Shown here one piece after another: positions 1-64,000 of a stretch of DNA of 64,000 bases. Numbering within the stretch: position 1 is the first letter of the stretch; each line of letters begins with the position of its first letter. Origin of the DNA: Acidisphaera sp. S103 (lineage in GTDB: Bacteria; Pseudomonadota; Alphaproteobacteria; Acetobacterales; Acetobacteraceae); contig NZ_LMUJ01000059.1 of assembly GCF_009765975.1 (NCBI RefSeq), positions 57,612-121,611 on the forward strand. The letters run 5' to 3'. A program made the position numbers and the translations under genes. A model generated the notes under the pieces. That model did not search any database. It saw only the letters and a program-made list of their open reading frames with translations, and had not been told where the DNA came from.

Positions 1-1692
1 AACATCACGGTGACGCCATCCACGCCGCCGGGTACCGCCGATTTCCTGCTGACCGACCTGTCCCCGCTGGAAGTGGATGGTCAGATTTCGGTGCCATCCG
101 GAAATATCTTCCTGTCGTCGGCGGACCCGGGCGGCATCACGGTCTTCGGTCCGATCAACGCATCCGGCCGGGTCGGGCTGCAGGCGGACTCGGTGAATCT
201 TGAGGCCAGCATTACCGCGGGGGTCTTCGAGCTGGCGCCCTTCACTCAAGGCGGGACGCTGACCCTGGGGACGTTCGTGGAAACCGGCTTGGCCCTCGAC
301 TCGCTGACAGTGGGTGAGGGTTCCTCCATTCAGGCGGGGCTTCTCCGTTTCGGTGCGGTAACACTGCCGGGCTCGGCCGCGCCCACCACCACGGCCGGCT
401 CGATCGTCGTGGCCGGCACATTCGACGTCCTTGGTACGAACCTGGAACTCGACGCCACCGGCGGGATCAGCGAGACAGGGGGGGCTTTGCTCAATGTCGG
501 AACACTCACCGGCACCGGCGGCGCCTGGACGCTGACCGACCCCGGCAACACGATCAATGTTCTGGGCAACATCACCGCCAGCAGCTTTGTCCTGAATGAC
601 ACCGTGCCGCTTGGCGTAAATGGCACCCTTTCGGGCGGATCGAACGCCACGATCACCGATACCGCGGACCTGTCGGTCGGCGGCACGATCACCGCGGCGG
701 CGGTGGGCCTGACGGCCACCAACCTGGCGATCGCCGGTCTGGTCAGCGCCACGACGGCAAACCTGGTCGCCACGACAGGGTCCATCGTCGAAACCGGTTC
801 GTTGGTTGTCGGCACGCTGACCGGCACGGCAGCGGCCACGGCCAACCTGAACGGAGCCGGTCCGTCGGCCAACCAAATCACGACGCTGCAAAATTTCAGC
901 GCGGCAGACCTGACACTACGCAACGGCACCGATCTATCGATCGCGGGCTCGTTGACAGCATCGAACATCACCTTGCTCGCGCCAACCAGTCAGATTTCCC
1001 TTCAGGACGGCGCGACCATCGTGACCGGGGGGACCGCTCGGCCGGCGGGACCGATTACGGTGTCGTTGGAACCCGCGAATGGCGGACCCGGCACATTCAT
1101 CCAGGCCGCTGGCTTTACCCAGGTCGGCAGCAGTTCAATCCTTGGTATCGACGGTCCGGCCACGCTTCAGGTCAGCGTCACCGGCAATATCCAATTTGAC
1201 CCGCCGCTCGGGCTGACGGGGAACACCACCTGGCTCATCCTGAATCTGACGAACGGAACCGCGGCCGGCAACGTGTTCGTCAACGCGCTGGACCTCAGCT
1301 ACACGCAGCCCGGCGCAGCCACACTTTTGGGCAGTGTCGCGGGCAACGCCACCAAAACCGCGGCGATGCTTGCCTCCATCCAGCCGGCGGTCAACAACAA
1401 CTACACACTCAATGGCTGCATCATCGGCGCCACCATATGCCAGCCGATCGTGGTGCCGCCGCCGATCGTGGTGCCGCCACCGATCGTGACACCGCCGCAG
1501 CAGCAGAAACCATCTCTTTCGCTCTACACATCGGTTCTCGGCTCGCTCTACTCGTTCTTGCCCGGCACACCCGCGCCGCTGGTCGCCCTGCCCAACTTCA
1601 AGCTGGTCGCACTGCCGGTTCTGCCGGCCCCGCCCGGCCAACTGACCGACCCCGATGTCGTACCGCCCAACATCTCGTATCAGGACTATTGA
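1..1692 (+). CDS. Large repetitive secreted adhesin (filamentous-haemagglutinin-like), C-terminal part
   Basis: The frame is open from base 1, so the start lies upstream. The visible ~560 residues are rich in G, T, N, A and S, with recurring short strands such as TANLVATTGSIVETGSL, the pattern of a right-handed beta-helix exoprotein secreted by two-partner secretion. A proline-rich linker of VVPPPI units (about residues 480-500) precedes a ~60-residue tail ending PPNISYQDY. No autotransporter barrel is present, so export would need a separate TpsB protein not seen here. A lipoprotein gene follows after 2 bp, suggesting one transcript. The family call rests on composition and repeats, not on a diagnostic motif. 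Confidence 0.7.
   Translation, partial: NITVTPSTPPGTADFLLTDLSPLEVDGQISVPSGNIFLSSADPGGITVFGPINASGRVGLQADSVNLEASITAGVFELAPFTQGGTLTLGTFVETGLALDSLTVGEGSSIQAGLLRFGAVTLPGSAAPTTTAGSIVVAGTFDVLGTNLELDATGGISETGGALLNVGTLTGTGGAWTLTDPGNTINVLGNITASSFVLNDTVPLGVNGTLSGGSNATITDTADLSVGGTITAAAVGLTATNLAIAGLVSATTANLVATTGSIVETGSLVVGTLTGTAAATANLNGAGPSANQITTLQNFSAADLTLRNGTDLSIAGSLTASNITLLAPTSQISLQDGATIVTGGTARPAGPITVSLEPANGGPGTFIQAAGFTQVGSSSILGIDGPATLQVSVTGNIQFDPPLGLTGNTTWLILNLTNGTAAGNVFVNALDLSYTQPGAATLLGSVAGNATKTAAMLASIQPAVNNNYTLNGCIIGATICQPIVVPPPIVVPPPIVTPPQQQKPSLSLYTSVLGSLYSFLPGTPAPLVALPNFKLVALPVLPAPPGQLTDPDVVPPNISYQDY
1444..1497 (+). repeat. Three tandem 18-bp units encoding a PIVVPP linker
   Basis: Three head-to-tail copies of an 18-bp unit beginning ccgatcgtggtgccgcc, the last slightly diverged, encode the proline-rich hinge of the adhesin. 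Units are multiples of 3, so copy-number change would keep the frame and only alter linker length. Confidence 0.85.
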
Positions 1693-1694
1693 CC

Positions 1695-4600
1695 ATGCGC
1701 TCGAAGTCCGGGACCTGGCGGCACGTCCGCGAATTGCTTTCCGCGCTGGCGTTACCCCAGTTGGCTCTATTCTGCGTGGCCCTGTGCGTCGTGGCCGCGT
1801 GCGAGGGACCGCCACCAAGCGCCTATATCGGCGGCGCTCCCTCGGGGCGGGCGACGAGTCTTGGAACCGACGCCGGCGGCGATGCGTGCAATCTGCTGCC
1901 GTCAGGCGTTGCCAACTCCGCCGACATTTATTGTGGCACCTGGCAGGCGCCGGCAGCGCACGTACGCGTCGCCGGGTCGGGCGACCCGGCGTCTTTGCGT
2001 GCCCTCGCGACCACCGGACCCTGGCGTGAGACGTTGGACCTTCGTTACGCGTGCGATGCCCCGGTACCGACCACGATCCTGGGTGGTGAACCCGCGCTGG
2101 TGATGCAATGCACCCGCCGCGTTGGCGGTTGGCCGCAGATCGCGCTTGCCGCGGCGATTAACGGCAAGGCCTATCTGGCCGACGGCATCCTGCCGATATT
2201 GCCGGTGATGGAGCGTGCGATCGGTGTGCAGTCCGGACGCGTGACGGGCAATGTCACCTCACTGCAACGGTCTGCAATGGATGCGTTGCTCACCCGGCAA
2301 CTTGCCGCCCATGCCTTCAGTGCCAGCGATGTCGGCGATTACGAGAAGCTGATGGCCCTGGGCGCGCGGAACAATCTGGCCGAGAATTTCGCAGCCGCCG
2401 AAACCGCATACCGAGCGGCCTTGGCTTTGCAGCAGAAGGCGCTTGGCGACGCCAATCCAGACACGGTCGATGCAATGATGAGCCTGGCGCTGCAGCTCTC
2501 CGACCAGCAGCGCTTCGCCGAGGCCGATGCATTGTTTCGGCGTGCAGAGCCGCTCGTATCGAGGGCCACCGACAAGGCCGCCCCGGCCCGCCTGTGGCAC
2601 TATGAGGCACTGAACGACCTCAACCAAGGTCGGAACGCGCAAGCATTGACGCTGTTGGATCGAGCGGATGTGGGATACGCATCTCTGGTCCCGGCCGGCA
2701 GTCTCAGCGGCGCATCCAGCCCCGCGGCGGGCTTCGCCAGTAACGAGACCCAGGCGCAGGCTGTCGCGCCCGTGACCGATGCGCAACTGATGGTGGACCC
2801 CACCGCCCAATCCTCGTTGATGGGACTGATCGAGGTTCGCCGCTACAAGGCGATCGTCCTGCGTCTCCTCGGGCGTCCAGCCGAGGGTCAAGCTGCGATA
2901 GACTCGGCTGAAACACTGGCCAGAACGAACAGTTTGCTTGTCCCGTTGGTGGCCGCCCGGCTGATCCGCACCGCGGGCAATATCGATGCGGCGTCTGGCG
3001 AAACAGGTGCGACCGCGGCGTTGGCGCGATCGCAGCAGAATTTTTCCGATGTACTCCCACAGACAAGGCCGGTCGCCGAGACAGCACTGTTGCAGGCTCG
3101 GGAGTACGCCGCGCACGGCGACACCGACAGGGCAATCGCCCTGTGTCGTGGCGCGGCGACGCTGCTGCGGGAACTCCGGTCTGGTACCGACTCGGCCTTA
3201 CTCGAACCGTGCCTCGCATCCTATGCGCTGGCCGCCAACAAAGATCCGGCGGCGCAGCAGGGTTTGCTGCGGGACATGTTCGAGACCGCTGAACTGGCGC
3301 AGGGCAGCATCACCAGCCGCGAAATTGGCGAGGCCGCGGCCAGGTTGGCCGCAAATGCGCGGGATCCCAAGGTTGCTGCGGCTATTCGCCGGCGCCAGGA
3401 CGCCGCTGACAAATTGACCGGGCTGAATCGCCAGCGCGATGATCTCGCGCATCGCAATTCGCCGGATGCCGCGCCTCCCGCGGCAAGCGCCATCCCGCCG
3501 GCGGACCTCGACAAGGCAATCGCCTCGGCACAGGCCGATCTGGCAGACGCCGACGCGGCGTTGCAGGCAGCGGCGCCGAACTATGGCCAGTTGGTCCAGG
3601 AGGTCGTTCCGGCGAGCGACGTGCTGAAGTTCCTGCGGCCGGATGAGGCGTTCGCCGCCATCGTGCTCACCCACGACGGCGGCTGGACGTTCTTGCTACG
3701 CAACGGCCAGATCACCGCGGCGCCGATCCACGCTGATGCGGCTGCCATCACCGCCCTGGTTGTCCGCCTGCGCGCCAGTATCGAGGAGACCAGCGCGGGG
3801 GTGCCCGTGTTCGATATCGCGACCGCGCAGAAGATCTACGACGACACGTTGCGTTCGGTGGCGCCGGAGCTCGCGGGCACCAAGAGTTTGGTGGTGGCTC
3901 CATCAGGCGCCCTGCTGTCCTTGCCGTTTGGCGTGCTTCTGACCGGCCCCGCCGACCCGTCCAACCTCGCGGCGGCGCCATGGTTGATCCGGCAAGTGGC
4001 CGTCGCCCATGTGCCGTCCGCAGCCAATTTCGTCGCGCTACGCAAGGCTGGCGTGTCTCACGCGCCGAGGGCGTGGTTCGGCTTCGGCAACTTCCATCCC
4101 GTGACCTTGCGGCAGGCCGAAGCCACATTCCCGACCGCCGCTTGCCATGACAGCGCGGCGCTGTTCGCCTCATTGCCGCCGTTGCCCTCGGCACAGCGCG
4201 AACTCGACGCAGCGCGGGCGATCGTCGGCGGCAACGCGTCGGACCAGCTTATCGGTTCGGCATTCACCGCCGCCGCCGTGCAGCGCACCGATCTGAAACG
4301 GTACCGCATCCTGCACTTTGCCACCCACGCCCTGCTACCCGCCGAACTGCGCTGCCAGGATGAGCCGGCGATCGTGACGTCTGCGCCGACGGGTGCGGTG
4401 AACGCCACGGGTGCGCTTCTGACCACCAGCGACATCGTCAGCCTAAATCTGGATGCCGATCTGGTGATCCTGTCGGCCTGTAACTCCGGTGGGCCGGGCG
4501 GATCAACCGCCGGTGAGAGCCTGTCCGGTTTGGCTCGGGCGTTCTTCTATGCCGGAGCCCGCGCCTTGCTGGTGACACACTGGTCGGTGAACGACCAGGC

Positions 4601-4832
4601 GGCGGCTTACCTTGTGGTGGACACGTTGCATCGGCTGCAAACGGCGCCACAAGCCGGTCTGGCCGTGGCGCTGCAACAGTCTGAACTGAGTATGCTGAAC
4701 GCCGCCGGCCACGGTATGCCCGCCGCCATTGCACATCCGTTCTTCTGGGCGCCGTTCGCGGTCACCGGCGACGCGGGTGCCCGGCTGCAGACCGCCACGC
4801 AGAAAAATCCGGAGAGCCCGTTTCCTGGTTGA
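1695..4832 (+). CDS. TPR-CHAT domain lipoprotein (caspase-like fold)
   Basis: Predicted 1045 aa. I chose the ATG at 1695, just after the adhesin stop, because it gives a clear lipoprotein signal (hydrophobic LALFCVALCVV, lipobox VAAC). TPR-like helices follow at about residues 215-330, e.g. AETAYRAALALQQKALG, then a helical middle region. The C-terminal ~350 residues are a CHAT domain with the paired motifs RILHFATHALL (His) and LVILSACNSGG (Cys), the caspase-like dyad. CHAT proteins are peptidases or scaffolds. Placement behind a TPS adhesin recalls adhesin-associated TPR-CHAT genes in other bacteria; a role in adhesin processing or surface control is inference. An alternative upstream start would overlap the adhesin and lose the signal peptide. 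Confidence 0.85.
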   Translation: MRSKSGTWRHVRELLSALALPQLALFCVALCVVAACEGPPPSAYIGGAPSGRATSLGTDAGGDACNLLPSGVANSADIYCGTWQAPAAHVRVAGSGDPASLRALATTGPWRETLDLRYACDAPVPTTILGGEPALVMQCTRRVGGWPQIALAAAINGKAYLADGILPILPVMERAIGVQSGRVTGNVTSLQRSAMDALLTRQLAAHAFSASDVGDYEKLMALGARNNLAENFAAAETAYRAALALQQKALGDANPDTVDAMMSLALQLSDQQRFAEADALFRRAEPLVSRATDKAAPARLWHYEALNDLNQGRNAQALTLLDRADVGYASLVPAGSLSGASSPAAGFASNETQAQAVAPVTDAQLMVDPTAQSSLMGLIEVRRYKAIVLRLLGRPAEGQAAIDSAETLARTNSLLVPLVAARLIRTAGNIDAASGETGATAALARSQQNFSDVLPQTRPVAETALLQAREYAAHGDTDRAIALCRGAATLLRELRSGTDSALLEPCLASYALAANKDPAAQQGLLRDMFETAELAQGSITSREIGEAAARLAANARDPKVAAAIRRRQDAADKLTGLNRQRDDLAHRNSPDAAPPAASAIPPADLDKAIASAQADLADADAALQAAAPNYGQLVQEVVPASDVLKFLRPDEAFAAIVLTHDGGWTFLLRNGQITAAPIHADAAAITALVVRLRASIEETSAGVPVFDIATAQKIYDDTLRSVAPELAGTKSLVVAPSGALLSLPFGVLLTGPADPSNLAAAPWLIRQVAVAHVPSAANFVALRKAGVSHAPRAWFGFGNFHPVTLRQAEATFPTAACHDSAALFASLPPLPSAQRELDAARAIVGGNASDQLIGSAFTAAAVQRTDLKRYRILHFATHALLPAELRCQDEPAIVTSAPTGAVNATGALLTTSDIVSLNLDADLVILSACNSGGPGGSTAGESLSGLARAFFYAGARALLVTHWSVNDQAAAYLVVDTLHRLQTAPQAGLAVALQQSELSMLNAAGHGMPAAIAHPFFWAPFAVTGDAGARLQTATQKNPESPFPG

Positions 4833-4861
4833 ATCCAGACCGTAGGAAAGACGCGGCCGGA

Positions 4862-5010
4862 GGCATCATGGCCTCCACGGATACACTCCGGCGCCGCGCG
4901 GGACGACGCAATGGACGGGGTCGTGTTCGTCGGCCTCCCGCAACGCCGCGTTCAGTTCGCGCAGCAGCTTGCCGCTGAGGGCGTTCCGCCACGCCCAGGG
5001 CAAGTGTTAC
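4862..5010 (-). pseudogene. Remnant of an enoyl-CoA hydratase/isomerase N-terminus
   Basis: On the minus strand about 45 codons read NALSGKLLRELNAALREAD and then EHDPVHCVVPRGAG, closely resembling the N-terminal strand-helix of crotonase-family proteins (consensus NAL...L...L..AL..A..D..V..VVL.G.G). The preceding beta strand (VTLALGVAER) is in another frame, no start exists, and the rest of the ~260-aa family is missing. It is a degraded fragment filling the 218-bp gap between the CHAT gene and the kinase gene. Confidence 0.55.
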
Positions 5011-5050
5011 GGCTTCCCGACTGCCCGAAACCACGCTACTCCCGCGTTAC

Positions 5051-5614
5051 ATGCCCCGGATCCATATCCTGGGAGCCTCTGGCTCCGGCACATCGACGCT
5101 TGGTACCGCCCTCGCCCGGCGGCTGCGTGTGCCGCATACGGATGCCGACAGTCTTTACTGGATGCCGACCGATCCGCCTTACACCACGCCTCGGGCGGCG
5201 GCTGACCGGCAGGCGCTGTTGCTGCGCACGCTTCCTGTCGACGGGCGCTGGGTGTTTTCCGGCGCGGCGACCAAGTGGGCAGCACCGTTGGAGGCGCATT
5301 ACGACCTGGTGGTGTTCCTGCGGCTCGATCCGGCGCTGCGCATGGTTCGGTTGCGGCGGCGGGAAGCGGCTCGGTTTGGCGACCGGATCCTGCCGGGTGG
5401 CGATATGGCGGCGATCAGCGCGTCATTCTTTGCGTGGGCGGATGCTTACGATACCGCCGGGTCGTCGCGGCGCGGTCTGGTGACGCACGAGGCGTGGCTG
5501 GCCGATCAGCCCGCGCCGGTGCTGCGGCTGGATTCCGTTGCGCAGGTGGATGAGCTTGTCGATTCGGTGGTGGCCGCGATCGGATGCTTGGCGTCAAGCG
5601 GCGGTGGTGGTTGA
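5051..5614 (+). CDS. P-loop nucleoside/adenylate kinase-like ATPase
   Basis: 187 aa. A Walker A motif, GASGSGTST, sits at residues 9-17, followed by helix LGTALARRLRVPHTDADSLYW, where the D-D pair resembles the substrate site of adenylate- and shikimate-kinase-like proteins. VVFLRLD forms the Walker B-type strand and MVRLRRREAARFG a lid-like Arg-rich segment. Such proteins are often annotated as AAA family ATPase or DNA topology modulator FlaR-like kinases. The substrate is unknown. The flavin monooxygenase gene starts 24 bp downstream on the same strand, so co-transcription is likely. Confidence 0.75.
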   Translation: MPRIHILGASGSGTSTLGTALARRLRVPHTDADSLYWMPTDPPYTTPRAAADRQALLLRTLPVDGRWVFSGAATKWAAPLEAHYDLVVFLRLDPALRMVRLRRREAARFGDRILPGGDMAAISASFFAWADAYDTAGSSRRGLVTHEAWLADQPAPVLRLDSVAQVDELVDSVVAAIGCLASSGGGG

Positions 5615-5638
5615 ACGGCGGAAAGCAGGGGGAAACCA

Positions 5639-6826
5639 ATGGCTGACATTCTGATCGCCGGGGCAGGCCTGGGTGGGTTGACCGCCGCGCTGGCGCTGAT
5701 CCAGCGTGGTCATCGGGTGCGGGTGTTCGAGCAGGCCAACGAATTGCGGGAAGTCGGCGCCGGCGTGCAGCTTGGCGCCAATGGGACTCGCGTCCTGATC
5801 GCTTTGGGGCTGGAGGCGGCGATGCAGCAGGTTGTTTGCGCCGCTACCAGCAAGGAAATGCGTCTCGGAACAACCGGCCAAAGCTGGCGGACATTCGACC
5901 TCGGGGAAACCTCGGTCGAGCGGTTCGGCGCGCCGTACTGGATGGTGCATCGGGGCGATTTCCACAAAGTGCTGCTGGATGCGGTTCGGGCCGCCAGCCC
6001 TGAGGCGGTCCGAGCAGGGAATGGCTGCGTGGGGTTCTCGCAGGCCGAGGATGCAGTGACCCTGCATTTGGCCAGCGGTGAGGCAGTCTCCGGCGATCTG
6101 CTGATCGGCGCGGACGGTGTTCACTCCCGCGTGCGCCAGCAGATGTTCGGCCCCGGCGCCGCGCGGTTCACCGGTATCATGGCGTGGCGCGGGCTGGTGC
6201 CGATGGAGCGCCTGCCGCCGCATCAGCGCCGGCTGGTCGGCGCCAACTGGATGGGGGTGGGCGGCCATGTCGTCACCTATCCGCTGCGGCGCGGCGAGAT
6301 TCTGAACTTTGTCGGCGTGGTGGAACGCGACGACTGGCGAGTGGAATCGTGGAACGAGCCAGGCAGCCGTGAGGAATGCCTGCGCGACCTGGCGAACTGG
6401 CATGAGGATGTGAAGACGATCATCCGCAATATCGATACCCCCTACAAATGGGCACTGCTGGGGCGGGAACCGCTGAATCATTACGCTCAGGGACGGGCCT
6501 GCGTCATGGGCGACGCGGCGCATCCGACGCTGCCGTTCCTGGCGCAGGGGGCCAACATGGCGCTGGAGGACGCAGTGGTGATCGCGCGTTGCCTGGACCT
6601 GTGCGACAGCCCGGCAAAGGCGTTGCGCCGGTATGAGAATGCTCGGTTGCAGCGCACGGCGGCGATCGTGCGCGGGTCGTCGGACAATACCAAGCGGTTC
6701 CATAATCCGGCGCTGGGGAATGCCGAGGGGGCCGCGGCGTATGTGGAGCGGGAGTTCCAGCCGGAGAAGGTCCGGCAGCGTTACGACTGGCTGTACGAGT
6801 ATGATGCGCTGACGGTGGCGCTGTAG
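5639..6826 (+). CDS. FAD-dependent aromatic monooxygenase (salicylate / 3-hydroxybenzoate 6-hydroxylase type)
   Basis: 395 aa, typical for group A flavoprotein hydroxylases. The N-terminal dinucleotide-binding motif is GAGLGGLTAALALIQRG with a glutamate-ended second strand (VRVFEQ). A DG motif lies in LIGADGVHSRVR and the second FAD motif in GDAAHPTLPFLAQGANMALE. These support NAD(P)H-dependent hydroxylation of a phenolic or related substrate. A good ribosome site (AGGGGGAAACCA) precedes the ATG. The substrate cannot be read from sequence; 3-hydroxybenzoate or salicylate is a family-based guess. The MFS organic-acid transporter nearby might supply a substrate. Confidence 0.88.
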   Translation: MADILIAGAGLGGLTAALALIQRGHRVRVFEQANELREVGAGVQLGANGTRVLIALGLEAAMQQVVCAATSKEMRLGTTGQSWRTFDLGETSVERFGAPYWMVHRGDFHKVLLDAVRAASPEAVRAGNGCVGFSQAEDAVTLHLASGEAVSGDLLIGADGVHSRVRQQMFGPGAARFTGIMAWRGLVPMERLPPHQRRLVGANWMGVGGHVVTYPLRRGEILNFVGVVERDDWRVESWNEPGSREECLRDLANWHEDVKTIIRNIDTPYKWALLGREPLNHYAQGRACVMGDAAHPTLPFLAQGANMALEDAVVIARCLDLCDSPAKALRRYENARLQRTAAIVRGSSDNTKRFHNPALGNAEGAAAYVEREFQPEKVRQRYDWLYEYDALTVAL

Positions 6827-6828
6827 GT

Positions 6829-7020
6829 TTATTCCGTCATCGGTTCGCAGAGGGGTTTGATCGGTTCCCCGGCCAGTATCTTGCGCAAGAAGGGGACGGA
6901 GTCCTTCAGCGATGCGTTCATCGTCTCGCCCTGGGCGAGGCCGGCATACAGGCACGCGGTACCAAAGTAGGCCTCGACGGGATCGGGCCGATCATCGCGA
7001 GGAAGCGAGCGTTCATGGCC
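6829..7020 (-). pseudogene. Unidentified 3' gene remnant in an otherwise empty 368-bp gap
   Basis: Between the monooxygenase and the MFS gene, a 63-codon minus-strand frame without a start reads like protein (YFGTACLYAGLAQGETMN, then FLRKILAGEPIKPLCEPMTE before the stop). It has good codon usage and looks like the tail of a gene whose upstream part is gone. I do not recognise the family. The rest of the gap, to 7194, shows no coding signal. Confidence 0.3.
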
Positions 7021-7194
7021 TCACCACACGATTTGTAAAAAATGCCCGTTAGGGGATCCGGCCGCAGCGTGTGCCCAACCCGGGTTACATCTTTCGATTG
7101 TTCCGCCTATGAGCAATCAAAGCCAAATTCCGACGCGCCATCCAAAGGTTCCACAAATCCTTCGATGACCCATTGGTCGGCACAGCATGCGCCT

Positions 7195-8397
7195 TCAAAC
7201 CGCCGCCGAAACTGCCACCGTCGGCACGCGGTGCGCACGGACGGTCATCGCGATCAACGCCGCGGCAACGCCAATCGCAGACGACGCGACATACAGCCAT
7301 CCGTATCCGCGGAAATGGTCGAACAGCCACCCACCCACCGGCGCACCAAGCGCCATGCCCAGCGTCGAGATCATGGCGACAACACCGAAAACGCTGCCCA
7401 TGATTGCCGCTGGAAAATACTCCCGCACCAGGATCGCGTACAGCGGCATCGCCCCGCCGTATGAAAAGCCGAACAACATAGACACAGCGTAAAGCGTGCT
7501 CAGGTCGCGGGCCGGCAAGTAGAGTGCGATCGCCACGGCCTGCAGCGCGAGGCACGCGACCAGGGTGTGTTTCGCCCCCATGCGGTCAGCCAGCAGGCCG
7601 CAGACGATGCGGCCGGACAGCGCCGCGAGGCCGGCTGCTCCGAGAACCGTTGCTGCTGTCAGCGGCGCCACCCCGCACTCAGCCGCATAGGAAACCATAT
7701 GGAAGATCGGTCCGGAATGGGCGGCACAGCAGGCGAAATTTGCCAGTGCCAGGCTCCAGAACACCGGTGTCCTCAGCGCCTGTGCCAACGTCATGTCGGT
7801 CCGTTCCGCCACAATGGCGGTCGTGGTTTCACCAATAACCACAGGGCGCAGTAGCAGTGCGGCCGGCACGATGACCGCCCAGGCCATGAGGCCCAACGCA
7901 CACATGGCAAAGCGCCAATCATGCGTGACGATCAGCCATCGGGCGAACGGCGCGATCAGCGTTGTGCCCAGCGCCAGACCGGCCGAGACCAGGGAGACAG
8001 CCAAGCTGCGATGGCGGGTGAACCAGCTTGCGGTGGCAGCGGTCAGCGGAACGTATACCGCCCCTACAGCGAGGCCGGCGACCATGCCGTAAGCCGCCAA
8101 AAACCAAGGAAGGCTTTGGGCCTGGCTCGCCAGCACGAGGCCAAGGCCTTGCAATAGTCCACCGAACAGGACGACGACCCGAGCGCCGTACCGATCGTAT
8201 AGTCGGCCCCAGAGAAACCCGCCGATACCCATCGAAAGGAAGGCGAGGGTCGAACCGGTCGAAATTTCCGCGCGTGACCAGCCAAGGGAGTCGGCCATCG
8301 GCAGCAGGAAAACGCCGAACGACATCAGGCCGCCCATCCCGACGCAGCCGACGACCACGCCCACGGCGACAATCACCCAGCCATAATACAGTTTCAT
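7195..8397 (-). CDS. MFS transporter, monocarboxylate / oxalate-formate antiporter-like
   Basis: 400 aa with about 12 hydrophobic segments. The N-terminus YYGWVIVAVGVVVGCVGMG and the segment SFGVFLLPMADSLGWSRAEI are characteristic of OFA/monocarboxylate-type major facilitator proteins. The loop GRLYDRYGARVVVLFG matches the MFS loop 2-3 signature (GxLxDRxGxR). It probably moves small organic acids across the inner membrane. A purine-rich ribosome site (AAGGGAAG) precedes the ATG. It is transcribed convergently with the monooxygenase gene. Substrate unknown. Confidence 0.85.
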   Translation of the reverse strand: MKLYYGWVIVAVGVVVGCVGMGGLMSFGVFLLPMADSLGWSRAEISTGSTLAFLSMGIGGFLWGRLYDRYGARVVVLFGGLLQGLGLVLASQAQSLPWFLAAYGMVAGLAVGAVYVPLTAATASWFTRHRSLAVSLVSAGLALGTTLIAPFARWLIVTHDWRFAMCALGLMAWAVIVPAALLLRPVVIGETTTAIVAERTDMTLAQALRTPVFWSLALANFACCAAHSGPIFHMVSYAAECGVAPLTAATVLGAAGLAALSGRIVCGLLADRMGAKHTLVACLALQAVAIALYLPARDLSTLYAVSMLFGFSYGGAMPLYAILVREYFPAAIMGSVFGVVAMISTLGMALGAPVGGWLFDHFRGYGWLYVASSAIGVAAALIAMTVRAHRVPTVAVSAAV

Positions 8398-8649
8398 CTT
8401 GGACTTCCCTTGGTCGGTGACCGACAGCTTAACGCAAATCCGGAATTAACTCGATAGAAGTGGCCTGGATCAAAGACCGGCGCCCGGCATCTCCGACTCG
8501 ATCTTGCCGATTGCCTGGCATGACTGAAAGGCGCGGATCTCTTGCAAAGGTATACCTTCGGTAAGGCGAAAGAATACTAAGCTGCGGATTGTGTTTCGTC
8601 GTCTTCTTATGATTTACCCCCCTGAATCATCGCACCGCCAGTCATGCAA

Positions 8650-10065
8650 TCAGAAGACGAGCTTCGTCTGAAAGCCGAAAACCCACGCATCCGGGACGTG
8701 CTTGAACGTGAACGCGCTTGGATTGCCGACATATTGCACGTTCGGGTGGAGTAGCATCCAAGGGGTGACCTGCAGTCCGTACCCGATCTCCACATTGTTT
8801 TCGCCCAGTTCCAACGCCGGATTCTCTATGCCCTGTGCCTGCAGCAGGGCATTTTCCTTGCTGATCAAATTGCTATTGACGGTATCCCGGACGTAGCCAA
8901 TCGCTATGAAATCATGTGGGCGGGCGGCGAACAAACCCTGCGCCACCAGCGCAGCGACATAATATGTCGGCATTTGTGCGGTCCTCTTGTCCGATACGGT
9001 CGCGTCCAACACCACGATCAGCCCGCGATCGGTTCCAGGCTCAAAACTCCAGACCATCTGGTCAATGAGAACGTAACCGCCGTATCGGCCAGAAAACGTG
9101 GCCTTCGTGTTCGTGACATCGGGCGCATCGGACGTATCGTAGTAACCGCCGATTTTGTAATGCCCGGGCAAAGTGCCCGCGCCGAGACTGACGGTCTTAC
9201 CGAACTCGACCGGGATCAGCGCCCCGGTCGATCCCTGCAAGCTCAGCTTGAACCCGTTGTCGTGCTCGGCGTAGGTCGGGTTCACCTCGAACACCCCGGT
9301 CTCTGCATAGATGTCATCGGGCAGATTGAGCCGAACACGTGCGCCCCACTTTCCCGCGGGATAATCCGACCATCCGCTGTTGGTGGGGAGCGAATTCGCA
9401 TGAGCGCAGAACGAGTCATTCTCGAAGTCGCACAGGAGCGCCGTCCGAGCGAAGTCATCGCCCATGACAACGAACCCCGCTTTCACGTTCAGGGTTTTGC
9501 CGAACAGAAACTGATCATAACTGAGTTCGGCCAGGCGGGTATTGTCTCCGTCGCCGTAGATCTCCTGGACGGCAATCTTGTTCCCGATGAAATCGGCCGA
9601 CGTGCTGCGGCCCTCCCGGACATTGAAACTGACGTGAAAGGTGCCGCCGGTCAGATCGGCCACCTTGCCCATATCCACGTCCATTCCAATGGCGAGCTGT
9701 TGGGCGTAATCGCCGCCGATCCGTTTGCCGCCGGAAAAATTATAGGCATATTCGCCGATATAAGACGCCCTGAAGTTGAAACCATCCTGGCTCAGTCTGG
9801 CACGAAGACCCCCCCAGTCGCCTGTCATGGTCGATTGGGTCAGCCAGTTCTCCAGGGATTGGCCCAACGAGACCGTGGGAGGCGTCATGTTCGGAGAGCC
9901 AATTGTGACGGTTGGCGCGGATTGCGATTGGGCATGACCAGGTTGGCTGATGCAAATCACTAATCCCAGGGTGAGCAGTCGCAGAATGTGACCGCGGAAT
10001 CTTCCGCCATGAACGGGATCGAACGATTGCCGACGTTCGATCCGGCAACGCATGATAGCTGTCAT
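8650..10065 (-). CDS. OprB-family carbohydrate-selective porin
   Basis: 471 aa. A signal peptide (hydrophobic LRLLTLGLVICISQPGHAQS) precedes the OprB landmark region LTQSTMTGDWGGLRARLSQD, followed by amphipathic barrel strands to a terminal aromatic-ended strand (WVFGFQTKLVF). The family forms 16-strand outer-membrane channels for sugars or polyols and is abundant in acetic acid bacteria. GAGGAACGTCA before the ATG at 10065 supports that start; a second ATG four codons later is possible. It stands alone, with gaps of about 250 bp on both sides (8398-8649 and 10066-10319) in which I see no gene. Confidence 0.88.
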   Translation of the reverse strand: MTAIMRCRIERRQSFDPVHGGRFRGHILRLLTLGLVICISQPGHAQSQSAPTVTIGSPNMTPPTVSLGQSLENWLTQSTMTGDWGGLRARLSQDGFNFRASYIGEYAYNFSGGKRIGGDYAQQLAIGMDVDMGKVADLTGGTFHVSFNVREGRSTSADFIGNKIAVQEIYGDGDNTRLAELSYDQFLFGKTLNVKAGFVVMGDDFARTALLCDFENDSFCAHANSLPTNSGWSDYPAGKWGARVRLNLPDDIYAETGVFEVNPTYAEHDNGFKLSLQGSTGALIPVEFGKTVSLGAGTLPGHYKIGGYYDTSDAPDVTNTKATFSGRYGGYVLIDQMVWSFEPGTDRGLIVVLDATVSDKRTAQMPTYYVAALVAQGLFAARPHDFIAIGYVRDTVNSNLISKENALLQAQGIENPALELGENNVEIGYGLQVTPWMLLHPNVQYVGNPSAFTFKHVPDAWVFGFQTKLVF

Positions 10066-10319
10066 TGACGTTCCTCACCGTAACGAGTCGCTTTAGAGAG
10101 AAATGGACCACACCAGTTGACGCCGAACGCCAGCTTGTTGGACAGGAACCAAGGAACGGCCCAAGGAGACACATCATCGGGACCCAATCGACCGATCGCC
10201 TGGCAGTCAATTGGGCAGCCCTGAATGCAACCGGCTGGCGCTTTCGTCAACCGCTCGGCCCGCATTGCTTGCGGTTACGGTCGAATGTGGGCAGCCTGCT
10301 CCTCGAGAACGGAAATCCG

Positions 10320-11087
10320 CTATGACCCCGAGAACCAGTTGTAGCCCTGGTCTTCCCAGAAGCCGCCTGGATATGTGTTGGTTACGGAGATCGCCTGGAT
10401 ATTCTTGGCGCTCTTGAAACCAAGCTTGGTCGGTATTCGCAGGCGTACCGGAGCACCCCATTCAGGGGCGAGCGGTTGGTCGAGAAAATCGAGTGCCAGG
10501 ATAGTTTGTGGATGCAACGCGCTCGGCATGTCGACACTGGTCGAATACCCGTCAAAGCACTTGAAGGACACATAGCGTGCCCTGAGGTCCGCACCGACCC
10601 TTTGCAGGAAGACATGCAGCGGCACACCGCTCCACTGTCCGATCTGGCTCCAGCCCTCAATGCAAATGTGCCGCGTCACCTGCATCTCGTTGGGAAGCGA
10701 GCGGAGCTTTTCCAACGTCCAGGGCGCCTTGTCCGCAACAAGACCCGACACTTCCAGCCGCCAATCCTCGGGCACGCCCCGGACCTGCCATTCCTCGTAA
10801 TAGGCGTTGAACCGGAACGGTTTCGTTACGGCACTGGGTGGATAGGTTTGTGCAAGGCGCCGGCGGGAGAACAGCGCCGCCTGCACGCGGTCGTCGAATC
10901 GCAGCATCGCCCAAAGCGCCGCGTCGACACCGGAATGAGTGAATAGATCGCAGCCGGTCAACAGCGCCAGGCCACCGAGCGACAGCGCACGCTTGAGCGC
11001 GAAGCGCCGGCCGATCCGAATTAGGTCAGGCTGGATCTCGTCTTCCGTCACTGCCGCCTTTAGACGTTCCGTGTGAGGGCGGATCAT
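10320..11087 (-). CDS. Periplasmic molybdopterin-dependent oxidoreductase (sulfite oxidase / MsrP-like fold)
   Basis: 255 aa. The N-terminus contains a twin-arginine-like GRRFALKRALSLGG followed by lipobox LLTGC, so it is probably a Tat-exported lipoprotein. The fold motifs of the sulfite-oxidase/YedY superfamily are visible: WRLEVSGLV, then MQVTRHICIEGWSQIGQWSG with the molybdenum-ligating Cys in HICIEGW, and GAPVRLRIPTKLGFKSAKNI. The start at 11087 overlaps the upstream cytochrome gene by 4 bp (ATGA), showing translational coupling. The pair is organised like MsrPQ, with a membrane cytochrome feeding a periplasmic Mo enzyme. Substrate unknown. Confidence 0.85.
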   Translation of the reverse strand: MIRPHTERLKAAVTEDEIQPDLIRIGRRFALKRALSLGGLALLTGCDLFTHSGVDAALWAMLRFDDRVQAALFSRRRLAQTYPPSAVTKPFRFNAYYEEWQVRGVPEDWRLEVSGLVADKAPWTLEKLRSLPNEMQVTRHICIEGWSQIGQWSGVPLHVFLQRVGADLRARYVSFKCFDGYSTSVDMPSALHPQTILALDFLDQPLAPEWGAPVRLRIPTKLGFKSAKNIQAISVTNTYPGGFWEDQGYNWFSGS

Positions 11088-11713
11088 CGTGCTGTCCCCT
11101 CGGGCTCGACGGCCACGTTCGCGACCATCGCGACAAGAGTGCGTGGGAAAATCGCCACCAGCGTGAGATGCACGATGAGGAACAGCGCGATACAGATCAT
11201 CGCGGCGAGGTGGATGAGGCGGGCGATGGGATAGCCACCGAACAGGTCCGTGAGCCAGCCGAGTTGCACCGGCTTCCAGATCGACAGGCCGGTCGCGACC
11301 GCAACACAGATGGTCACGATAACGCCCGTGTAGAGCAGGCGCTGCACGGCATTGTAATGTCTGAGGCTGTGGCCGAGTTTGCCGGTCAGCGCGCCCCACA
11401 TGTCACGGATGACCGCACGTGGCCCGCGTGGGCGGATATCCCGGCGGAAATGCCCGCTGCAGAAGCCATACAGCAGGTAGGCGCTTCCATCCACGAACAG
11501 CACCCACATAACGCTGATGTGCCATGCGATCCCACCCGCGAGCCAACCGCCCAGAGTAATCCAGCGGGGAAACATGAAGGGCAGGCTTGGCGACGCATTG
11601 TAGATGGCCCAGCCGCTCAGCATCATGCAGAGGACAGATACCGCGCCAACCCAGTGCATGATCCGGATCGGCAGGGGATGGGTCGGGCGCGCCGGCCCGT
11701 GTGTCGTGAGCAC
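11084..11713 (-). CDS. Membrane cytochrome b561-like electron-transfer subunit
   Basis: 209 aa, about four transmembrane helices. Histidines suited to b-heme ligation occur in IRIMHWVGAVSVL, GGIAWHISVMWVLF, LIHLAAMICIALFLIVHL and GHSLRHYNAVQRLL. This matches the cytochrome b/b6 N-terminal-type partners of soluble Mo or Ni-Fe enzymes. It should carry electrons from the quinone pool to the coupled oxidoreductase (or the reverse). Its stop overlaps the oxidoreductase start. The gene upstream, on the same strand after a 39-bp gap, is frameshifted. Confidence 0.85.
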   Translation of the reverse strand: MLTTHGPARPTHPLPIRIMHWVGAVSVLCMMLSGWAIYNASPSLPFMFPRWITLGGWLAGGIAWHISVMWVLFVDGSAYLLYGFCSGHFRRDIRPRGPRAVIRDMWGALTGKLGHSLRHYNAVQRLLYTGVIVTICVAVATGLSIWKPVQLGWLTDLFGGYPIARLIHLAAMICIALFLIVHLTLVAIFPRTLVAMVANVAVEPEGTAR

Positions 11714-11752
11714 ACGGGCCGCGTTGGCTTGGGACAGCGACGTCGTGCCCCG

Positions 11753-12433
11753 TCAGATCGGCGGAACCGCACCCTGAGTGCCGACAATGACCAGTCCGGC
11801 GGCGGTTTTGCCACCGTCCACGGCGGCATTCACGAATACCCCGACGCCGGGCTTGATATCGGACACGGCACCGAATTGCATCGTGACGATCTGTGCCGTA
11901 GGCGGCACAAGGACCCTCTGTTCGCCGCCCTTGTAGGTTATCGTCAATTGTTTGGCCCCACCGCTTGCCGACGCGGTCGCTGCCGTTCGTCATGGAGCTG
12001 TTCGTGGTCCCGCCTTGGGCAACGGCGGCGACGCTGCCGTTGGTCATGCTGCTGGCGGTGTGCGTGTCGCCGGCCAGGGTGGTGTCAGGCTCCTGTCCCA
12101 GCCGAAATGTCCTTCCGCCGCGCCCTTCATCGCCGGCGGGAAGATAATGATGTCGAGCGCCACATGCTTGCCACCGACGTCTTTGGCCGCCACGCCGATA
12201 TAGCTGTCGGCCGTGATGTCTTTCAGGCCGGCGTGGACAGTCGTCAGATACTTTGTGTCGTCACTAACCGACATGGACACGTCGTCGGTCGCCGTATGCA
12301 CTGTGACCTGGTTACCCGTAACCGTGGTCACGATACCGCGGAGCCGTTCGGGCTGGGGCGCTGCGCTGGCAGTGATCGCAGCGATGGAAATTCCCGCCGT
12401 GGCAACGAGAGACAGCCTGAAAGCTCGAATCAT
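11753..12433 (-). pseudogene. Secreted DUF5666-like protein gene with two frameshifts
   Basis: The start at 12433 (MIRAFRLSLVATAG, signal peptide ending ASAA) leads into RLRGIVTTVTGNQVTVHTA, a small beta-barrel repeat of the DUF5666/OB-like type. Near 12085 the frame ends early (ATRTPPAA then stop), but homologous-looking sequence continues in another frame (EPDTTLAGDTHTASSMTNGS). Near 11985 it shifts again to ASGGAKQLTITYKGGEQRV and runs to VGTQGAVPPI at 11753. An intact ancestor would be about 226 aa. Only indels are seen, so sequencing error is possible; I favour a recent pseudogene. It heads the cytochrome/Mo-enzyme operon. Confidence 0.6.
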
Positions 12434-12688
12434 GGTGTTGTGTTCCTTATAAATTAGGACCCGGGAGCGGCTCGCCCATGGTGCCCGTTTCTGACCAGGC
12501 GACGTGTCGTGTTCGACCGCATGCACCACGCCGTGTCATGCTGTGCTACATCCCGATCCTCCGCGCATGAAGGCTGCGCTTCGGTTGGACCATGCCCGTG
12601 CTGCTGAGCAGAGAATAAGGTCAGTCAAGACGGAAGAAAATACTTGCTATTCGGCAGGCACTCCTTCGCGCCGCGATCGAATGACCGT

Positions 12689-13084
12689 TCATAGCCGCTC
12701 GGTGCAGGCGCCTACTGGCGCAAGTTCGCCCAGACGGAAGCGTCGGGGTTCTGTTACGACATTTTGTTTGGCCGAGAGCAGGACGGCGATGGTCTGGCCG
12801 CGGCTGTCGACTGCTCGATACAAGTACATGCAGCGACCTGTGACCCTGCCGTTGGTCATGCAAAGGTACGGTCGGATCCGCTTCTCCACTTCAACGGCAT
12901 AGACCTGAATCCAGCGGAAGACGGTGGGGTGCTCCACCTTGACACCGCGATCCCGCAACATGAGTTCGAGATCACGATAACTGATGGGAAACATCAGATA
13001 CCAACGAACCGCCCACAGGATCACCTCAGCAGTGACCTGCCGCCCTTTGAAGGCCTGATCAGCCGGTCGCCGCTGCTTCACCAT
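12689..13084 (-). pseudogene. IS6-family transposase, truncated and catalytically dead
   Basis: From the ATG at 13084 the protein reads like an IS6 transposase N-terminus: FKGRQVTAEVILWAVRWYLM, FPISYRDLELMLRDRGV, FRWIQVYAVEVEKRIRPYL. After MTNG about ten residues that normally carry the first catalytic Asp (in WRVDETY) are missing, and it resumes at GRCMYLYRAVDSRGQTI. After LLSAK the frame runs through the right terminal repeat into unrelated sequence, so the remaining D and E of the DDE triad are absent. It cannot transpose by itself. Confidence 0.8.
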
Positions 13085-13131
13085 GGCTTGGTTTGTATCC
13101 ACCCCTCGCAGCGAAAAGTTGCAACAGAACC
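12747..13131 (-). mobile_element. 385-bp internally deleted IS6-family element
   Basis: The outer end at 13131, read inward, is GGTTCTGTTGCAAC and the other end at 12747, read inward, is GGTTCTGTTACGAC, matching IS6-type terminal repeats (such as GGCTCTGTTGCAAA). Between them lies only the first half of a transposase. Full IS6 elements are about 700-880 bp, so roughly half is gone while both ends remain. No 8-bp target duplication is evident (flanks agcgtcgg and gggttgcg). Confidence 0.6.
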
Positions 13132-13517
13132 GGGTTGCGACGGTGCAAATGACTGTTTCGAGGACATCGGCAGCCCAGCGAAGATGCGGTGTCATCGGCC
13201 ATATACGGGAGCTATATACTATCATCTATATAACGCATTATTATCATATAGAAACACATAGATAAATATACCGATAATATTTCTTTTTTACTTCCGGACC
13301 TCCGATATGAAATCGAATTTATAGATCATCCTGGTGCAATGTTGGGCACCAGTACGGGAACGGGATCATACAATCCGACATTTCGAGGGTGAACCCGCGG
13401 AATCCGGATGCCGGCGGCAAGATCAGGCAGTGTGTCGACGCAAAAAAGCGCGCGACTCACTGGCACGGGTCTTGCTGTCGCAATGATCATTGCCCCGAGG
13501 CGACAGGAGAGAGAAAG
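13132..13517. other. Intergenic, strongly AT-rich segment
   Basis: The stretch has no coding signal. About 13200-13320 is far more AT-rich than the surroundings, with tracts such as ctatatactatcatctatat and ttcttttttac, suggesting foreign DNA next to the IS remnant or a bendable promoter region for the secreted protein at 13518. I cannot assign -35/-10 boxes with confidence. Confidence 0.5.
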
Positions 13518-13940
13518 ATGCGACTAACGTTACGTACTCACGGACCATTTGCCTGGCTTCTGGCAATGGCATTGTCTTCTGGAGCCGCCCTCGCGGCAGT
13601 ATTGCCGGTAACGAGCCAGGACGCATCACCCTTCGACGGCACTTACCGAGGTATGAGCAGACTTGTCGAAACCAGCGCCGCACGCTGTGACGCCGGTACC
13701 GCGATCGATTTCCAGGTGAAACACAGCCAGTTTCATTTCGCTTGGCGACCCGGCCAGGATGCGATCGTCGATGTCGGTCCAAGGGGAACCTATTCGGCGA
13801 TGTTGCGCGGCTCATTCGTCGCCGCGGACAAGCATATGGAAGTGCTGCCGCGCATCGACGGCCACTCGGACGGTCACGTTATGGCCGGCGAATATGGAAC
13901 AAGGTGGTGTAAATACAGCTATCAACTCGATCGTATTTAG
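13518..13940 (+). CDS. Small secreted hypothetical protein
   Basis: 140 aa. AGGAGAGAG just upstream fixes the ATG at 13518. An N-terminal signal peptide (GPFAWLLAMALSSGAALAA) precedes a mature domain with two conserved-looking cysteines (ARCDAGTAIDF and TRWCKYSYQL) that could form a disulfide, and a predicted beta-rich body (FDGTYRGMSRLVE, FQVKHSQFHFAWRPGQ). Periplasmic or secreted. I do not recognise the family, and nothing in the context assigns a role. Confidence 0.7.
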   Translation: MRLTLRTHGPFAWLLAMALSSGAALAAVLPVTSQDASPFDGTYRGMSRLVETSAARCDAGTAIDFQVKHSQFHFAWRPGQDAIVDVGPRGTYSAMLRGSFVAADKHMEVLPRIDGHSDGHVMAGEYGTRWCKYSYQLDRI

Positions 13941-14100
13941 ATCAAGGGCTGACCTGGGCGCGACACGCGCCGGGCGCTGTTCCCAAGGTTTGACCAGCGT
14001 TTCGGCCGCTGTCCGTGGATATGCGCGGCATCCAGATAACGCCGCGCGGCCTTACGTCACGGGACCGGAACGTCCCGGCGCAAGAAAAAGGATATAGAGA

Positions 14101-15795
14101 ATGAAATTGGCCTTACTTGGTATTGCGGCCGCCTTTGGCGGCTGCGCCATGACGTTGCAAGGGGCATATGCCCAGCAGACTGAACCCGTGCAGGGTCCGG
14201 CAGTACCGCAAATCCAGATTGCCCAAGTTCCCCCCACGACGCCACCGGTTTCACCGCCGGCGACATGCACCGGCGCCCCCGATCCGTACAAGAATTACGC
14301 GTGCATGGATAATTATCTGGGTACCAGTGTCGCCGACCGATTCTACAACTATTATCGGTTGGAATGGGGTGAATCCGGCCCGCCGACCGATCCGAACGCA
14401 CTGTCCAGCCGCAAGGCCGGCTGGGATCCCGCACCCGAGACGACACCGCCGATGCCGTTCACCGACTGGCCCTATGGCGGCACCACCGCGTTGGGGGGAA
14501 ATCGTACCGGTTCGGTCGACAGCCCGTTGATGGTGGCCATCGCCAACACTGATGTCGGCAAATGGATGCAGGACACCGGCATCCAGCTTTATGGCTGGGT
14601 CGATCCCGGCTTCAATGTCAGCAGCAACACCGTCCGGAAGGGCGGCAATGCGCCGGTCGCTTACGCATACGATCCGAACACCGTGCAACTCGACCAGGCG
14701 GTAGTCTACCTTGAACGCACGCCGGACACGATCCAGTCGGATCATATCGACTGGGGTTTCCGGCTCTCGGCGATCTACGGCGAGAACTACCGCTACACGA
14801 CCTCCTATGGCCTCGCAAGTTATCAGCTGCTGAAGAATAACCAGCAGAATGGCTACGATTTCCCGATGATCTACGGCGAGTTGTATATCCCGCAGGTCGC
14901 GGAAGGCCTGATGTTGCGCCTCGGCCGCTACATCTCTCTGCCGGACATCGAGGCACAGCTCGCGCCCAACAACTACATGTATACGCACTCCTTGACGTAT
15001 GCATTCGACAACTACACTAACGAGGGCCTGCAGGCCTCGCTGGCGGTGACCCCCCACATCATTCTGCAACTCGGCTTCAATATCGGCACCGAAGCCACGG
15101 TCACGAATGTGGGGCAAACCATCCTCAATCCCTCGCCCGGCCCGCAGAACCTGCTGAATCCCGGCACCCGTCTGCTAAAAGACCCTGGCGCGCAGCCGTC
15201 ATTCACCGCCTGCGCCCGTTTCGACTGGAACAACGGCAACGACAATTTCCAGCCATGCATGAACGGCATCAACAACGGACAGTGGGGGTATAACAACCTT
15301 CAGTGGTACGGCGCGACGTACTATCATAAATTCAACGACCATTGGCACATCTCGATGGAATCATACTACGAGTATGAAGACGGTGTGCCGAACCTCAACA
15401 ATCCGGCCGTCGCCAGCGGGCTCGCCGCCGGCACGACCACAACGCCGTTCTCCATCCTGAACTTCAACCAGCCCGGCATGGCCCACTGCTCCAACCCGAA
15501 CACGCTGCGCTGCGATGCGTATGCGATCGGCGCGGTAACCTACATCAACTACTCGCCCGAACCGCGGGACAATTTCTCGTTCCGGCCTGAAATCTATTAC
15601 GATCCGCAGGGCCAGCGCACGGGTACGGCCGCGACCTACTATGAGTTCACGGTCGGCTGGCAGCATTGGTACTCGCCGCAGGTCGAGGTGCGGCCGGAAA
15701 TCGGATACTACCACTCGAACGGTGCCAATGCCTTCAACGGCGGCACCAGGAACTTCACCCTGATCGGTGCCGGCGACGTCATCTGGCACTTCTGA
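14101..15795 (+). CDS. Outer-membrane beta-barrel porin, OmpL-like (BBP2-type)
   Basis: 564 aa. Signal peptide to about residue 25 (GAYAQQ), then a Pro-rich spacer and a barrel rich in alternating aromatic strands such as IQLYGWVDPGFNVSSN, LMLRLGRYISLPDIEAQL and WHISMESYYEYEDG. These are typical of the porin-2/OmpL-like family common in alphaproteobacteria and planctomycetes. The ribosome site AAGGATATAGAGA precedes the ATG. It lies 105 bp upstream of the RND efflux operon on the same strand, with a hairpin between; co-regulation is possible. The solute is not known. Confidence 0.8.
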   Translation: MKLALLGIAAAFGGCAMTLQGAYAQQTEPVQGPAVPQIQIAQVPPTTPPVSPPATCTGAPDPYKNYACMDNYLGTSVADRFYNYYRLEWGESGPPTDPNALSSRKAGWDPAPETTPPMPFTDWPYGGTTALGGNRTGSVDSPLMVAIANTDVGKWMQDTGIQLYGWVDPGFNVSSNTVRKGGNAPVAYAYDPNTVQLDQAVVYLERTPDTIQSDHIDWGFRLSAIYGENYRYTTSYGLASYQLLKNNQQNGYDFPMIYGELYIPQVAEGLMLRLGRYISLPDIEAQLAPNNYMYTHSLTYAFDNYTNEGLQASLAVTPHIILQLGFNIGTEATVTNVGQTILNPSPGPQNLLNPGTRLLKDPGAQPSFTACARFDWNNGNDNFQPCMNGINNGQWGYNNLQWYGATYYHKFNDHWHISMESYYEYEDGVPNLNNPAVASGLAAGTTTTPFSILNFNQPGMAHCSNPNTLRCDAYAIGAVTYINYSPEPRDNFSFRPEIYYDPQGQRTGTAATYYEFTVGWQHWYSPQVEVRPEIGYYHSNGANAFNGGTRNFTLIGAGDVIWHF

Positions 15796-15804
15796 ACGCG
15801 GAAC

Positions 15805-15831
15805 CGGCGGGCCGTTGTCTTTGGCCCGCCG
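15805..15831 (+). terminator. GC hairpin after the porin gene
   Basis: Nine-bp perfect arms cggcgggcc and ggcccgccg flank a 9-nt loop (gttgtcttt), 10 bp after the porin stop. There is no downstream U-run, so it may act as a weak terminator, attenuator or mRNA 3' stabiliser ahead of the efflux operon. Confidence 0.55.
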
Positions 15832-15900
15832 CTCTTCCCGACCGGGCAAGATACAAGACAATTCGTAGTCGAACAGTTCGATAAATACGAGAAGGATGCC

Positions 15901-17208
15901 ATGGATCAACAGGAACCCATTGCCGACCTGCAGCGTCCCGACACCACACCGGCCGCACCCGTGCCTGGCCTGTCCCGGACGGCGCAGGTCGGTGCCTTGC
16001 TGGTCGTCGCCGGTCTGCTGATCGGCGGGTTCGTCGCGACCCACGCGGTGTTTGGCGTGCAAGTGGCAAAGCCGGTGGTCGAGGCCGATCAACCGGCCGG
16101 CAACGACCAGTCGTTCAAACTGACCGACCGGCAATGGGCGACCTTGAAATTGCAACGTGTCGCTGTTCGGGCGTTTCAGGACGCCACCACTACGGATGGC
16201 AAAATAACCATCGACGACGATCTGGTGACGCCCGTGTTCTCGCCATTCTCCGGCCGCGTCACCAAGCTCATCGCTCGGCCCGGGGATACCGTGGCCCGTG
16301 GCGATCCGCTGTTTGCCATCCAGGCCAGTGAACTGGCGCAGGGTCAGAACGATCTGATCACCGCGATGGCGGCGCTGCGTACCAGCAAGGCACAGCTCAA
16401 CCTGGCGCAAACCAATGAAAAGCGGCAGCACGCTCTGTTTCAGGCGCAGGGCGCGGCCTTGAAGGACTGGCAGCAAAGCCAGGTGGATCTGGCCAACGCC
16501 CAAGGAAGCCTGGCTGGCACATCGATCGCCCTTGCCGCGGTCCGCAACCGGCTGCGCATCCTTGGCAAGAGCGACAGCGACATCGACGCGATCGAAACCA
16601 CGCCGGATCTTCTGAAACTCAACGCCGACAGTTTCGTCAGGGCACCGATCGGCGGCACCGTCACGCAACGTCAGATTGGTCTTGGGCAGAATATCGTCAG
16701 CGCGTCATCCGGTGCATCAAGTCCTGTCTACCTAATCGGCGATCTGTCAACAGTCTGGCTGGTCGCCAACGCTCGGGAAGAGGATGCGCCTCGGCTGCAC
16801 ACGGGCGATCCGGTCGAAGTCGATGTGCTGGCGTTCCCGGGTCACCCATTCAATGCCCGGCTGACCTACGTCGCCCCCTCGATCGACCCCACCACGCATC
16901 GCCTGCCGGTTCGTGCCGAAGTGACCAACCCTAATGGTGAGTTGAAGCCGGAAATGCTCGCCACGTTCCGCATCGTCACGGGTGAAGACAAGCCGACCCC
17001 CGCGGTGCCGGAAGACGCGTTGGTTTACGAGGGCGACACCGCGCATGTGTGGGTGGCCGATCCCGCGACCAAATCGCTGGCGATCCACCCAGTGCAGGTG
17101 GGCCGGTTGCGCGACGGGATGGCACAGATCCTGCATGGGCTGAGGGATGGTGAGATGGTCGTGACGGCGGGCGCCGTTTTCATCGATCGCGCCGCATCCG
17201 GAGACTAG
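15901..17208 (+). CDS. RND efflux periplasmic adaptor (CzcB/CusB-like)
   Basis: 435 aa. One N-terminal membrane anchor (VGALLVVAGLLIGGFVAT) precedes the adaptor architecture: barrel-sandwich strands (FSPFSGRVTKLIARPGDTV), a helical hairpin rich in Q, A and L (SELAQGQNDLITAMAALRT), the second lipoyl half (VRAPIGGTVTQRQIGLGQN) and a beta-barrel (DPVEVDVLAFPGHPFNARL). AAGGATGCC precedes the ATG. It links the RND pump to the outer-membrane factor encoded downstream. Similarity to metal-efflux adaptors is the basis for the class; the substrate could also be organic. Confidence 0.9.
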   Translation: MDQQEPIADLQRPDTTPAAPVPGLSRTAQVGALLVVAGLLIGGFVATHAVFGVQVAKPVVEADQPAGNDQSFKLTDRQWATLKLQRVAVRAFQDATTTDGKITIDDDLVTPVFSPFSGRVTKLIARPGDTVARGDPLFAIQASELAQGQNDLITAMAALRTSKAQLNLAQTNEKRQHALFQAQGAALKDWQQSQVDLANAQGSLAGTSIALAAVRNRLRILGKSDSDIDAIETTPDLLKLNADSFVRAPIGGTVTQRQIGLGQNIVSASSGASSPVYLIGDLSTVWLVANAREEDAPRLHTGDPVEVDVLAFPGHPFNARLTYVAPSIDPTTHRLPVRAEVTNPNGELKPEMLATFRIVTGEDKPTPAVPEDALVYEGDTAHVWVADPATKSLAIHPVQVGRLRDGMAQILHGLRDGEMVVTAGAVFIDRAASGD

Positions 17209-17256
17209 GCCGGTTCGGCCGTACGAGACTGACTTGAACACCAGCAGGTTTATGAC

Positions 17257-20200
17257 GTGAACAGTATCATCGTCGCGGCGCTGCGCCAGCGCATTCTGGT
17301 CGTTGTGATGCTCCTTGGCGTCTTCGCCGGCGGCATCGTGGCGTTCATGAATTTGAACATCGAGGCTTATCCCGACCCGGTGCCACCCCTGGTGGACATC
17401 ATCGTCCAGAGCCCCGGCCAATCGGCGGAGGAGATGGAGCGATACATGACCATCCCGGTCGAAATCCAGATGGCCGGCATCCCGCATGTCAACGCCATTC
17501 GTACGATTTCCCTGTTCGGACTGTCCGACATCAAGGTGCAGTTCACCTACGACTTCACCTACGAACAAGCCGAACAATGGGTCATCAACCGGCTGTCGCA
17601 GTTACCGCCGCTGCCGAATGGCGCAACGCCGCAGATTTCCCCTGACAGCCCGATCGGCGAAATCATGCGCTACCGGGTGGTGGGGCCGCCCGGCTACTCG
17701 GTGCGAGACCTGAAGACTATCGAGGACTGGATGCTGGAACGCCGGTTCAAGGCAGTTCCCGGGGTAGTCGACGTCAACGGCTGGGGCGGCAAGACAAAGT
17801 CGTTCGAGGTGACCATCGATCAGGCCAAGCTGGCCGGCTACGGGCTAACCATTCCGCAGGTCATCGCCTCGATCAACAACGCCAACGTGAACGTCGGCGG
17901 CCAAACAGTAAACTTCGGCGACCAGGCGGCGGTGGTACGCGGCATCGGCCTGATCCACACGGTGGACGAAATCGGGGCAACCATGGTCGCTCCGAACAAC
18001 GGTTCGCCCATCCTGGTGCGCGACATCGCCACCGTCACGGTCTCGAACCTGCCGCGCCTGGGTATCGCCGGGCAGGACAACGACGACGACATCGTCCAAG
18101 GCATCGTGCTGATGCGGCGCGGCGCCGAAAGCATGCCCACCATCAAGCGGGTCGAGGCGTTGATCGACAGTATCAACCATTCCTCCATCCTACCGCCGGG
18201 CGTCCATATCGAACGGATCTACGACCGATCCGACCTGATCAACGTCACCACGCACACCGTGCTGCACAACATGGTCGAAGGCATGGTGCTGATCTTCATC
18301 CTGCAATGGGTGTTCCTCGGCAATCTGCGCAGCGCCGTCATCGTGTCGGTGACCATTCCGTTCGCCCTGGCGTTCGCTATCGGCCTGCTGCTGCTGCGCG
18401 GCGAGTCCGCCAACCTGCTGTCCGTGGGAGCCATCGATTTCGGCCTCGTGGTGGATGCGACGGTGATCATGGTGGAGAACATCATCCGCCGCCTGTCACA
18501 GCCGCCGGCCACCCGTTTCCAGCGATCGCCTTCCGTGCAGCGCGGACGGGCGGCGGTAGAACTGCGCGGCAAGTTCTCGGTGATCGCCAATGCGGCAACC
18601 GAGGTCAACAAAAGCATCTTCTTCTCCGCCGCGATCATCATCGCCGGCTTCGTGCCGCTGTTCACCATGAGCGGGATCGAAGGCCACATCTTCGGCCCCA
18701 TGGCGAAGACCTATGCCTATGCCATCGCCGGCGGATTGCTCGCCACGTTCACCGTGACGCCCGCTTTGTCGGCCTTGCTGCTGCGCGACCAGGAGACGGA
18801 ACAGGACACCATCGTCGTTCGCGTCCTGCACCGGCTCTACGAACCGACCGTGCGGTTTGCCTTGGCCAATCGCATCCTGACCATCGGCATGCTGATCCTG
18901 ATGCTGGCCCTCGCCGGCCTCGCGGTTCGCTCGCTCGGTCTTGAATTCCTGCCGAAATTGGAAGAAGGCAATTTGTGGATTCGTGCGACGATGCCAACCT
19001 CGCTCTCGCTCGAAGCCGGCGACGGCCCGGTCAACCGCATGCGGCAGATCATGAAAAGCTATCCGGAGGTGATCACCGTTGTTTCCCAGCATGGCCGGCC
19101 GGACGACGGCACGGATGCGACGGGCTTCTTCAACGCTGAGTTCTTCGTGCCGCTGAAGCCGTTCGATACCTGGCCCGCCGGGATGGACAAGGACAAGCTG
19201 GTCGCACAGTTGACCCAGCGGCTCAATGAGGAATTCCCCGGCGTCGACTTCAACTTCTCCCAGTATATCGAAGACAATGTCGAGGAAGCCGCATCTGGCG
19301 TGAAGGGTGAGAATTCCGTCAAGCTGTTCGGCGGCGACTTGGAAGTGCTGGAACGCACCGCCAACAAGATCAAGGACGTGATGGCGACCGTGCCAGGCAT
19401 CACCGACCTTGGCGTGTTCGCCTCGCTGGGGCAGCCCACGGTGCGGATCGACGTCGATCGAGCCCGAGCGGCGCGGTATGGGCTGGCGCCGGGCGACATC
19501 AATACGACGATCCAGGCGGCGATCGGCGGTCAGGCAGCGGGCAACGCCTATGAGGACGGATCGGACCGAAATTTTCCGATTATCGTCCGCCTCGCCCCCG
19601 AATACCGCAAGAACCTGGCGGCGATCCGCAACATCATGATCGGCGCGCCCAACCCGAATGGCAGCGGCGTGGTCCAGATCCCGCTGACCGACGTGGCCCG
19701 GGTCGAACTGACCTCCGGCGCGTCGTTCATCTATCGCGAGGGACAGGAACGCTACATCCCGATCAAGTTCAGCGTGCGTGGACGCGATCTGGGCACAGTG
19801 GTGCTGGAAGCGCAGAAGAAAGTCGACGAGGCCGTTACGCTGCCGGGCGGCTATCACTTGGAATGGGTGGGTGAGTTCGGCAATCTGCAGGAAGCGATCG
19901 CCCGGCTGGAAATCGTGGTGCCGCTGGCGATCGGGCTGATCTGCCTGTTGCTGTATCTGAACTTCGGTTCGCTGATGGATATGGCGCTGGCGGCGAGCGT
20001 GATCCCAATGGCGCTGGTCGGCGGCATCTTCGCACTGTGGGCGACTGGCACGGCATTCAGCGTGTCCGCGGCGATCGGTTTCGTAGCCCTGTTCGGCATC
20101 GCGGCCATGGATGGGATCATCGTGCTCACCTACTACAACGGTGCCATCGAAGGCGGCCTGGATCGCGCCACGGCCATACAACGCACCTGCCAGGTGCAGA

Positions 20201-20430
20201 TGCGGCCGGTGTTGATGACCTGCGTGGTGGCCTGTGTCGGGCTGCTGCCCGCGGCGGTGTCCACCGGGATCGGATCCCAGGTGCAGCGACCGCTGGCCCT
20301 GGTCGTCGTCGGCGGCGTGATGCTGGCACCAGTATTGATCCTCATCATCCTGCCCGTGCTGATCGACGTGTTTTCACGCCGCACCACACTTGAAGAACCC
20401 GAAAGCAAAAGCCTGAGGCCGGCGGAATGA
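17257..20430 (+). CDS. RND efflux pump, heavy-metal (CzcA/CusA) type
   Basis: 1057 aa, the normal size of the family, starting at a GTG with AGCAGG upstream. N-terminal helix (ILVVVMLLGVFAGGIVAF) is followed by YPDPVPPLVDI, the HME-RND porter start. Transmembrane helix 4 carries GAIDFGLVVDATVIMVENII with the D-D-E proton-relay triad of CzcA proteins. The second half repeats the fold (RIDVDRARAARYGLAPGDIN; ALFGIAAMDGIIVLTYYN). It is a proton-driven inner-membrane pump of a tripartite complex. Its last 4 bases overlap the outer-membrane factor gene. Metal specificity cannot be told from sequence alone. Confidence 0.92.
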   Translation: MNSIIVAALRQRILVVVMLLGVFAGGIVAFMNLNIEAYPDPVPPLVDIIVQSPGQSAEEMERYMTIPVEIQMAGIPHVNAIRTISLFGLSDIKVQFTYDFTYEQAEQWVINRLSQLPPLPNGATPQISPDSPIGEIMRYRVVGPPGYSVRDLKTIEDWMLERRFKAVPGVVDVNGWGGKTKSFEVTIDQAKLAGYGLTIPQVIASINNANVNVGGQTVNFGDQAAVVRGIGLIHTVDEIGATMVAPNNGSPILVRDIATVTVSNLPRLGIAGQDNDDDIVQGIVLMRRGAESMPTIKRVEALIDSINHSSILPPGVHIERIYDRSDLINVTTHTVLHNMVEGMVLIFILQWVFLGNLRSAVIVSVTIPFALAFAIGLLLLRGESANLLSVGAIDFGLVVDATVIMVENIIRRLSQPPATRFQRSPSVQRGRAAVELRGKFSVIANAATEVNKSIFFSAAIIIAGFVPLFTMSGIEGHIFGPMAKTYAYAIAGGLLATFTVTPALSALLLRDQETEQDTIVVRVLHRLYEPTVRFALANRILTIGMLILMLALAGLAVRSLGLEFLPKLEEGNLWIRATMPTSLSLEAGDGPVNRMRQIMKSYPEVITVVSQHGRPDDGTDATGFFNAEFFVPLKPFDTWPAGMDKDKLVAQLTQRLNEEFPGVDFNFSQYIEDNVEEAASGVKGENSVKLFGGDLEVLERTANKIKDVMATVPGITDLGVFASLGQPTVRIDVDRARAARYGLAPGDINTTIQAAIGGQAAGNAYEDGSDRNFPIIVRLAPEYRKNLAAIRNIMIGAPNPNGSGVVQIPLTDVARVELTSGASFIYREGQERYIPIKFSVRGRDLGTVVLEAQKKVDEAVTLPGGYHLEWVGEFGNLQEAIARLEIVVPLAIGLICLLLYLNFGSLMDMALAASVIPMALVGGIFALWATGTAFSVSAAIGFVALFGIAAMDGIIVLTYYNGAIEGGLDRATAIQRTCQVQMRPVLMTCVVACVGLLPAAVSTGIGSQVQRPLALVVVGGVMLAPVLILIILPVLIDVFSRRTTLEEPESKSLRPAE

Positions 20431-21911
20431 CCATGCGCCCGATCGTTATTGCTATTTCCGTCCTGGCCGCGTCGTGCGCCGTCGGGCCTGACTTCAAGCC
20501 GCCCGCGGCGCCGGCGGTGACCGGCTTCACCCGAGAGAAGCTGTCGCCGGACGTCGGTACCGCCGGCACGCCGCAGCGTTTCGTGGAGGGTATGGACATT
20601 CCCGGACAGTGGTGGCGGCTGTTCCACTCCGAAGCGTTGGACCGGCTGATCCGCCAGGCGATCGCAACCAATCCGAACCTGACGGCCGCCCAGGCGGCGC
20701 TGCGGCAGGCATGGGAAAACGTCTACGCGCAGCGGGGCAGCTACTTTCCGACCATCGGGGCGGAGTTGAACGCCAGCCGCAACCTGACGCCGACGGGGGC
20801 GCTGTCACCGGCCTCGGCCAGCGGCAACCCGTATTACAGCCTTATCACGCCGCAACTGAACGTGTCGTTCGTGCCGGATGTGTTCGGCGCCAACCGGCGT
20901 GCCGTGGAATCGCTGACCGCGCAGGCGGAAAATCAGCGGTTCCAGCTTGAAGCCACCTATCTGACGCTGTCGGCGAACATCGTGGCCGGCGTGGTGCAGG
21001 AAGCGTCGCTGCGTGGGCAGATCGCCGCGACCGAGGAAACGATCCAGATCGAGACCCACTCGCTGGCGATCCTCCGCCGCCAGCTTGACCTCGGGCAGGC
21101 GGCCGGGGCCGACGTCGCCGCGCAGGAAGCCGTGCTGGCGCAGACCCAACTGACCCTGCCGCCGCTGCGCAAACAATTGGCACAGCAGCGCGACGCCCTG
21201 ACGGCACTGGCCGGTCGATATCCCAGCGAGGAAATCGCCGCCACGTTCCACCTGGATGACCTGACATTGCCGGCCGACCTGCCGGTCAGCCTGCCGGCCA
21301 AGTTGGTTCAGCAGCGGCCGGATATACGAGCGGCGGAGGAAACACTGCATGCGGCCAGCGCCCAGATCGGACAGGCCGTCGCCGCCAGGCTGCCGCAGAT
21401 CACGCTAAGTGCTAACATCGGCAACAGCGCCAATAATGCCGGACAGCTTTTCACGCCGGGCACGAATTTCTGGACCCTGGCCGGTGGTTTGACCGCGCCG
21501 ATCTTCGCCGGCGGCACATTGCTGCACAAACAGCGCGCGGCGCAGGCCGGGTTCGACCAGGCCGCGGCGCAATACCGGGCCACCGTGATCACCGCCTTTC
21601 AAAACGTCGCCGACGCCCTGCGGGCTCTGCAAGCAGACGCCGATGCCCTGACCGCGGCCACTGCGTCGGAGCAGGCCGCAGCGCGCAGCCTGGCCATTGT
21701 GCAACGCCAGCTCGACCTCGGCCAGATCGCCTACCTGTCGCTGCTGAATGCGCAGAACACCTTTCAGCAGGCGCGGGTGGCGTTGGTGCAAGCCGAGGCG
21801 AACCGGCTGGCGGACACTGCCGGCCTGTTCCAGGCCCTCGGCGGCGGGTGGTGGAACAGGGCGGATGGCGGGCCGGCTGGCAAGGTCGCCGCTCGCGACA
21901 CATCACCCTAA
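20427..21911 (+). CDS. Outer-membrane efflux factor (NodT family lipoprotein)
   Basis: 494 aa. Lipoprotein signal with lipobox LAASC at Cys16-17, followed by the NodT-type VGPDFKPPAAP. Two OEP repeats are visible, each with the helix-turn signature RQLDLGQ (LAILRRQLDLGQAAGADV and LAIVQRQLDLGQIAYLSLL). WWRLFHSEALDRLI is the usual start of the first repeat. It forms the trimeric outer-membrane duct for the adaptor and pump encoded upstream, with which it is translationally coupled (ATGA overlap). Confidence 0.92.
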   Translation: MTMRPIVIAISVLAASCAVGPDFKPPAAPAVTGFTREKLSPDVGTAGTPQRFVEGMDIPGQWWRLFHSEALDRLIRQAIATNPNLTAAQAALRQAWENVYAQRGSYFPTIGAELNASRNLTPTGALSPASASGNPYYSLITPQLNVSFVPDVFGANRRAVESLTAQAENQRFQLEATYLTLSANIVAGVVQEASLRGQIAATEETIQIETHSLAILRRQLDLGQAAGADVAAQEAVLAQTQLTLPPLRKQLAQQRDALTALAGRYPSEEIAATFHLDDLTLPADLPVSLPAKLVQQRPDIRAAEETLHAASAQIGQAVAARLPQITLSANIGNSANNAGQLFTPGTNFWTLAGGLTAPIFAGGTLLHKQRAAQAGFDQAAAQYRATVITAFQNVADALRALQADADALTAATASEQAAARSLAIVQRQLDLGQIAYLSLLNAQNTFQQARVALVQAEANRLADTAGLFQALGGGWWNRADGGPAGKVAARDTSP

Positions 21912-21928
21912 GTCGAACGAGCCCATCC

Positions 21929-22630
21929 ATGCCAGGCCGCCCCCGCATCCTGATTGCCGATCCCGACCGCGGTATCCAACGCCTGCTGCAACGGACGTTC
22001 GGATCCGCCGGGTTCATCGTGACAATCACGCATACCGCCGTATCGACCGTCACACGCATCGCCCAGACCGATCCCGATCTGATCGTGATGTCGGCGGAGT
22101 TCGAGGACATGAGCGGCAGTGAACTGGTTATCCGAGCGAGGGCTGAAACCGCGGCGCCGATTATCGCGCTGTTTTATCCGAACGGCCTGTCAACGACGCG
22201 AGATCTGCTGGACCGGGGAGCCGACGATTGCGTTGAAAAGCCGTTCCTGGTGGAAGAGTTGGCCGCGCGGGCAAGGCGGCTGCTGGTGCGAGCGGGCGTT
22301 TGGCTGCAACCCCATACTATCCCGACCGTTGCCGGGCTGATTACAATCGATCCGCTGTCACGGACGGTACAGCTCAACGAGCGCAGCCTGGACCTCACAA
22401 ATCGGGAGTTCGAACTGCTGCTGATCCTACTGAACGCCGACGGCATGCCTGTGAGTCACGGCGAGGTGGTGCGAAGGATCTGGGGCAAACGCCAGGCGAA
22501 CGCACAGCAGAACCTGCGGCGTGTGGTCGGTGCGCTGCGGGCACGTATCGAATATAACCCCAAGCGGCCGACTGTCCTGACCAATATCCGCGGTCTTGGC
22601 TACAAGCTGGAAATCTCCGAAAAGCCCTGA
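21929..22630 (+). CDS. OmpR-family response regulator with degenerate receiver domain
   Basis: 233 aa from ATG 21929, 17 bp after the efflux operon. The receiver aligns with CheY-like domains (PRILIADPDRGIQRLLQRTF) but the phospho-acceptor Asp, expected in PDLIVMD, is Ser55 (DLIVMSAEFEDMSG), and only part of the upstream acidic pair remains. Lys104 (DCVEKPF) is kept. A winged-helix output domain follows (LTNREFELLLILLNADG, NIRGLGYKLE). Such pseudo-receivers act without canonical phosphorylation. Location suggests control of the efflux genes. Its 3' end overlaps the convergent regulator by 31 bp. Confidence 0.85.
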   Translation: MPGRPRILIADPDRGIQRLLQRTFGSAGFIVTITHTAVSTVTRIAQTDPDLIVMSAEFEDMSGSELVIRARAETAAPIIALFYPNGLSTTRDLLDRGADDCVEKPFLVEELAARARRLLVRAGVWLQPHTIPTVAGLITIDPLSRTVQLNERSLDLTNREFELLLILLNADGMPVSHGEVVRRIWGKRQANAQQNLRRVVGALRARIEYNPKRPTVLTNIRGLGYKLEISEKP

Positions 22631-23370
22631 GTGGGCGCCGGAAAGCGCGGCCTGTCGTAGTCGGCCGCCTCCGGTTCGGCCAGGCTGAGGCGATAACCCA
22701 CACCCTGTTCCGTCAGCAGAAGCATCGGCTGTTCCGGATTCAGTTCGATCTTGCGCCGCAGCGCAGAGACATAGATCCGGAGATACTGAATATCGTTGCC
22801 GGAACCCCAGACGTTGCGGATAATGAAACTATGGGTCAGTACCTTGCCTGCATGCGCCGTTAGCAGCCGCAACAGGTCATATTCCCGCGGCGACAGTTTC
22901 GTTTCCACCCCACGTATGGTCACACTCCGGCTGTTGAGGTTGATGCGCACGCCGCCGGCTTCCAGTGCCGTCTCCGGCGCCGGTGTCTGGACACGATAGC
23001 GCTGCAGCACACGAATCCGAGCGAGAAGCTCATCGATGCCGAATGGTTTGGTCACGTAATCGTCGGCGCCGAGGTCGAGCGCGGTCACCTTGCTGCTTTC
23101 GTCGTTTCGACTTGACATCACAATGATTGGCAGCAGCGAACCCGCATACCGGATCCGTTTGATGACTTGCAATCCATCGATATCGGGCAAACCAAGATCA
23201 AGCAGAATCAGATCGGCTTCGTCACGGCGTACCGCGTCGAGCGCAGCATAGCCCCGGCTTGCTCGGGTCACGACGAAGCCACTCGGTTCGAGCGCGAGAC
23301 CCAGCATGTGTAGACTTTCTGGTTCGGCATCAACGATGAGGACGCGTAGTTTAGTTGGCAACGACAACAT
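22600..23370 (-). CDS. OmpR/KdpE-like response regulator
   Basis: 256 aa from ATG 23370, which has AGGTG 9 nt upstream; a GTG at 23382 is an alternative. The receiver has a normal phospho-acceptor, Asp58 in LILLDLGLPDIDG, conserved Ser/Lys switch residues (IVMSSRNDESS; YVTKPFGIDEL), and a DNA-binding wing (LSPREYDLLRLLTAHAGKV, LLTEQGVGYRL). The acidic pair is V-D-A-E rather than D-D/E-D. No histidine kinase gene lies nearby, so it is an orphan regulator. It converges with, and overlaps, the degenerate regulator on the other strand. Confidence 0.88.
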   Translation of the reverse strand: MLSLPTKLRVLIVDAEPESLHMLGLALEPSGFVVTRASRGYAALDAVRRDEADLILLDLGLPDIDGLQVIKRIRYAGSLLPIIVMSSRNDESSKVTALDLGADDYVTKPFGIDELLARIRVLQRYRVQTPAPETALEAGGVRINLNSRSVTIRGVETKLSPREYDLLRLLTAHAGKVLTHSFIIRNVWGSGNDIQYLRIYVSALRRKIELNPEQPMLLLTEQGVGYRLSLAEPEAADYDRPRFPAPTQGFSEISSL

Positions 23371-23535
23371 ATCTATTGGCACCTGTCAGTTGAGTCCGCG
23401 GACCGACCGGCAGGCCAATCGTGATGAGCAATCACATCGCGGGTTGCCGCCGGTGCCACCACGGTTCGAGGGCGGTGGTTTCGGCTCAAGATCGGACATC
23501 GTCGCGCTACATCCGCCGGTGTTCGGTACGTGGCA

Positions 23536-23552
23536 ATATTCATAATGAATAT
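23536..23552. promoter_or_regulatory. 17-bp near-perfect palindrome, possible operator
   Basis: atattcat-a-atgaatat, 8-bp perfect arms around one base, in an AT-rich patch about 165 bp upstream of the KdpE-like regulator start and about 185 bp from the IS630 remnant. It could be an autoregulatory site or part of mobile DNA. No second copy was noticed in this window. Confidence 0.35.
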
Positions 23553-23719
23553 GGTCGATAATGCGTGATTGATATAGCCCGAATTTTGACAATTTTCATA
23601 AAAATGATACTATATAAAAGTCGTATGCGTCAGTTACCGGCACAGCAAATTGTTGCCGGGCGGCTTTCAACGGGTTAGAAACGACTCTGTCGCAAGCTTC
23701 GATCGCGGGCATAAACGCC

Positions 23720-23975
23720 TCAGGGAAATGATGATCCGATACAAGCACTTCCAACAAGTTGCGCCCTTGCGCCAAGCAGCGTACGCGATCGATGGGCATC
23801 GAGCGACTGCACGTGCACTGGACGATACCACCCCATACCCGTGGTCTGCGCGACCCCCCCCCCCGGCATCGTTCTGCGCCGGTGCGGCTTCAGCCCGAAG
23901 GCGCGCCAGATACGGTGCATCGTGCCGACCGACAGGCCGCTCTACCGCGCCATGCCGCCTAGGGCATGACCTCAA
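23720..23975 (-). mobile_element. IS630-family transposase remnant
   Basis: The minus strand reads SGLSVGTMHRIWRAFGLKPHR, a hallmark of the IS630 helix-turn-helix region, preceded by an in-frame stop (GMAR-stop). Downstream it becomes frameshifted; only scraps such as VQSLDAHRS recall the VQALDRTQP motif. No DDE domain or clear terminal repeats remain. The 23383-23958 gap holds this remnant plus the AT-rich patch and nothing else I can support. Confidence 0.65.
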
Positions 23976-25251
23976 CCACGACAGCGTGATCGCTGAGCGT
24001 CAGTGGAACACTGTTAACATTGGCGAACGTCCGGACCGGCCTGGTGCCACTGGTCACGTCATACACATTCACCACAGCGTGCGGGCTGCCGAAACCGACC
24101 ACAACGTCGTTCGATCCCTGAATCTGCTCACCCCACACAACCAGATCGAATGCACCGCTGGATTTCTGCAACAGCAGATCATGCACCGTGACCGGTGCAT
24201 TGGCGATCGAGTAGCCCAGCTCATGCGTTGCAGCGACGGCTCCGGTATCGGCCAGGATGGAGGTCAGGTTGTGAATATAGGTAGCCGCGGGCTTCGGGCT
24301 CCAGTCCCGATGAAACAGGCCCTGATTGCCCCCTCCCCCCTCGCCGTCCCCGAGTTCGTAGATGAACGTGTAGCGCCACCCACGGGCGTATTGGGCTAGA
24401 TACGTGTTGACCAACACCTTGCCCTGGACGACCTCTCCTCCAGGATTAGAGACCGAGTCCCACCCAGTCTCAGTCGTCACGCGGGGAACAGCCGACAATT
24501 GCCCGCCTGCGTATCCTGGAAAGCCTCTCCTCCAGGTGTAGCCGTACTCGCCGAACAACCCATCCCAACATCTGATGGCTGTCGGGGCCGCAGCTTGCCA
24601 AGCCTGATTGTCCACGTATCGGTTGCAAGTTCCGATGACATAGTTATGTACGTTGGCATAATCGGCATACGCTGTGCCGGTTGGCATCATGGTTTCGGAT
24701 CCGGCTGGGATCGTAAGCCATTGCATGCCGACGTTATCGACCTCGGCGCCACCTTCCGATACGTCGAAAATCGGATAATCCTTCAAGGCAGCGTCACCCT
24801 TCACGCTGGAATAAAGGTCCCGCTGGAAGTTGGCCACCGGCATCCACGACCCGGCGCCCCCACCGGTCTCGCCGTCATAGGTGATCGGAAAGTTATTGGG
24901 CTCGTTGGCTCCCTCGAAGCTCAGTAGACCCTTGGCGGCAGCCAATGTGCGGCCCGCACGAAGCAGCCCCGGGAGATCTCCCGCATTGAAGATATCGATC
25001 AGGACACCCGTCTTCTGGTGCAATGCCACGAGGTTCGGGACATTTCCCGTGGAATCCCGGACGGCTTTCACCCCCAGGTATTTCAGTGCGGGAATGTACT
25101 TCTCATAGTCGTATCCCTGAGCCACATGCGTATTAACACCGAGCGAGGCCAGGAAGTGAGTAACTGGAACCGCTGAGGTCTGTGCCTCGGCCGATCCCTC
25201 GATCGCCAGCAGGCTGGTGGCACAGCAAAGTACAAATCTGACGGTCAGCAC
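23959..25251 (-). CDS. Secreted glycoside hydrolase-like protein (clan GH-A fold)
   Basis: 430 aa. Signal peptide (FVLCCATSLLAIEGSAEAQ), then a TIM-barrel-like protein starting LGVNTHVAQGYDYEKYIPAL. Catalytic landmarks of clan GH-A are visible: the acid/base in EGANEPNN (Glu117) and a probable nucleophile in VTTETGWDS (Glu261). A C-terminal beta domain carries VVWGEQIQGSNDVVVGFG. It starts at a GTG. The periplasmic or secreted location and glycan-locus context suggest trimming or turnover of an exopolysaccharide. The exact GH family is not recognised. Its 3' end abuts the IS630 remnant. Confidence 0.7.
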   Translation of the reverse strand: MLTVRFVLCCATSLLAIEGSAEAQTSAVPVTHFLASLGVNTHVAQGYDYEKYIPALKYLGVKAVRDSTGNVPNLVALHQKTGVLIDIFNAGDLPGLLRAGRTLAAAKGLLSFEGANEPNNFPITYDGETGGGAGSWMPVANFQRDLYSSVKGDAALKDYPIFDVSEGGAEVDNVGMQWLTIPAGSETMMPTGTAYADYANVHNYVIGTCNRYVDNQAWQAAAPTAIRCWDGLFGEYGYTWRRGFPGYAGGQLSAVPRVTTETGWDSVSNPGGEVVQGKVLVNTYLAQYARGWRYTFIYELGDGEGGGGNQGLFHRDWSPKPAATYIHNLTSILADTGAVAATHELGYSIANAPVTVHDLLLQKSSGAFDLVVWGEQIQGSNDVVVGFGSPHAVVNVYDVTSGTRPVRTFANVNSVPLTLSDHAVVVEVMP

Positions 25252-25302
25252 GGTCGATATCCTGATCCCGCCGCGGCCGCAAATTCCGACCCGGAGAAGC
25301 CA

Positions 25303-27099
25303 TTAGTGGCCGTTGCGCGCGCCTGGAGGGATTGACGACGGAAAGACGCACAGGCCGCCCTTCCGGAATACCGCTGCTTCATGTTCGTCATCCCCAATTC
25401 GGCAGGCGTCAACGACATAGTCAACGTCATGCTGACGCGCATAGGCGAGTTTGTCGGCGAGGCTGCCGAGAGCCATCACCTCGGATACCCGTGTCCGCCA
25501 CGTCGCATAATACGACGGCGTCCACATCACCGCTGCACCGCGCCTGAAGTCGACCCAGACGCGCCGGTGCGACTCGAACTCGAATGTCTCGGAATTCTCT
25601 GTTGGATCGGGTGCCGCACTGCTCATCGCCGGCGCAACCGGCCGCGCATCGCTTGGCAGGGCCTTAATCGGGACAAGGAACATCGCATCCTGGCGCGTTG
25701 CTGTCCTGGCCCAATCGCCGACCGCCATCCAACCGCTTGTCTGCGCCGCGATCGCCCTGTTTGTAATAACGTCCTGCCAGACCAAACGCGGCCAGACAAC
25801 CAGCACGAGCAAAGCACCCACAACGTAATCAGTCCGGAGCAAACACCATCGCCAACCACGCGATCTCACCACCGCTGCCACCGCGATCGCCGCCAACCCG
25901 AGCGGTAACACAGATCGCCAGGTACAATCGGCGAGCAGGAGGAGTGGTCCAAAAAACTTCGATCGATTGCGATCGTCGCCGCACAGCCAGGAAGTCGCCA
26001 ATGATGCCGAGGCAAGGACGACCAACAACTGAATAACCACGCTTGACCGGATGAGATGGAAGTTGAGGAGCAACGGCAGACCGGTAAACGCGGGGAGCAC
26101 GATGCCGATGCCATAAAGCAGCACGCTTCCCCAAAGGGCCGCTCGGAATTCGGCTGCGCGCTCCCCAAACATATAAAGGCAGATGAACCCATACACAGTC
26201 GCCACCGCGAGGGCCACCATGTGGCGGGGCGTGGCTATCATGAACAGGATATGGTCCGGGTAGTATTCCAGCAGGAAATGTCTGAAATCGACGCCGGCCT
26301 TGGCGCCAGCGTCGGGATTACTGACGATATTCCGCAACACGGGTAAGGCGAATAAGCCACCGACGATGAGCCCGCCGCCAAAACGCCGAAGGAAGGAGCG
26401 CACCTCCAATTCACGCCGCCACAACAACAATGCGGCAATCATTCCCAGGGGAATTATCGTCCAGATCGCCATAAACGCGTTGATAAAAAACGTAATGCCA
26501 TTCAACGTCAGCGCCTCGGCGAAGCGCCCTCGTGCGGCAAAATAGAATGTCAGAAGGATCGTCCCGTTCGCAATCTCTGAATGTGTGAAATAGTTGATGA
26601 AAAGACCGCCGTTGCCGGGGTACGAATATCCGTGCAGCAGGCTGGAGAAGCATAGAATGACAACAAAGGTCACCCTCTGCCGTGTCGACGTCACACCAAG
26701 CAGCGATCCGCAACAGAGAAATGCGACAAACGAAAGCATGCGTGACAAATAATCAAGACCGAGGAACAACCAGTATGGCGAGACATAGCGTCCCGTCCCG
26801 TCCAGCAGCATCCAGACGCCCGACGAGTAGTGTCTGAGCGCCTGGATGAAGGCGTCGTCGCGGAACTGTGGCTCGTCATACAATGCGGCGACGATAGGCA
26901 AGTGGAACAGATTGTTAATGATACCGAACTGATAGCCCGTCAGAGCCAGCGAAACCGCAGCCCCCACGACACCCAGAACAAGAATTTCCAGGTGATTCAC
27001 AGATAACCCCGCAACCGCGGCGGCCGTGGTGCGGCTTACTGTGCGAAAATCGGAATTGGCCAATGCCCCCGCATTGCCGCACCTGTCAGGGCTATTCAT
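25303..27099 (-). CDS. Polytopic membrane protein, possible GT-C glycosyltransferase or polymerase
   Basis: 598 aa from ATG 27099, which overlaps the stop of the upstream GT87 gene (ATGA); this coupling decides the start over alternatives at 27129 and 27198. About 11 hydrophobic helices, with a large loop (YDEPQFRDDAFIQALRHYSS) after the first, and a soluble C-terminal region ending VDFRRGAAVMWTPSYYATW. The extracytoplasmic loop 1 acidic residues fit the GT-C plan, but no family signature is certain. As the region has no recognisable Wzy, it is a candidate polymerase or polyprenyl-P-sugar-dependent transferase. Confidence 0.65.
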   Translation of the reverse strand: MNSPDRCGNAGALANSDFRTVSRTTAAAVAGLSVNHLEILVLGVVGAAVSLALTGYQFGIINNLFHLPIVAALYDEPQFRDDAFIQALRHYSSGVWMLLDGTGRYVSPYWLFLGLDYLSRMLSFVAFLCCGSLLGVTSTRQRVTFVVILCFSSLLHGYSYPGNGGLFINYFTHSEIANGTILLTFYFAARGRFAEALTLNGITFFINAFMAIWTIIPLGMIAALLLWRRELEVRSFLRRFGGGLIVGGLFALPVLRNIVSNPDAGAKAGVDFRHFLLEYYPDHILFMIATPRHMVALAVATVYGFICLYMFGERAAEFRAALWGSVLLYGIGIVLPAFTGLPLLLNFHLIRSSVVIQLLVVLASASLATSWLCGDDRNRSKFFGPLLLLADCTWRSVLPLGLAAIAVAAVVRSRGWRWCLLRTDYVVGALLVLVVWPRLVWQDVITNRAIAAQTSGWMAVGDWARTATRQDAMFLVPIKALPSDARPVAPAMSSAAPDPTENSETFEFESHRRVWVDFRRGAAVMWTPSYYATWRTRVSEVMALGSLADKLAYARQHDVDYVVDACRIGDDEHEAAVFRKGGLCVFPSSIPPGARNGH

Positions 27100-28472
27100 C
27101 GAAAGGAACTCTGTTTCCGAGACGCCCATCCGGTATCCAAACCACGCCGGGCCGGAATCGCCAATCGCGTGACCTTCCCGCTTCGTGCCAGCGACCATGC
27201 GATCAATCCGATCCAGAGCAGTCCGCTGAACAGCAGGTTCGACGCGCCAACGGTGCTATAGGCGTTCATAAGCACAGGATCGGAGAACTGTAGAGGCCGC
27301 ACCAGGACTGTCGCCAGGACGACAGCCACCCAACCGAGTACCCGAGCGATAGATCCAGCGCCGAAAATTGATGTTGATCTCAGATGAAACGCGGCGGGTA
27401 GCAGCAGCCAGGCATAATAATGCGACCAGGAAAGTGGGCTGCTCACGACCGCAAGACACAGGACCAGAAGGAACTCCAGGTCTCTTCGAGTATCATCCGC
27501 GCCGCTCGTATTGTCTCTAAGTCGAGCCGCTCCCCGGATACAGGACCAGAGTGCTACGAGATAGAGCAGACCGATCAGGACATATCCGGCAAGGCGTTGA
27601 CTTGTTCCGGGCGAATAGGTGGCTGTCCAATCGGTGAGCAGCGCCGGCGAGACTTGCAAACGCAATATAAAGCTTTGAATCGATTGCACGTTGAACGCGG
27701 CGAGCCACCGGCTGCCGAACTGCAGGACACAGAGTTCGAACCAGCGAACATGAAAGTCCCATCCGAACAGGATTACCGACAGCATTCCGGCCACAGCACA
27801 AACACCGGCGAAGCCGAGTGTACTGCGCAAATTACGCCGCAGAAGGAAGTAGACACCAAACAAAAGAAGCGGCAACTTCAGTACAGCGGCCGCCCCGAGC
27901 AGTGCCCCCGCTGCAACCGGCCGCCTGGCGCGCAAGAGATATAAACCGCCAGCCAACGCGACAAGGACCACGTGGCTCGTGTTGCCTTCCTTGATGCTGT
28001 ACAGAAGTGGGCCATTCGCCACAAAGAGCAGCAGTAGTAGCCACCGTTCAGTCCCCTTCAACTCGGCGAGGCCAGCCAGCAGAAACCAGGCCACGCCCGT
28101 CATCGCCAACCCGAACAGGGTGAAAAGACCGATCGCGTATCGCAAGGAAAGCATACTGAACGGGGCAAACAGGTACGCGACGATCGGCAGGTTGACGAAG
28201 CCATTGACCCCCTTCCCGATCAGGACGGCCAGCGAAGCTGGATCATCAAGGACCGCCTTGCTTGCCGGATAATAGGCCGTCCGATAGTCCCAGAACGGGT
28301 ACTGCGGATCCACGGCCAGGAATGTCAGTATCGCGAGAGCGAGGCAGCCCGCCGCCAGGAGTACCGCCGCCGGCCACCCAGTCTTCGGCCAGATCCGAAC
28401 CGTAACGATGGCACAAATAACCGCGGCGATGTGCCCAAACAGCAGCACATAAGCGGGTACCGCTCCGGTCAA
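27096..28472 (-). CDS. GT87-family (DUF2029) polyprenyl-phosphate-sugar transferase
   Basis: 458 aa, about ten transmembrane helices. After helix 2 comes FWDYRTAYYPASKAVLDD, the GT87 loop 1 motif (D..YY.A), and later AAGALLGAAAVLKLPLLLFG with the conserved Lys-hydrophobic stretch. GT87 enzymes transfer sugars from polyprenyl phosphates on the periplasmic face (mannose or arabinose in actinobacteria). The start appears to be TTG at 28472, so the first residues are uncertain. Coupled by ATGA to the membrane protein gene downstream. The UbiA-HAD protein encoded nearby could supply the lipid-linked donor (inference). Confidence 0.8.
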   Translation of the reverse strand: MTGAVPAYVLLFGHIAAVICAIVTVRIWPKTGWPAAVLLAAGCLALAILTFLAVDPQYPFWDYRTAYYPASKAVLDDPASLAVLIGKGVNGFVNLPIVAYLFAPFSMLSLRYAIGLFTLFGLAMTGVAWFLLAGLAELKGTERWLLLLLFVANGPLLYSIKEGNTSHVVLVALAGGLYLLRARRPVAAGALLGAAAVLKLPLLLFGVYFLLRRNLRSTLGFAGVCAVAGMLSVILFGWDFHVRWFELCVLQFGSRWLAAFNVQSIQSFILRLQVSPALLTDWTATYSPGTSQRLAGYVLIGLLYLVALWSCIRGAARLRDNTSGADDTRRDLEFLLVLCLAVVSSPLSWSHYYAWLLLPAAFHLRSTSIFGAGSIARVLGWVAVVLATVLVRPLQFSDPVLMNAYSTVGASNLLFSGLLWIGLIAWSLARSGKVTRLAIPARRGLDTGWASRKQSSFR

Positions 28473-28704
28473 GTTCTGACCAGCCTAACCATGGCTCGCC
28501 AGTGACGCTCGACGCCCGTCGGAGTAGCGGCCTGTTTCATAGTGAGGCATCTGAATAAGCAGTGTGCCGCCGCGAGCAGCTTATGGAGGAGCACATTGAT
28601 GAAAACCTCACGTTAAATCGGCAGCGGTCACGGCACATCGTTACCGTGTCGAGAGAAAATTCGGTATCATACAAAAGGCGGAGTCCGGCTTACCCTTTCG
28701 GTTA

Positions 28705-29691
28705 TCATCCGAACGATGGATTTGCCAAAAACGGGTGCGATCTGACGGGGCTCCCGGGGCGCCTTGCATGCAACCGGGCACGAAGCGTCAGCGGCAGAAC
28801 GATCCGACTCGCCACCAGCGGAACGTTCATCAACATCGCTCGGGCTTCTGCCTTGTCATGCTTCAGGGTTTCACGCAGCAGGTATGCGGCGGCACGCCAG
28901 TTCCGGTTCAAAATCGCTTTATCGAAAAGATAGGCTATCAATTCGCGGCGGCCGGCGGAGAACTGATCCGCATGTTCGGGGTACCGGGGGGCAAATTCAT
29001 CAACGACCTGGTCGTACGACGACAGCATACGCTGCGTTTTACTTGATCTATTGTCTCTGGTTTGCCTATATCCAACCATATGTGACCGAACGACAGAAAA
29101 ATTACCACGTTCGGCAAGCGAGAAGAACGTCTTGTAGTCCTCGTTGCCGCCACGAAGGCTGACATCCCAACCCCCTACGTCACGCAGTATCCGCGTCAGC
29201 ATGATCGGCGAGCTGCCATTGCCAATCAGATTGCCGCGGCACATGCGGGACACGACATTGCCCTCCTCGCTGGGCTCAGCCGTGGACAGAATTCGGCTTT
29301 TCGCGTCAATGTAGGCGAACCACGTGTAGTTCAAAATCACACATCCGGAGCGATCCCGCATGGACTCAATCTGGTAGGCGATCTTGTCGGGATGCCAGAG
29401 ATCATCCGCGTCGACAGTCGCAAATAACGCACCCGTCGCGCGATCGAGAGCTTCATTTCGCGCCGCGGCCACACCACCGTTCGCTGTCGCAATCAGCGCC
29501 ACGCGCGCATCCGCCGATGCGTGCCGCCGCACAATCGCCGAGGTCGCATCCGTGGAACCGTCGTCAACGACGAAAATTTCCAACTCCGGATAGCTCTGGC
29601 GCCGCACGCTCATCAGCGTTTCATCCAATGTCGCAGCCGCATTGTACGCGGGAATGGCGACTGTCACACGCTCGGGGCACAGTTCAACCAT
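28705..29691 (-). CDS. Family 2 glycosyltransferase (GT-A, inverting)
   Basis: 328 aa. Canonical start VTVAIPAYNAAATLDETLMS, the nucleotide-sugar site VDDGSTDAT, and the metal-binding TVDADDLWHPDK (DAD). RGGNEDYKTFFSLAERG supplies the acceptor-side ED motif. An ideal GGAGG lies 9 nt before the ATG. The C-terminal helix is Arg-rich, suggesting peripheral membrane contact. Cytosolic sugar transfer to a lipid-linked repeat unit is the likely role. The 232-bp gap to the GT87 gene shows nothing. Confidence 0.88.
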   Translation of the reverse strand: MVELCPERVTVAIPAYNAAATLDETLMSVRRQSYPELEIFVVDDGSTDATSAIVRRHASADARVALIATANGGVAAARNEALDRATGALFATVDADDLWHPDKIAYQIESMRDRSGCVILNYTWFAYIDAKSRILSTAEPSEEGNVVSRMCRGNLIGNGSSPIMLTRILRDVGGWDVSLRGGNEDYKTFFSLAERGNFSVVRSHMVGYRQTRDNRSSKTQRMLSSYDQVVDEFAPRYPEHADQFSAGRRELIAYLFDKAILNRNWRAAAYLLRETLKHDKAEARAMLMNVPLVASRIVLPLTLRARLHARRPGSPVRSHPFLANPSFG

Positions 29692-29808
29692 TATCGGATA
29701 CCTCCCTCGGAGCCTTTCATCTCAAAGTAATAATGCATTCATCCGCCGGTCATCTAGGTGGACTGACTTTGGCCCAGACTTCCGGTGTAACCTGCAAGGA
29801 CAACGTGC

Positions 29809-30177
29809 TCATTGACACCGAATGACGCCAGGTTGATCGGTCTGTGTTGTTGTCTGCGTATAAGTCTGTCCGTCCGATACAGTGTTGGTGAAGGCATCAG
29901 GTACGACCTGACCATTCGTCAGGCTGCGCACATTCGTCTGGGTGTCGGCGAGGGTGTAAACGTATTGCCCATTGGGCTGAATAACGAGCGTACCATAGGT
30001 GCCAACAACCGTCGTCGTGCCGGTCACCGCGATCCCATCCACGGATGTGACGGAAAGCGTCAGGCCATTCGGATCGGTATCATTTGCAAAAATATTTCCC
30101 GTGGTCACCAGCGTTTCGTCTTCGGTCACCGACGCGGTGTCCGGTGTCAACACAGGCGGATCGTTTGTTATACTCAC
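29809..30177 (-). CDS. VCBS/Ig-like domain protein, short paralogue of the Hint protein N-terminus
   Basis: 122 aa from a GTG with GGAAGAG upstream. One cadherin/VCBS-type module: PPVLTPDTASVTEDETLVTT, NDTDPNGLTLSVTSVDG, YTLADTQTNVRSLTNG. It closely matches residues 1-112 of the Hint protein at 32414-34330, then ends in an unrelated tail (TDQPGVIRCQ). It therefore looks like a duplicated and truncated 5' end. No signal peptide. It may be expressed, but a broken copy is equally possible. Confidence 0.6.
   Translation of the reverse strand: MSITNDPPVLTPDTASVTEDETLVTTGNIFANDTDPNGLTLSVTSVDGIAVTGTTTVVGTYGTLVIQPNGQYVYTLADTQTNVRSLTNGQVVPDAFTNTVSDGQTYTQTTTQTDQPGVIRCQ
29830..30171 (-). repeat. Direct repeat, copy 1 of the VCBS module
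   Basis: About 340 bp related at DNA level to 33995-34324, same orientation, roughly 4.1 kb apart and bracketing the SMR and UbiA-HAD genes. Divergence is spread along the copy, so the duplication is not recent. Such repeats could recombine and delete the genes between them. Confidence 0.7.
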
Positions 30178-30258
30178 GCTTTGCTCTTCCGTCCGTATTC
30201 AGCGGTCGCCGCGAGAAGCCTGACATGCGAAACGCATGGGTCATCAAAAGCCGGTATT

Positions 30259-30630
30259 TCAACCATGGGCGACAAGCCAAATCCCCCCTATGACCACCAG
30301 AATTCCGCCGATCCGTTCAGCGGTCAGGGGTTCGCCAAAGAATGAGTAACCAAGGATGGCGGTCAGTACGAAACCGAGACCAACGAATGGATAGGCCTGG
30401 GAGACGTCGACGCGTGCCAGGGCCGTCAGCCACAGAAGCGTGCCGCAACCGTAAAGCGCCAGCCCGACCAGGACCCCCGGCGTGAGCATCGAATTGGCCA
30501 GCACCACCGCCGCACCACCGCCAGCCGCTGTGTGATTCGATGCGCCCGTCACACCCAGCTTGAACGAAATCTGTGCAAGAGCCGAAAAACTGACGCTGAC
30601 CAGGATAAGTCCGAGTGTACTCCAACTCAT
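30259..30630 (-). CDS. Small EamA/SMR-like membrane protein, putative lipid-sugar flippase
   Basis: 123 aa with four helices; the start at 30630 overlaps the UbiA-HAD stop by ATGA. Motifs WSTLGLILVSVSFSALAQIS, LTALARVDVSQAYPFVGLG and GEPLTAERIGGILVVIGG match the half-size EamA/SMR group that includes ArnE/ArnF and other polyprenyl-phosphate-sugar translocases. Strict coupling to a polyprenyl-phosphate glycosylating enzyme suggests that it flips that product to the periplasm; drug export is less likely in this context. Confidence 0.78.
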   Translation of the reverse strand: MSWSTLGLILVSVSFSALAQISFKLGVTGASNHTAAGGGAAVVLANSMLTPGVLVGLALYGCGTLLWLTALARVDVSQAYPFVGLGFVLTAILGYSFFGEPLTAERIGGILVVIGGIWLVAHG

Positions 30631-32144
30631 GGCGCGCTTCCAAATAGCGGAAGAGGCACACCGATGCTTGCCGCCGTTACCACCGCGAAGATGCAGACCG
30701 CGACGATCCAGGAGACCCAATCACGGGTGGCATACACAATCGGGTCGTCATGCATGTGACCCCGGGCGGTCGACAACCAAAGCCGGCATTCCCAGAACAG
30801 CATCAGCGGTACGATGCCCCAAAGCAGCCCTGGCGTCGCGTACTGCGCCGAAGCCGCATCGCTGCCGACGAAAAGCGCCAGCACAACACCGGAAGCAAAC
30901 GTAGATGCGCAACCGAAGCTCTGCAGGATGGGAACATCGCCGGGAAAATAACCGCGCCGTCCAGCGACACGTTCACCGCCGGAACGAGCCACGGCGGCCA
31001 TTTCCTCAGTGCGCTTGATGAGGGCAAGTCCGAGGAAGAGAAATCCGCAAAACGCCAGCAGCCACAGCGACGCCCAATGCCCGGTTGCGACCCCGCCGCC
31101 GAACACACGTATCGTGTAGAGCCCCGCCAACATGAATACATCGACGAGGGGAAATTCCTTGAGCGCCAGCGAATAGCTGATCGATGCGATGGCATAGATC
31201 CCAACCACGACCGATGCGCCCACCAACGTAGAGAAACCAAACCCGACCACCAGCAAGACGCAGGCCAGGACAGCGCCAGGCATGAGCGGCAGGGCGCCGC
31301 TGGCGAAAGGACGACGACGCTTGCGTGGATGTTGCCGGTCGGCCGTCAGATCGGCGAGGTCGTTCAGCAGATAGATACCCGACGCCGTGGCGCAAAAAGC
31401 GACAAAGATGCCCAATGCATCCCGCCAGGCAGAGATGTCGGTGACCGCATGCGCCATAATCAGGGGAATGAAGACCAGAACATTCTTGGCCCACTGATGC
31501 GGACGCATTGCGGTCAATGCCGCTCGGAAAAGCGAAGATCGACCGTCGAAGTGCGCCTCGACCGTCACGCTCCGTCTTGCGCTTTCAACGACCGCGCGCG
31601 ACGCATTTACCACAACCGCACTGTGGGCCGCCCGCCACACCGGCATGTCGCTCGATTCGTTGCCAACATAGGAGAAGCCGCGCAGGCCAAATCGCTCGAC
31701 CAATGCTTGTGCTTTCGCCTTGCCTTTCAGATTATGCTCTCCGTCCGAAGCAATCACTTCGTCGAACAGGCCGAGATGATCGGCGACGGCATGCGCGACG
31801 CGCTGATCCGCCGCTGTCGCCAGCACCAGTTTCCGGCCAGAGGCTTGCTGTTCACGTAGATAGGACAGCAAAGGTAGGTTGTAGGGCAGAAGCGAGACAT
31901 CGAGGGGTGCAAGAGCCGCCACGTTATGCTTAAGACCGGCGCGACTCGTTGCCATCATCCGTGGCCATTTGCTGACAAGCCGCCTGTTGGTCAGGATCGC
32001 GATCACGCCCTCGACCAGAAGGTCCGTTTGAATCAACGTCCCATCGAGATCTACGCACAATGGCACTTGGTTTGCCTCAAGCGCCTCTACATCCGGCTTG
32101 TCGGCGAGTACGGCCGGGGCGCCTTCTTCGAGCAGGCTGGTCAT
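30627..32144 (-). CDS. HAD phosphatase - UbiA prenyltransferase fusion (DPPR synthase-like)
   Basis: 505 aa from the ATG at 32144 (GAGGGA upstream); in-frame ATGs at 32162, 32204 and 32306 are alternatives. The N-terminal HAD domain shows LCVDLDGTLIQTDLL and SDGEHNLKGKAKAQALVERF. From about residue 215 a UbiA domain of ~8 helices has the prenyl-PP/Mg motif LLNDLADLTADRQHP and DVFMLAGLYTIRVFGGG, as in decaprenyl-phosphate phosphoribosyltransferases. Expected chemistry: transfer phosphoribose from PRPP to polyprenyl phosphate, then dephosphorylate, giving a lipid-linked pentose donor for GT-C enzymes. The assignment to pentose is inferred from family. Confidence 0.82.
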   Translation of the reverse strand: MTSLLEEGAPAVLADKPDVEALEANQVPLCVDLDGTLIQTDLLVEGVIAILTNRRLVSKWPRMMATSRAGLKHNVAALAPLDVSLLPYNLPLLSYLREQQASGRKLVLATAADQRVAHAVADHLGLFDEVIASDGEHNLKGKAKAQALVERFGLRGFSYVGNESSDMPVWRAAHSAVVVNASRAVVESARRSVTVEAHFDGRSSLFRAALTAMRPHQWAKNVLVFIPLIMAHAVTDISAWRDALGIFVAFCATASGIYLLNDLADLTADRQHPRKRRRPFASGALPLMPGAVLACVLLVVGFGFSTLVGASVVVGIYAIASISYSLALKEFPLVDVFMLAGLYTIRVFGGGVATGHWASLWLLAFCGFLFLGLALIKRTEEMAAVARSGGERVAGRRGYFPGDVPILQSFGCASTFASGVVLALFVGSDAASAQYATPGLLWGIVPLMLFWECRLWLSTARGHMHDDPIVYATRDWVSWIVAVCIFAVVTAASIGVPLPLFGSAP

Positions 32145-32413
32145 GCGTTGTGTCCCTCGCATGGTCCAACCGCTAGGCGGGGTCTGAACTGTTGTCCCTG
32201 TCATCTGTGATCCGCCATTGTATGATGCCTCTGGTCGATCCCAATTCACAACGCCTTTAGTCTTACCCAACGCCTGATATTTTTCGCTTTCATTGGCATG
32301 CCGCACAATATATCCGTCGCAAATGTGGCCAGATATTCTACTTCGGGACGAGTGCCGCCTAGTCCTTTTGATCAGTCATGGCCGATGGACTCGGGATGAT
32401 TCAGGTGACGACC

Positions 32414-34330
32414 TCACAATCCCACGTGTCGGCCTCCGCCGTGTTCCCGCAATAACATCATTGGGTAGGCTAGCGCGGTGCCGCCCAACTCCACCTCCAG
32501 CAGGGTTGGACCATCCGTTTGGATCGGTAAGCGTGCCTGGCCATCGGTCCAGCGCCGCAACGTGGCCGTACCATGCCATTCCGCTGCCCACCACCCTTCG
32601 CCAAACGACGGATGGTCGAGCGGTATCGTTTCCATACCGTCACAGGTAAGCAGAGTCAGCCGGCTTACCATCACACCAAGCCGGCGTCGATCGTCGATCC
32701 AAGGCTGCGCATCGCTTGGCACCGTGGCTCGCGAGGTTAACCAGACGGCGTGGTCGGTTGCCGGCAGGGCAAAGACATATCGCCCATTATCCGCTGCAAT
32801 CGGCTGCAGACAACGCTCGCCCAACACAACTTGCAAGTCGGGGTTTTCGGTGGATTCCGGCGTGCCTGGTAGCCGGTGACCCAACGTCGCGGAGCGCACC
32901 GCCAGCCACCGCCAGATCGGCCTTACCCGCGACGCATCCGCGGCGAAGGGGACGCAGGACTTCGCCTCGCGCCGTTCCTGACCCACGGGATCTGGATACA
33001 GCAACAAAGGCGTGCCGCTGTCGTCGAAAAAGCCACGATTGCCGGTGTCGAGATAGCTTTCCGCCGGCAACCCCTCAGCCAACAGCACGTCATGTGTATC
33101 CAATTCAATATGAAAGTAGCTGACCGCGTGGCAGTCAACGTCCCGCACGATACTCGCACCATTGGTCAGCAGCCGTATCGGGATCAGCAGGCCGTCGACT
33201 AAAACCCCATGGTCCGGAGACAGGTACAGGTCCCGCTGGGGCAACCCGTCGTCAAAAGCGTCTGCCAAAATGCGGATCGGCTGGGCGCGTTCCGGCACGC
33301 AATGTCGCGTCAGATCAATGAATCGCTGGCCGATCCAACGTATCGGGCGCGTAGAACCGCCGTGGGTTAGCACCATATCGCCGACGCGCAAATTTTCCAC
33401 CTGAACCATGCCTTGCGGCGTGGCGATACCCGTGCCGGCCGCAAAGCAGACCACGTCCGTAACGTCGACGGTGAGCGTGGAACCCACGACAAGGGGTGTG
33501 GTGGTCGTGACGACCGTTGTAACCGGGCTGCCGCTGGTCGGCACATAAGGCTCGACAGTCCATCCCGAATTCAGCTGTGCACCCCAGAACTCGAAGGTCC
33601 CATATGCCGGCTGCGAGCCGGTGTGCATGAGCGCAATGTTGGAGTTGATATTACCATCGCCGGTGAAGGTCAGGCTGACCCGCTGCCAAGTGCCGTTGGC
33701 AACCAGGGTTTCGGTATCGCTCTGATTGACCGAACCGCTGTAATAGTTCAGGGCGAAATTGCCATCGCCGTTGACCAGCTTCACCCAAACGCTGAAGGTA
33801 TAAGTGCCCGCCACGTTCGTCTGGTAGAAAAGGCCGGAATCGGGGCTCGTCAGTGTGACTGCGTCGGCCGTACTGGCGCCACCATTGGGACCGGTGTCAA
33901 CATTGGGTGTCACCACCGGATTATTGGCCGAGCTAAATCGTACCCAGATCGGATCGTCGAAGGCTTCGGATTGCGGGATCAGGTTCTGGACTGTCTGTGT
34001 CGTCGACTGTGTATAAGTTTGCCCATCCGACACCGTATAGGTGAAGGCGTCTGGTACTACCTCGCCGTTCGCGAGGGCACGCACATTCGCCTGACTGTCC
34101 GCAAGGGTATAAGTGAATTCACCGTCCGGCTGCACGATCAGTGTGCCGTAGGTGCCGATGACCGTCGTCGTGCCGGTTACCGCGATGCCGTCAACAGACG
34201 TAACAAAAAGCGGCAGGCCATTGGGATCTGTGTCGTTACCGATGATATTACCGGTCGATACCAGCGTTTCGTCCTCAATCACCGACGCCACGTCCGGTGT
34301 CGCTACAGGAGGGCTATTTGTTCCGCCCAT
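32414..34330 (-). CDS. Hint-domain (hedgehog/intein-like) protein with VCBS and carbohydrate-binding-like modules
   Basis: 638 aa, GAGAGAG ribosome site. Residues ~8-110: VCBS module (VIEDETLVSTGNIIGNDTDP). ~115-270: jelly-roll CBM-like module (SGLFYQTNVAGTYTFSVWVK; TWQRVSLTFTGDGN). ~293-440: Hint_2 domain beginning VCFAAGTGIATPQGMVQVEN, with the nucleophilic Cys, then LYLSPDHGVLVDGLLIPIRL, the conserved His block. The rest is the family C-terminal domain. No signal peptide, so a type I or other signal-less route is likely. Hint_2 proteins of alphaproteobacteria are thought to be secreted; self-cleavage is possible but unproven. Confidence 0.85.
   Translation of the reverse strand: MGGTNSPPVATPDVASVIEDETLVSTGNIIGNDTDPNGLPLFVTSVDGIAVTGTTTVIGTYGTLIVQPDGEFTYTLADSQANVRALANGEVVPDAFTYTVSDGQTYTQSTTQTVQNLIPQSEAFDDPIWVRFSSANNPVVTPNVDTGPNGGASTADAVTLTSPDSGLFYQTNVAGTYTFSVWVKLVNGDGNFALNYYSGSVNQSDTETLVANGTWQRVSLTFTGDGNINSNIALMHTGSQPAYGTFEFWGAQLNSGWTVEPYVPTSGSPVTTVVTTTTPLVVGSTLTVDVTDVVCFAAGTGIATPQGMVQVENLRVGDMVLTHGGSTRPIRWIGQRFIDLTRHCVPERAQPIRILADAFDDGLPQRDLYLSPDHGVLVDGLLIPIRLLTNGASIVRDVDCHAVSYFHIELDTHDVLLAEGLPAESYLDTGNRGFFDDSGTPLLLYPDPVGQERREAKSCVPFAADASRVRPIWRWLAVRSATLGHRLPGTPESTENPDLQVVLGERCLQPIAADNGRYVFALPATDHAVWLTSRATVPSDAQPWIDDRRRLGVMVSRLTLLTCDGMETIPLDHPSFGEGWWAAEWHGTATLRRWTDGQARLPIQTDGPTLLEVELGGTALAYPMMLLREHGGGRHVGL
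33995..34324 (-). repeat. Direct repeat, copy 2 of the VCBS module
   Basis: Encodes the N-terminal module of the Hint protein and pairs with 29830-30171. This copy continues into a full-length protein, so it is probably the parent. Confidence 0.7.
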
Positions 34331-34623
34331 TTTACTCTCTCATATCTAGGGTTGGCAAATTCCGGCACTCTTTGATTGCGGTGATATAGACGACGGAACC
34401 CGCGCGTCACCTCAAGGAAGTAAGCCCTGATAGTAGGTTCCGGCTTCCTGTCGACGTCATATTCGTCCCTCCCCCTTTTGCTCGAGGTGCCTGATCGTGT
34501 CGTTACGAGAAAAACTAGACATCTCCCAACGCGTTAACCGTCACCATCCCGGTTCCGTCTTTATCTGGGCAACATTAGCTCAGATTTTATACGCGAGATG
34601 CGCCACTTTAGGAGAATTGGACT
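34331..34623. other. Intergenic region upstream of the Hint gene
   Basis: 293 bp between the Hint start and the decayed GT87 gene, holding promoter and leader sequence for the Hint gene. I see no ORF, hairpin terminator or repeat that I can defend. Confidence 0.4.
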
Positions 34624-36025
34624 CTAATCCCTTCGACCACCCAGGCTCGGCTGAGTCACGAGCGACTTCCTGGCGGCCAAACCCCAGCTGAGGAGAAGCA
34701 TCAGCAACAGAAGCGCACCGAAGAACAAATTTGCCTGCAGGATAGAAAACGGCGTTCGTGCAAGTAGGTTTGAAATGGAATGAAGTTAGCAACCAAAACC
34801 CAGGAAACACCAAGGCAAACAAGATTTATGCCGCGACGCGGTCCGGCAGGTTGCTCAAGCAAGTATTTCAAAAACATACCGAAAAATGGAAAAAGAATAC
34901 CATAATGATGCTCCCACGCACCGGGAGAACTAACCACGGTGCAGATTGCACGCAACTCCAAAATCGGCGATTCTAGGCTTGGTTTTTCGACCCGACAACG
35001 GTAAATATACCACCGCCGCCAGTACCAAAGCCGAGGCCGCTACCGTTCCTGCGTAAACGATCGGATCGTATGGCGCAAACCGAAGAGCATCCCAATAGAG
35101 GCTGTTGTTTGATGAGATATAGCTGTTAAGGATCCCATTGACCGAATTGTTGGCAAAGAAACTCTCGCCATGACGGGAGAGAAACGCGAGAACGTTAAGA
35201 TAATCAAGAAAAGCTTTCAGTCCATAACGAAACAGCGAGACGATCGCTACCGGAACAAGCGCGGCCAGGATGCCACAGCCGAAGGCCCACTCTCTCCACA
35301 GCACCCCAAAGCAGCAACAAGCCGAACTGCGGCTTTATGGTGCAGACCAACCCGATCAGGATTCCCGCAAGAAACCGCCGTCCAAGCAGCCAAGCGATGA
35401 CCGCGGACGTGAACAGGAGGTCGATCCAAACCCGAATCTGGCCCAAAACAGCGGCGCGGACGTCCGGATAGAATGTAAACGCAGTGACAAAGCCGATCGC
35501 TACCATGCTGCCCGAATGGAGGCCAGGACCGCTGCGTCCGGCTATTCGGTCTCGTCCCCCGAATAGAAGCCACATCAGAAATCCGGCAGCCCCGGCATTG
35601 AGAAGATAGACAACCAAATTGATCGCATTCAACGCTCGGAAACTCGTGATGCCCAGCGCGGAAAGCAAATCCAGGGACACCAGGCTGGTCGGCGGATACT
35701 GGAAGCGAACATGGCCAGTGAAAAAGAGGACTTGGTACAGCGCATCTCTATCCGGGCCATGCAAGACATGGAGGGCCTGAAGCATGGGCCCCCGCGAGTC
35801 GGGCCTTATCGACGAGTGCAACATACTTGCAAGCAGCACTGAAAGTGAGTCGAAATCAGTGAATTCAATAGGAACGACACCGCGCAGAGTGCCAGCATAC
35901 AGCCAACCCAGGACACTGATCGCGACCATCGGCGCAAATACGCAAAGCATAACGACGATCGTGGGACGATGGCTGAGAAACCGGCCGGATGTAACCGCCG
36001 GTATCTCCCGCGCGACAGTCCTCAT
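34624..36025 (-). pseudogene. GT87/DUF2029-type membrane glycosyltransferase gene broken by three frameshifts
   Basis: Starts at 36025 (ATGA overlap with the gene upstream). Frame 1 reads helices from VVMLCVFAPMVAISVLGW to LVCTIKPQFGLLLLWG, with the GT87-like KPQ motif, to about 35300. Frame 2 continues LWREWAFGCGILAALVPVAI to about 34960, frame 3 CTVVSSPGAWEHHYGILFPF to about 34780, and the last frame LARTPFSILQANLFFGAL to the stop at 34624. Reassembled, it is a normal ~465-aa protein. The only lesions are indels, so decay or assembly error are both possible. The 3' part is AT-rich compared with its neighbours. Confidence 0.75.
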
Positions 36026-36844
36026 ACGCGTGCTCCCGGACGCTCCTGCGTCATCGATGCGCCCAATCCGACATCATTCGGATGGCTTTCGAGATCGTTC
36101 AAAGAGACCGTCCCGGTCCGCTTTGGTTTGCCGGAGGCAAAATACCGCTTCAAGTCAAGGAAAGGCTTTTCCCACAAATTGAAGCTCAGCCATGCAACCA
36201 GCAGGTCTAGGACCAGGGCGATCAGGGCGGCCAGCAAAACGGCTGATTTTCCAGAGGCTGGGGAGACAAGCGCCACCCGCGAGTGCAGTAGGACCATTCC
36301 GATGATCGGATGCCATACGTAAAGCCCGAAGCTATACTTGCCGAACCACCGGAGCAGCCGTAGAGACAGGAAATACCTGACAGGACCCTGCCCATCCCGA
36401 CCAGCAGCCCGGCTGCCGTCGCAACCGCCACCAATGGATAAGCGAAGATCCGCATAGCCGGGTCCGTCTGATGCGTCGTATGGCGTATGACAAGCAAGCC
36501 GAGAAGCAGCAATCCGGCCGCCACAAACGCGACCCCTGCCCTTTGCCCGACGACGTCCATTCCGACCGGATGATGCGTCTGCGCAGAAAAACGAATGGGC
36601 TGACACCTGCAGCCGAATACGAAATGACAAAGCCCGATATGACAAAGAAGATCTCGACCCCGACCCAGCCAAGCCACGTGATTTTAGCCATAGATGGGAA
36701 TTCCGCCACGCCGCCCGAAACGCTCTTCGTCAGGCTCTCCACCGGCGCCCAGGACCAGTACGTCAAATGAAAGAATGTGACCATCAGCGCCGCGCAGAAG
36801 CGAATGACGTCAAGACCAACGATGTGTCCATTTGAGCCTTTCAC
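36022..36844 (-). pseudogene. Acyltransferase 3 family gene, deleted and frameshifted
   Basis: The N-terminus is textbook (IVGLDVIRFCAALMVTFFHL, GVEIFFVISGFVISYSA, FVFLRRRIIR). It then jumps, with loss of ~130 residues and a frame change, to late helices (GVAFVAAGLLLLGLLVIRHT), then in a third frame FGKYSFGLYVWHPIIGMVLL and the C-terminal FNLWEKPFLDLKRYF. The family is usually 350-400 aa; only about two thirds remains. Missing coding DNA means this is genuine loss, not only sequencing error. It once O-acylated a glycan. Translationally coupled to the broken GT87. Confidence 0.8.
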
Positions 36845-36968
36845 ACACGTCTGCTCCCCAATTCCAATCGCCTCATCCTGTTCGTCTGTCTTCTTTCCAT
36901 GCCATCAAATCGGCCAACATGAACTGGCTGAAGACAGCCGTTCTTCATCCAATACGTGTAGACACAAG

Positions 36969-38300
36969 CTAACCGAATATCCGATCGACGACGCCCCCTA
37001 TTTCCGCTCTGAAGCGCGCCTCCGAGAACCGAAGCGCATTCATCCTGCAGGCATCGCTGGTGATCTGGTGCTCAAGTGTCTCAAATCGGTCAACCGCCTC
37101 GGAGATCGCGTCCGGGGTCTGCTGGTCGAACAGCAATCCAGTTTGCCACTCTGCTTTCTCTGTTCTTACGATGTCGATCGCACCGCCGCGGCCATAGGCA
37201 ATAACAGGCGTACCACAGGCCTGCGCCTCCACCAGCGTGATGCCGAAATCCTCCTCGGCGGCAAACACGAAAGCGCGAGCGCGCTGCATCAAACCAATCA
37301 GTACGTCCCGTCCGACGGTGCCAACGAACTCTATGTTCGGCGCCCCTCGGGCGGCCGCGCGCACCCGATCGGCCTCAGGCCCGTCGCCCACCACCACGAG
37401 GCGCCGATCGCCTCGATGCGCGAAGCTCTGAACCACCACGTCAGCCCGCTTGTACGGCACGAACCTGCAGGCAAGTAGAAAGAAATCCTCCTTCCTGCTA
37501 CCCGGTACGAAGTGATCGATATCGACGGGCGGATGGATAACCATCGCCTCACGTCTATACGTCCGTCTGACGCGCCGCGCGATATAGCTCGAATTTGCTA
37601 CAAAATAATCGACTTGATGGGCGGTTGAGACATCCCACTGACGCAGGCGCGCGAACTGCCAGCGCGCATATATGCTCTTCAGTCCGCGATCGATGCCCAT
37701 CTGGCCGAGATATTGATGCTGCAGATCCCAAATATATCGCATAGGCGAGTGCATGTAGCTGATATGGACCTGATCGGGTCCGGTGAGGACACCTTTGGCG
37801 ACCGCGTGGTTGCTGGATATGACAAGGTCATAGCCACTAAGGTCAAGTTGCTGCATCGCAATCGGCATCAAACCGATATAGTGGCGAAAGTAACGACGTG
37901 CAAACGGTAGCCGCTGGACAAACGACGTCTGCACTTTGCGTCCCTGCAGGAAGCCGCGTTCCCGCTCGCCCATGAAATCCACGACAGCAAAAATGTCAGC
38001 GGACGGAAAACAGACCAAGAATTGCTCGAGAACGCGTTCGGACCCGCCGTAAGTATCGAGCCACTCATGCACGATGGCGACCCGGAGTCCGCCGGCTCGT
38101 CCCGGGCGCGGTCTTGCGGCACGTACGGCCGCCGCATGATCAGACCAACTCGTCTCATGGCCTTCCCGAAACAGCGGTATCTCGGCTCCGATACCACCGA
38201 CATCGGGCTCGGCGGTGTGCCGGTAGGCAAAGGATTCGCCGCGGTTGGACGCTGCTCCTTCAGTTACAGGTGTTTTCTCCTCGACGAATTCCATTCGCAC
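36969..38300 (-). CDS. GT4-family glycosyltransferase (mannosyltransferase-like)
   Basis: 443 aa. After a ~70-residue variable leader the GT-B fold begins LRVAIVHEWLDTYGGSERVL, with the acceptor-side loop of WbaZ-like mannosyltransferases. SYMHSPMRYIWDLQHQYL and IHPPVDIDHFVPG follow. The donor-site E-x7-E is AAEEDFGITLVEAQACGTPV. Retaining transfer, probably of mannose from GDP-mannose, to a lipid-linked saccharide on the cytosolic side. Start is GTG 38300 or ATG 38294. Intact, in contrast to the two broken genes downstream. Confidence 0.87.
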   Translation of the reverse strand: MRMEFVEEKTPVTEGAASNRGESFAYRHTAEPDVGGIGAEIPLFREGHETSWSDHAAAVRAARPRPGRAGGLRVAIVHEWLDTYGGSERVLEQFLVCFPSADIFAVVDFMGERERGFLQGRKVQTSFVQRLPFARRYFRHYIGLMPIAMQQLDLSGYDLVISSNHAVAKGVLTGPDQVHISYMHSPMRYIWDLQHQYLGQMGIDRGLKSIYARWQFARLRQWDVSTAHQVDYFVANSSYIARRVRRTYRREAMVIHPPVDIDHFVPGSRKEDFFLLACRFVPYKRADVVVQSFAHRGDRRLVVVGDGPEADRVRAAARGAPNIEFVGTVGRDVLIGLMQRARAFVFAAEEDFGITLVEAQACGTPVIAYGRGGAIDIVRTEKAEWQTGLLFDQQTPDAISEAVDRFETLEHQITSDACRMNALRFSEARFRAEIGGVVDRIFG

Positions 38301-38468
38301 CTCATCCCAACCGCCGCAACCAGCTTCTCAACGAAGGGGGAGATTAGGCCATGGCAACCCGTTCTGTGAGGTGGATACTTCGACGGATGCAATGGAGCGA
38401 ACCGTAGCCATTGTGATTAGAAACAGCATGGCGGAGGTGACAATCGCGTCGCGTACTCCGCCCCATGT

Positions 38469-39683
38469 TCAGCCCCAACGTATCCGCGCGAAGTGCCGCT
38501 CGAAGAACACGAACGACAGTCGGGCGGTTGTCACCGTAAGTAGAAAAGCGCAGACGAACAAGCCAACATGGCTGGCGACCCATAGCGGACCACTCCCTGG
38601 TACCGAGAAGATGGGCACGAACGCTCCCAGCAAAGCCAGTATCGGAATATGAAAGAGGTATCCGGCATAAGAGATGCGGCCGATCGCCTGTAGGCTCTGA
38701 GACCGGCATACCAGTAGGCAGAGACGTTCGCCCGAAAGGATTCCAGTCAGAATCGTGACGCCGATGCAGGTCGGCAACAGATAGACTGTGATCTCCCGCC
38801 CCTGCCCGTACAAAATGCCTGAGACGATATTACGTAGCGCATCAATGGAGAATTGGCCTGCTTCCGTCACACCGTACGTTGTATAGAACCCCACATATAC
38901 GACGGCGATAATTGCTGTGACCACCATACTGGCGACGGCGAAGCGGCGGCTGCGGGAGATTTCATCGCGAAAGAAGGCGACCAGGCTTCCGGCGGCAAAG
39001 GCATCAAAATGGGCCGGACCAAACGCATAGACCGCGAAGGCGATTCGTCCAGGATCCCAACCAAGCCCGGCAGCCCAGTACGCGACCGCGGCGCGGATGA
39101 GCGGCGCAACAGCGATCACGCCCAGCAAGACAAGGCCCCGCGCAAACCGGCCGCGTAGGATCAGCAGAAGTGGGAACACCAGGTAGAATTGCTGCTCCAC
39201 CGCCAGCGTCCAGAGATGTCCGAAGGCAGACCAATTGGCCGCGGGCGTATATTCGGTGAAGATCATTTTCAGGTTCTGGGTGAAACTGAGCAGCCAAGGT
39301 AAGTCTTCCAGCGGTTCGGTCCTGCCGATCGCCTCTAGCACGATGACGTTCAGCACAACGAAGGCAAAGTACAGCGGCCAAATGCGTAGCGCGCGCCTGA
39401 TATAGAATCTGCCGACGGCCGCACCGATGCTCGCTGCGGGGTGCCGTCGGGAAAGGAGCGACGTGGTCACCGAAAACCCTGATACAACATAGAATAGCCA
39501 GACCCCCATCCAACCGAACGGCATAAGCTTACAATGGAACGCAATGACCGCCGTCATTGCGATGGCACGCAGTGCGTCGACCTCTGGCACATAGGTGCTC
39601 ACCCCGCCCACAGGTGCCAGCCGAGAGGGACGAACTCGTTCGGCCAATACCGTGGAGGTGATGCCTCCGGCCGCGGCCACCAT
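38469..39683 (-). CDS. OafA/YrhL-type acyltransferase 3
   Basis: About 404 aa from ATG 39683; the frame stays open to 39974 with several ATGs, none with a good ribosome site, so the start is uncertain. YVPEVDALRAIAMTAVIAFH contains the family R-x10-H active-site motif; then GVWLFYVVSGFSVTTSLL, FYIRRALRIWPLYFAFVV and FGHLWTLAVEQQFYLVFPLL (the L-x-V-E-x-QFY signature). Ten or so helices, ending FFERHFARI. It transfers acetyl or another acyl group onto an exported glycan. It is divergently placed from the ACP-MBOAT cluster. Confidence 0.87.
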   Translation of the reverse strand: MVAAAGGITSTVLAERVRPSRLAPVGGVSTYVPEVDALRAIAMTAVIAFHCKLMPFGWMGVWLFYVVSGFSVTTSLLSRRHPAASIGAAVGRFYIRRALRIWPLYFAFVVLNVIVLEAIGRTEPLEDLPWLLSFTQNLKMIFTEYTPAANWSAFGHLWTLAVEQQFYLVFPLLLILRGRFARGLVLLGVIAVAPLIRAAVAYWAAGLGWDPGRIAFAVYAFGPAHFDAFAAGSLVAFFRDEISRSRRFAVASMVVTAIIAVVYVGFYTTYGVTEAGQFSIDALRNIVSGILYGQGREITVYLLPTCIGVTILTGILSGERLCLLVCRSQSLQAIGRISYAGYLFHIPILALLGAFVPIFSVPGSGPLWVASHVGLFVCAFLLTVTTARLSFVFFERHFARIRWG

Positions 39684-39899
39684 TGTCCCGCCAGTTTTCG
39701 CGTCACGAATATCCCAGACCCGGCGGATCTCCTTGAGTTCGCTGTTTTTGTCGTCGTGCATCTCACGGGGAGCCACTGACATGATCAACCCGTGGAGATG
39801 CACTTTCACTGCATCCACCCCCGACCAGGAGACACCGTCGATATCATCGTGCGAGCATGTCCTTGATCTTCGGTTTCTGGAGAGCGTGAGCGACGTGTT

Positions 39900-39921
39900 C
39901 ATGTACGCCCGATCGTACATG
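39900..39921. promoter_or_regulatory. 8-bp perfect inverted repeat in the divergent region
   Basis: catgtacg-cccgat-cgtacatg lies between the acyltransferase and the first ACP gene. Symmetry suggests a dimeric regulator site or hairpin. It falls within the possible 5' extension of the acyltransferase, so chance or coding constraint cannot be excluded. Confidence 0.3.
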
Positions 39922-39974
39922 CGGCAAACCTCGACTAAAGGATGACAGAGATCGTTCCCTGGTGGGGCCTTCAT

Positions 39975-40252
39975 ATTCCGTCAACAATCCGATCTTGGGC
40001 ATCGCACTTTGATCGCCTATGCTCGCGACATCTTCATCGAGGGTGGGATGACCGTGAAGCTGATTTGCGAGCCCGACGGACTGGGCCATCGATACCTTCC
40101 CACCGCACAATCTCGACCAGATAGTTCTACCCATTATGGTTGGGGGCGAACGAAATACCACCACCTAAATGGTGACATCACAAAACAGTCCCAGCGTTCT
40201 ACGTTGGCGCCGCCGCTTCCCGCCTACGGCTCTCAGTTCGGAAAGTTCATTC
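39975..40252. other. Upstream region of the ACP-MBOAT cluster
   Basis: 278 bp (569 bp if the acyltransferase starts at 39683) with no supported gene. It must hold the promoter of the plus-strand cluster. No riboswitch or known operator is recognisable. Confidence 0.4.
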
Positions 40253-40537
40253 ATGCGTCTTGTTCAAGAAAACATTAGCCCCGCAGAAAAGGGCGAAATT
40301 CTATCAGATCTGGCTCAGTTGTTCCGAGACGTATTTGACGACCAGGAAATAGTCCTGGGGCCAGAGACAACTGCTGACGATATCGTCGGATGGGACTCGA
40401 TGTCACAGGTCAGACTGGCAGTTGAGATCGAGCACCGGTTCGGTGTAAAAATAAAATCAGCCAGGATGGAAAAACTACGCAGTGTCCGCGGGATACTTGA
40501 ACTGATTGGGGGGCGGTCGACGATGGTTCCCGTGTGA
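40253..40537 (+). CDS. Acyl carrier protein, first of two in the cluster
   Basis: 94 aa from ATG 40253 (GGAAAG upstream). The phosphopantetheine site is Ser49 in IVGWDSMSQVRLAVEIEHRF, using the D-S-M form rather than D-S-L. Acidic helices 1 and 2 are typical. Its order directly before an MBOAT and an SGNH gene resembles surface-acylation operons where a carrier protein delivers an activated group to the MBOAT. It needs a phosphopantetheinyl transferase from elsewhere in the genome. Confidence 0.88.
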   Translation: MRLVQENISPAEKGEILSDLAQLFRDVFDDQEIVLGPETTADDIVGWDSMSQVRLAVEIEHRFGVKIKSARMEKLRSVRGILELIGGRSTMVPV

Positions 40538-40567
40538 AACGGTAGCGCATCTTGCCCGCCGCCGGTC

Positions 40568-42181
40568 ATGCTGTTCAATTCCTACATTTTCGTATTTGCA
40601 TTCCTTCCGATTGCATTGTGCGGCTTCCATATTCTCGGACTGTTTGGTCGCCGGTTACCGGCCATATGGTTGGTTTTGACCTCGGTTCTCTTCTACGGTT
40701 GGTGGAATCCGCAATTCGTGGTTCTGCTACTGGCCTCAGTTGGCTTGAACTACCTCGCATCCGTAGTCATCAACGCCACCGAGCGCCAACCGACTGTGCA
40801 GACGGCGTGCTTGACGGCGGCGATAGTTGCCGACGTGTTCGTTCTGATCTACTATAAATATCTGACCAGCATTATTCAGGTCGCGATTGGAATGGGTTTG
40901 ATCGCGGACACCACAGCCAATATCGTTTTGCCACTTGGCATATCGTTCTTTACGTTCACGCAAATAGGATACTTGATCGATACGAAGCAGGGGATAACGA
41001 AAGACCGTCGGCTACTCAACTACGTTCTATTCGTGACCTTCTTTCCCCACCTGATCGCAGGCCCGATCCTGCATAACCAGGAGATCATGCCGCAGTTCGG
41101 CGAGCCGGCCACTTATCGGTTCTCCGGTGAAAACCTTTCTGTCGGCCTGTCGATCTTCGTGATCGGGCTTGTGAAAAAATGCTTGTTCGCGGATACAATC
41201 GGTACGGGTGTGTCCCAGGGTTTTGGGGCAGCAGACCATCTGCCGTTGCTCGCCGCCTGGAATGTGGCACTCTGCTACTCGTTGCAGTTATATTTCGATT
41301 TCTCTGGCTATTCCGATATGGCGATCGGGCTTGCACGCATGTTCAACGTGCGCTTCCCATTAAATTTCAACTCACCTTACAAGTCAGCGTCTATCATTGA
41401 GCATTGGCAGCGTTGGCATATGACACTGTCGCGCTACCTGGCGCTTTATCTATATAACCCAATCGCCTTGGCAGTCACACGCTGGCGCGCCAACCGCGGT
41501 CTCGGCATAAACAGAACCGCACAGACAAAACCCGGTGGGTTTGCCGCCATGGTGATGTTCCCGGTTGTAACCACTATGGCGCTTGCAGGCATTTGGCATG
41601 GAGCCGGTCTGAATTTCCTGGCGTTTGGCTTGTTGCATGGAATTTATCTCACGATCAACCATGCGTTTCGCATTTTCCGGCCGAGTTCCTCGAAAACACG
41701 GCCAAGCGGACGGCTCGGACACGGGGCCAAGATCCTGATCACCTATCTCGCTACACTGGTCGCATTGGTGTTTTTCCGCGCATCGTCGGTTCGCTCGGCG
41801 CTGTCCTTGTTAGGTGGGATGATCGGGCTCCATGGTGTCGATGCTCTTGCCATACCGAACGTCATCCTTGCTCACCTTGGCGTGCCAGGCGACGCGCTGG
41901 TAGCGAAAGGCCTCGTCGTCGACGTTTCGCTCGTCGATTTCGCAACAAGCACAAGCCACTTGGTCTGGATGGTGGGCCTCTACATCGTTGTATGGTGTCT
42001 GCCGAACACGCAACAGATCATGCGCCGGTTCACTCCGGCGCTTGGCATGATCCAACGAGGACCATTCGAACGGTTCGTCTGGCAGCCAACCCGAGGGTGG
42101 GCAGTGGCGATCGGCGTCGCAGCCTGTATTGGCGTGCTGGCGATCGGCGGCACATCCGAGTTTCTGTATTTCCAGTTTTAG
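40568..42181 (+). CDS. MBOAT-family O-acyltransferase (AlgI/DltB-like)
   Basis: 537 aa, 11 or so helices. Start LFNSYIFVFAFLPIAL is typical of AlgI. Core motifs: LPLGISFFTFTQIGYLID, FFPHLIAGPILH, LYFDFSGYSDMAIGLARMF, EHWQRWHMTLSRYL, and the catalytic His344 in ALAGIWHGAGLNFLAFG with His357 following. MBOATs of this group move an acyl or aminoacyl group from a donor inside the cell to a polymer outside. Here the adjacent ACP is the obvious donor (Dlt-like), and the SGNH protein encoded next is the extracytoplasmic partner. Confidence 0.92.
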   Translation: MLFNSYIFVFAFLPIALCGFHILGLFGRRLPAIWLVLTSVLFYGWWNPQFVVLLLASVGLNYLASVVINATERQPTVQTACLTAAIVADVFVLIYYKYLTSIIQVAIGMGLIADTTANIVLPLGISFFTFTQIGYLIDTKQGITKDRRLLNYVLFVTFFPHLIAGPILHNQEIMPQFGEPATYRFSGENLSVGLSIFVIGLVKKCLFADTIGTGVSQGFGAADHLPLLAAWNVALCYSLQLYFDFSGYSDMAIGLARMFNVRFPLNFNSPYKSASIIEHWQRWHMTLSRYLALYLYNPIALAVTRWRANRGLGINRTAQTKPGGFAAMVMFPVVTTMALAGIWHGAGLNFLAFGLLHGIYLTINHAFRIFRPSSSKTRPSGRLGHGAKILITYLATLVALVFFRASSVRSALSLLGGMIGLHGVDALAIPNVILAHLGVPGDALVAKGLVVDVSLVDFATSTSHLVWMVGLYIVVWCLPNTQQIMRRFTPALGMIQRGPFERFVWQPTRGWAVAIGVAACIGVLAIGGTSEFLYFQF

Positions 42182-42238
42182 TCGCCACACGGCAGCAGAA
42201 TATGAGCAGGTGTGTGGGCCATCGCTTGAGAAGAATGG

Positions 42239-43474
42239 ATGACTTCAATGACCCAAAGTCAGACCGCGGGACCGGGTATGTTGACGCAAGACCATACGCC
42301 GAGCCGCCGACTCAAAGAAGCGGCCGCCGAAACATCGGCCGAGGGATCGAGGAAGGTCGTTCCGACATTAGACAACACCGCGGACCAGCCGCGGGACCCA
42401 CCGTCCGCTGCTTTCCTGGCGTGGTTTGGGGTTGCCTTCGTGGTCGCGTTCGGGGTCGTGTGGATCTACGTCGCCATGGCTCCTATGGCTTTTCTCAGCC
42501 GCGACTACCCGCTTTGGGTTGCGAAACGAATGCTGATGGATGAATGTCGACTTGGATCGGTCTTGGTTTTCGGCGACAGTCGTGCGATGGCGGCTACGGT
42601 GCCAGACGTTATGCCGATGTCCGTCACCAATCTTGCACAGTCTGGTGCTAGCCCGATAGAAACCTATTTCGCCGTGCGCCGAGCGCTCCGCTGCCCAACC
42701 TCGCCGAAGCTCGTCGTGATTGCGCATAGTGCGTCGAAATTTGGCGGTGACTCGGATTACTGGACGTCTTTCGCCCGAAATGGCTTTCTGGACTATGGCG
42801 ACATGCGGGAGGTCGATCACGACGCAGCACGCTTGCACGACAAGGAAATCTTCGATTTGCCGTCCATGGATCATCTTCAACCGGCACTGCGGGATTTTCT
42901 GTTCTCCGTGCGTTTCCCACCACTCTATTTCGGTAGCCTGGTGAACGGCTTTATCGCCGCACGTTGGAAACACAATCACGACGCACTGCATGACGGTCTT
43001 TTGTCATCGGGCCATGCCGTATTCGGCAATCGCTCGGGCTCCAGCAGCATCGCCGGCGAAGGTCACAATCCGATTTACAAAACTTCACCGCTCATGAACT
43101 TGTACTTTTCTCGCACACTCGCACTATTATCCGACCGAGGTATCCCGGTGCTTCTTTTCTCGATGCCGGTCAACCGAGCGACCTATATGCGCATGCCGCC
43201 AGAATTCACCATTCGGTTCGAGGACTATCTTCAGGCAGAAGCTCGGCACTTCCCAGGCATACACGTGGTCGATCCGGTCATTCCCTGTTGGCCTGATAGA
43301 TTTTTTGGCGACGCTTGGCATTTCAACGCTCAAGGTGCCACCGCGTACAGCCGCGAACTCGGCGTTCGGTTACGGGACGTGCTTGCCGATGGGATCGTTA
43401 GAAACTCGCCGAACGCCTGTACCGATTCGATGCCAGCGATGGGTCCGTCTGAGTCAACCGTTACCTTGCGATAG
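42239..43474 (+). CDS. Membrane-anchored SGNH-hydrolase-like protein (AlgJ/AlgX/DltD-like role)
   Basis: 411 aa. A ~57-residue cytosolic tail, one transmembrane helix (LAWFGVAFVVAFGVVWIYVA), then an extracytoplasmic domain. SGNH block I is VLVFGDSRAMA (Ser114) and the last block GDAWHFNAQGA (Asp358, His361), so the catalytic triad is intact. NLAQSGASPIETYF fits block II. Such proteins sit beside MBOATs in alginate, cellulose and teichoic acid systems, passing the acyl group to the polymer or removing it. Strong operon context with the MBOAT upstream. Confidence 0.82.
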   Translation: MTSMTQSQTAGPGMLTQDHTPSRRLKEAAAETSAEGSRKVVPTLDNTADQPRDPPSAAFLAWFGVAFVVAFGVVWIYVAMAPMAFLSRDYPLWVAKRMLMDECRLGSVLVFGDSRAMAATVPDVMPMSVTNLAQSGASPIETYFAVRRALRCPTSPKLVVIAHSASKFGGDSDYWTSFARNGFLDYGDMREVDHDAARLHDKEIFDLPSMDHLQPALRDFLFSVRFPPLYFGSLVNGFIAARWKHNHDALHDGLLSSGHAVFGNRSGSSSIAGEGHNPIYKTSPLMNLYFSRTLALLSDRGIPVLLFSMPVNRATYMRMPPEFTIRFEDYLQAEARHFPGIHVVDPVIPCWPDRFFGDAWHFNAQGATAYSRELGVRLRDVLADGIVRNSPNACTDSMPAMGPSESTVTLR

Positions 43475-43569
43475 ACTACCTATATTGATCTAAGACGCTT
43501 CAGGACAATCGACCAAAGAGAGGACGTTACGGATCGAGTTCCACTGCCTAGACTTCTGAGGGACAAGTT

Positions 43570-45351
43570 TTGGCAGTTTGTTATGGGCTTACTCTTCATG
43601 TGCTCGACCGAATGAACATGCCCGTCGTCCAGGATGTGGCCGATCCAACCGATAGCCCGGACGATCGAACAACGGTCGTCCTTTCGGTTTCTCACGCCCC
43701 GCATGGGACTATTGAACACCAACCGGGACAGTCACCTCACATGCAGGCAGTGGCATTCGAGGGCTGCTTCGGATGGTTGCACCAGGCGACCGAGTCATTT
43801 CTGAGCGACACCGCGATCCTGCTGTGCCCCGGGTTGGGCCGCGACGCGAGTAGAGCTCACCGTTCATATCGCATAATGGCAAACCAGTTTGCCACCGAGG
43901 GCTACCCCACGCTCAGGTTTGACTATCCGGGCGCGGGTGATTCCTGTGAGATTGATGGCCGGGAATGTTGGACGGTTTGGCAACAAAGCGTACAAAATGC
44001 TGCAGACTGGCTGCGTGCCAACACCGGTGCTCGGCGAATCGTGATGATCGGTCTGCGTATCGGGGCAACACTTGCCGCCCTTGCCGCCTCCACCCGCGAC
44101 GATGTCGTCGGTCTCGTGCTGCTGGAACCCGTTCTACGCGGCAAATCCTATGTCAGTCAGCTTATGGTTGAGTCGCGCCTGCGAAGCGACTCTGCGACCA
44201 TGCCGGATGATGGTTTGGAAATCGATGGCCTTTGTCTCGATATGGGAACCGTCAAGCTATTGGGCCAAGTAGATTTGCGACAAGTCAAGTTATTACCTGG
44301 CTGCTCGATTTCCATCTTCAGCCAATTTCGTACACCCGTGTTGGCTGCATGTGTGGAAGCATGGCGCGATACCGGCGTTCCCATCGTTCTTCAAAATCTC
44401 GGCAGTCTAGACGCACTATTGCGACCCTGCCATTTGACCGACGGGCCCGACGCCGATTTCAGGCCAATTTTGTCTTGGCTGCAGGCTGCGATCCCCCTGC
44501 GGCAAATACCCCGCACGGCCGCGATAGCGTTACCGCCGAGCCTTGTGTCGCGTATCGCCACCTTGCGACCGGAAAATTCTGTCGAATCCCCGCTCCACTT
44601 TGGAGAAAATGGCCATCTGTTCGGCGTGCTGTGTCGTCCGACAGAGGACATTCCTTGCGATAGCGCCGTCATCATCGGCAATACCGGTGGCGATCCACAT
44701 TATGGTTTGGCGCGCTTCGCTGTCGAGTTCGCGCGCCGCCTGGCCGCCCAAGGAATAGCCTCGCTGCGCATCGACTTTGCCGGCCTTGGGGACAGCATCA
44801 GTTCCCCCGACGGCGGCGAGGATCTAACCCAAATATTCGGCATAGACCGAACGCCGGCGTTTGGTGCGGCCATCGATATGATGGAACGGTTGGGGTTCCA
44901 GCATTTCGCACTGAATGGACTGTGTTCAGGTGCTTATCACGCGTTTCTGGGTGCCCTCGCGGACGACCGGGTCACCGCGTTACTCTCGATCAATTTGCCA
45001 TGGTTTACCGTGCGCTATGATAAACCAGGACCGGAAAGCTTCGCTCGTCAAGCCATAGCGGAACTGTCGCATCGGCAGGTCCGCGCGTTGCTGCTATTCT
45101 CGGCCGGAGACCCGGGCATAAAAGCTTTGGAACAACATTTCGGACTGGAGGGCACCAATTTACGCGACACACCAAGCGTCGTCGCGTCGATCGTCGCCGG
45201 CTTGGACCATGACCTCACCCGCCGCACCATGCGACAGATCGCAGCGGATAAGATGATTGATTTCCTTCAGCAAAACCCGGCATTCCAGAGTAAATCACCG
45301 GCGGTCGATCAGAACACCGGCCCCGATCCCATTCATGCATCGGTCTCGTGA
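43570..45351 (+). CDS. Tandem alpha/beta-hydrolase fusion with unusual nucleophile elbows
   Basis: 593 aa from a TTG start with GAGGGA upstream; ATG 43615 is an alternative. Two hydrolase domains (~60-305 and ~340-570), each with a strand-oxyanion region (LLCPGLGRDASRAHRSY; VIIGNTGGDPHYG) and an acid-strand motif (LRFDYPGAGDS; LRIDFAGLGDS). The elbows deviate: the first is G-L-R163-I-G, lacking any nucleophile, the second G-L-C452-S-G, a Cys nucleophile as in exosortase-associated hydrolases. The second domain may be a thioesterase or acyltransferase acting on ACP-bound intermediates, the first structural. Confidence 0.78.
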   Translation: MAVCYGLTLHVLDRMNMPVVQDVADPTDSPDDRTTVVLSVSHAPHGTIEHQPGQSPHMQAVAFEGCFGWLHQATESFLSDTAILLCPGLGRDASRAHRSYRIMANQFATEGYPTLRFDYPGAGDSCEIDGRECWTVWQQSVQNAADWLRANTGARRIVMIGLRIGATLAALAASTRDDVVGLVLLEPVLRGKSYVSQLMVESRLRSDSATMPDDGLEIDGLCLDMGTVKLLGQVDLRQVKLLPGCSISIFSQFRTPVLAACVEAWRDTGVPIVLQNLGSLDALLRPCHLTDGPDADFRPILSWLQAAIPLRQIPRTAAIALPPSLVSRIATLRPENSVESPLHFGENGHLFGVLCRPTEDIPCDSAVIIGNTGGDPHYGLARFAVEFARRLAAQGIASLRIDFAGLGDSISSPDGGEDLTQIFGIDRTPAFGAAIDMMERLGFQHFALNGLCSGAYHAFLGALADDRVTALLSINLPWFTVRYDKPGPESFARQAIAELSHRQVRALLLFSAGDPGIKALEQHFGLEGTNLRDTPSVVASIVAGLDHDLTRRTMRQIAADKMIDFLQQNPAFQSKSPAVDQNTGPDPIHASVS

Positions 45352-45363
45352 GGAATTAGAACC

Positions 45364-45609
45364 ATGTCGATACGATCTATTATCCTGGAACGGGTTACCA
45401 TGATCGCGGAACAGCAAGGGAAGCAGCTTGCTCCTTTGACTGATGAACTACCCTTGTTGAATTCGGGGCTCGACTCGCTTTGCATCGCGATCGTCGTGGC
45501 GAATCTGGATGACGAACTTGGACTCGATCCTCTCTCTTCGGACGACCAGTCGGCGTTTCCTGTGACACTTGGCGATTTCATTCGGCTCTACGAAGATGCA
45601 GCAGCATAA
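45364..45609 (+). CDS. Acyl carrier protein, second copy
   Basis: 81 aa. Ser38 in LNSGLDSLCIAIVVANL is the phosphopantetheine site, the classic D-S-L form. It lies 12 bp after the double hydrolase and overlaps the ligase gene start by 14 bp, so it is probably the partner of that ligase. It differs from the first ACP in sequence and motif, suggesting distinct partners. Confidence 0.9.
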   Translation: MSIRSIILERVTMIAEQQGKQLAPLTDELPLLNSGLDSLCIAIVVANLDDELGLDPLSSDDQSAFPVTLGDFIRLYEDAAA

Positions 45610-46996
45610 AAGGCGATCGCTCTGGTCCCTTCTCGCACCCGCGGACGCGGCGCCGAGGCGGTTTATCGCCGACCCACTTACGCACCTTGCGATCCGCGAC
45701 CTTGCCCGCGGAACCGCCATGGGCGCACCGCTGGAGGCGCTTCGCGGACGGTCGGTGATGATTTCGACCGAACGACAACTGACGGCCGCATTGGCGCTGT
45801 GCGAACTTGATGGTATCGCCCGGCGCATGCTGCTTTGCACGCCGGACATGTCTCCCACCCATGTAAGTTCAGCCATTACGGATGCCGAAATCGACACGAT
45901 CGTAACTGATGGAGGCGGACCCGCAAAGAACGTTGCTCATGACACAAGCTTGATCTTCGTCGGCGATCGATTGAAGCCATGTGAAGGTACGCCCGACCGA
46001 AGCGTCGACACCGAATGGTTGCTGCTCACATCAGGCACGACGGGCCGGCCAAAGCTGGCCGTACACACGCTCGCAAGCCTGGTCGGGCCACTGAACGACG
46101 GTCTCGTGGTCCAGGATGCTCCCGTGTGGAGCACCTTCTATGACATTCGTCGCTACGGTGGTCTTCAGATTCTGCTACGAGCCTTCGTAGGTGGTGGTTC
46201 GATGGTGCTATCCAGTGCCGGGGAACCGGTAGCCGACTTCCTGAGTCGTGCTGGAGCCAATCGAGTGACCCATATCTCGGGTACCCCGTCCCATTGGCGT
46301 CGAACATTGATGAGTGCGGCGACGAGCAGGATGAATCCGCGCTATGTGCGCCTTTCGGGAGAGGCCTGTGATCAGGCAATATTGGACAACCTCCGGCAGG
46401 CCTATCCCGACGCCAACGTCGCGCATGCTTTTGCGTCGACCGAGGCGGGCGTCGCCTTCGATGTCCGTGATGGCCAGGCTGGGTTTCCCGCGTCCTTGAT
46501 TGGCCAAATCGGCAAAGACGTCTCGATACGTGTGGAGGACGGCTCTCTCCGCATCCGCTCCTCTCGCGTCGCGGACCGTGTCATCGGAAACCATGGCCGA
46601 GCCCTGTCGGACGCGGAGGGTTATGTCGATACCGGAGACATCGTCGAATTGCGTGGGGACCGCTACTATTTCGCCGGACGCCGGGAAGGCGTCATCAACG
46701 TCGGCGGCCTCAAAGTTCACCCTGAGACAATCGAAGCGGTGATCAACCAGCACCCTGCCGTGCATATGTCCCGTGTGTCAGGGCGTTCGAGTCCCATCAC
46801 CGGGGCGATTGCCGTTGCCGAAGTCGTCATAAACCCCTCGGCTGCCGCATGCGGCGTATCATTCGCGGCTATCAGGAACGAGATTCTTGGTTTGTGTCGG
46901 GGTCGGCTCGCACCCCACGAGATTCCAGTCACAATACGAGAAATTTCATCGCTGGAGATCGCGGCATCCGGTAAATTGGTCCGGCGACATGCGTAA
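45596..46996 (+). CDS. AMP-forming acyl/aminoacyl ligase, compact stand-alone form
   Basis: 466 aa. Adenylation signatures in order: LLLTSGTTGRPKLAVH (A3), FASTEAGVAF (A5), YVDTGDIVELRGDRYYFAGR (A7-A8), GVINVGGLKVHPETIE, and catalytic Lys in AASGKLVRR (A10). It is shorter than most acyl-CoA ligases because the N-terminal subdomain is reduced, as in DltA-like and exosortase-associated ligases. Overlap with the ACP gene and with the following SDR (8 bp) indicates a coupled unit. Likely activates a carboxylic or amino acid and loads the ACP. Substrate unknown. Confidence 0.85.
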   Translation: MQQHKRRSLWSLLAPADAAPRRFIADPLTHLAIRDLARGTAMGAPLEALRGRSVMISTERQLTAALALCELDGIARRMLLCTPDMSPTHVSSAITDAEIDTIVTDGGGPAKNVAHDTSLIFVGDRLKPCEGTPDRSVDTEWLLLTSGTTGRPKLAVHTLASLVGPLNDGLVVQDAPVWSTFYDIRRYGGLQILLRAFVGGGSMVLSSAGEPVADFLSRAGANRVTHISGTPSHWRRTLMSAATSRMNPRYVRLSGEACDQAILDNLRQAYPDANVAHAFASTEAGVAFDVRDGQAGFPASLIGQIGKDVSIRVEDGSLRIRSSRVADRVIGNHGRALSDAEGYVDTGDIVELRGDRYYFAGRREGVINVGGLKVHPETIEAVINQHPAVHMSRVSGRSSPITGAIAVAEVVINPSAAACGVSFAAIRNEILGLCRGRLAPHEIPVTIREISSLEIAASGKLVRRHA

Positions 46997-47723
46997 TGTG
47001 GTGGTGACGGGCGGAAGCCGCGGTTTGGGGCTGGGAATTTCTCAAAAGCTCGCGGCGTCCGGATTTCGGGTGGTGGCGATTGCCCGCAAAACCAATGACC
47101 AACTTGATAAGGCCATGGCGGAGGCCGCGAGTCGAGATCTGGGTTCGCTTCACTTCTGGCCATCTGACCTCGCGGATATCCCAGCGCTGCCCGCGCTGGT
47201 GAAAACATTGCGATCGGAATTCGGACCAATTTACGGCCTGGTCAATAACGCCGGGATCGGGACAGCCGGCATTCTCGCCAATATGAAGGACACCGATATC
47301 GAGGGGCTAATACGCCTTAACGTTCTTATGCCAATCACACTGACCAAATACATCGTTCGCTCCATGATGTCGGCGGGCAGCGGACGCATCGTAAACATCT
47401 CATCGATTGTCAGCCACACTGGATATAGCGGGCTTGCCGCCTACAGCGCCACCAAGGCTTCCATGCTGGGTTTTACACGCTCGCTAGCCCGAGAAGTTGG
47501 TCCGATTGGGATAACCGTCAATGCTATCTCACCGGGGTTCATCGATACCGAGATGACGCACGCTCTCAGCGTTGTCGATCGGGCAAAAATCGAGCGCCGT
47601 AGCGCGCTTCATCGGATGCCGGAAATCGACGACGTGGCCAATCTGGTTGACTATCTTTTCAGCGAGAAGGCTCGGAATATCACCGGGGTATCGATGACGG
47701 TTGACGCCGGAAATACGGCTTAG
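46989..47723 (+). CDS. Short-chain dehydrogenase/reductase (FabG-like)
   Basis: 244 aa. Cofactor motif VTGGSRGLGLGI, structural LVNNAGIGTAG, catalytic Ser139 (NISSI) and Tyr152-x3-Lys156 (AAYSATKAS), and PGFIDTEMTHALS. All active-site residues are present. FabG-like enzymes reduce 3-oxoacyl-ACP, so an ACP-bound intermediate is a reasonable substrate here. Start at ATG 46989, within the last codons of the ligase gene. Confidence 0.9.
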   Translation: MRNVVVTGGSRGLGLGISQKLAASGFRVVAIARKTNDQLDKAMAEAASRDLGSLHFWPSDLADIPALPALVKTLRSEFGPIYGLVNNAGIGTAGILANMKDTDIEGLIRLNVLMPITLTKYIVRSMMSAGSGRIVNISSIVSHTGYSGLAAYSATKASMLGFTRSLAREVGPIGITVNAISPGFIDTEMTHALSVVDRAKIERRSALHRMPEIDDVANLVDYLFSEKARNITGVSMTVDAGNTA

Positions 47724-47986
47724 CGGAGTCTGAAAATTCAACACCAATTTAGGCACCGCGGAATCGCATGACATTTGCCATTCTTCCGCTGCTGACGCCT
47801 GCACCTCCTCTTGTTTGGACTCTACTCCACATCCTGTTTTTCAGGCTATTTCAGCGGCCTATACTTTCGGATGAATTGCCATTCTAATGAGTAATCGAGA
47901 TGCTAGCGCAGCCAAATCGCAGTTGTCCGCGGACAAGGCGAGAGCTACGGCGTAAGATAAACACGTTCATCGGTGCTCCAGTTACC
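47724..47986. other. Intergenic gap before the MetY/MetA block
   Basis: 263 bp, the largest gap within the cluster, so the downstream genes may have their own promoter. I looked for SAM-II or SAH riboswitch features, usual upstream of alphaproteobacterial met genes, and did not recognise them. No ORF is supported. Confidence 0.4.
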
Positions 47987-49321
47987 ATGCACAGCGAGAC
48001 GATAGCTCTTCATGCTGGATTCGACATGGACCCCGCGACCCACGCAGTCGCGGTGCCGATCTATCAGACAGTTGCTTATGGTTTCGATAATGCCGAACAT
48101 GGCGCAGCCCTGTTCAATCTCGAGGTCGAGGGTCATCGCTATAGCCGAATCAGCAACCCGACCAATACGGTTCTCGAACGGCGCGTTGCGGCGCTGGAAG
48201 GGGGTGTGGAGGCCGTCAGCGTAAGCACTGGCCAAACCGCGCTTTATTACGCGGTATCGAACGTCTTGGGCCCGGGACAGAATTTGATCTCCGTGCCGCA
48301 ACTCTATGGCACGACGCATTCCTTGTTCGCTCACTTCCTTCCCAACACCGGCGTTCAGGTCCGATTCGCGGAGAGCGATCACCCATCTGATATCGAAAAG
48401 CTTATCGATCGCGATACACGGGCGGTATTTTGCGAGAGCGTGGGTAATCCGGCCGGGAACATCGCGGACATTGCCGGACTTGCGGCCGTCGCCCACAGGC
48501 ATGGGATACCTTTGGTCGTTGACAATACGGTTGCGACACCAATCCTGTTGCGCCCGATTGATCATGGCGCGGATATTGTTATTCATTCACTCACCAAATT
48601 CATGGGCGGCCATGGCACCACACTTGGTGGCATAATCGTCGATGGTGGGAAATTTCCCTGGGCCGAACACGGTGAACGGTTTCCGATGTTCAGCCAACCA
48701 GATCCCTCCTACCACGGCCTTGTCTATACGGACCATTTCGGTCCGGCGGCCTACGCGGCACGCTGCCGCAGCGTCTATTTGCGGACAACCGGGGCGGCGT
48801 TGTCTCCATTCAACGCATTTCTGCTGCTTCAAGGCATCGAGACCGTCGCGATCCGCATCGATCGTCATGTCGAAAACGCGAGGCGGGTTGCGGAATTTCT
48901 GCGTGACGACTCACGGGTCGAATGGATCAACTATGCCGGGTTCGAGGACAATCCCTATCACCCCCTGGTCCGGAAATATCTCGGCGGCCGTGCCTGCTCA
49001 CTGATGACCTTCGGGGTAAAAGGGGGATTCAGCGGTGGCGTACGATTCTATGATGCGCTGAAACTTATCAAGCGCGTCGTCAACCTGGGCGACTCCAAAT
49101 CCCTGGCGTGTCATCCCGCCTCCACGACCCATCGTCAGATGCCGCCAGATGTACAACTGAAGGCTGGCGTAACGCCGGCTACGATCAGACTGAGTATCGG
49201 AATTGAGCACGCCGACGACATCATCGCTGATATCGACCACGCACTCGCAGCGGCGGCGGCCGCTTTTGACCTCGTTGATAAAGACCATATCAGGCACCCG
49301 TCCATTGAAGGTCGACAATGA
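47987..49321 (+). CDS. MetY-like O-acyl-homoserine sulfhydrylase / gamma-replacement PLP enzyme
   Basis: 444 aa from ATG 47987. Cys/Met-metabolism PLP family, O-acetylhomoserine aminocarboxypropyltransferase branch: YSRISNPTNTVLERRVAALE, SVPQLYGTTHSLF, VVDNTVATPILLRP, and Schiff-base Lys204 in VIHSLTKFMGGHGTTLGG. MetY replaces the acyloxy group of O-acyl-homoserine with sulfide or another nucleophile. The gene overlaps the homoserine acyltransferase-like gene (ATGA), so the two form a two-step module. In a biosynthetic cluster the nucleophile might be something other than sulfide (inference). Confidence 0.88.
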   Translation: MHSETIALHAGFDMDPATHAVAVPIYQTVAYGFDNAEHGAALFNLEVEGHRYSRISNPTNTVLERRVAALEGGVEAVSVSTGQTALYYAVSNVLGPGQNLISVPQLYGTTHSLFAHFLPNTGVQVRFAESDHPSDIEKLIDRDTRAVFCESVGNPAGNIADIAGLAAVAHRHGIPLVVDNTVATPILLRPIDHGADIVIHSLTKFMGGHGTTLGGIIVDGGKFPWAEHGERFPMFSQPDPSYHGLVYTDHFGPAAYAARCRSVYLRTTGAALSPFNAFLLLQGIETVAIRIDRHVENARRVAEFLRDDSRVEWINYAGFEDNPYHPLVRKYLGGRACSLMTFGVKGGFSGGVRFYDALKLIKRVVNLGDSKSLACHPASTTHRQMPPDVQLKAGVTPATIRLSIGIEHADDIIADIDHALAAAAAAFDLVDKDHIRHPSIEGRQ

Positions 49322-50367
49322 CCAGGCCCGACGACTCGTTCCTCACTCAGTATGGCGGCGAGTCGAACCGCCCTCTGACTATCGGACTGGTCAACAATGC
49401 CTCGGACCGAGGGCTGAAGTCCACGGAACGCCAATTCCTGAACGTGCTACGGGCGGCATCCAACCACTTGGAACTAAAGTTCCGCTTCTTTACCTGCCCA
49501 GAGATACGGCGCTCGGCACGTCCGCTATCGTTCACGGGTTCTCCCTACGCAAGCGTCGACGAATTATACGATATGCCGCTGAATGCGTTGATCGTCACGG
49601 GCATGGAACCGCAAGCAACTATGTTGCGAGACGAACCGATTCAGGAAAGCCTGTCCAGGCTCGCGGATTGGGCGGAGGAACAAGCGGTTCCTGTGATATG
49701 GTCGTGTCTTGCCGCCCATGCCGCTGTTCTGCACCTCGATGAAATTCCGAGATGTCGGCTCCCCGCAAAGTTGTCCGGCGTCTTCGAGTGCGACATCGCG
49801 GCAGCCGATCACAGATTGATGGCCGGGCTTCCGTCGCGGTGGGCCATGCCTCACTCGCGTTACAACGGTCTGAATGAAGATCTTCTCATCGCAAAGGGCT
49901 ATCAAATCCTTTCACGATCGCACGAAGCGGCCGTCAACATTTTCTCAAAGCAAGGTGCCACGACCTTCGTGTTCGTCCAGGGGCATCCGGAGTATGATGG
50001 CGACACGCTTCTGCGTGAATATAATCGGGACGTTGGTCGATTTGCCCTGGGGGAAAAACAAGAATTCCCGCTGGCCCCTAAACACTACTTTACTGCTGAT
50101 TTGGAGGCCACACTCAACGAACTACGTGAGAATGCATTACAAGGTAGGCCCGATCCGGCGATATTGGGTGTCATATCCAAGCTGGTTGGGAACCAAGCGC
50201 ATTCCAACACTTGGCATATACCCGCGATCCAGTTCTATGCGAACTGGCTGACAGCCATTGCGAGAGATGATCTACGCAATTCCAGCAGCGATCGAACGCG
50301 CTTCTGCGGCAAAGAGCAGCGGCTGTGGGCGAATCCGGCTGCGGCCGAGGTTGCATCGATCCAATGA
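49318..50367 (+). CDS. MetA-like homoserine O-acyltransferase
   Basis: 349 aa, glutamine-amidotransferase-like fold. Nucleophile Cys130 in VIWSCLAAHAAVL and the His223-x-Glu225 pair in VQGHPEYDGDTL match E. coli MetA Cys142/His235/Glu237; LSGVFECDI and MPHSRYNGLNED are also conserved. It should acylate homoserine with a succinyl or acetyl group, supplying the substrate of the MetY-like enzyme. The C-terminal part is longer and more diverged (NALQGRPDPAILGVISKLVG). Coupled on both sides by ATGA overlaps. Confidence 0.88.
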   Translation: MTRPDDSFLTQYGGESNRPLTIGLVNNASDRGLKSTERQFLNVLRAASNHLELKFRFFTCPEIRRSARPLSFTGSPYASVDELYDMPLNALIVTGMEPQATMLRDEPIQESLSRLADWAEEQAVPVIWSCLAAHAAVLHLDEIPRCRLPAKLSGVFECDIAAADHRLMAGLPSRWAMPHSRYNGLNEDLLIAKGYQILSRSHEAAVNIFSKQGATTFVFVQGHPEYDGDTLLREYNRDVGRFALGEKQEFPLAPKHYFTADLEATLNELRENALQGRPDPAILGVISKLVGNQAHSNTWHIPAIQFYANWLTAIARDDLRNSSSDRTRFCGKEQRLWANPAAAEVASIQ

Positions 50368-51830
50368 ACCTCAAAGATGTGTCCGTCGCACCGATAGCTT
50401 CTTTGTTTTATGAGCCGGATGACCGGGAACGATGGGACGATTTCCTAACGATGGCCTTGAGTGAGGCCCTCCAGAGCGTTCCAGGAAGACCCGTGAACCC
50501 CATCCTGGATATTAACGTCTTTAGACAAACTTTACAGAGTTTTGATTTTCAGCTGCCCCGCCCGCTGTTCGAATTACTTCCATGGGTTATCGACCAACTG
50601 CAAAGCGGGGTCGTCCAGATGACCCATCCGCGTTATTTTGGTCTCTTCAATCCATCCCCTTCGTTCCCCGCGGAGTGTGCCGAACGCATTGTGTCGGCAT
50701 TCAACCCCCAGCTTGCCACCTCGACGACATCGCCCATCCCTGTCGAGATTGAAGCGCATGTCATCCGGTCGATCGCGCATCGGGCAGGGCTTCCACCCGG
50801 TTCCGCCGGTCACTTCACGACAGGTGGGTCCGAGGCAAATTTCACCGCTCTCATCTGTGCCTTGACGAACGCCAACCCGCGCTTCGGAGCTGATGGAGTT
50901 GCCGCCTTTGCGGGATCTCCCACCATCTACGTCTCCCAAGACGCGCATCTGGCATGGCACAAGATCGCACATCAGTGCGGGATAGGCCGCGCGTCTGTGC
51001 GTCTGATAGAAACAGACCATCTGGGTCGGATGGAGCTAAGTTCGCTGTTCGATATGATTGGATCTGACAGGGCTGCAGGCCACACGCCCGTCATGGTTGT
51101 TGCGACGGCCGGAACGACGGGCGCCGGGATGATCGACCCCCTGGCTGATTGCGCCGCTATCGCCCGTGTGGTGGGCGCCTGGTTTCATATTGATGCGGCG
51201 TGGGGTGGCGCGCTTATCGCATCGGACCGCTTGCGAGGCGCGTTGGCCGGAATCGAAACAGCGGATTCGATAACGGTGGATGGGCACAAATGGTTTGCGA
51301 CAACCATGGCCTGCGGGATGTTCATCACCCGAGATGCAAGACTTCTCTCTGACGCGTTTCACGTCTCGACGAACTACATGCCGTCCAACGTCCAACATCT
51401 CGATCCGTATGTCACGACAGCCCAATGGTCGCGGCGCTTCCTCGGGCTTCGGCTCTTTCTCTCTCTGGCCGCGGCGGGGTGGGGCGAATACGCAAAATAT
51501 CTGGAGCGGTCGGTTGCCCTGATAGATTTCCTGAAGGAGCAACTGGTCGAACTTGGATGGACGGTGGCGAATGACTCGCCGTTGGCCGTACTATGCGTAG
51601 AACCGCCGATGGGCTTCCCGAGCGTTCGTTCTATCGTACGCGATATCGTTGCTTCGGGTTCTGCCTGGATATCGATCACGACGTTCAAAGGCCGGGATGT
51701 TATTCGGATCTGTGTCACCAATGGTCGGACGATGCCGCGAGATATCCAAGCCTTGGTGCGATCTCTGCGACACTTCGCACGCGGTGGAGAAGATCTGGCG
51801 CGGGATAGTCAAGAAGAGGGCGTCAAGTAA
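50364..51830 (+). CDS. PLP-dependent group II amino acid decarboxylase
   Basis: 488 aa from ATG 50364. Fold-type I decarboxylase: MTHPRYFGLFNPSPSFPAE, GHFTTGGSEANFTAL, stacking His195 (SQDAHLAWHK), Asp277 (FHIDAAWGGALI) and Schiff-base Lys309 (TVDGHKWFATTMACG). The family includes glutamate, tyrosine, diaminobutyrate and cysteine-sulfinate decarboxylases. Given its coupling to MetA and MetY, the substrate may be a homoserine-derived amino acid, giving a functionalised propylamine. It is not the fold-III decarboxylase found in exosortase A clusters. Confidence 0.87.
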   Translation: MNLKDVSVAPIASLFYEPDDRERWDDFLTMALSEALQSVPGRPVNPILDINVFRQTLQSFDFQLPRPLFELLPWVIDQLQSGVVQMTHPRYFGLFNPSPSFPAECAERIVSAFNPQLATSTTSPIPVEIEAHVIRSIAHRAGLPPGSAGHFTTGGSEANFTALICALTNANPRFGADGVAAFAGSPTIYVSQDAHLAWHKIAHQCGIGRASVRLIETDHLGRMELSSLFDMIGSDRAAGHTPVMVVATAGTTGAGMIDPLADCAAIARVVGAWFHIDAAWGGALIASDRLRGALAGIETADSITVDGHKWFATTMACGMFITRDARLLSDAFHVSTNYMPSNVQHLDPYVTTAQWSRRFLGLRLFLSLAAAGWGEYAKYLERSVALIDFLKEQLVELGWTVANDSPLAVLCVEPPMGFPSVRSIVRDIVASGSAWISITTFKGRDVIRICVTNGRTMPRDIQALVRSLRHFARGGEDLARDSQEEGVK

Positions 51831-51921
51831 AAAACATTAATTCAACATCTACCGGCAATGGCTGGGTTATCGGTCTCTGTCGGACTAATCATCTTCCTGC
51901 ATCACTTCGGAGTGCCCAATC

Positions 51922-52620
51922 ATGAAGGTCGTGGAACGCTTCCAATATCAGAAAACAATAGATGAAATTTGTCAGTTGGAATGGGACTCGCTAACAGCTC
52001 ACGACATGATCTGTGTGGCGTGGGCGTATTACTATTTCTCGATCCAATTCCGGGAGAACCTCAAAATCGCCCGTAGCATTTATCCGAATGACGAAAAACT
52101 GAAAGATCTGGAGCGCGAGGAATGCGATACTGACAACCTTTCTCCCTGGCCAGGAGTAGCCGATGTTGGAGAAAAGATGAACCATGACGAGTACATGCGA
52201 AGAGTGCTCGAAATGCACTCTATCGATTTGTCGCAAGTGCGATATTTCAAATCGGTCGGAGAAGGCTACCTGGAAGAAATGCGGGGACTGGATGACGTTT
52301 CCCGGGCGCTCAGCATTGCGAGCTATGAAGATGGCGGTCTCGAAAGGATATTTAGGGCCATTCTCGAGTTTCGTCATTGGGACAACGCACTTTTAGGCGC
52401 GTTCAGGCATTTCCTGTCCGAACACATACGTTTCGACTGTGACCCAACTCAGGGTCATGGCGCGCTGAGTCGTCATTTAAGGCCAGACGATCGCGTTCTG
52501 CCCCTGTGGAGCTCTTTCAAGTCTATTCTTATCACATGTGTGCCCAGATTGTCTCCCTGGTCGGGATCTGGCTCCGAGCTTCCTGCATGGGAAGGCTCCA
52601 TTGCGCAACAGGAGAGCTGA
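51922..52620 (+). CDS. Heme-oxygenase-like fold protein, candidate diiron oxidase (HDO)
   Basis: 232 aa, all-helical. WAYYYFSIQFRENLKIARSI is the helix typical of TenA/heme-oxygenase-like redox enzymes. Candidate metal ligands: Glu65-67 (EREE), His88, Glu137, His168, Asp172 or Asp174 and His179; the last four lie in SYEDGGLERI and SEHIRFDCDPTQGHGALSRH, recalling the H-x3-D...H set of UndA/BesC/SznF-type HDOs. Those enzymes use O2 to cleave C-C bonds or oxidise N. Placed between the decarboxylase (91-bp gap) and the FATP-like ligase (adjacent codons). The function is inferred. Confidence 0.6.
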   Translation: MKVVERFQYQKTIDEICQLEWDSLTAHDMICVAWAYYYFSIQFRENLKIARSIYPNDEKLKDLEREECDTDNLSPWPGVADVGEKMNHDEYMRRVLEMHSIDLSQVRYFKSVGEGYLEEMRGLDDVSRALSIASYEDGGLERIFRAILEFRHWDNALLGAFRHFLSEHIRFDCDPTQGHGALSRHLRPDDRVLPLWSSFKSILITCVPRLSPWSGSGSELPAWEGSIAQQES

Positions 52621-54390
52621 GTGGTCTCTCGCTCCGCGGTGAATGATTGGGTGCGTGCGCTTCAATACAAAAAGCAACTGTACGCCAGTTCCAATACGAC
52701 GCTTCTTTCGATGATCGAGGATCTGGCCGAAACGCGGGGGGATGCGCTCGCACTGTTTGGGCAAGGCGGGCAGTTGACCTATCACGGGCTTGTCGAGCGG
52801 TCGTATTGCTACGCAAACTGGACGTTGACCCAGGCCATAGCAAAAGGCGACGTCGTTGGCCTGCTAATGCCAAACTGCACGGATTACGTTGCTATTTGGC
52901 TAGGTATCACGCAAGCCGGCTGTGCCGTTGCACTGATCAACACGAATTTGGTCGGCGATACCCTTGCCCATGCCATCCGCGTAGCCGGGGCGAATCATCT
53001 TATCGTGGCAGATTCCCTGTTGAAAACTGTCACGGCCACGAAACTTCCGGCCGGAATGCGCGTTTGGGTGCACGGCGACGGCGCCGAGAGCAATCTGCCG
53101 CGGATTGACCGCGATATTGGACGTTACGGCGGTGAGCGCACGAATGCTCTCCGCGCACGACTGCCCTCGCGTCGAGATCGGGCTCTGCTAATCTACACAT
53201 CCGGGACAACTGGCGCTCCGAAGGCCGCCAACGTCACACATGAGAGAGTGCTGGAATGGAGCTTCTGGTTCGCCGGTATGACGGACGCCCAACCTGAAGA
53301 CCGGCTATACAATTGCCTTCCTATGTACCACAGTACGGGCGGCGTGGTCGCGATCGGGTCGATGCTGGTTGTCGGCGGGTCGGTCATGATCCGCCCCCGC
53401 TTCTCAGTCAGCCGCTTTTGGGATGAAGTTGTCAGCGGGGGCTGCACGGTTTTCCAATATATCGGCGAACTTTGCCGCTATCTCGCAAGAAGCGAGCCAC
53501 AGCCGCTGGAATCCACTCATCGACTCCGGCTTTGCTGCGGAAACGGTTTGCGCGGCGACGTGTGGGACGAATTTCAAAGTCGATTCCGCATCCCGCGGAT
53601 CCTGGAATTCTATGCCGCCACGGAAGGCCACGTATCCTTGTACAATTGCGAGGGGAAGGTGGGCGCCATTGGACGTATTCCAGCTTTCCTCGCGCATCGA
53701 TTTCCGGTGGAAATTATTCGGTCCGATATTGATACCGGCCAACCACTGCGTGACGACGGCGGGTTTTGCATTCGGTGCGCGATAGATGAACCTGGAGAGG
53801 CAATAGGGCAAATCAGCGGCGGAAGCTCATCACCGGAAAGGCAGTTCGACGGTTATTCCGATCCGAAAGCATCCGATGCCAAAGTGCTGCGCGACGTATT
53901 CTCCGTAGGGGATCGTTGGTTCCGGACAGGTGATTTGATGCGGAAGGACAAGGCCGGCTACTATTATTTCGTCGATCGCATCGGCGACACGTTTCGCTGG
54001 AAGGGCGAAAACGTCTCTACCGCAGAGGTGGCCTCGGTGGTTGCGGCCTGCAAGGGTGTCATTGACTCGGTTGTCTACGGGGTGGCGATCCCGGGTAAAG
54101 AAGGCCGTGCCGGCATGGCGGCGATCACCACGGATGAAAGCTTCGACTTTGCAGTACTCAATGCGCACCTCCATGCAAATTTACCAGCATATGCCTGCCC
54201 ATTATTCATTCGCCTCTGCAGTGACATTCCCAGGACCGGCACCTTTAAATTGATGAAAAATTCCCTGGCGCTTGAGGGTCTGTATCCGTCCATGCCAACC
54301 GACACAGTTTGGTTCAAAGACCAAAAGGTCTGTCCGGGATCATTCGTGCGTCTGGCGTCGCGACCTGATGACCAGTTGGCTTCGATTTGA
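52621..54390 (+). CDS. FATP/very-long-chain acyl-CoA synthetase-like AMP ligase
   Basis: 589 aa starting at a GTG directly after the previous stop. Adenylation motifs: LLIYTSGTTGAPKAANVTHE, FYAATEGHVSLYNCEGKVGA, RTGDLMRKDKAGYYYFVDR, GDTFRWKGENVSTAEVASVV, and PRTGTFKLMK near the end. The DTFRWKGENVST and YNCEGKVGA segments are characteristic of the FATP (SLC27) branch, which activates long-chain or bile acids to CoA thioesters. It probably provides a fatty acyl donor distinct from the product of the compact ligase. Ends 10 bp from a convergent flippase gene. Confidence 0.88.
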   Translation: MVSRSAVNDWVRALQYKKQLYASSNTTLLSMIEDLAETRGDALALFGQGGQLTYHGLVERSYCYANWTLTQAIAKGDVVGLLMPNCTDYVAIWLGITQAGCAVALINTNLVGDTLAHAIRVAGANHLIVADSLLKTVTATKLPAGMRVWVHGDGAESNLPRIDRDIGRYGGERTNALRARLPSRRDRALLIYTSGTTGAPKAANVTHERVLEWSFWFAGMTDAQPEDRLYNCLPMYHSTGGVVAIGSMLVVGGSVMIRPRFSVSRFWDEVVSGGCTVFQYIGELCRYLARSEPQPLESTHRLRLCCGNGLRGDVWDEFQSRFRIPRILEFYAATEGHVSLYNCEGKVGAIGRIPAFLAHRFPVEIIRSDIDTGQPLRDDGGFCIRCAIDEPGEAIGQISGGSSSPERQFDGYSDPKASDAKVLRDVFSVGDRWFRTGDLMRKDKAGYYYFVDRIGDTFRWKGENVSTAEVASVVAACKGVIDSVVYGVAIPGKEGRAGMAAITTDESFDFAVLNAHLHANLPAYACPLFIRLCSDIPRTGTFKLMKNSLALEGLYPSMPTDTVWFKDQKVCPGSFVRLASRPDDQLASI

Positions 54391-54400
54391 CGTAGCTGCC

Positions 54401-55840
54401 CTACTGAAGGCGGCGCAAATCCGCGGCGAAGTGCATCAGGTCAATACGCAACAGGCGTAGGACCATCACATAGACAATGGCGCCCACGCCCCCGCCGCTC
54501 ATCACCATGCCGAGGGCGGATTCCGATACCAGGGGCAGAAGCGGGACCAGGTGGACAACGCCGGCCGCTGGGATGATCGCAAAAATACAACGTATGGCGA
54601 AATCGATGACCGGCGGTCCGGGCACTTCCGGACATTTTCGCAGAAGCATGCTCAATATCACGGTCTCGTCCACCAAGGTGGCCCAGGCAGCACCCTCAGC
54701 CCCACAATAAGGTATCAGGATCGCATTGAGCAGAACGCCCGTTCCGGCGCCAACGGCCATTACCCGAAGGAACGCATTCTGCCGGCCTATTGCCAGCATC
54801 GACGTCCCGAAACCAATATTCAGGGCGACGACCAAGGCGTTCAGCAGCAGCACGACAACAGTCTGCGACGCGGGCAGATAGGCGGGTCCAAAAACAAGTG
54901 TGAGAATATGTGGGGTCAGCAAGCACCCGAATACGGTGGTGGGGACTGCGCAAACGATAATGCCCTTCAGGAAGAGCTCCATCGACCGCTCGCGTTCCGC
55001 GACTTGCGTCGTCAAATTGGCAATGCGCGGCATGAACAGTGTGGCGATCAGATTGGGGGCAGCAATAGCAAGGATGAACAGTTTCCAACCCGCACTGAAG
55101 AAACCAACTTCGGTGGCGTTGCGTGTCAGGCCAAGCATCACGATGTGCGTGTTGTAGGTGATGGTTATCATCAACAACGACCAAAAAAAAGACGTCGAAC
55201 CCCGGATGACCTGGAAGTCTGTTCGGCTGGGCAGTCGGATACGCGGAATGCCGAACTCGGCCGCATAGTGCGTTAGCAGCGCTAGATTGGTCATCATCTG
55301 TGTGCCGACAGCGATACAGACCGCGAACACAAGGTCGTCGGGGTTTTGGACCAGCCAGAGTATGCCCAAAACATTGACCAGGCTGGCCACAATCTCCCGC
55401 CACGCGACCAGCCGCATGCGTTGCAGCCCCTGGTAGACGCAGGTCAGCCCGATCGCTGAACTGAACAGGTTGGCACCTTGGATCAGCACCACCGTCCGCG
55501 CTATCGCGCTGGTTTGCAGCAGGGACATGCTGCCAAACAGAAGGATGATCATCCCAGCCGCCAGCAACAGGCGCATCGCAATGACACTGTTGACCAGTGA
55601 TCGTAATCGCGAACTGTCGGCCGCGATCTCTCGTGTCAGATACGTCTCAAAACCCCAATTCACCACAATGAGAAAATACGAGACGTATGACGCCGCGAAA
55701 CTGTTGACGCCGAAATTCTCGGCCCCCAGCGCATGAGCCAGACGGCTTGTCGCGACCAGATTCAAACACAGTGCCCCGGCGCGGGCTGCTCCCAGATAGC
55801 AAAGATTGGAAAATAGCGATTCCGTTCGTCGCAGCGGCAT
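54401..55840 (-). CDS. Wzx-like polysaccharide flippase (MOP superfamily)
   Basis: 479 aa, 12-14 helices. The start (LFSNLCYLGAARAGALCLNL) and LGAENFGVNSFAASYVSYFL are typical of O-antigen/EPS repeat-unit translocases, as is GFFSAGWKLFILAIAAPNLI. It should move undecaprenyl-linked repeat units across the inner membrane. Together with UGM, GTs and a Wza-like lipoprotein nearby this implies a Wzx/Wzy-type pathway; a definite Wzy is not identified in the window. CGGAG precedes the ATG. Confidence 0.87.
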   Translation of the reverse strand: MPLRRTESLFSNLCYLGAARAGALCLNLVATSRLAHALGAENFGVNSFAASYVSYFLIVVNWGFETYLTREIAADSSRLRSLVNSVIAMRLLLAAGMIILLFGSMSLLQTSAIARTVVLIQGANLFSSAIGLTCVYQGLQRMRLVAWREIVASLVNVLGILWLVQNPDDLVFAVCIAVGTQMMTNLALLTHYAAEFGIPRIRLPSRTDFQVIRGSTSFFWSLLMITITYNTHIVMLGLTRNATEVGFFSAGWKLFILAIAAPNLIATLFMPRIANLTTQVAERERSMELFLKGIIVCAVPTTVFGCLLTPHILTLVFGPAYLPASQTVVVLLLNALVVALNIGFGTSMLAIGRQNAFLRVMAVGAGTGVLLNAILIPYCGAEGAAWATLVDETVILSMLLRKCPEVPGPPVIDFAIRCIFAIIPAAGVVHLVPLLPLVSESALGMVMSGGGVGAIVYVMVLRLLRIDLMHFAADLRRLQ

Positions 55841-56312
55841 GCACAGTGCTCCGGTCAGGCTGTAAGTAAAAGACCGGGCAAGCCAGGTCGCCGAACAGAC
55901 ATAAAATAGGTCATCCTCATTTTATATATAGAAGCTCCCGGGCGAAATGGTCTTTGATCGATGTCGGGTATCTGATGCAGGTCGGATCCAAACATACCGA
56001 CTCCGTTACAATAGGGCGCGACCGATGGTCGGGCCTGAAGCGTGCCCGCAAAGTGGGATGAAGAGAGCCGTGCCGTCCATAATCAAAAAGGCTGATCCCC
56101 AGTACAAAGGGATGCTGTGACGCGACCGGTTCCGGTATTGCACCGATCAGGCGGGATGAGACACGATTGGGCGCTGGCGATCAGCAGGCAACCATGCAAA
56201 CGAGCATATTAATGATCCGGAATGCCTATTAGTACGACTACAATCTTCCGGCGACTTGTCTGCATGATTGGCAAGGACGGCTCCGCTGGCGGGCCGATCA
56301 AGAATTTCTGAC
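55841..56312. other. 472-bp divergent intergenic region
   Basis: Separates the flippase from the plus-strand GT-UGM genes. It contains an AT-rich tract near 55919-55930 (attttatatatag) suitable for a promoter, but no ORF, repeat or terminator I can defend. Confidence 0.4.
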
Positions 56313-57383
56313 ATGATACTTAAAGGACCTCTGATCGTGAATGGCGAGCGACAAACGGGAAGCCTCGGAGGTCTAACCTGGAACGACGTGCTGCCAACCA
56401 AAATGCCACCACCGAACCAGGCTCGGTCTGCCGGTCAGGAGCGCACATTCGTGCTGTCTAGAGCCTATGGCATGGTAAGGAACGGGTGGGACGCCGCCAG
56501 CACCTATTCCCGACTGCACGACCGCGTCTCATTCCACGACCGCCGAACCGACGCGCCCGTCCTGGTCTGCATGCTGGCAGGCTACAAACCCGATCTTTGG
56601 CGCTTCGTCATGCCGCGCTTCCGCGCCGCGCTTCCGGAAGCCGATATATGCATAGTCTCGCCGGGCCTGCGCCATGACGATCTCGCCGACCTCTGTCGCC
56701 GTGAAAGATGGAGTTACCTGAGTACGGCAACCAACGATGTCGCGTTGGCGCAGAACGTTTGCTATCGCCTGCACAACTCAGCGAAGATGATCGTCAAGCT
56801 CGACGAAGACATGTTCCTGTTGCCTGATACCATCAATGAGCTGTTGGCCGCGTATCGCGACATCAAAGCGCAGGGCGTGGTGGATCCCGGGTTCGTCGCG
56901 CCGATGATTCCGCTAAATGGGTTCTGTTACCGTTATCTGCTCGAAATGCTGGGGCTGCTCGACGACTACGAAGCAGCCTTCGGTCGGGCGCAGCTCGCAA
57001 CGTCGGGTCTTCCCGTCCACACCGATCCCGCGGCGGCACGGTGGATATGGGAGCGGACGGCGCCACTCGCGGCAACAGCGGCTCGCCTCAATTCGTTGGA
57101 ACGGCGTGTCCTTCTCTGTCCGATCCAGTTCAGTATCGGTCTGATCGCCTTCGAGCGCGAGTTCTGGCAGCAGATCGGGTCCTTTGTGGTACATCGCCAC
57201 CGTTTGCTCGCCGGCCTCAGCACACTCGGGGGCGACGAGGCCTATCTTTGTGCGCGGGCGGTAGAGACGTCCCGGCCCGCGGTCGTAACGACGGCCGCAC
57301 TGGCCGGCCACTTCTCCTTTGGGCCGCAGTATGCGGGGTTGAAAGCCCTGCTCGACGAGCGGCCAGAACTGTTCAGCGCGTAA
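56313..57383 (+). CDS. Putative GT-A glycosyltransferase (DxD protein)
   Basis: 356 aa from ATG 56313; a TTG at 56268 is a weaker alternative. The core resembles a nucleotide-diphospho-sugar transferase: APVLVCMLAGYKPDLWRFVM, a strand ending MIVKLDEDMFLLPDTI with a D-E-D metal site, and GGDEAYLCARA late in the fold, like the acceptor ED motif. I do not recognise a named family. It is 47 bp upstream of the UDP-galactopyranose mutase gene, so a galactofuranosyltransferase is a reasonable hypothesis. Confidence 0.6.
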   Translation: MILKGPLIVNGERQTGSLGGLTWNDVLPTKMPPPNQARSAGQERTFVLSRAYGMVRNGWDAASTYSRLHDRVSFHDRRTDAPVLVCMLAGYKPDLWRFVMPRFRAALPEADICIVSPGLRHDDLADLCRRERWSYLSTATNDVALAQNVCYRLHNSAKMIVKLDEDMFLLPDTINELLAAYRDIKAQGVVDPGFVAPMIPLNGFCYRYLLEMLGLLDDYEAAFGRAQLATSGLPVHTDPAAARWIWERTAPLAATAARLNSLERRVLLCPIQFSIGLIAFEREFWQQIGSFVVHRHRLLAGLSTLGGDEAYLCARAVETSRPAVVTTAALAGHFSFGPQYAGLKALLDERPELFSA

Positions 57384-57430
57384 CCAGGTCGCATCGGCGA
57401 CACCACCGCCTCCAACGGAGACCGCAAGCT

Positions 57431-58612
57431 ATGCCACGCTGGGATTGGTTGATTGTCGGCGCCGGGTTCACCGGTGCGGTATTGGCCGAACGGATCGCGA
57501 GCCAGCTCGACCAGTCGGTGCTCGTTATCGACCGGCGGGGCCACATCGCCGGTAACGCCTATGACAGTCCGGAGAACGGACTGCTGGTGCATCGCTACGG
57601 GCCACACATTTTCCACACCAACAGCGAACGCGTGTGGACGTATCTCAGCCGGTTCACGACCTGGCGCCCCTACTTCCACCACGTCCTTGGCATGGTCGAC
57701 GGCCGTCACGTGCCGATCCCGTTCAACCTCAACTCCATCCTGGCGCTGTTTCCGCCGCGGATGGCCGACCGGTTGTGCGAAACCCTGGTCGATCGGTTCG
57801 GCTTCGGCCAAAAAGTGCCTATCCTGAAGCTTCGCGCCGAGGCGGACTCCGAACTCCGTTTTCTCGCCGACTACGTGTACGCCAACGTCTTCGAGGGTTA
57901 CACGCTCAAACAGTGGGGCATGCGGCCCGAGGATCTCGCCCCGAGTGTCACGGCACGGGTCCCGGTTTTCGTCAGCCGCGACGACCGCTACTTCCAGGAC
58001 CGCTATCAGGCGATGCCGCGGGATGGCTACACGGCGCTGTTCAAACGGCTGCTCGATCACCCGCGCATCACCGTGGAACTCAACACGGAATACAAAGACG
58101 CAGCGCCGGCCGTTCGGCACGACCGCACCGTGTTTACCGGACCGATCGACGAATTCTTCGATTTCGCCGAGGGACCGCTGCCCTACCGCAGCATTCGCTT
58201 CGAACGTCGTCGGGAAGCGCGAACGGACGGACTGCCGGTCGGCACGGTCAATTACCCCAATGAGTTCGATTTCACCCGCATCTCCGACCAACGGCACCTG
58301 AGCGGTAGGCCCGACGCCGAACCTTTGCTCATCACCGAATATCCGGAGCCTTACACCCTGGGCGTGAACGAGCCGTATTATCCGATCCCGAGCACGGCAA
58401 CCGCCGACCTTCTGAACCGATACCTGACAACCGCCGCGACCCTTGAAGGGCGCGTGTTTTTCGCGGGACGGCTCGGCGATTATGCCTATTACAACATGGA
58501 TCAGGCCTGCGCCCGAGCGCTGGCGCTGTTCGAGAAGCGAATCGCGCCGCTTGCGGCCGGCGGGCTTGCGGCATGCCAGACCGAACGAAATCTGATCGCG
58601 TTTTCCGGCTGA
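57431..58612 (+). CDS. glf: UDP-galactopyranose mutase
   Basis: 393 aa. Flavin-binding start LIVGAGFTGAVLAERIA, then IDRRGHIAGNAYDS and HRYGPHIFHTNSERVWTYL, the most conserved Glf segment. FEGYTLKQWGMRPEDL, PRDGYTALFKRLLDHP and the substrate-site Arg and Tyr of GTVNYPN and FAGRLGDYAYYNMDQ are present. It converts UDP-Galp to UDP-Galf by an FAD-iminium mechanism in the cytosol. Thus the glycan made here probably contains galactofuranose. Confidence 0.95.
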   Translation: MPRWDWLIVGAGFTGAVLAERIASQLDQSVLVIDRRGHIAGNAYDSPENGLLVHRYGPHIFHTNSERVWTYLSRFTTWRPYFHHVLGMVDGRHVPIPFNLNSILALFPPRMADRLCETLVDRFGFGQKVPILKLRAEADSELRFLADYVYANVFEGYTLKQWGMRPEDLAPSVTARVPVFVSRDDRYFQDRYQAMPRDGYTALFKRLLDHPRITVELNTEYKDAAPAVRHDRTVFTGPIDEFFDFAEGPLPYRSIRFERRREARTDGLPVGTVNYPNEFDFTRISDQRHLSGRPDAEPLLITEYPEPYTLGVNEPYYPIPSTATADLLNRYLTTAATLEGRVFFAGRLGDYAYYNMDQACARALALFEKRIAPLAAGGLAACQTERNLIAFSG

Positions 58613-58737
58613 CCACGACGTCGCACGATCTTTGTTTTGGCGCACCATTGCGGGATTGCCGGCAGCCCGGGGCTGACGGAGCTTGCGTTCGAAACAGCCT
58701 TCGATATTGTATTATATTGAATTTACGTGTGCTCGAG

Positions 58738-60072
58738 ATGCTGTTTTTCCGATTCCGTCATTGTTCAAGGCGCCGTTCCGGTTCGGCCCTGCCGTTGCTG
58801 GCAGGCTTTGTGCTGACGGCATGGCCAATGGCGCTGCGTGCGCAGAGCATCGACACCTATTTTCCGTCCGGTGTCGGAGGTTACGACGAGCAACTGGGGG
58901 TGACTGTCCAGTCGCGGGCACGTCCCTTGTACGCGGCCCCGGGCATCAACCTGGATGGTTTCAATATCCAGCCCAAGCTCGATCAATCCTTATTCTATAA
59001 CTCCAATCCGATCGGTACGTCTGGTCAGGGGACGTGGGGGTCCAGCACCACCGCATCGGTCACCGCCGGATCGCTCTGGTCACGCAACAGCCTGGGTCTG
59101 TCGCTCGGCGTCGATACGTTCCGGTATTTTTCGCTGCCGACATTGAACCACACCAACTGGAACATTGGGGTGGGTGGCGGCTACACGATCGGGGACAGCC
59201 AGCTTGTACTGGCTTATTCACATCAATCCTACGCTCAACTTGGCACCAGCCTCGGAACGGTGCAGACTCAGACTCCCATCCTCGACGCAATCGATTCGGC
59301 CCAGCTCAGCTACACATTCAATTTCAGCCGTTTTTCGGTTACCCCGGATGTCAGTGCCACCAGTTACCGGTTTGGCACCGCGACGGTGCTCGGTATTCCC
59401 CTGAACCAGCAATATCTCGATCGGAACGCCCTGGCGGCCGGCGTAACCACCCGGTATGCGATGAGCGACGAAGGCGGATTGCTGCTCGTCGTGCGCGGCG
59501 TCGATAGCACGTACACCAACCCGCAGCCCGGTGTGCCCAGCAACGACTCCAAAAATTTCCTCCTGCTGGCCGGGCTTGATTATCAAGCAAAGGGTGTCTG
59601 GCGCTACCGGCTGTTGGCCGGCGTGGAAATGAGCACATTTGCAGCGGCGCAATATACCACCAATACATCACCGACCGTGCAGGCGAGTGTAATCTGGACT
59701 CCAACCGGCACCGTAACCCTCACCGGCACCCTGACTCGTTCCGTTCAGGCTCCCCAATCCGCGGGAACAAACGGCTTTGTTCTGACGAGCGCAAATCTGA
59801 TCGCCGATTATGAGTTCAGACGCAATATCCTGCTTCAGGCACGGGGTGGCCTACAATATGCGCAATACCTCCAAGGGGGCGCGCAAACCAATTTCACCTT
59901 GGGCGCGGGTGTCAGTTGGCTGTTGAACCGCAATTTGCGGCTCTCGCTCGATTACGACACCACCGTGCAGTCAGGCACCACGACTTTTTCGACGCCTATC
60001 AATCCCAACACGCTCGTCTCGGGCCAGTATAATCAAAGCCTGCTGGCGTTGACGTTACACGTGGCGTTTTAG
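58738..60072 (+). CDS. Outer-membrane beta-barrel protein of a polysaccharide locus
   Basis: 444 aa from ATG 58738. Signal sequence (SGSALPLLAGFVLTAWPMALRAQS), then about 16-18 amphipathic strands, e.g. FNIQPKLDQSLFYNSNPIG and NLRLSLDYDTTVQSGTT, ending in LLALTLHVAF with a terminal Phe, the BAM recognition signal. Resembles BBP2_2-type barrels found in alphaproteobacterial EPS clusters (VpsM-like). It could be an outer-membrane pore or assembly partner for the polymer. AT-rich promoter-like DNA lies at 58700-58725. Confidence 0.75.
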   Translation: MLFFRFRHCSRRRSGSALPLLAGFVLTAWPMALRAQSIDTYFPSGVGGYDEQLGVTVQSRARPLYAAPGINLDGFNIQPKLDQSLFYNSNPIGTSGQGTWGSSTTASVTAGSLWSRNSLGLSLGVDTFRYFSLPTLNHTNWNIGVGGGYTIGDSQLVLAYSHQSYAQLGTSLGTVQTQTPILDAIDSAQLSYTFNFSRFSVTPDVSATSYRFGTATVLGIPLNQQYLDRNALAAGVTTRYAMSDEGGLLLVVRGVDSTYTNPQPGVPSNDSKNFLLLAGLDYQAKGVWRYRLLAGVEMSTFAAAQYTTNTSPTVQASVIWTPTGTVTLTGTLTRSVQAPQSAGTNGFVLTSANLIADYEFRRNILLQARGGLQYAQYLQGGAQTNFTLGAGVSWLLNRNLRLSLDYDTTVQSGTTTFSTPINPNTLVSGQYNQSLLALTLHVAF

Positions 60073-60122
60073 GGCCCGCCGGGAAATAAACGAATCGTCT
60101 GGCGAGCGCCGCCAGCCTCTCG

Positions 60123-60154
60123 TCGTCATGGCGGGCCTGCGCCCGCCATGACGA
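60123..60154. repeat. REP-like palindrome (14-bp perfect arms)
   Basis: tcgtcatggcgggc - ctgc - gcccgccatgacga: perfect 14-bp arms, 4-nt loop, 50 bp downstream of the outer-membrane barrel stop. Sequence type and location are those of dispersed REP-like palindromes in alphaproteobacterial genomes, which often sit 3' of genes and act as mRNA stabilisers or terminators. It also lies in the decayed 3' end of the minus-strand gene. Confidence 0.8.
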
Positions 60155-60159
60155 GGCTG

Positions 60160-61577
60160 GGCGACCGTCACGCGCGTAAAGGCTGAATCCCGACGCCCCA
60201 GATCTCGCCACGAGGTGATAATACCGCACCGCGGCGCCAAGGCCCGGCGGTATATTCATCGGATCGCCCTGCAGAAGCACATAATCCACCGGAATCCCGG
60301 CGGCACGCTCGAACGACGGTATATCCGCGACCTCTATCGCGCCTCCCCAGCAGTCCGGCGCCTAGTGGAAAATCAATTGTTGAGGGTCCAGACCGGGACG
60401 GGCAGCAATCGGATAGTCGACATCCGCCACTACCCGATGGATCGGTATCTGCTCACGCAGCGCGGATCCAATCACCACGGCATTGAGTATGCCTGTGCAG
60501 GCGACGATGACTATGCGCGTTTTCACGGTCCATGGATGAACAGCGCAGATCAGCAGGGCCGCCAGGAACGGCAACAGGACCATCCGCCGTATGTGCGTCC
60601 ACCCGCCTCCGGCGACATTCGGAAAAGCGGCAACCCGCACGAGCCCACTTGCGACCAGCAGGCCGTACCGGACGGTATCGAGGCGAGAGGCCGGATCGAT
60701 ACGCCACCAGCGAAGACGTCCGATCGCGGCTGCGAACGTTGCGCCAATGATGAGGACCGCGATACCCCGCGCCGCCAACACTGTTGGAGGACCGTTTGTC
60801 GCGCGGCACCCGGACCACGCAGGGTTTCGTGATGGACCTGTCTCGCCAGGAATTGGATCACGAGAAGCAATGCGGGCAGCGTGGAAAGAACAACCGGCTA
60901 ATTGCGTGCCACCAGCGCGCGCAGGCTGACGCCGTTCATCGCATCGTTCATGAAACTGGGGGCAAGCCAGCATATCGTGAAGACAATCCCCAGGAGGAGG
61001 CCGCCCGGATGAGACAGGAAGGCAATGACCAACGCCGCCCCAGAGCCAACCCACCAATAGCCCCCTTCCCGCTCGGCCCGTACAAGCATCCCGAACGCCA
61101 GCAACCCTGCCGAGAGAGAGACAGAGAGTAGTTATATAGACCGAGAAAAAAACATCTCGTTCAGTGACATCGCCACCATCACGCCGACCCATGCCAAGGT
61201 CTGCGCACGGAGCGTGTTCATGACAACCAGCCCACGAGGGGAAGACTGACGAGGCACATTGCCTGCAAGATGGTCTCGGCCCAATCAGCACCAACAATGG
61301 CAATCGCCGGTCCGGCGATAAGATAGCCAATTAGATTCGGATCTAGCGCGCGGTTGATGACATAAACATGGGCTTGCAGGGGACCTGCAAGCCCGAACCA
61401 GAACATTCGGGCGAAGCTCATATGAACAGGCCCGTCATTCGTCGCAAACGGGCCGATGGATACCAGGCACCCCACGCAAGCCGCAAGCGCCAGAAAGATG
61501 GCGGCCCGTTCAACACGCAGCGCTGCACGGACTGTCACTATTGGCCGCGGTCCTAAGGACCGGGAACCTGTGGTCAT
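60160..61577 (-). pseudogene. Heavily decayed polytopic membrane protein gene
   Basis: Start ATG 61577 gives IFLALAACVGCLVSIGPFAT and helices to LVSLPLVGWLS, where the frame ends at 61218. It continues in other frames: MVAMSLNEMFF, LSAGLLAFGMLVRAEREGG, CWLAPSFMNDAMNGV to a TAG at 60898, PVVLSTLPALLLVIQFLARQ, then ARGIAVLIIGATFAAAIGRL to another TAG at 60362, and VDYVLLQGDPMNIPPGLGAA. At least three frameshifts plus two nonsense codons prove decay. The intact protein would have been ~460 aa with ~10 helices, plausibly a GT-C transferase or polymerase of the locus. Exact 3' end unclear. Confidence 0.75.
61112..61152. repeat. Simple-sequence tracts: (GA)n at 61112-61120 and A7 at 61146-61152
   Basis: Two slippage-prone tracts inside the decayed gene coincide with two of its frame changes. 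They could be where the first indels arose, or short contingency tracts before decay. Confidence 0.6.
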
Positions 61578-61643
61578 TCCTACCACCGTCACGCGGCGTC
61601 CGTATGACGGTCGGTGCCGCCAAACATCATCTTGCACCGGCCG

Positions 61644-62267
61644 TCAGAAATATCGTTCGAAAATATCGATGACGTCGCCGGGCCGCACCTCCATGCCGCG
61701 CGGCACGCGCCCTTCGACCGAATGCCCGTCGCTGGTGCGCAAAATGGATGCGTATCCAGTCTCGGCCCGGTACGAGAATCCGCCGGCGATCGCGACCGCG
61801 GTCAGCACCGTCATCCCCGGCTGATACGGGTATTCGCCGGGCTTGCTGACCTCACCCAGGATGAACACTGGCCGGTATTGCAGAACTTCAACCGAGACGC
61901 TGGGATTAAGCAGGACTTTCTTGACCGTAAGTTGCTTGGCAATGCTTTGCTCCAACTCGGTCGTTGTCAGTCCATTGGCCGGAATGGTCCCAAGCAGAGG
62001 GATCGCGATATCGCCCCGATCGTTGACCCTGAACTGTCCGGTGAGTCGCTCCTCGCCAAAGGTGATGATGCGCACGTCTTCACCAACGCCAAGCCGGTAG
62101 GGTCCGGCCGGTGTGGCCTGCAGAGGCGGCAGACCGGACCCCGGCGAGCACGCGGCCAGCAGCAGGCACACCGCCGCTACGCCGGCTTTGGCGGACCGGA
62201 ATGGTCTCTTGGCAGAAGAGTGGGCAACCTCCGTTTCTGGCGCCCGGATCGGAATTGATCGCGTCAT
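61644..62267 (-). CDS. Polysaccharide export lipoprotein (Wza/GumB-like)
   Basis: 207 aa. Lipobox CLLLAACSPG after a 30-residue leader. Poly_export domain: YRLGVGEDVRIITFGEERLT, IPLLGTIPANGLTTTELEQ and VSVEVLQYRPVFILGEVSKP; an SLBB-like domain follows (GEYPYQPGMTVLTAVAIAGG). It is short compared with Wza (about 380 aa), closer to GumB, lacking the outer-membrane helix barrel, so a separate OM barrel (perhaps 58738-60072) may complete the channel. Coupled to the transglycosylase gene by a 4-bp overlap. Confidence 0.88.
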   Translation of the reverse strand: MTRSIPIRAPETEVAHSSAKRPFRSAKAGVAAVCLLLAACSPGSGLPPLQATPAGPYRLGVGEDVRIITFGEERLTGQFRVNDRGDIAIPLLGTIPANGLTTTELEQSIAKQLTVKKVLLNPSVSVEVLQYRPVFILGEVSKPGEYPYQPGMTVLTAVAIAGGFSYRAETGYASILRTSDGHSVEGRVPRGMEVRPGDVIDIFERYF

Positions 62268-63139
62268 TGAACTCTCCCTACGTTAGATAATAAGTACGAT
62301 GAGCCGGCGTATCGCCGCGGCGGTTGTCGTGGTGACGGGGACGACTGTGCTTGACGGGTTGCAGACATATGCAACAAGACGCTCCAGTCGTGCGTGGGCG
62401 GACCCGCGGGTGCCGGGTCGTTGCCGGCGAACGTCGCGCGCCACGCGTCACCGAGGCGATCCAAGGTGGTCGGCGGCTTCGGTTTTGCGGACCAGGTCAG
62501 TGTTTGGCCGCCCAGCACTCTGTCAACCCGATCTCGATACGATGTTGCGAGTGCGACCGTTTGGGAATGATAGAACCCTTCGGCCTGCCGCCAGTCGCCC
62601 GCCGCGGCGTAGAGCTGGAGCAGAAAACGGGCCGCGTAGTCGGCATTGCGCTCCGGATCAAAGGCGTCCTCAAGGGTTGTGAAGGCGTGGGGATGATAGA
62701 AAAGGTTGACTTGCAGGCATCCAGTGTCGATCGACGTGACGCCGCGCGCCATGGCGTCTTCGACCCATCGGACCGCCTGCACTTTGCTATCGAAATAAAT
62801 GCCCCTGCCCTCGGCCTGCACCGTCCAGGGCCACGGCTCAACCCGATTCACGGTCGGGTCGAATCGGCCGGACTCCACCTTGCTGATGGCGAACAGCAGC
62901 CCCGAAGGCAGCCGGTGGCGGGCTTCCGCCGTCCGCACGGCGGCTTTGCAGAGCGTCTCCGGCCGCGCGGGGTCGGGCAAGGTTGGTTGCGCCTGGAGGT
63001 CCCCCACCGGCGGCGTGAGCAGCACTTGCCGTTGGGTGTCTGGCGGCCCTGACCAAGCCGGACAGGTCGATGCGATCAACAGGGCCGCGACCCACAGGCA
63101 TCGAGCGAAAAGCGGCAGGCCGGTTGTTGAAAAGGGCAT
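62264..63139 (-). CDS. Lytic transglycosylase-like protein (SLT domain)
   Basis: 291 aa. Signal peptide (CLWVAALLIASTCPAWSG), then an SLT/GH23-like domain: RLPSGLLFAISKVESGRFDP, with catalytic Glu89 in KVESG, VTSIDTGCLQVNLFYHPHAF matching the G-x-MQ-N substrate motif, and NADYAARFLLQLYAAAGDW. The C-terminal ~70 residues are low-complexity. It would open peptidoglycan locally. Translational coupling to the Wza-like lipoprotein suggests that it clears a path for the export complex. Confidence 0.85.
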   Translation of the reverse strand: MPFSTTGLPLFARCLWVAALLIASTCPAWSGPPDTQRQVLLTPPVGDLQAQPTLPDPARPETLCKAAVRTAEARHRLPSGLLFAISKVESGRFDPTVNRVEPWPWTVQAEGRGIYFDSKVQAVRWVEDAMARGVTSIDTGCLQVNLFYHPHAFTTLEDAFDPERNADYAARFLLQLYAAAGDWRQAEGFYHSQTVALATSYRDRVDRVLGGQTLTWSAKPKPPTTLDRLGDAWRATFAGNDPAPAGPPTHDWSVLLHMSATRQAQSSPSPRQPPRRYAGSSYLLSNVGRVQ

Positions 63140-63149
63140 CTGCCGAGCC

Positions 63150-64000
63150 CTACCGAACGCGTCTCACGGCATCACCCAACCTGCGCGCCGAAGCATCCCA
63201 ACTCAGACCGGTGGTGCGAACCCAACCGCGCGCCCGCAGCATGTCGGCAAGGCCAGGTTCGTCCAGCAGGCGCTCGATCGCATCGACGATCGTCTGTTTT
63301 CTCGCGTTGTCGAAGTAAAGCGCGCTATCGCCGCAAATTTCCTCGACAGCGTTGCCGCCCGCCGCGAGAACCGGACAGCCACAGGCCATCGCTTCCACGG
63401 GTGGCAGCCCGAAGCCCTCATAACGGGATGGGAACAATAAGCATACGGCATTTTCGTAAAGCGCGCGCAATTCGGCATCGCTGACGCGGCCCAGCCGGCG
63501 TTCGGCAAAACCGAGCCCGTCAATACCCTGGAACACAGCAGCCTGGGACGCGCCGGCGACGGCGATCGCCATGCCACGCCGTTCCAGCGCCGCGGCTGCG
63601 CCCTGCAGCGTAGAAAGGTTCTTGTGCGCCACGCGATTGCTGACAACCAGGGCAAATTGCCGCGGCCGCAGGCCATGCCGCTCCAGCACGCTGGGATCGG
63701 CCTGCGCGCGAAGGATGTGGTCGGCGCCTTCGTACACGACCACGATGCGCTCGGGATCGAGGCCCAGCCGCGCGACGATGCGGTCGCGGGAGAATTTCGA
63801 AACCGTGGCCACCTGGGCACCGGTCCGCACCAGGCAATGCTGCAGCGCCTTGTACCAGGCGCGGAACCGCAGCGAATACGACTCCGGCGTATCGAACACG
63901 CCAGCATCATGGATGACCACCACTTGCCGCTGTCCGGTCAGCATCGGCCCGGTATTGCCGAGATTGAGAAGGACGCCGTCGCGTGAGGCACCGGGCAATT
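63150..64000 (-). CDS. GT4-family glycosyltransferase, N-terminus beyond the window
   Basis: The frame is open to the window end, so only the C-terminal ~283 residues are visible. GT-B donor domain: FALVVSNRVAHKNLSTLQGA, ERRLGRVSDAELRALYENA, LLFPSRYEGFGLPPVEAMAC (E-x7-E) and GGNAVEEICGDSALYFD. HDAGVFDTPESYSLRF and VATVSKFSRDRIVARLGL are typical of RfaG/WbaZ-type retaining mannosyl- or glucosyltransferases. Ends 10 bp after the transglycosylase start region, same strand, so it likely opens this operon. Confidence 0.88.
   Translation of the reverse strand, partial: LPGASRDGVLLNLGNTGPMLTGQRQVVVIHDAGVFDTPESYSLRFRAWYKALQHCLVRTGAQVATVSKFSRDRIVARLGLDPERIVVVYEGADHILRAQADPSVLERHGLRPRQFALVVSNRVAHKNLSTLQGAAAALERRGMAIAVAGASQAAVFQGIDGLGFAERRLGRVSDAELRALYENAVCLLFPSRYEGFGLPPVEAMACGCPVLAAGGNAVEEICGDSALYFDNARKQTIVDAIERLLDEPGLADMLRARGWVRTTGLSWDASARRLGDAVRRVR

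What the first reader, a model, noticed from the sequence alone, without database searches (positions are those of the whole stretch)
40253..54390. A 12-gene cluster that looks like a Dlt/Alg-type surface-acylation machine joined to its own building-block pathway
Seen: ACP, MBOAT, SGNH protein, double hydrolase, ACP, AMP ligase, SDR, MetY-like, MetA-like, PLP decarboxylase, HDO-like protein, FATP-like ligase, all on one strand with several stop-start overlaps. Known: in Dlt systems an AMP ligase (DltA) loads a carrier (DltC), an MBOAT (DltB) moves the group outward and DltD, a surface protein of SGNH type, helps place it; AlgI/AlgJ/AlgX are analogous for alginate. Inference: this cluster makes a homoserine-derived amino acid or amine, loads it on an ACP, and the MBOAT/SGNH pair decorates the exported polysaccharide with it. 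I know no described system with this exact set.
Basis: partly seen in the sequence, partly recalled or inferred. Interest (0 to 1): 0.88.

Follow-up and report, generated by a model that had tools for sequence, protein, structure and literature searches.

The report
Two-part sugar-coat decoration gene cluster
A run of twelve bacterial genes joins a known kind of machine for hanging chemical groups on the cell's outer sugar coat to an undescribed, separately inherited pathway that probably makes the group, using a putative new iron-enzyme family.

Summary
In detail: twelve co-directional genes (40253-54390), mostly as named, inside an exopolysaccharide locus of an Acetobacteraceae-like genome. 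(1) ACP1-MBOAT-SGNH is a surface-acylation cassette: its MBOAT ends in FLYFQF, the FXYXXF acyl-shuttle motif, and keeps the universal His. It also occurs alone in relatives. (2) METY, META, PLPDC, the orphan 'HDO' gene, ACP2-LIG1-SDR and FATP form a second module. In 200 family genomes HDO (12), LIG1 (13) and PLPDC (13) share 11 for each pair, sometimes on different contigs; MBOAT does not track them, and 31 of 35 HDO loci lack it. (3) The full twelve, in the same order, recur in three other genomes, with a reduced copy in a fourth. 'HDO' has no credible Pfam, NCBIfam or PDB match; its conserved E/H/E/H/D/H set resembles diiron HDO ligands, but no fold was predicted. Best reading: a carrier-protein-dependent MBOAT-SGNH system fed by a dedicated homoserine-derived pathway. 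Product, transferred group and target glycan are unknown.

The parts
40253..40537 (+). ACP1, carrier protein of the MBOAT cassette
   Evidence: PF00550 34.5 bits; directly upstream of MBOAT in the window and in L031, L032, L035, L040; matched in 13 of 19 other MBOAT regions
40568..42181 (+). MBOAT acyltransferase with C-terminal FLYFQF acyl-shuttle motif (532-537) and conserved H344
   Evidence: PF03062; TIGR04091 DltB 178 bits, under its cut-off 375; F532, Y534, F537 and H344 in at least 95% of 31 long rows, which include duplicate entries
42239..43474 (+). SGNH-type protein with an N-terminal transmembrane-like stretch (by eye), G112-D113-S114 and D358..H361
   Evidence: no family over cut-off; residues invariant in 5 rows
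43570..45351 (+). HYD, two alpha/beta hydrolase domains; first elbow has Arg163, second has Cys452 with D514 and H547
   Evidence: TIGR03101 and TIGR03100 match the two halves, under cut-off; residues invariant in 6 rows; roles of the residues inferred; TTG start uncertain
45364..45609 (+). ACP2, carrier protein of the module (D37-S38-L39)
   Evidence: no library match; DSL invariant in 15 rows
45596..46996 (+). LIG1, compact AMP-forming ligase
   Evidence: PF00501 and PF13193; profile A2 closest to 2-succinylbenzoate-CoA ligase in the PDB at 86 bits
46989..47723 (+). SDR, FabG-like reductase (S139, Y152, K156)
   Evidence: PF00106; TIGR01830 199 bits under cut-off 298; residues invariant in 15 rows
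47987..49321 (+). METY, O-acylhomoserine sulfhydrylase-like PLP enzyme (K204)
   Evidence: TIGR01326 591 bits over cut-off 495; 477 bits to PDB 8sf5; K204 invariant in 22 rows
49318..50367 (+). META, homoserine O-acyltransferase-like (C130, H223, E225)
   Evidence: PF04204; residues invariant in 13 of 13 rows
50364..51830 (+). PLPDC, group II PLP decarboxylase-like
   Evidence: PF00282; PDB relatives are mostly decarboxylases; start placed at the ATG that overlaps the META stop (from and the sequence)
51922..52620 (+). HDO, orphan family, putative diiron oxygenase (E84, H88, E136, H168, D172, H179)
   Evidence: no credible Pfam, NCBIfam or PDB match; residue pattern in 35 rows
52621..54390 (+). 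FATP-like acyl-CoA synthetase
   Evidence: NF006134 669 bits over cut-off 625
54401..55840 (-). Wzx-like flippase of the EPS locus (context)
   Evidence: PF01943 73.1 bits
58735..60072 (+). EpsL-like outer membrane protein (context)
   Evidence: PF10082 132.6 bits; TIGR03014 under cut-off
61644..62267 (-). Wza-like polysaccharide export protein (context)
   Evidence: PF02563 70 bits

Best explanation
The twelve genes are two units joined end to end. Unit A (ACP1-MBOAT-SGNH) is a surface acylation cassette: an acyl group on the phosphopantetheine of ACP1 is taken by the MBOAT (His344), passed to Tyr534 of its own C-terminal FLYFQF motif, then to Ser114 of the membrane-anchored SGNH protein and onto an outer glycan, probably the exopolysaccharide of this locus. 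Unit B is a dedicated pathway that makes the group: META acylates homoserine, METY replaces that acyl group by a nucleophile (most simply a thiol) to give a gamma-substituted amino acid, the HDO-like protein oxidises it, PLPDC decarboxylates an amino acid of the pathway, and LIG1-ACP2-SDR (with FATP) activate and reduce an acyl partner. HYD, whose second domain has a Cys where a nucleophile is expected, would move the finished group between ACP2 and ACP1. Shown by sequence: the gene sets, their co-inheritance, the motifs, the conserved fusion. Inferred from families: every reaction. Unknown: product, nucleophile, target.
For: Co-occurrence in the same 200 family genomes: HDO 12, LIG1 13 at 1e-40, PLPDC 13 at 1e-60, each pair sharing 11; Fisher p 2e-15 to 2e-14 by genome and 2e-9 by genus for the two HDO pairs (8 shared genera); genomes are related, so p is only a guide. 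In G109, G010, G128, G145 and G080 LIG1 lies on another contig than HDO. Neighbourhood: of 35 HDO loci METY is near 23, PLPDC 19, META 17, SDR 15, ACP2 14, LIG1 14, FATP 12, in shuffled orders, with identity thresholds that I set. Fusion: identical twelve-gene order in window, L031, L035 and L040, and a reduced version in L032. MBOAT motif and His (motif from passages of PMC12148441). Expected catalytic residues conserved in METY, META, SDR, ACP2, SGNH (the roles are recalled). EPS markers near 8 of 26 core loci and 0 of 9 solitary HDO loci (p 0.08). FkbH, which I recall as a loader of glyceryl on carriers, is matched in 4 of 19 stand-alone MBOAT regions, over its cut-off in the two tested, which suggests that the supply unit is exchangeable.
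Against: 22 of 26 core loci have no MBOAT and SGNH match within the stretch held, so unit B does not need unit A beside it. MBOAT presence hardly tracks HDO: 5 of 12 against 31 of 188, p 0.04, and LIG1 likewise, 5 of 13, p 0.06. L042 and L051 carry a thioesterase instead, as if a free product were released. PLPDC removes a carboxylate, which leaves it unclear what LIG1 activates. No hhalign support for the HDO name against PF14518 members (probability 0.9%, E 0.063). The L035 composite shows no EPS marker match. Only METY and FATP exceed a curated NCBIfam cut-off among the rows shown; the other genes are family-level or motif-level calls.
Confidence: 0.5

Rival explanations
1. Unit B makes a free small molecule (for example a rhizobitoxine-like or thiol-containing amino acid or amine used as antimetabolite, metal ligand or signal) and is only a neighbour to, or occasionally coupled with, glycan decoration.
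For: 22 of the 26 core loci lack MBOAT and SGNH in the stretch held; thioesterases in L042 and L051; a minimal set HDO-METY-META-PLPDC without EPS marker match in L044; MetY-like enzymes with other nucleophiles are known in rhizobitoxine and loline pathways (recalled).
Against: Conserved twelve-gene order in four genomes whose proteins are only about 40-78% identical to the window's; EPS markers beside several MBOAT-less core loci, L038, L050, L057, L063, L064.
Confidence: 0.27
2. Unit B makes an acyl or amino group that is put on a sugar nucleotide or lipid-linked sugar inside the cell by an N-acyltransferase, and the MBOAT cassette adds something else (for example acetyl) to the same polymer.
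For: A GNAT-looking gene lies near the core in L050, L043 and L063 (two tested had no Pfam match, so the name is by eye); ACP1 and ACP2 are different carriers; 19 of 19 further MBOAT regions fetched lack unit B genes (known composites were left out of that set).
Against: No homologue of these GNAT-looking genes was found in the window; the fusion keeps ACP1-MBOAT-SGNH-HYD directly upstream.
Confidence: 0.15
3. METY and META are ordinary methionine genes and the neighbourhood is accidental.
For: METY passes the general sulfhydrylase subfamily cut-off; the genome's only other MetA-like match is 25% identical.
Against: The genome has two other long MetY-like matches at 46-47%; recurrent linkage of METY with HDO and PLPDC; HDO, LIG1 and PLPDC are each absent from 187 or 188 of 200 family genomes.
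Confidence: 0.05

Closest known systems
Dlt system (DltA, DltB, DltC, DltD, DltX), D-alanylation of teichoic acids
   Same: carrier protein, MBOAT, SGNH-type partner and AMP ligase in one cluster; FXYXXF shuttle motif
   Different: the motif is on the MBOAT itself instead of a DltX microprotein; MBOAT scores 178 against the DltB cut-off 375; extra genes METY, META, PLPDC, HDO; two carriers
PatA-PatB and AlgI-AlgJ/X O-acetylation (MBOAT-SGNH pairs)
   Same: MBOAT with C-terminal FXYXXF and universal His, SGNH partner (passages of PMC12148441)
   Different: that paper says MBOAT-SGNH pathways other than Dlt lack a carrier protein and use acyl-CoA; here ACP1 is directly upstream in five of five composites and matched in 13 of 19 other MBOAT regions
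Exosortase A associated EPS genes (hydrolases TIGR03100/TIGR03101, ligase TIGR03098)
   Same: two hydrolase halves, carrier proteins and a ligase in an EPS locus
   Different: scores under the curated cut-offs; no exosortase was sought
HDO oxygenases (MboA, AetD, BesC, UndA, SznF)
   Same: E/H/E/H/D/H order of conserved residues, H-x3-D spacing (MboA ligands from passages of PMC13185094)
   Different: no sequence match; gap lengths differ from MboA by up to six residues; chemistry unknown

Membership tests
MBOAT-SGNH surface acyltransferase pair | MBOAT fold family | tested here: met
   PF03062 60.1 bits against cut-off 27
MBOAT-SGNH surface acyltransferase pair | universal MBOAT His | tested here: met
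   H344 in GIWHGA, in at least 95% of 31 long rows, duplicates included
MBOAT-SGNH surface acyltransferase pair | C-terminal FXYXXF acyl-shuttle motif | tested here: met
   FLYFQF in the window; 35 of 36 rows printed (some the same gene fetched twice) end in an F[LV]Y[FWY]xF form, L087 does not; motif definition from passages of PMC12148441
MBOAT-SGNH surface acyltransferase pair | SGNH partner with Ser and Asp-x-x-His | tested here: met
   G112 D113 S114, D358, H361 invariant in 5 rows; no SGNH profile matched
MBOAT-SGNH surface acyltransferase pair | acyl transfer to an outer polymer | not testable with these tools
   needs chemistry
Dlt system proper | DltB equivalog score | tested here: not met
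   TIGR04091 178 bits against 375
Dlt system proper | DltX microprotein | not tested
   no dedicated search; the shuttle motif lies on the MBOAT
HDO diiron oxygenases | 3-His/3-carboxylate ligand set in order | tested here: inconclusive
   E84, H88, E136, D172, H179 in 35 of 35 rows, H168 in 97%; MboA spacing is matched at tolerance 6 and not at 1 to 5; 1 of 20000 shuffles matches at 6, a tolerance reached after the smaller ones failed
HDO diiron oxygenases | heme-oxygenase-like fold | not testable with these tools
   structure prediction switched off
HDO diiron oxygenases | match to a known HDO-like profile | tested here: not met
   no PF14518, PF11251 or HDO-named NCBIfam match for 15 members at E up to 10; hhalign of 35 rows against 20 PF14518 members probability 0.9%
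O-acylhomoserine sulfhydrylase (MetY) | subfamily score | tested here: met
   TIGR01326 591 over 495; the closest equivalog NF004757, 646 under 790, is not met
Homoserine O-acyltransferase (MetA) | family score and Cys-His-Glu | tested here: met
   PF04204 179.8 over 27; C130, H223, E225 invariant in 13 of 13 rows; triad identity recalled
Homoserine O-acyltransferase (MetA) | MetA equivalog score | tested here: not met
   NF003776 325 under 358; TIGR01001 and NF047918 far under

The most novel reading that the evidence does not exclude
A new family of diiron oxygenases acts in an undescribed homoserine-derived pathway whose product, built on a carrier protein, is delivered to an extracellular polysaccharide by an ACP-dependent MBOAT-SGNH pair: a hybrid of Dlt-like carrier supply and Pat/Alg-like MBOAT with exchangeable supply units (FkbH in some relatives, this module in others).
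Probability: 0.33. Interest if true: 0.82.

Novelty: new variant of a known kind. Interest (0 to 1): 0.62.

Why it matters
If true, it extends MBOAT-SGNH glycan acylation beyond acetyl and D-alanyl to groups made by a dedicated oxidative amino-acid pathway, and shows that the supply side is a swappable unit. It also offers an orphan protein family, recurrently linked to MetA-like, MetY-like and PLP decarboxylase genes and with a conserved six-residue metal-ligand-like pattern, as a concrete target for discovering a new oxygenase reaction.

Tried and rejected
Searched PF11251 (DUF3050) in 190 class genomes to obtain HDO-like kin: 0 of 190, and 0 of 14 control genomes rang, so it says nothing. 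PF14518 members were found (18 of 96 genomes), but 20 of them gave no significant hhalign match. Plasmid records: no HDO match. An aldehyde-synthase role for PLPDC was considered and dropped because the catalytic-loop Tyr seems kept (residue role recalled, read by eye). Reading the LIG1 substrate type from an aspartate near motif A4 was dropped: the alignment did not place it clearly. The acyl donor of META could not be read: the position that I recall as the succinyl/acetyl switch varies among the 13 rows (by eye). In the HDO tree the five composites need one change (0 of 500 shuffles as low) but with support of only 42/33 and 21 of 35 rows left ungrouped, so a single assembly event is neither shown nor excluded. 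That no described system has this set rests on held-library searches only: 0 papers; some searches listed 3, 2, 2 and 8 papers, none of whose listings named such a cluster. Papers: PMC13185094 abstract, introduction and passages; PMC12148441 abstract, start of the introduction and passages; the others only as search listings.
Full report
What was checked. The window lies in an 8.37 Mb genome (G000:C109:57612-121611). The 35 HDO loci found among named genomes are mostly Acetobacteraceae or Rhodospirillales by title (Acidisoma, Rhodopila, Rhodovastum, Acidocella and MAGs), with some from Methylocystis, Methylobacteriaceae and Xanthobacteraceae MAGs and two MAG contigs titled Acidobacteria and Chloroflexi. 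That scan used two peptide patterns and may miss distant kin. Several loci come from one assembly (for example three each from Rhodopila globiformis and one Rhodopila MAG), and many are the same assemblies as the G-handle genomes, so the two sets are not independent. The twelve genes exist as described. PLPDC most likely starts at the ATG at 50364, overlapping the META stop; the TTG start of HYD is uncertain.

Surroundings. The cluster sits in an exopolysaccharide locus: glycosyltransferases, a Wzx-like flippase, an EpsL-like outer membrane protein and a Wza-like exporter in the window, and by eye Wzc-, Wzy- and WcaJ-like genes beyond its right edge.

Two units, not one. I searched single proteins of the module in the same 200 genomes of the family. 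HDO is in 12, LIG1 in 13 at 1e-40 and PLPDC in 13 at 1e-60. Every pair shares 11 genomes; at genus level HDO shares 8 genera with each of the others. In some genomes they lie on different contigs. The exceptions are G012 (no LIG1), G010 (no PLPDC), G006 (LIG1 alone), G068 (LIG1 and PLPDC, contig ends in PLPDC) and G114 (PLPDC, with METY); some are incomplete assemblies. MBOAT at 1e-80 is in 36 of 200 and shares only 5 with HDO. At class level HDO is in 2 of 385 and PLPDC in 4 of 385, sharing G000 and G443; G421 and G345 have PLPDC at 44-46% identity without HDO.

Neighbourhoods. Of the 35 HDO loci, 26 have at least one of METY, META, PLPDC, ACP2, LIG1, SDR, FATP within reach, in several orders and orientations; 9 are solitary (thresholds set; many contigs are short, so counts are lower bounds). 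Ten loci hold METY, META, PLPDC, ACP2, LIG1 and SDR together. MBOAT and SGNH occur in four (L031, L032, L035, L040). L031, L035 and L040 have the complete twelve in the window's order, ACP1 included. L032 keeps ACP1-MBOAT-SGNH-HYD-SDR-META-HDO, with two short METY pieces and no ACP2, LIG1, PLPDC or FATP match, while the same MAG has a fuller core locus elsewhere (L065). Of the 52 MBOAT places listed, three are composites; I fetched 19 of the other 49. None of the 19 has a match to METY, META, PLPDC, HDO, LIG1 or ACP2, 13 have ACP1 and 4 have an FkbH-like protein, above the TIGR01686 cut-off in the two tested. Two of these 19 contigs are only about 5 kb long.

Unit A. The MBOAT ends in FLYFQF. 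FXYXXF is the motif where PatA forms an acyl-tyrosine that is passed to the SGNH partner, and where DltX does the same in Dlt (passages of PMC12148441). F532, Y534, F537 and H344 are conserved in at least 95% of 31 long rows. The same paper holds that MBOAT-SGNH pathways other than Dlt lack a carrier protein and use acyl-CoA. Here a carrier protein is next to a PatA-type MBOAT, so the cassette looks like a hybrid of the two described forms. That ACP1 is the donor is inferred from adjacency.

Unit B. METY and META keep their expected catalytic residues. METY passes the sulfhydrylase subfamily cut-off but not the closest equivalog; META passes Pfam but not the MetA equivalogs. So the sulfhydrylase and homoserine acyltransferase chemistry is likely by family, with substrates open. 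PLPDC is about equally near to decarboxylases of different substrates. LIG1 is distant from all solved ligases (best 86 bits).

The HDO call. The gene has no credible match in Pfam, NCBIfam or PDB sequences, alone, as 15 members or as a profile (the matches listed are one-member hits to unrelated families, best E 0.0019). In 35 sequences E84, H88, E136, D172 and H179 are invariant and H168 is at 97%. This is the order of the ligands printed for MboA (E86, H89, E143, H172, D176, H181; passages of PMC13185094). Spacing agrees only within six residues per gap, not within five or less; 1 of 20000 shuffles of the conserved residues does so at six, a tolerance reached after the smaller ones failed. 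hhalign against 20 PF14518 proteins gave probability 0.9%. The name is therefore a reasoned guess.

Link to polysaccharide. EPS markers lie near 8 of 26 core loci and 0 of 9 solitary loci (p 0.08; the markers come from this genome, which favours near kin). Five of the eight are MBOAT-less (L038, L050, L057, L063, L064). The L035 composite shows no marker match in L035 or in its further flanks L167 and L168, although by eye glycosyltransferase-like genes stand at the near end of L168, about 7-11 kb from FATP. So EPS is the likely but not the only possible target.

Verdict. A conserved fusion of a known type of surface-acylation cassette with an undescribed, independently inherited biosynthetic module. 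Product and mechanism of unit B remain open.

Noticed in passing
L034, L046, L048, L054, L055, L058, L059, L061, L062: HDO homologues without any core gene match nearby, in Methylocystis-type, Rhodopila and other genomes; they may act in a different pathway or with genes placed elsewhere.
   Followed up: partly
L111, L117, L118, L119: FkbH-like proteins are in the same region as ACP1 and MBOAT in stand-alone cassettes (profile checked for L111 and L117), suggesting a different acyl supply for the same export unit.
   Followed up: partly
L125 (G000:C74): A second ACP1-MBOAT-SGNH cassette (32-40% identical) in the window's own genome, without the module.
   Followed up: partly
L032:8400-8700: Two short METY pieces in a composite locus that lacks ACP2, LIG1, PLPDC and FATP matches, while the same MAG holds a fuller core locus, L065.
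   Followed up: no
L050:8156-9067, L043:13220-14077, L063:6581-7477: A GNAT-looking protein near the core genes; no Pfam match for the two tested.
   Followed up: partly
L042:4889-5974, L051:14567-15634: Thioesterase-domain proteins (PF00975) in core loci without MBOAT.
   Followed up: partly
L053:8231-9619: A class III aminotransferase (PF00202) between PLPDC and HDO in a locus without METY and META matches.
   Followed up: partly
L155:9965-11575, L156:12716-14308: A solute-binding-protein-like gene near LIG1, SDR and FATP in both loci; PF00496 tested in L156 only.
   Followed up: no
window:15901-21911: RND-type efflux set (HlyD, AcrB and OEP families), unrelated to the finding.
   Followed up: no
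window:32414-34330: Protein with a Hint domain behind a cadherin-like repeat.
   Followed up: no
window:38469-39974: Acyltransferase family 3 protein (PF01757) on the minus strand just upstream of the cluster, another possible EPS-acylating enzyme.
   Followed up: no
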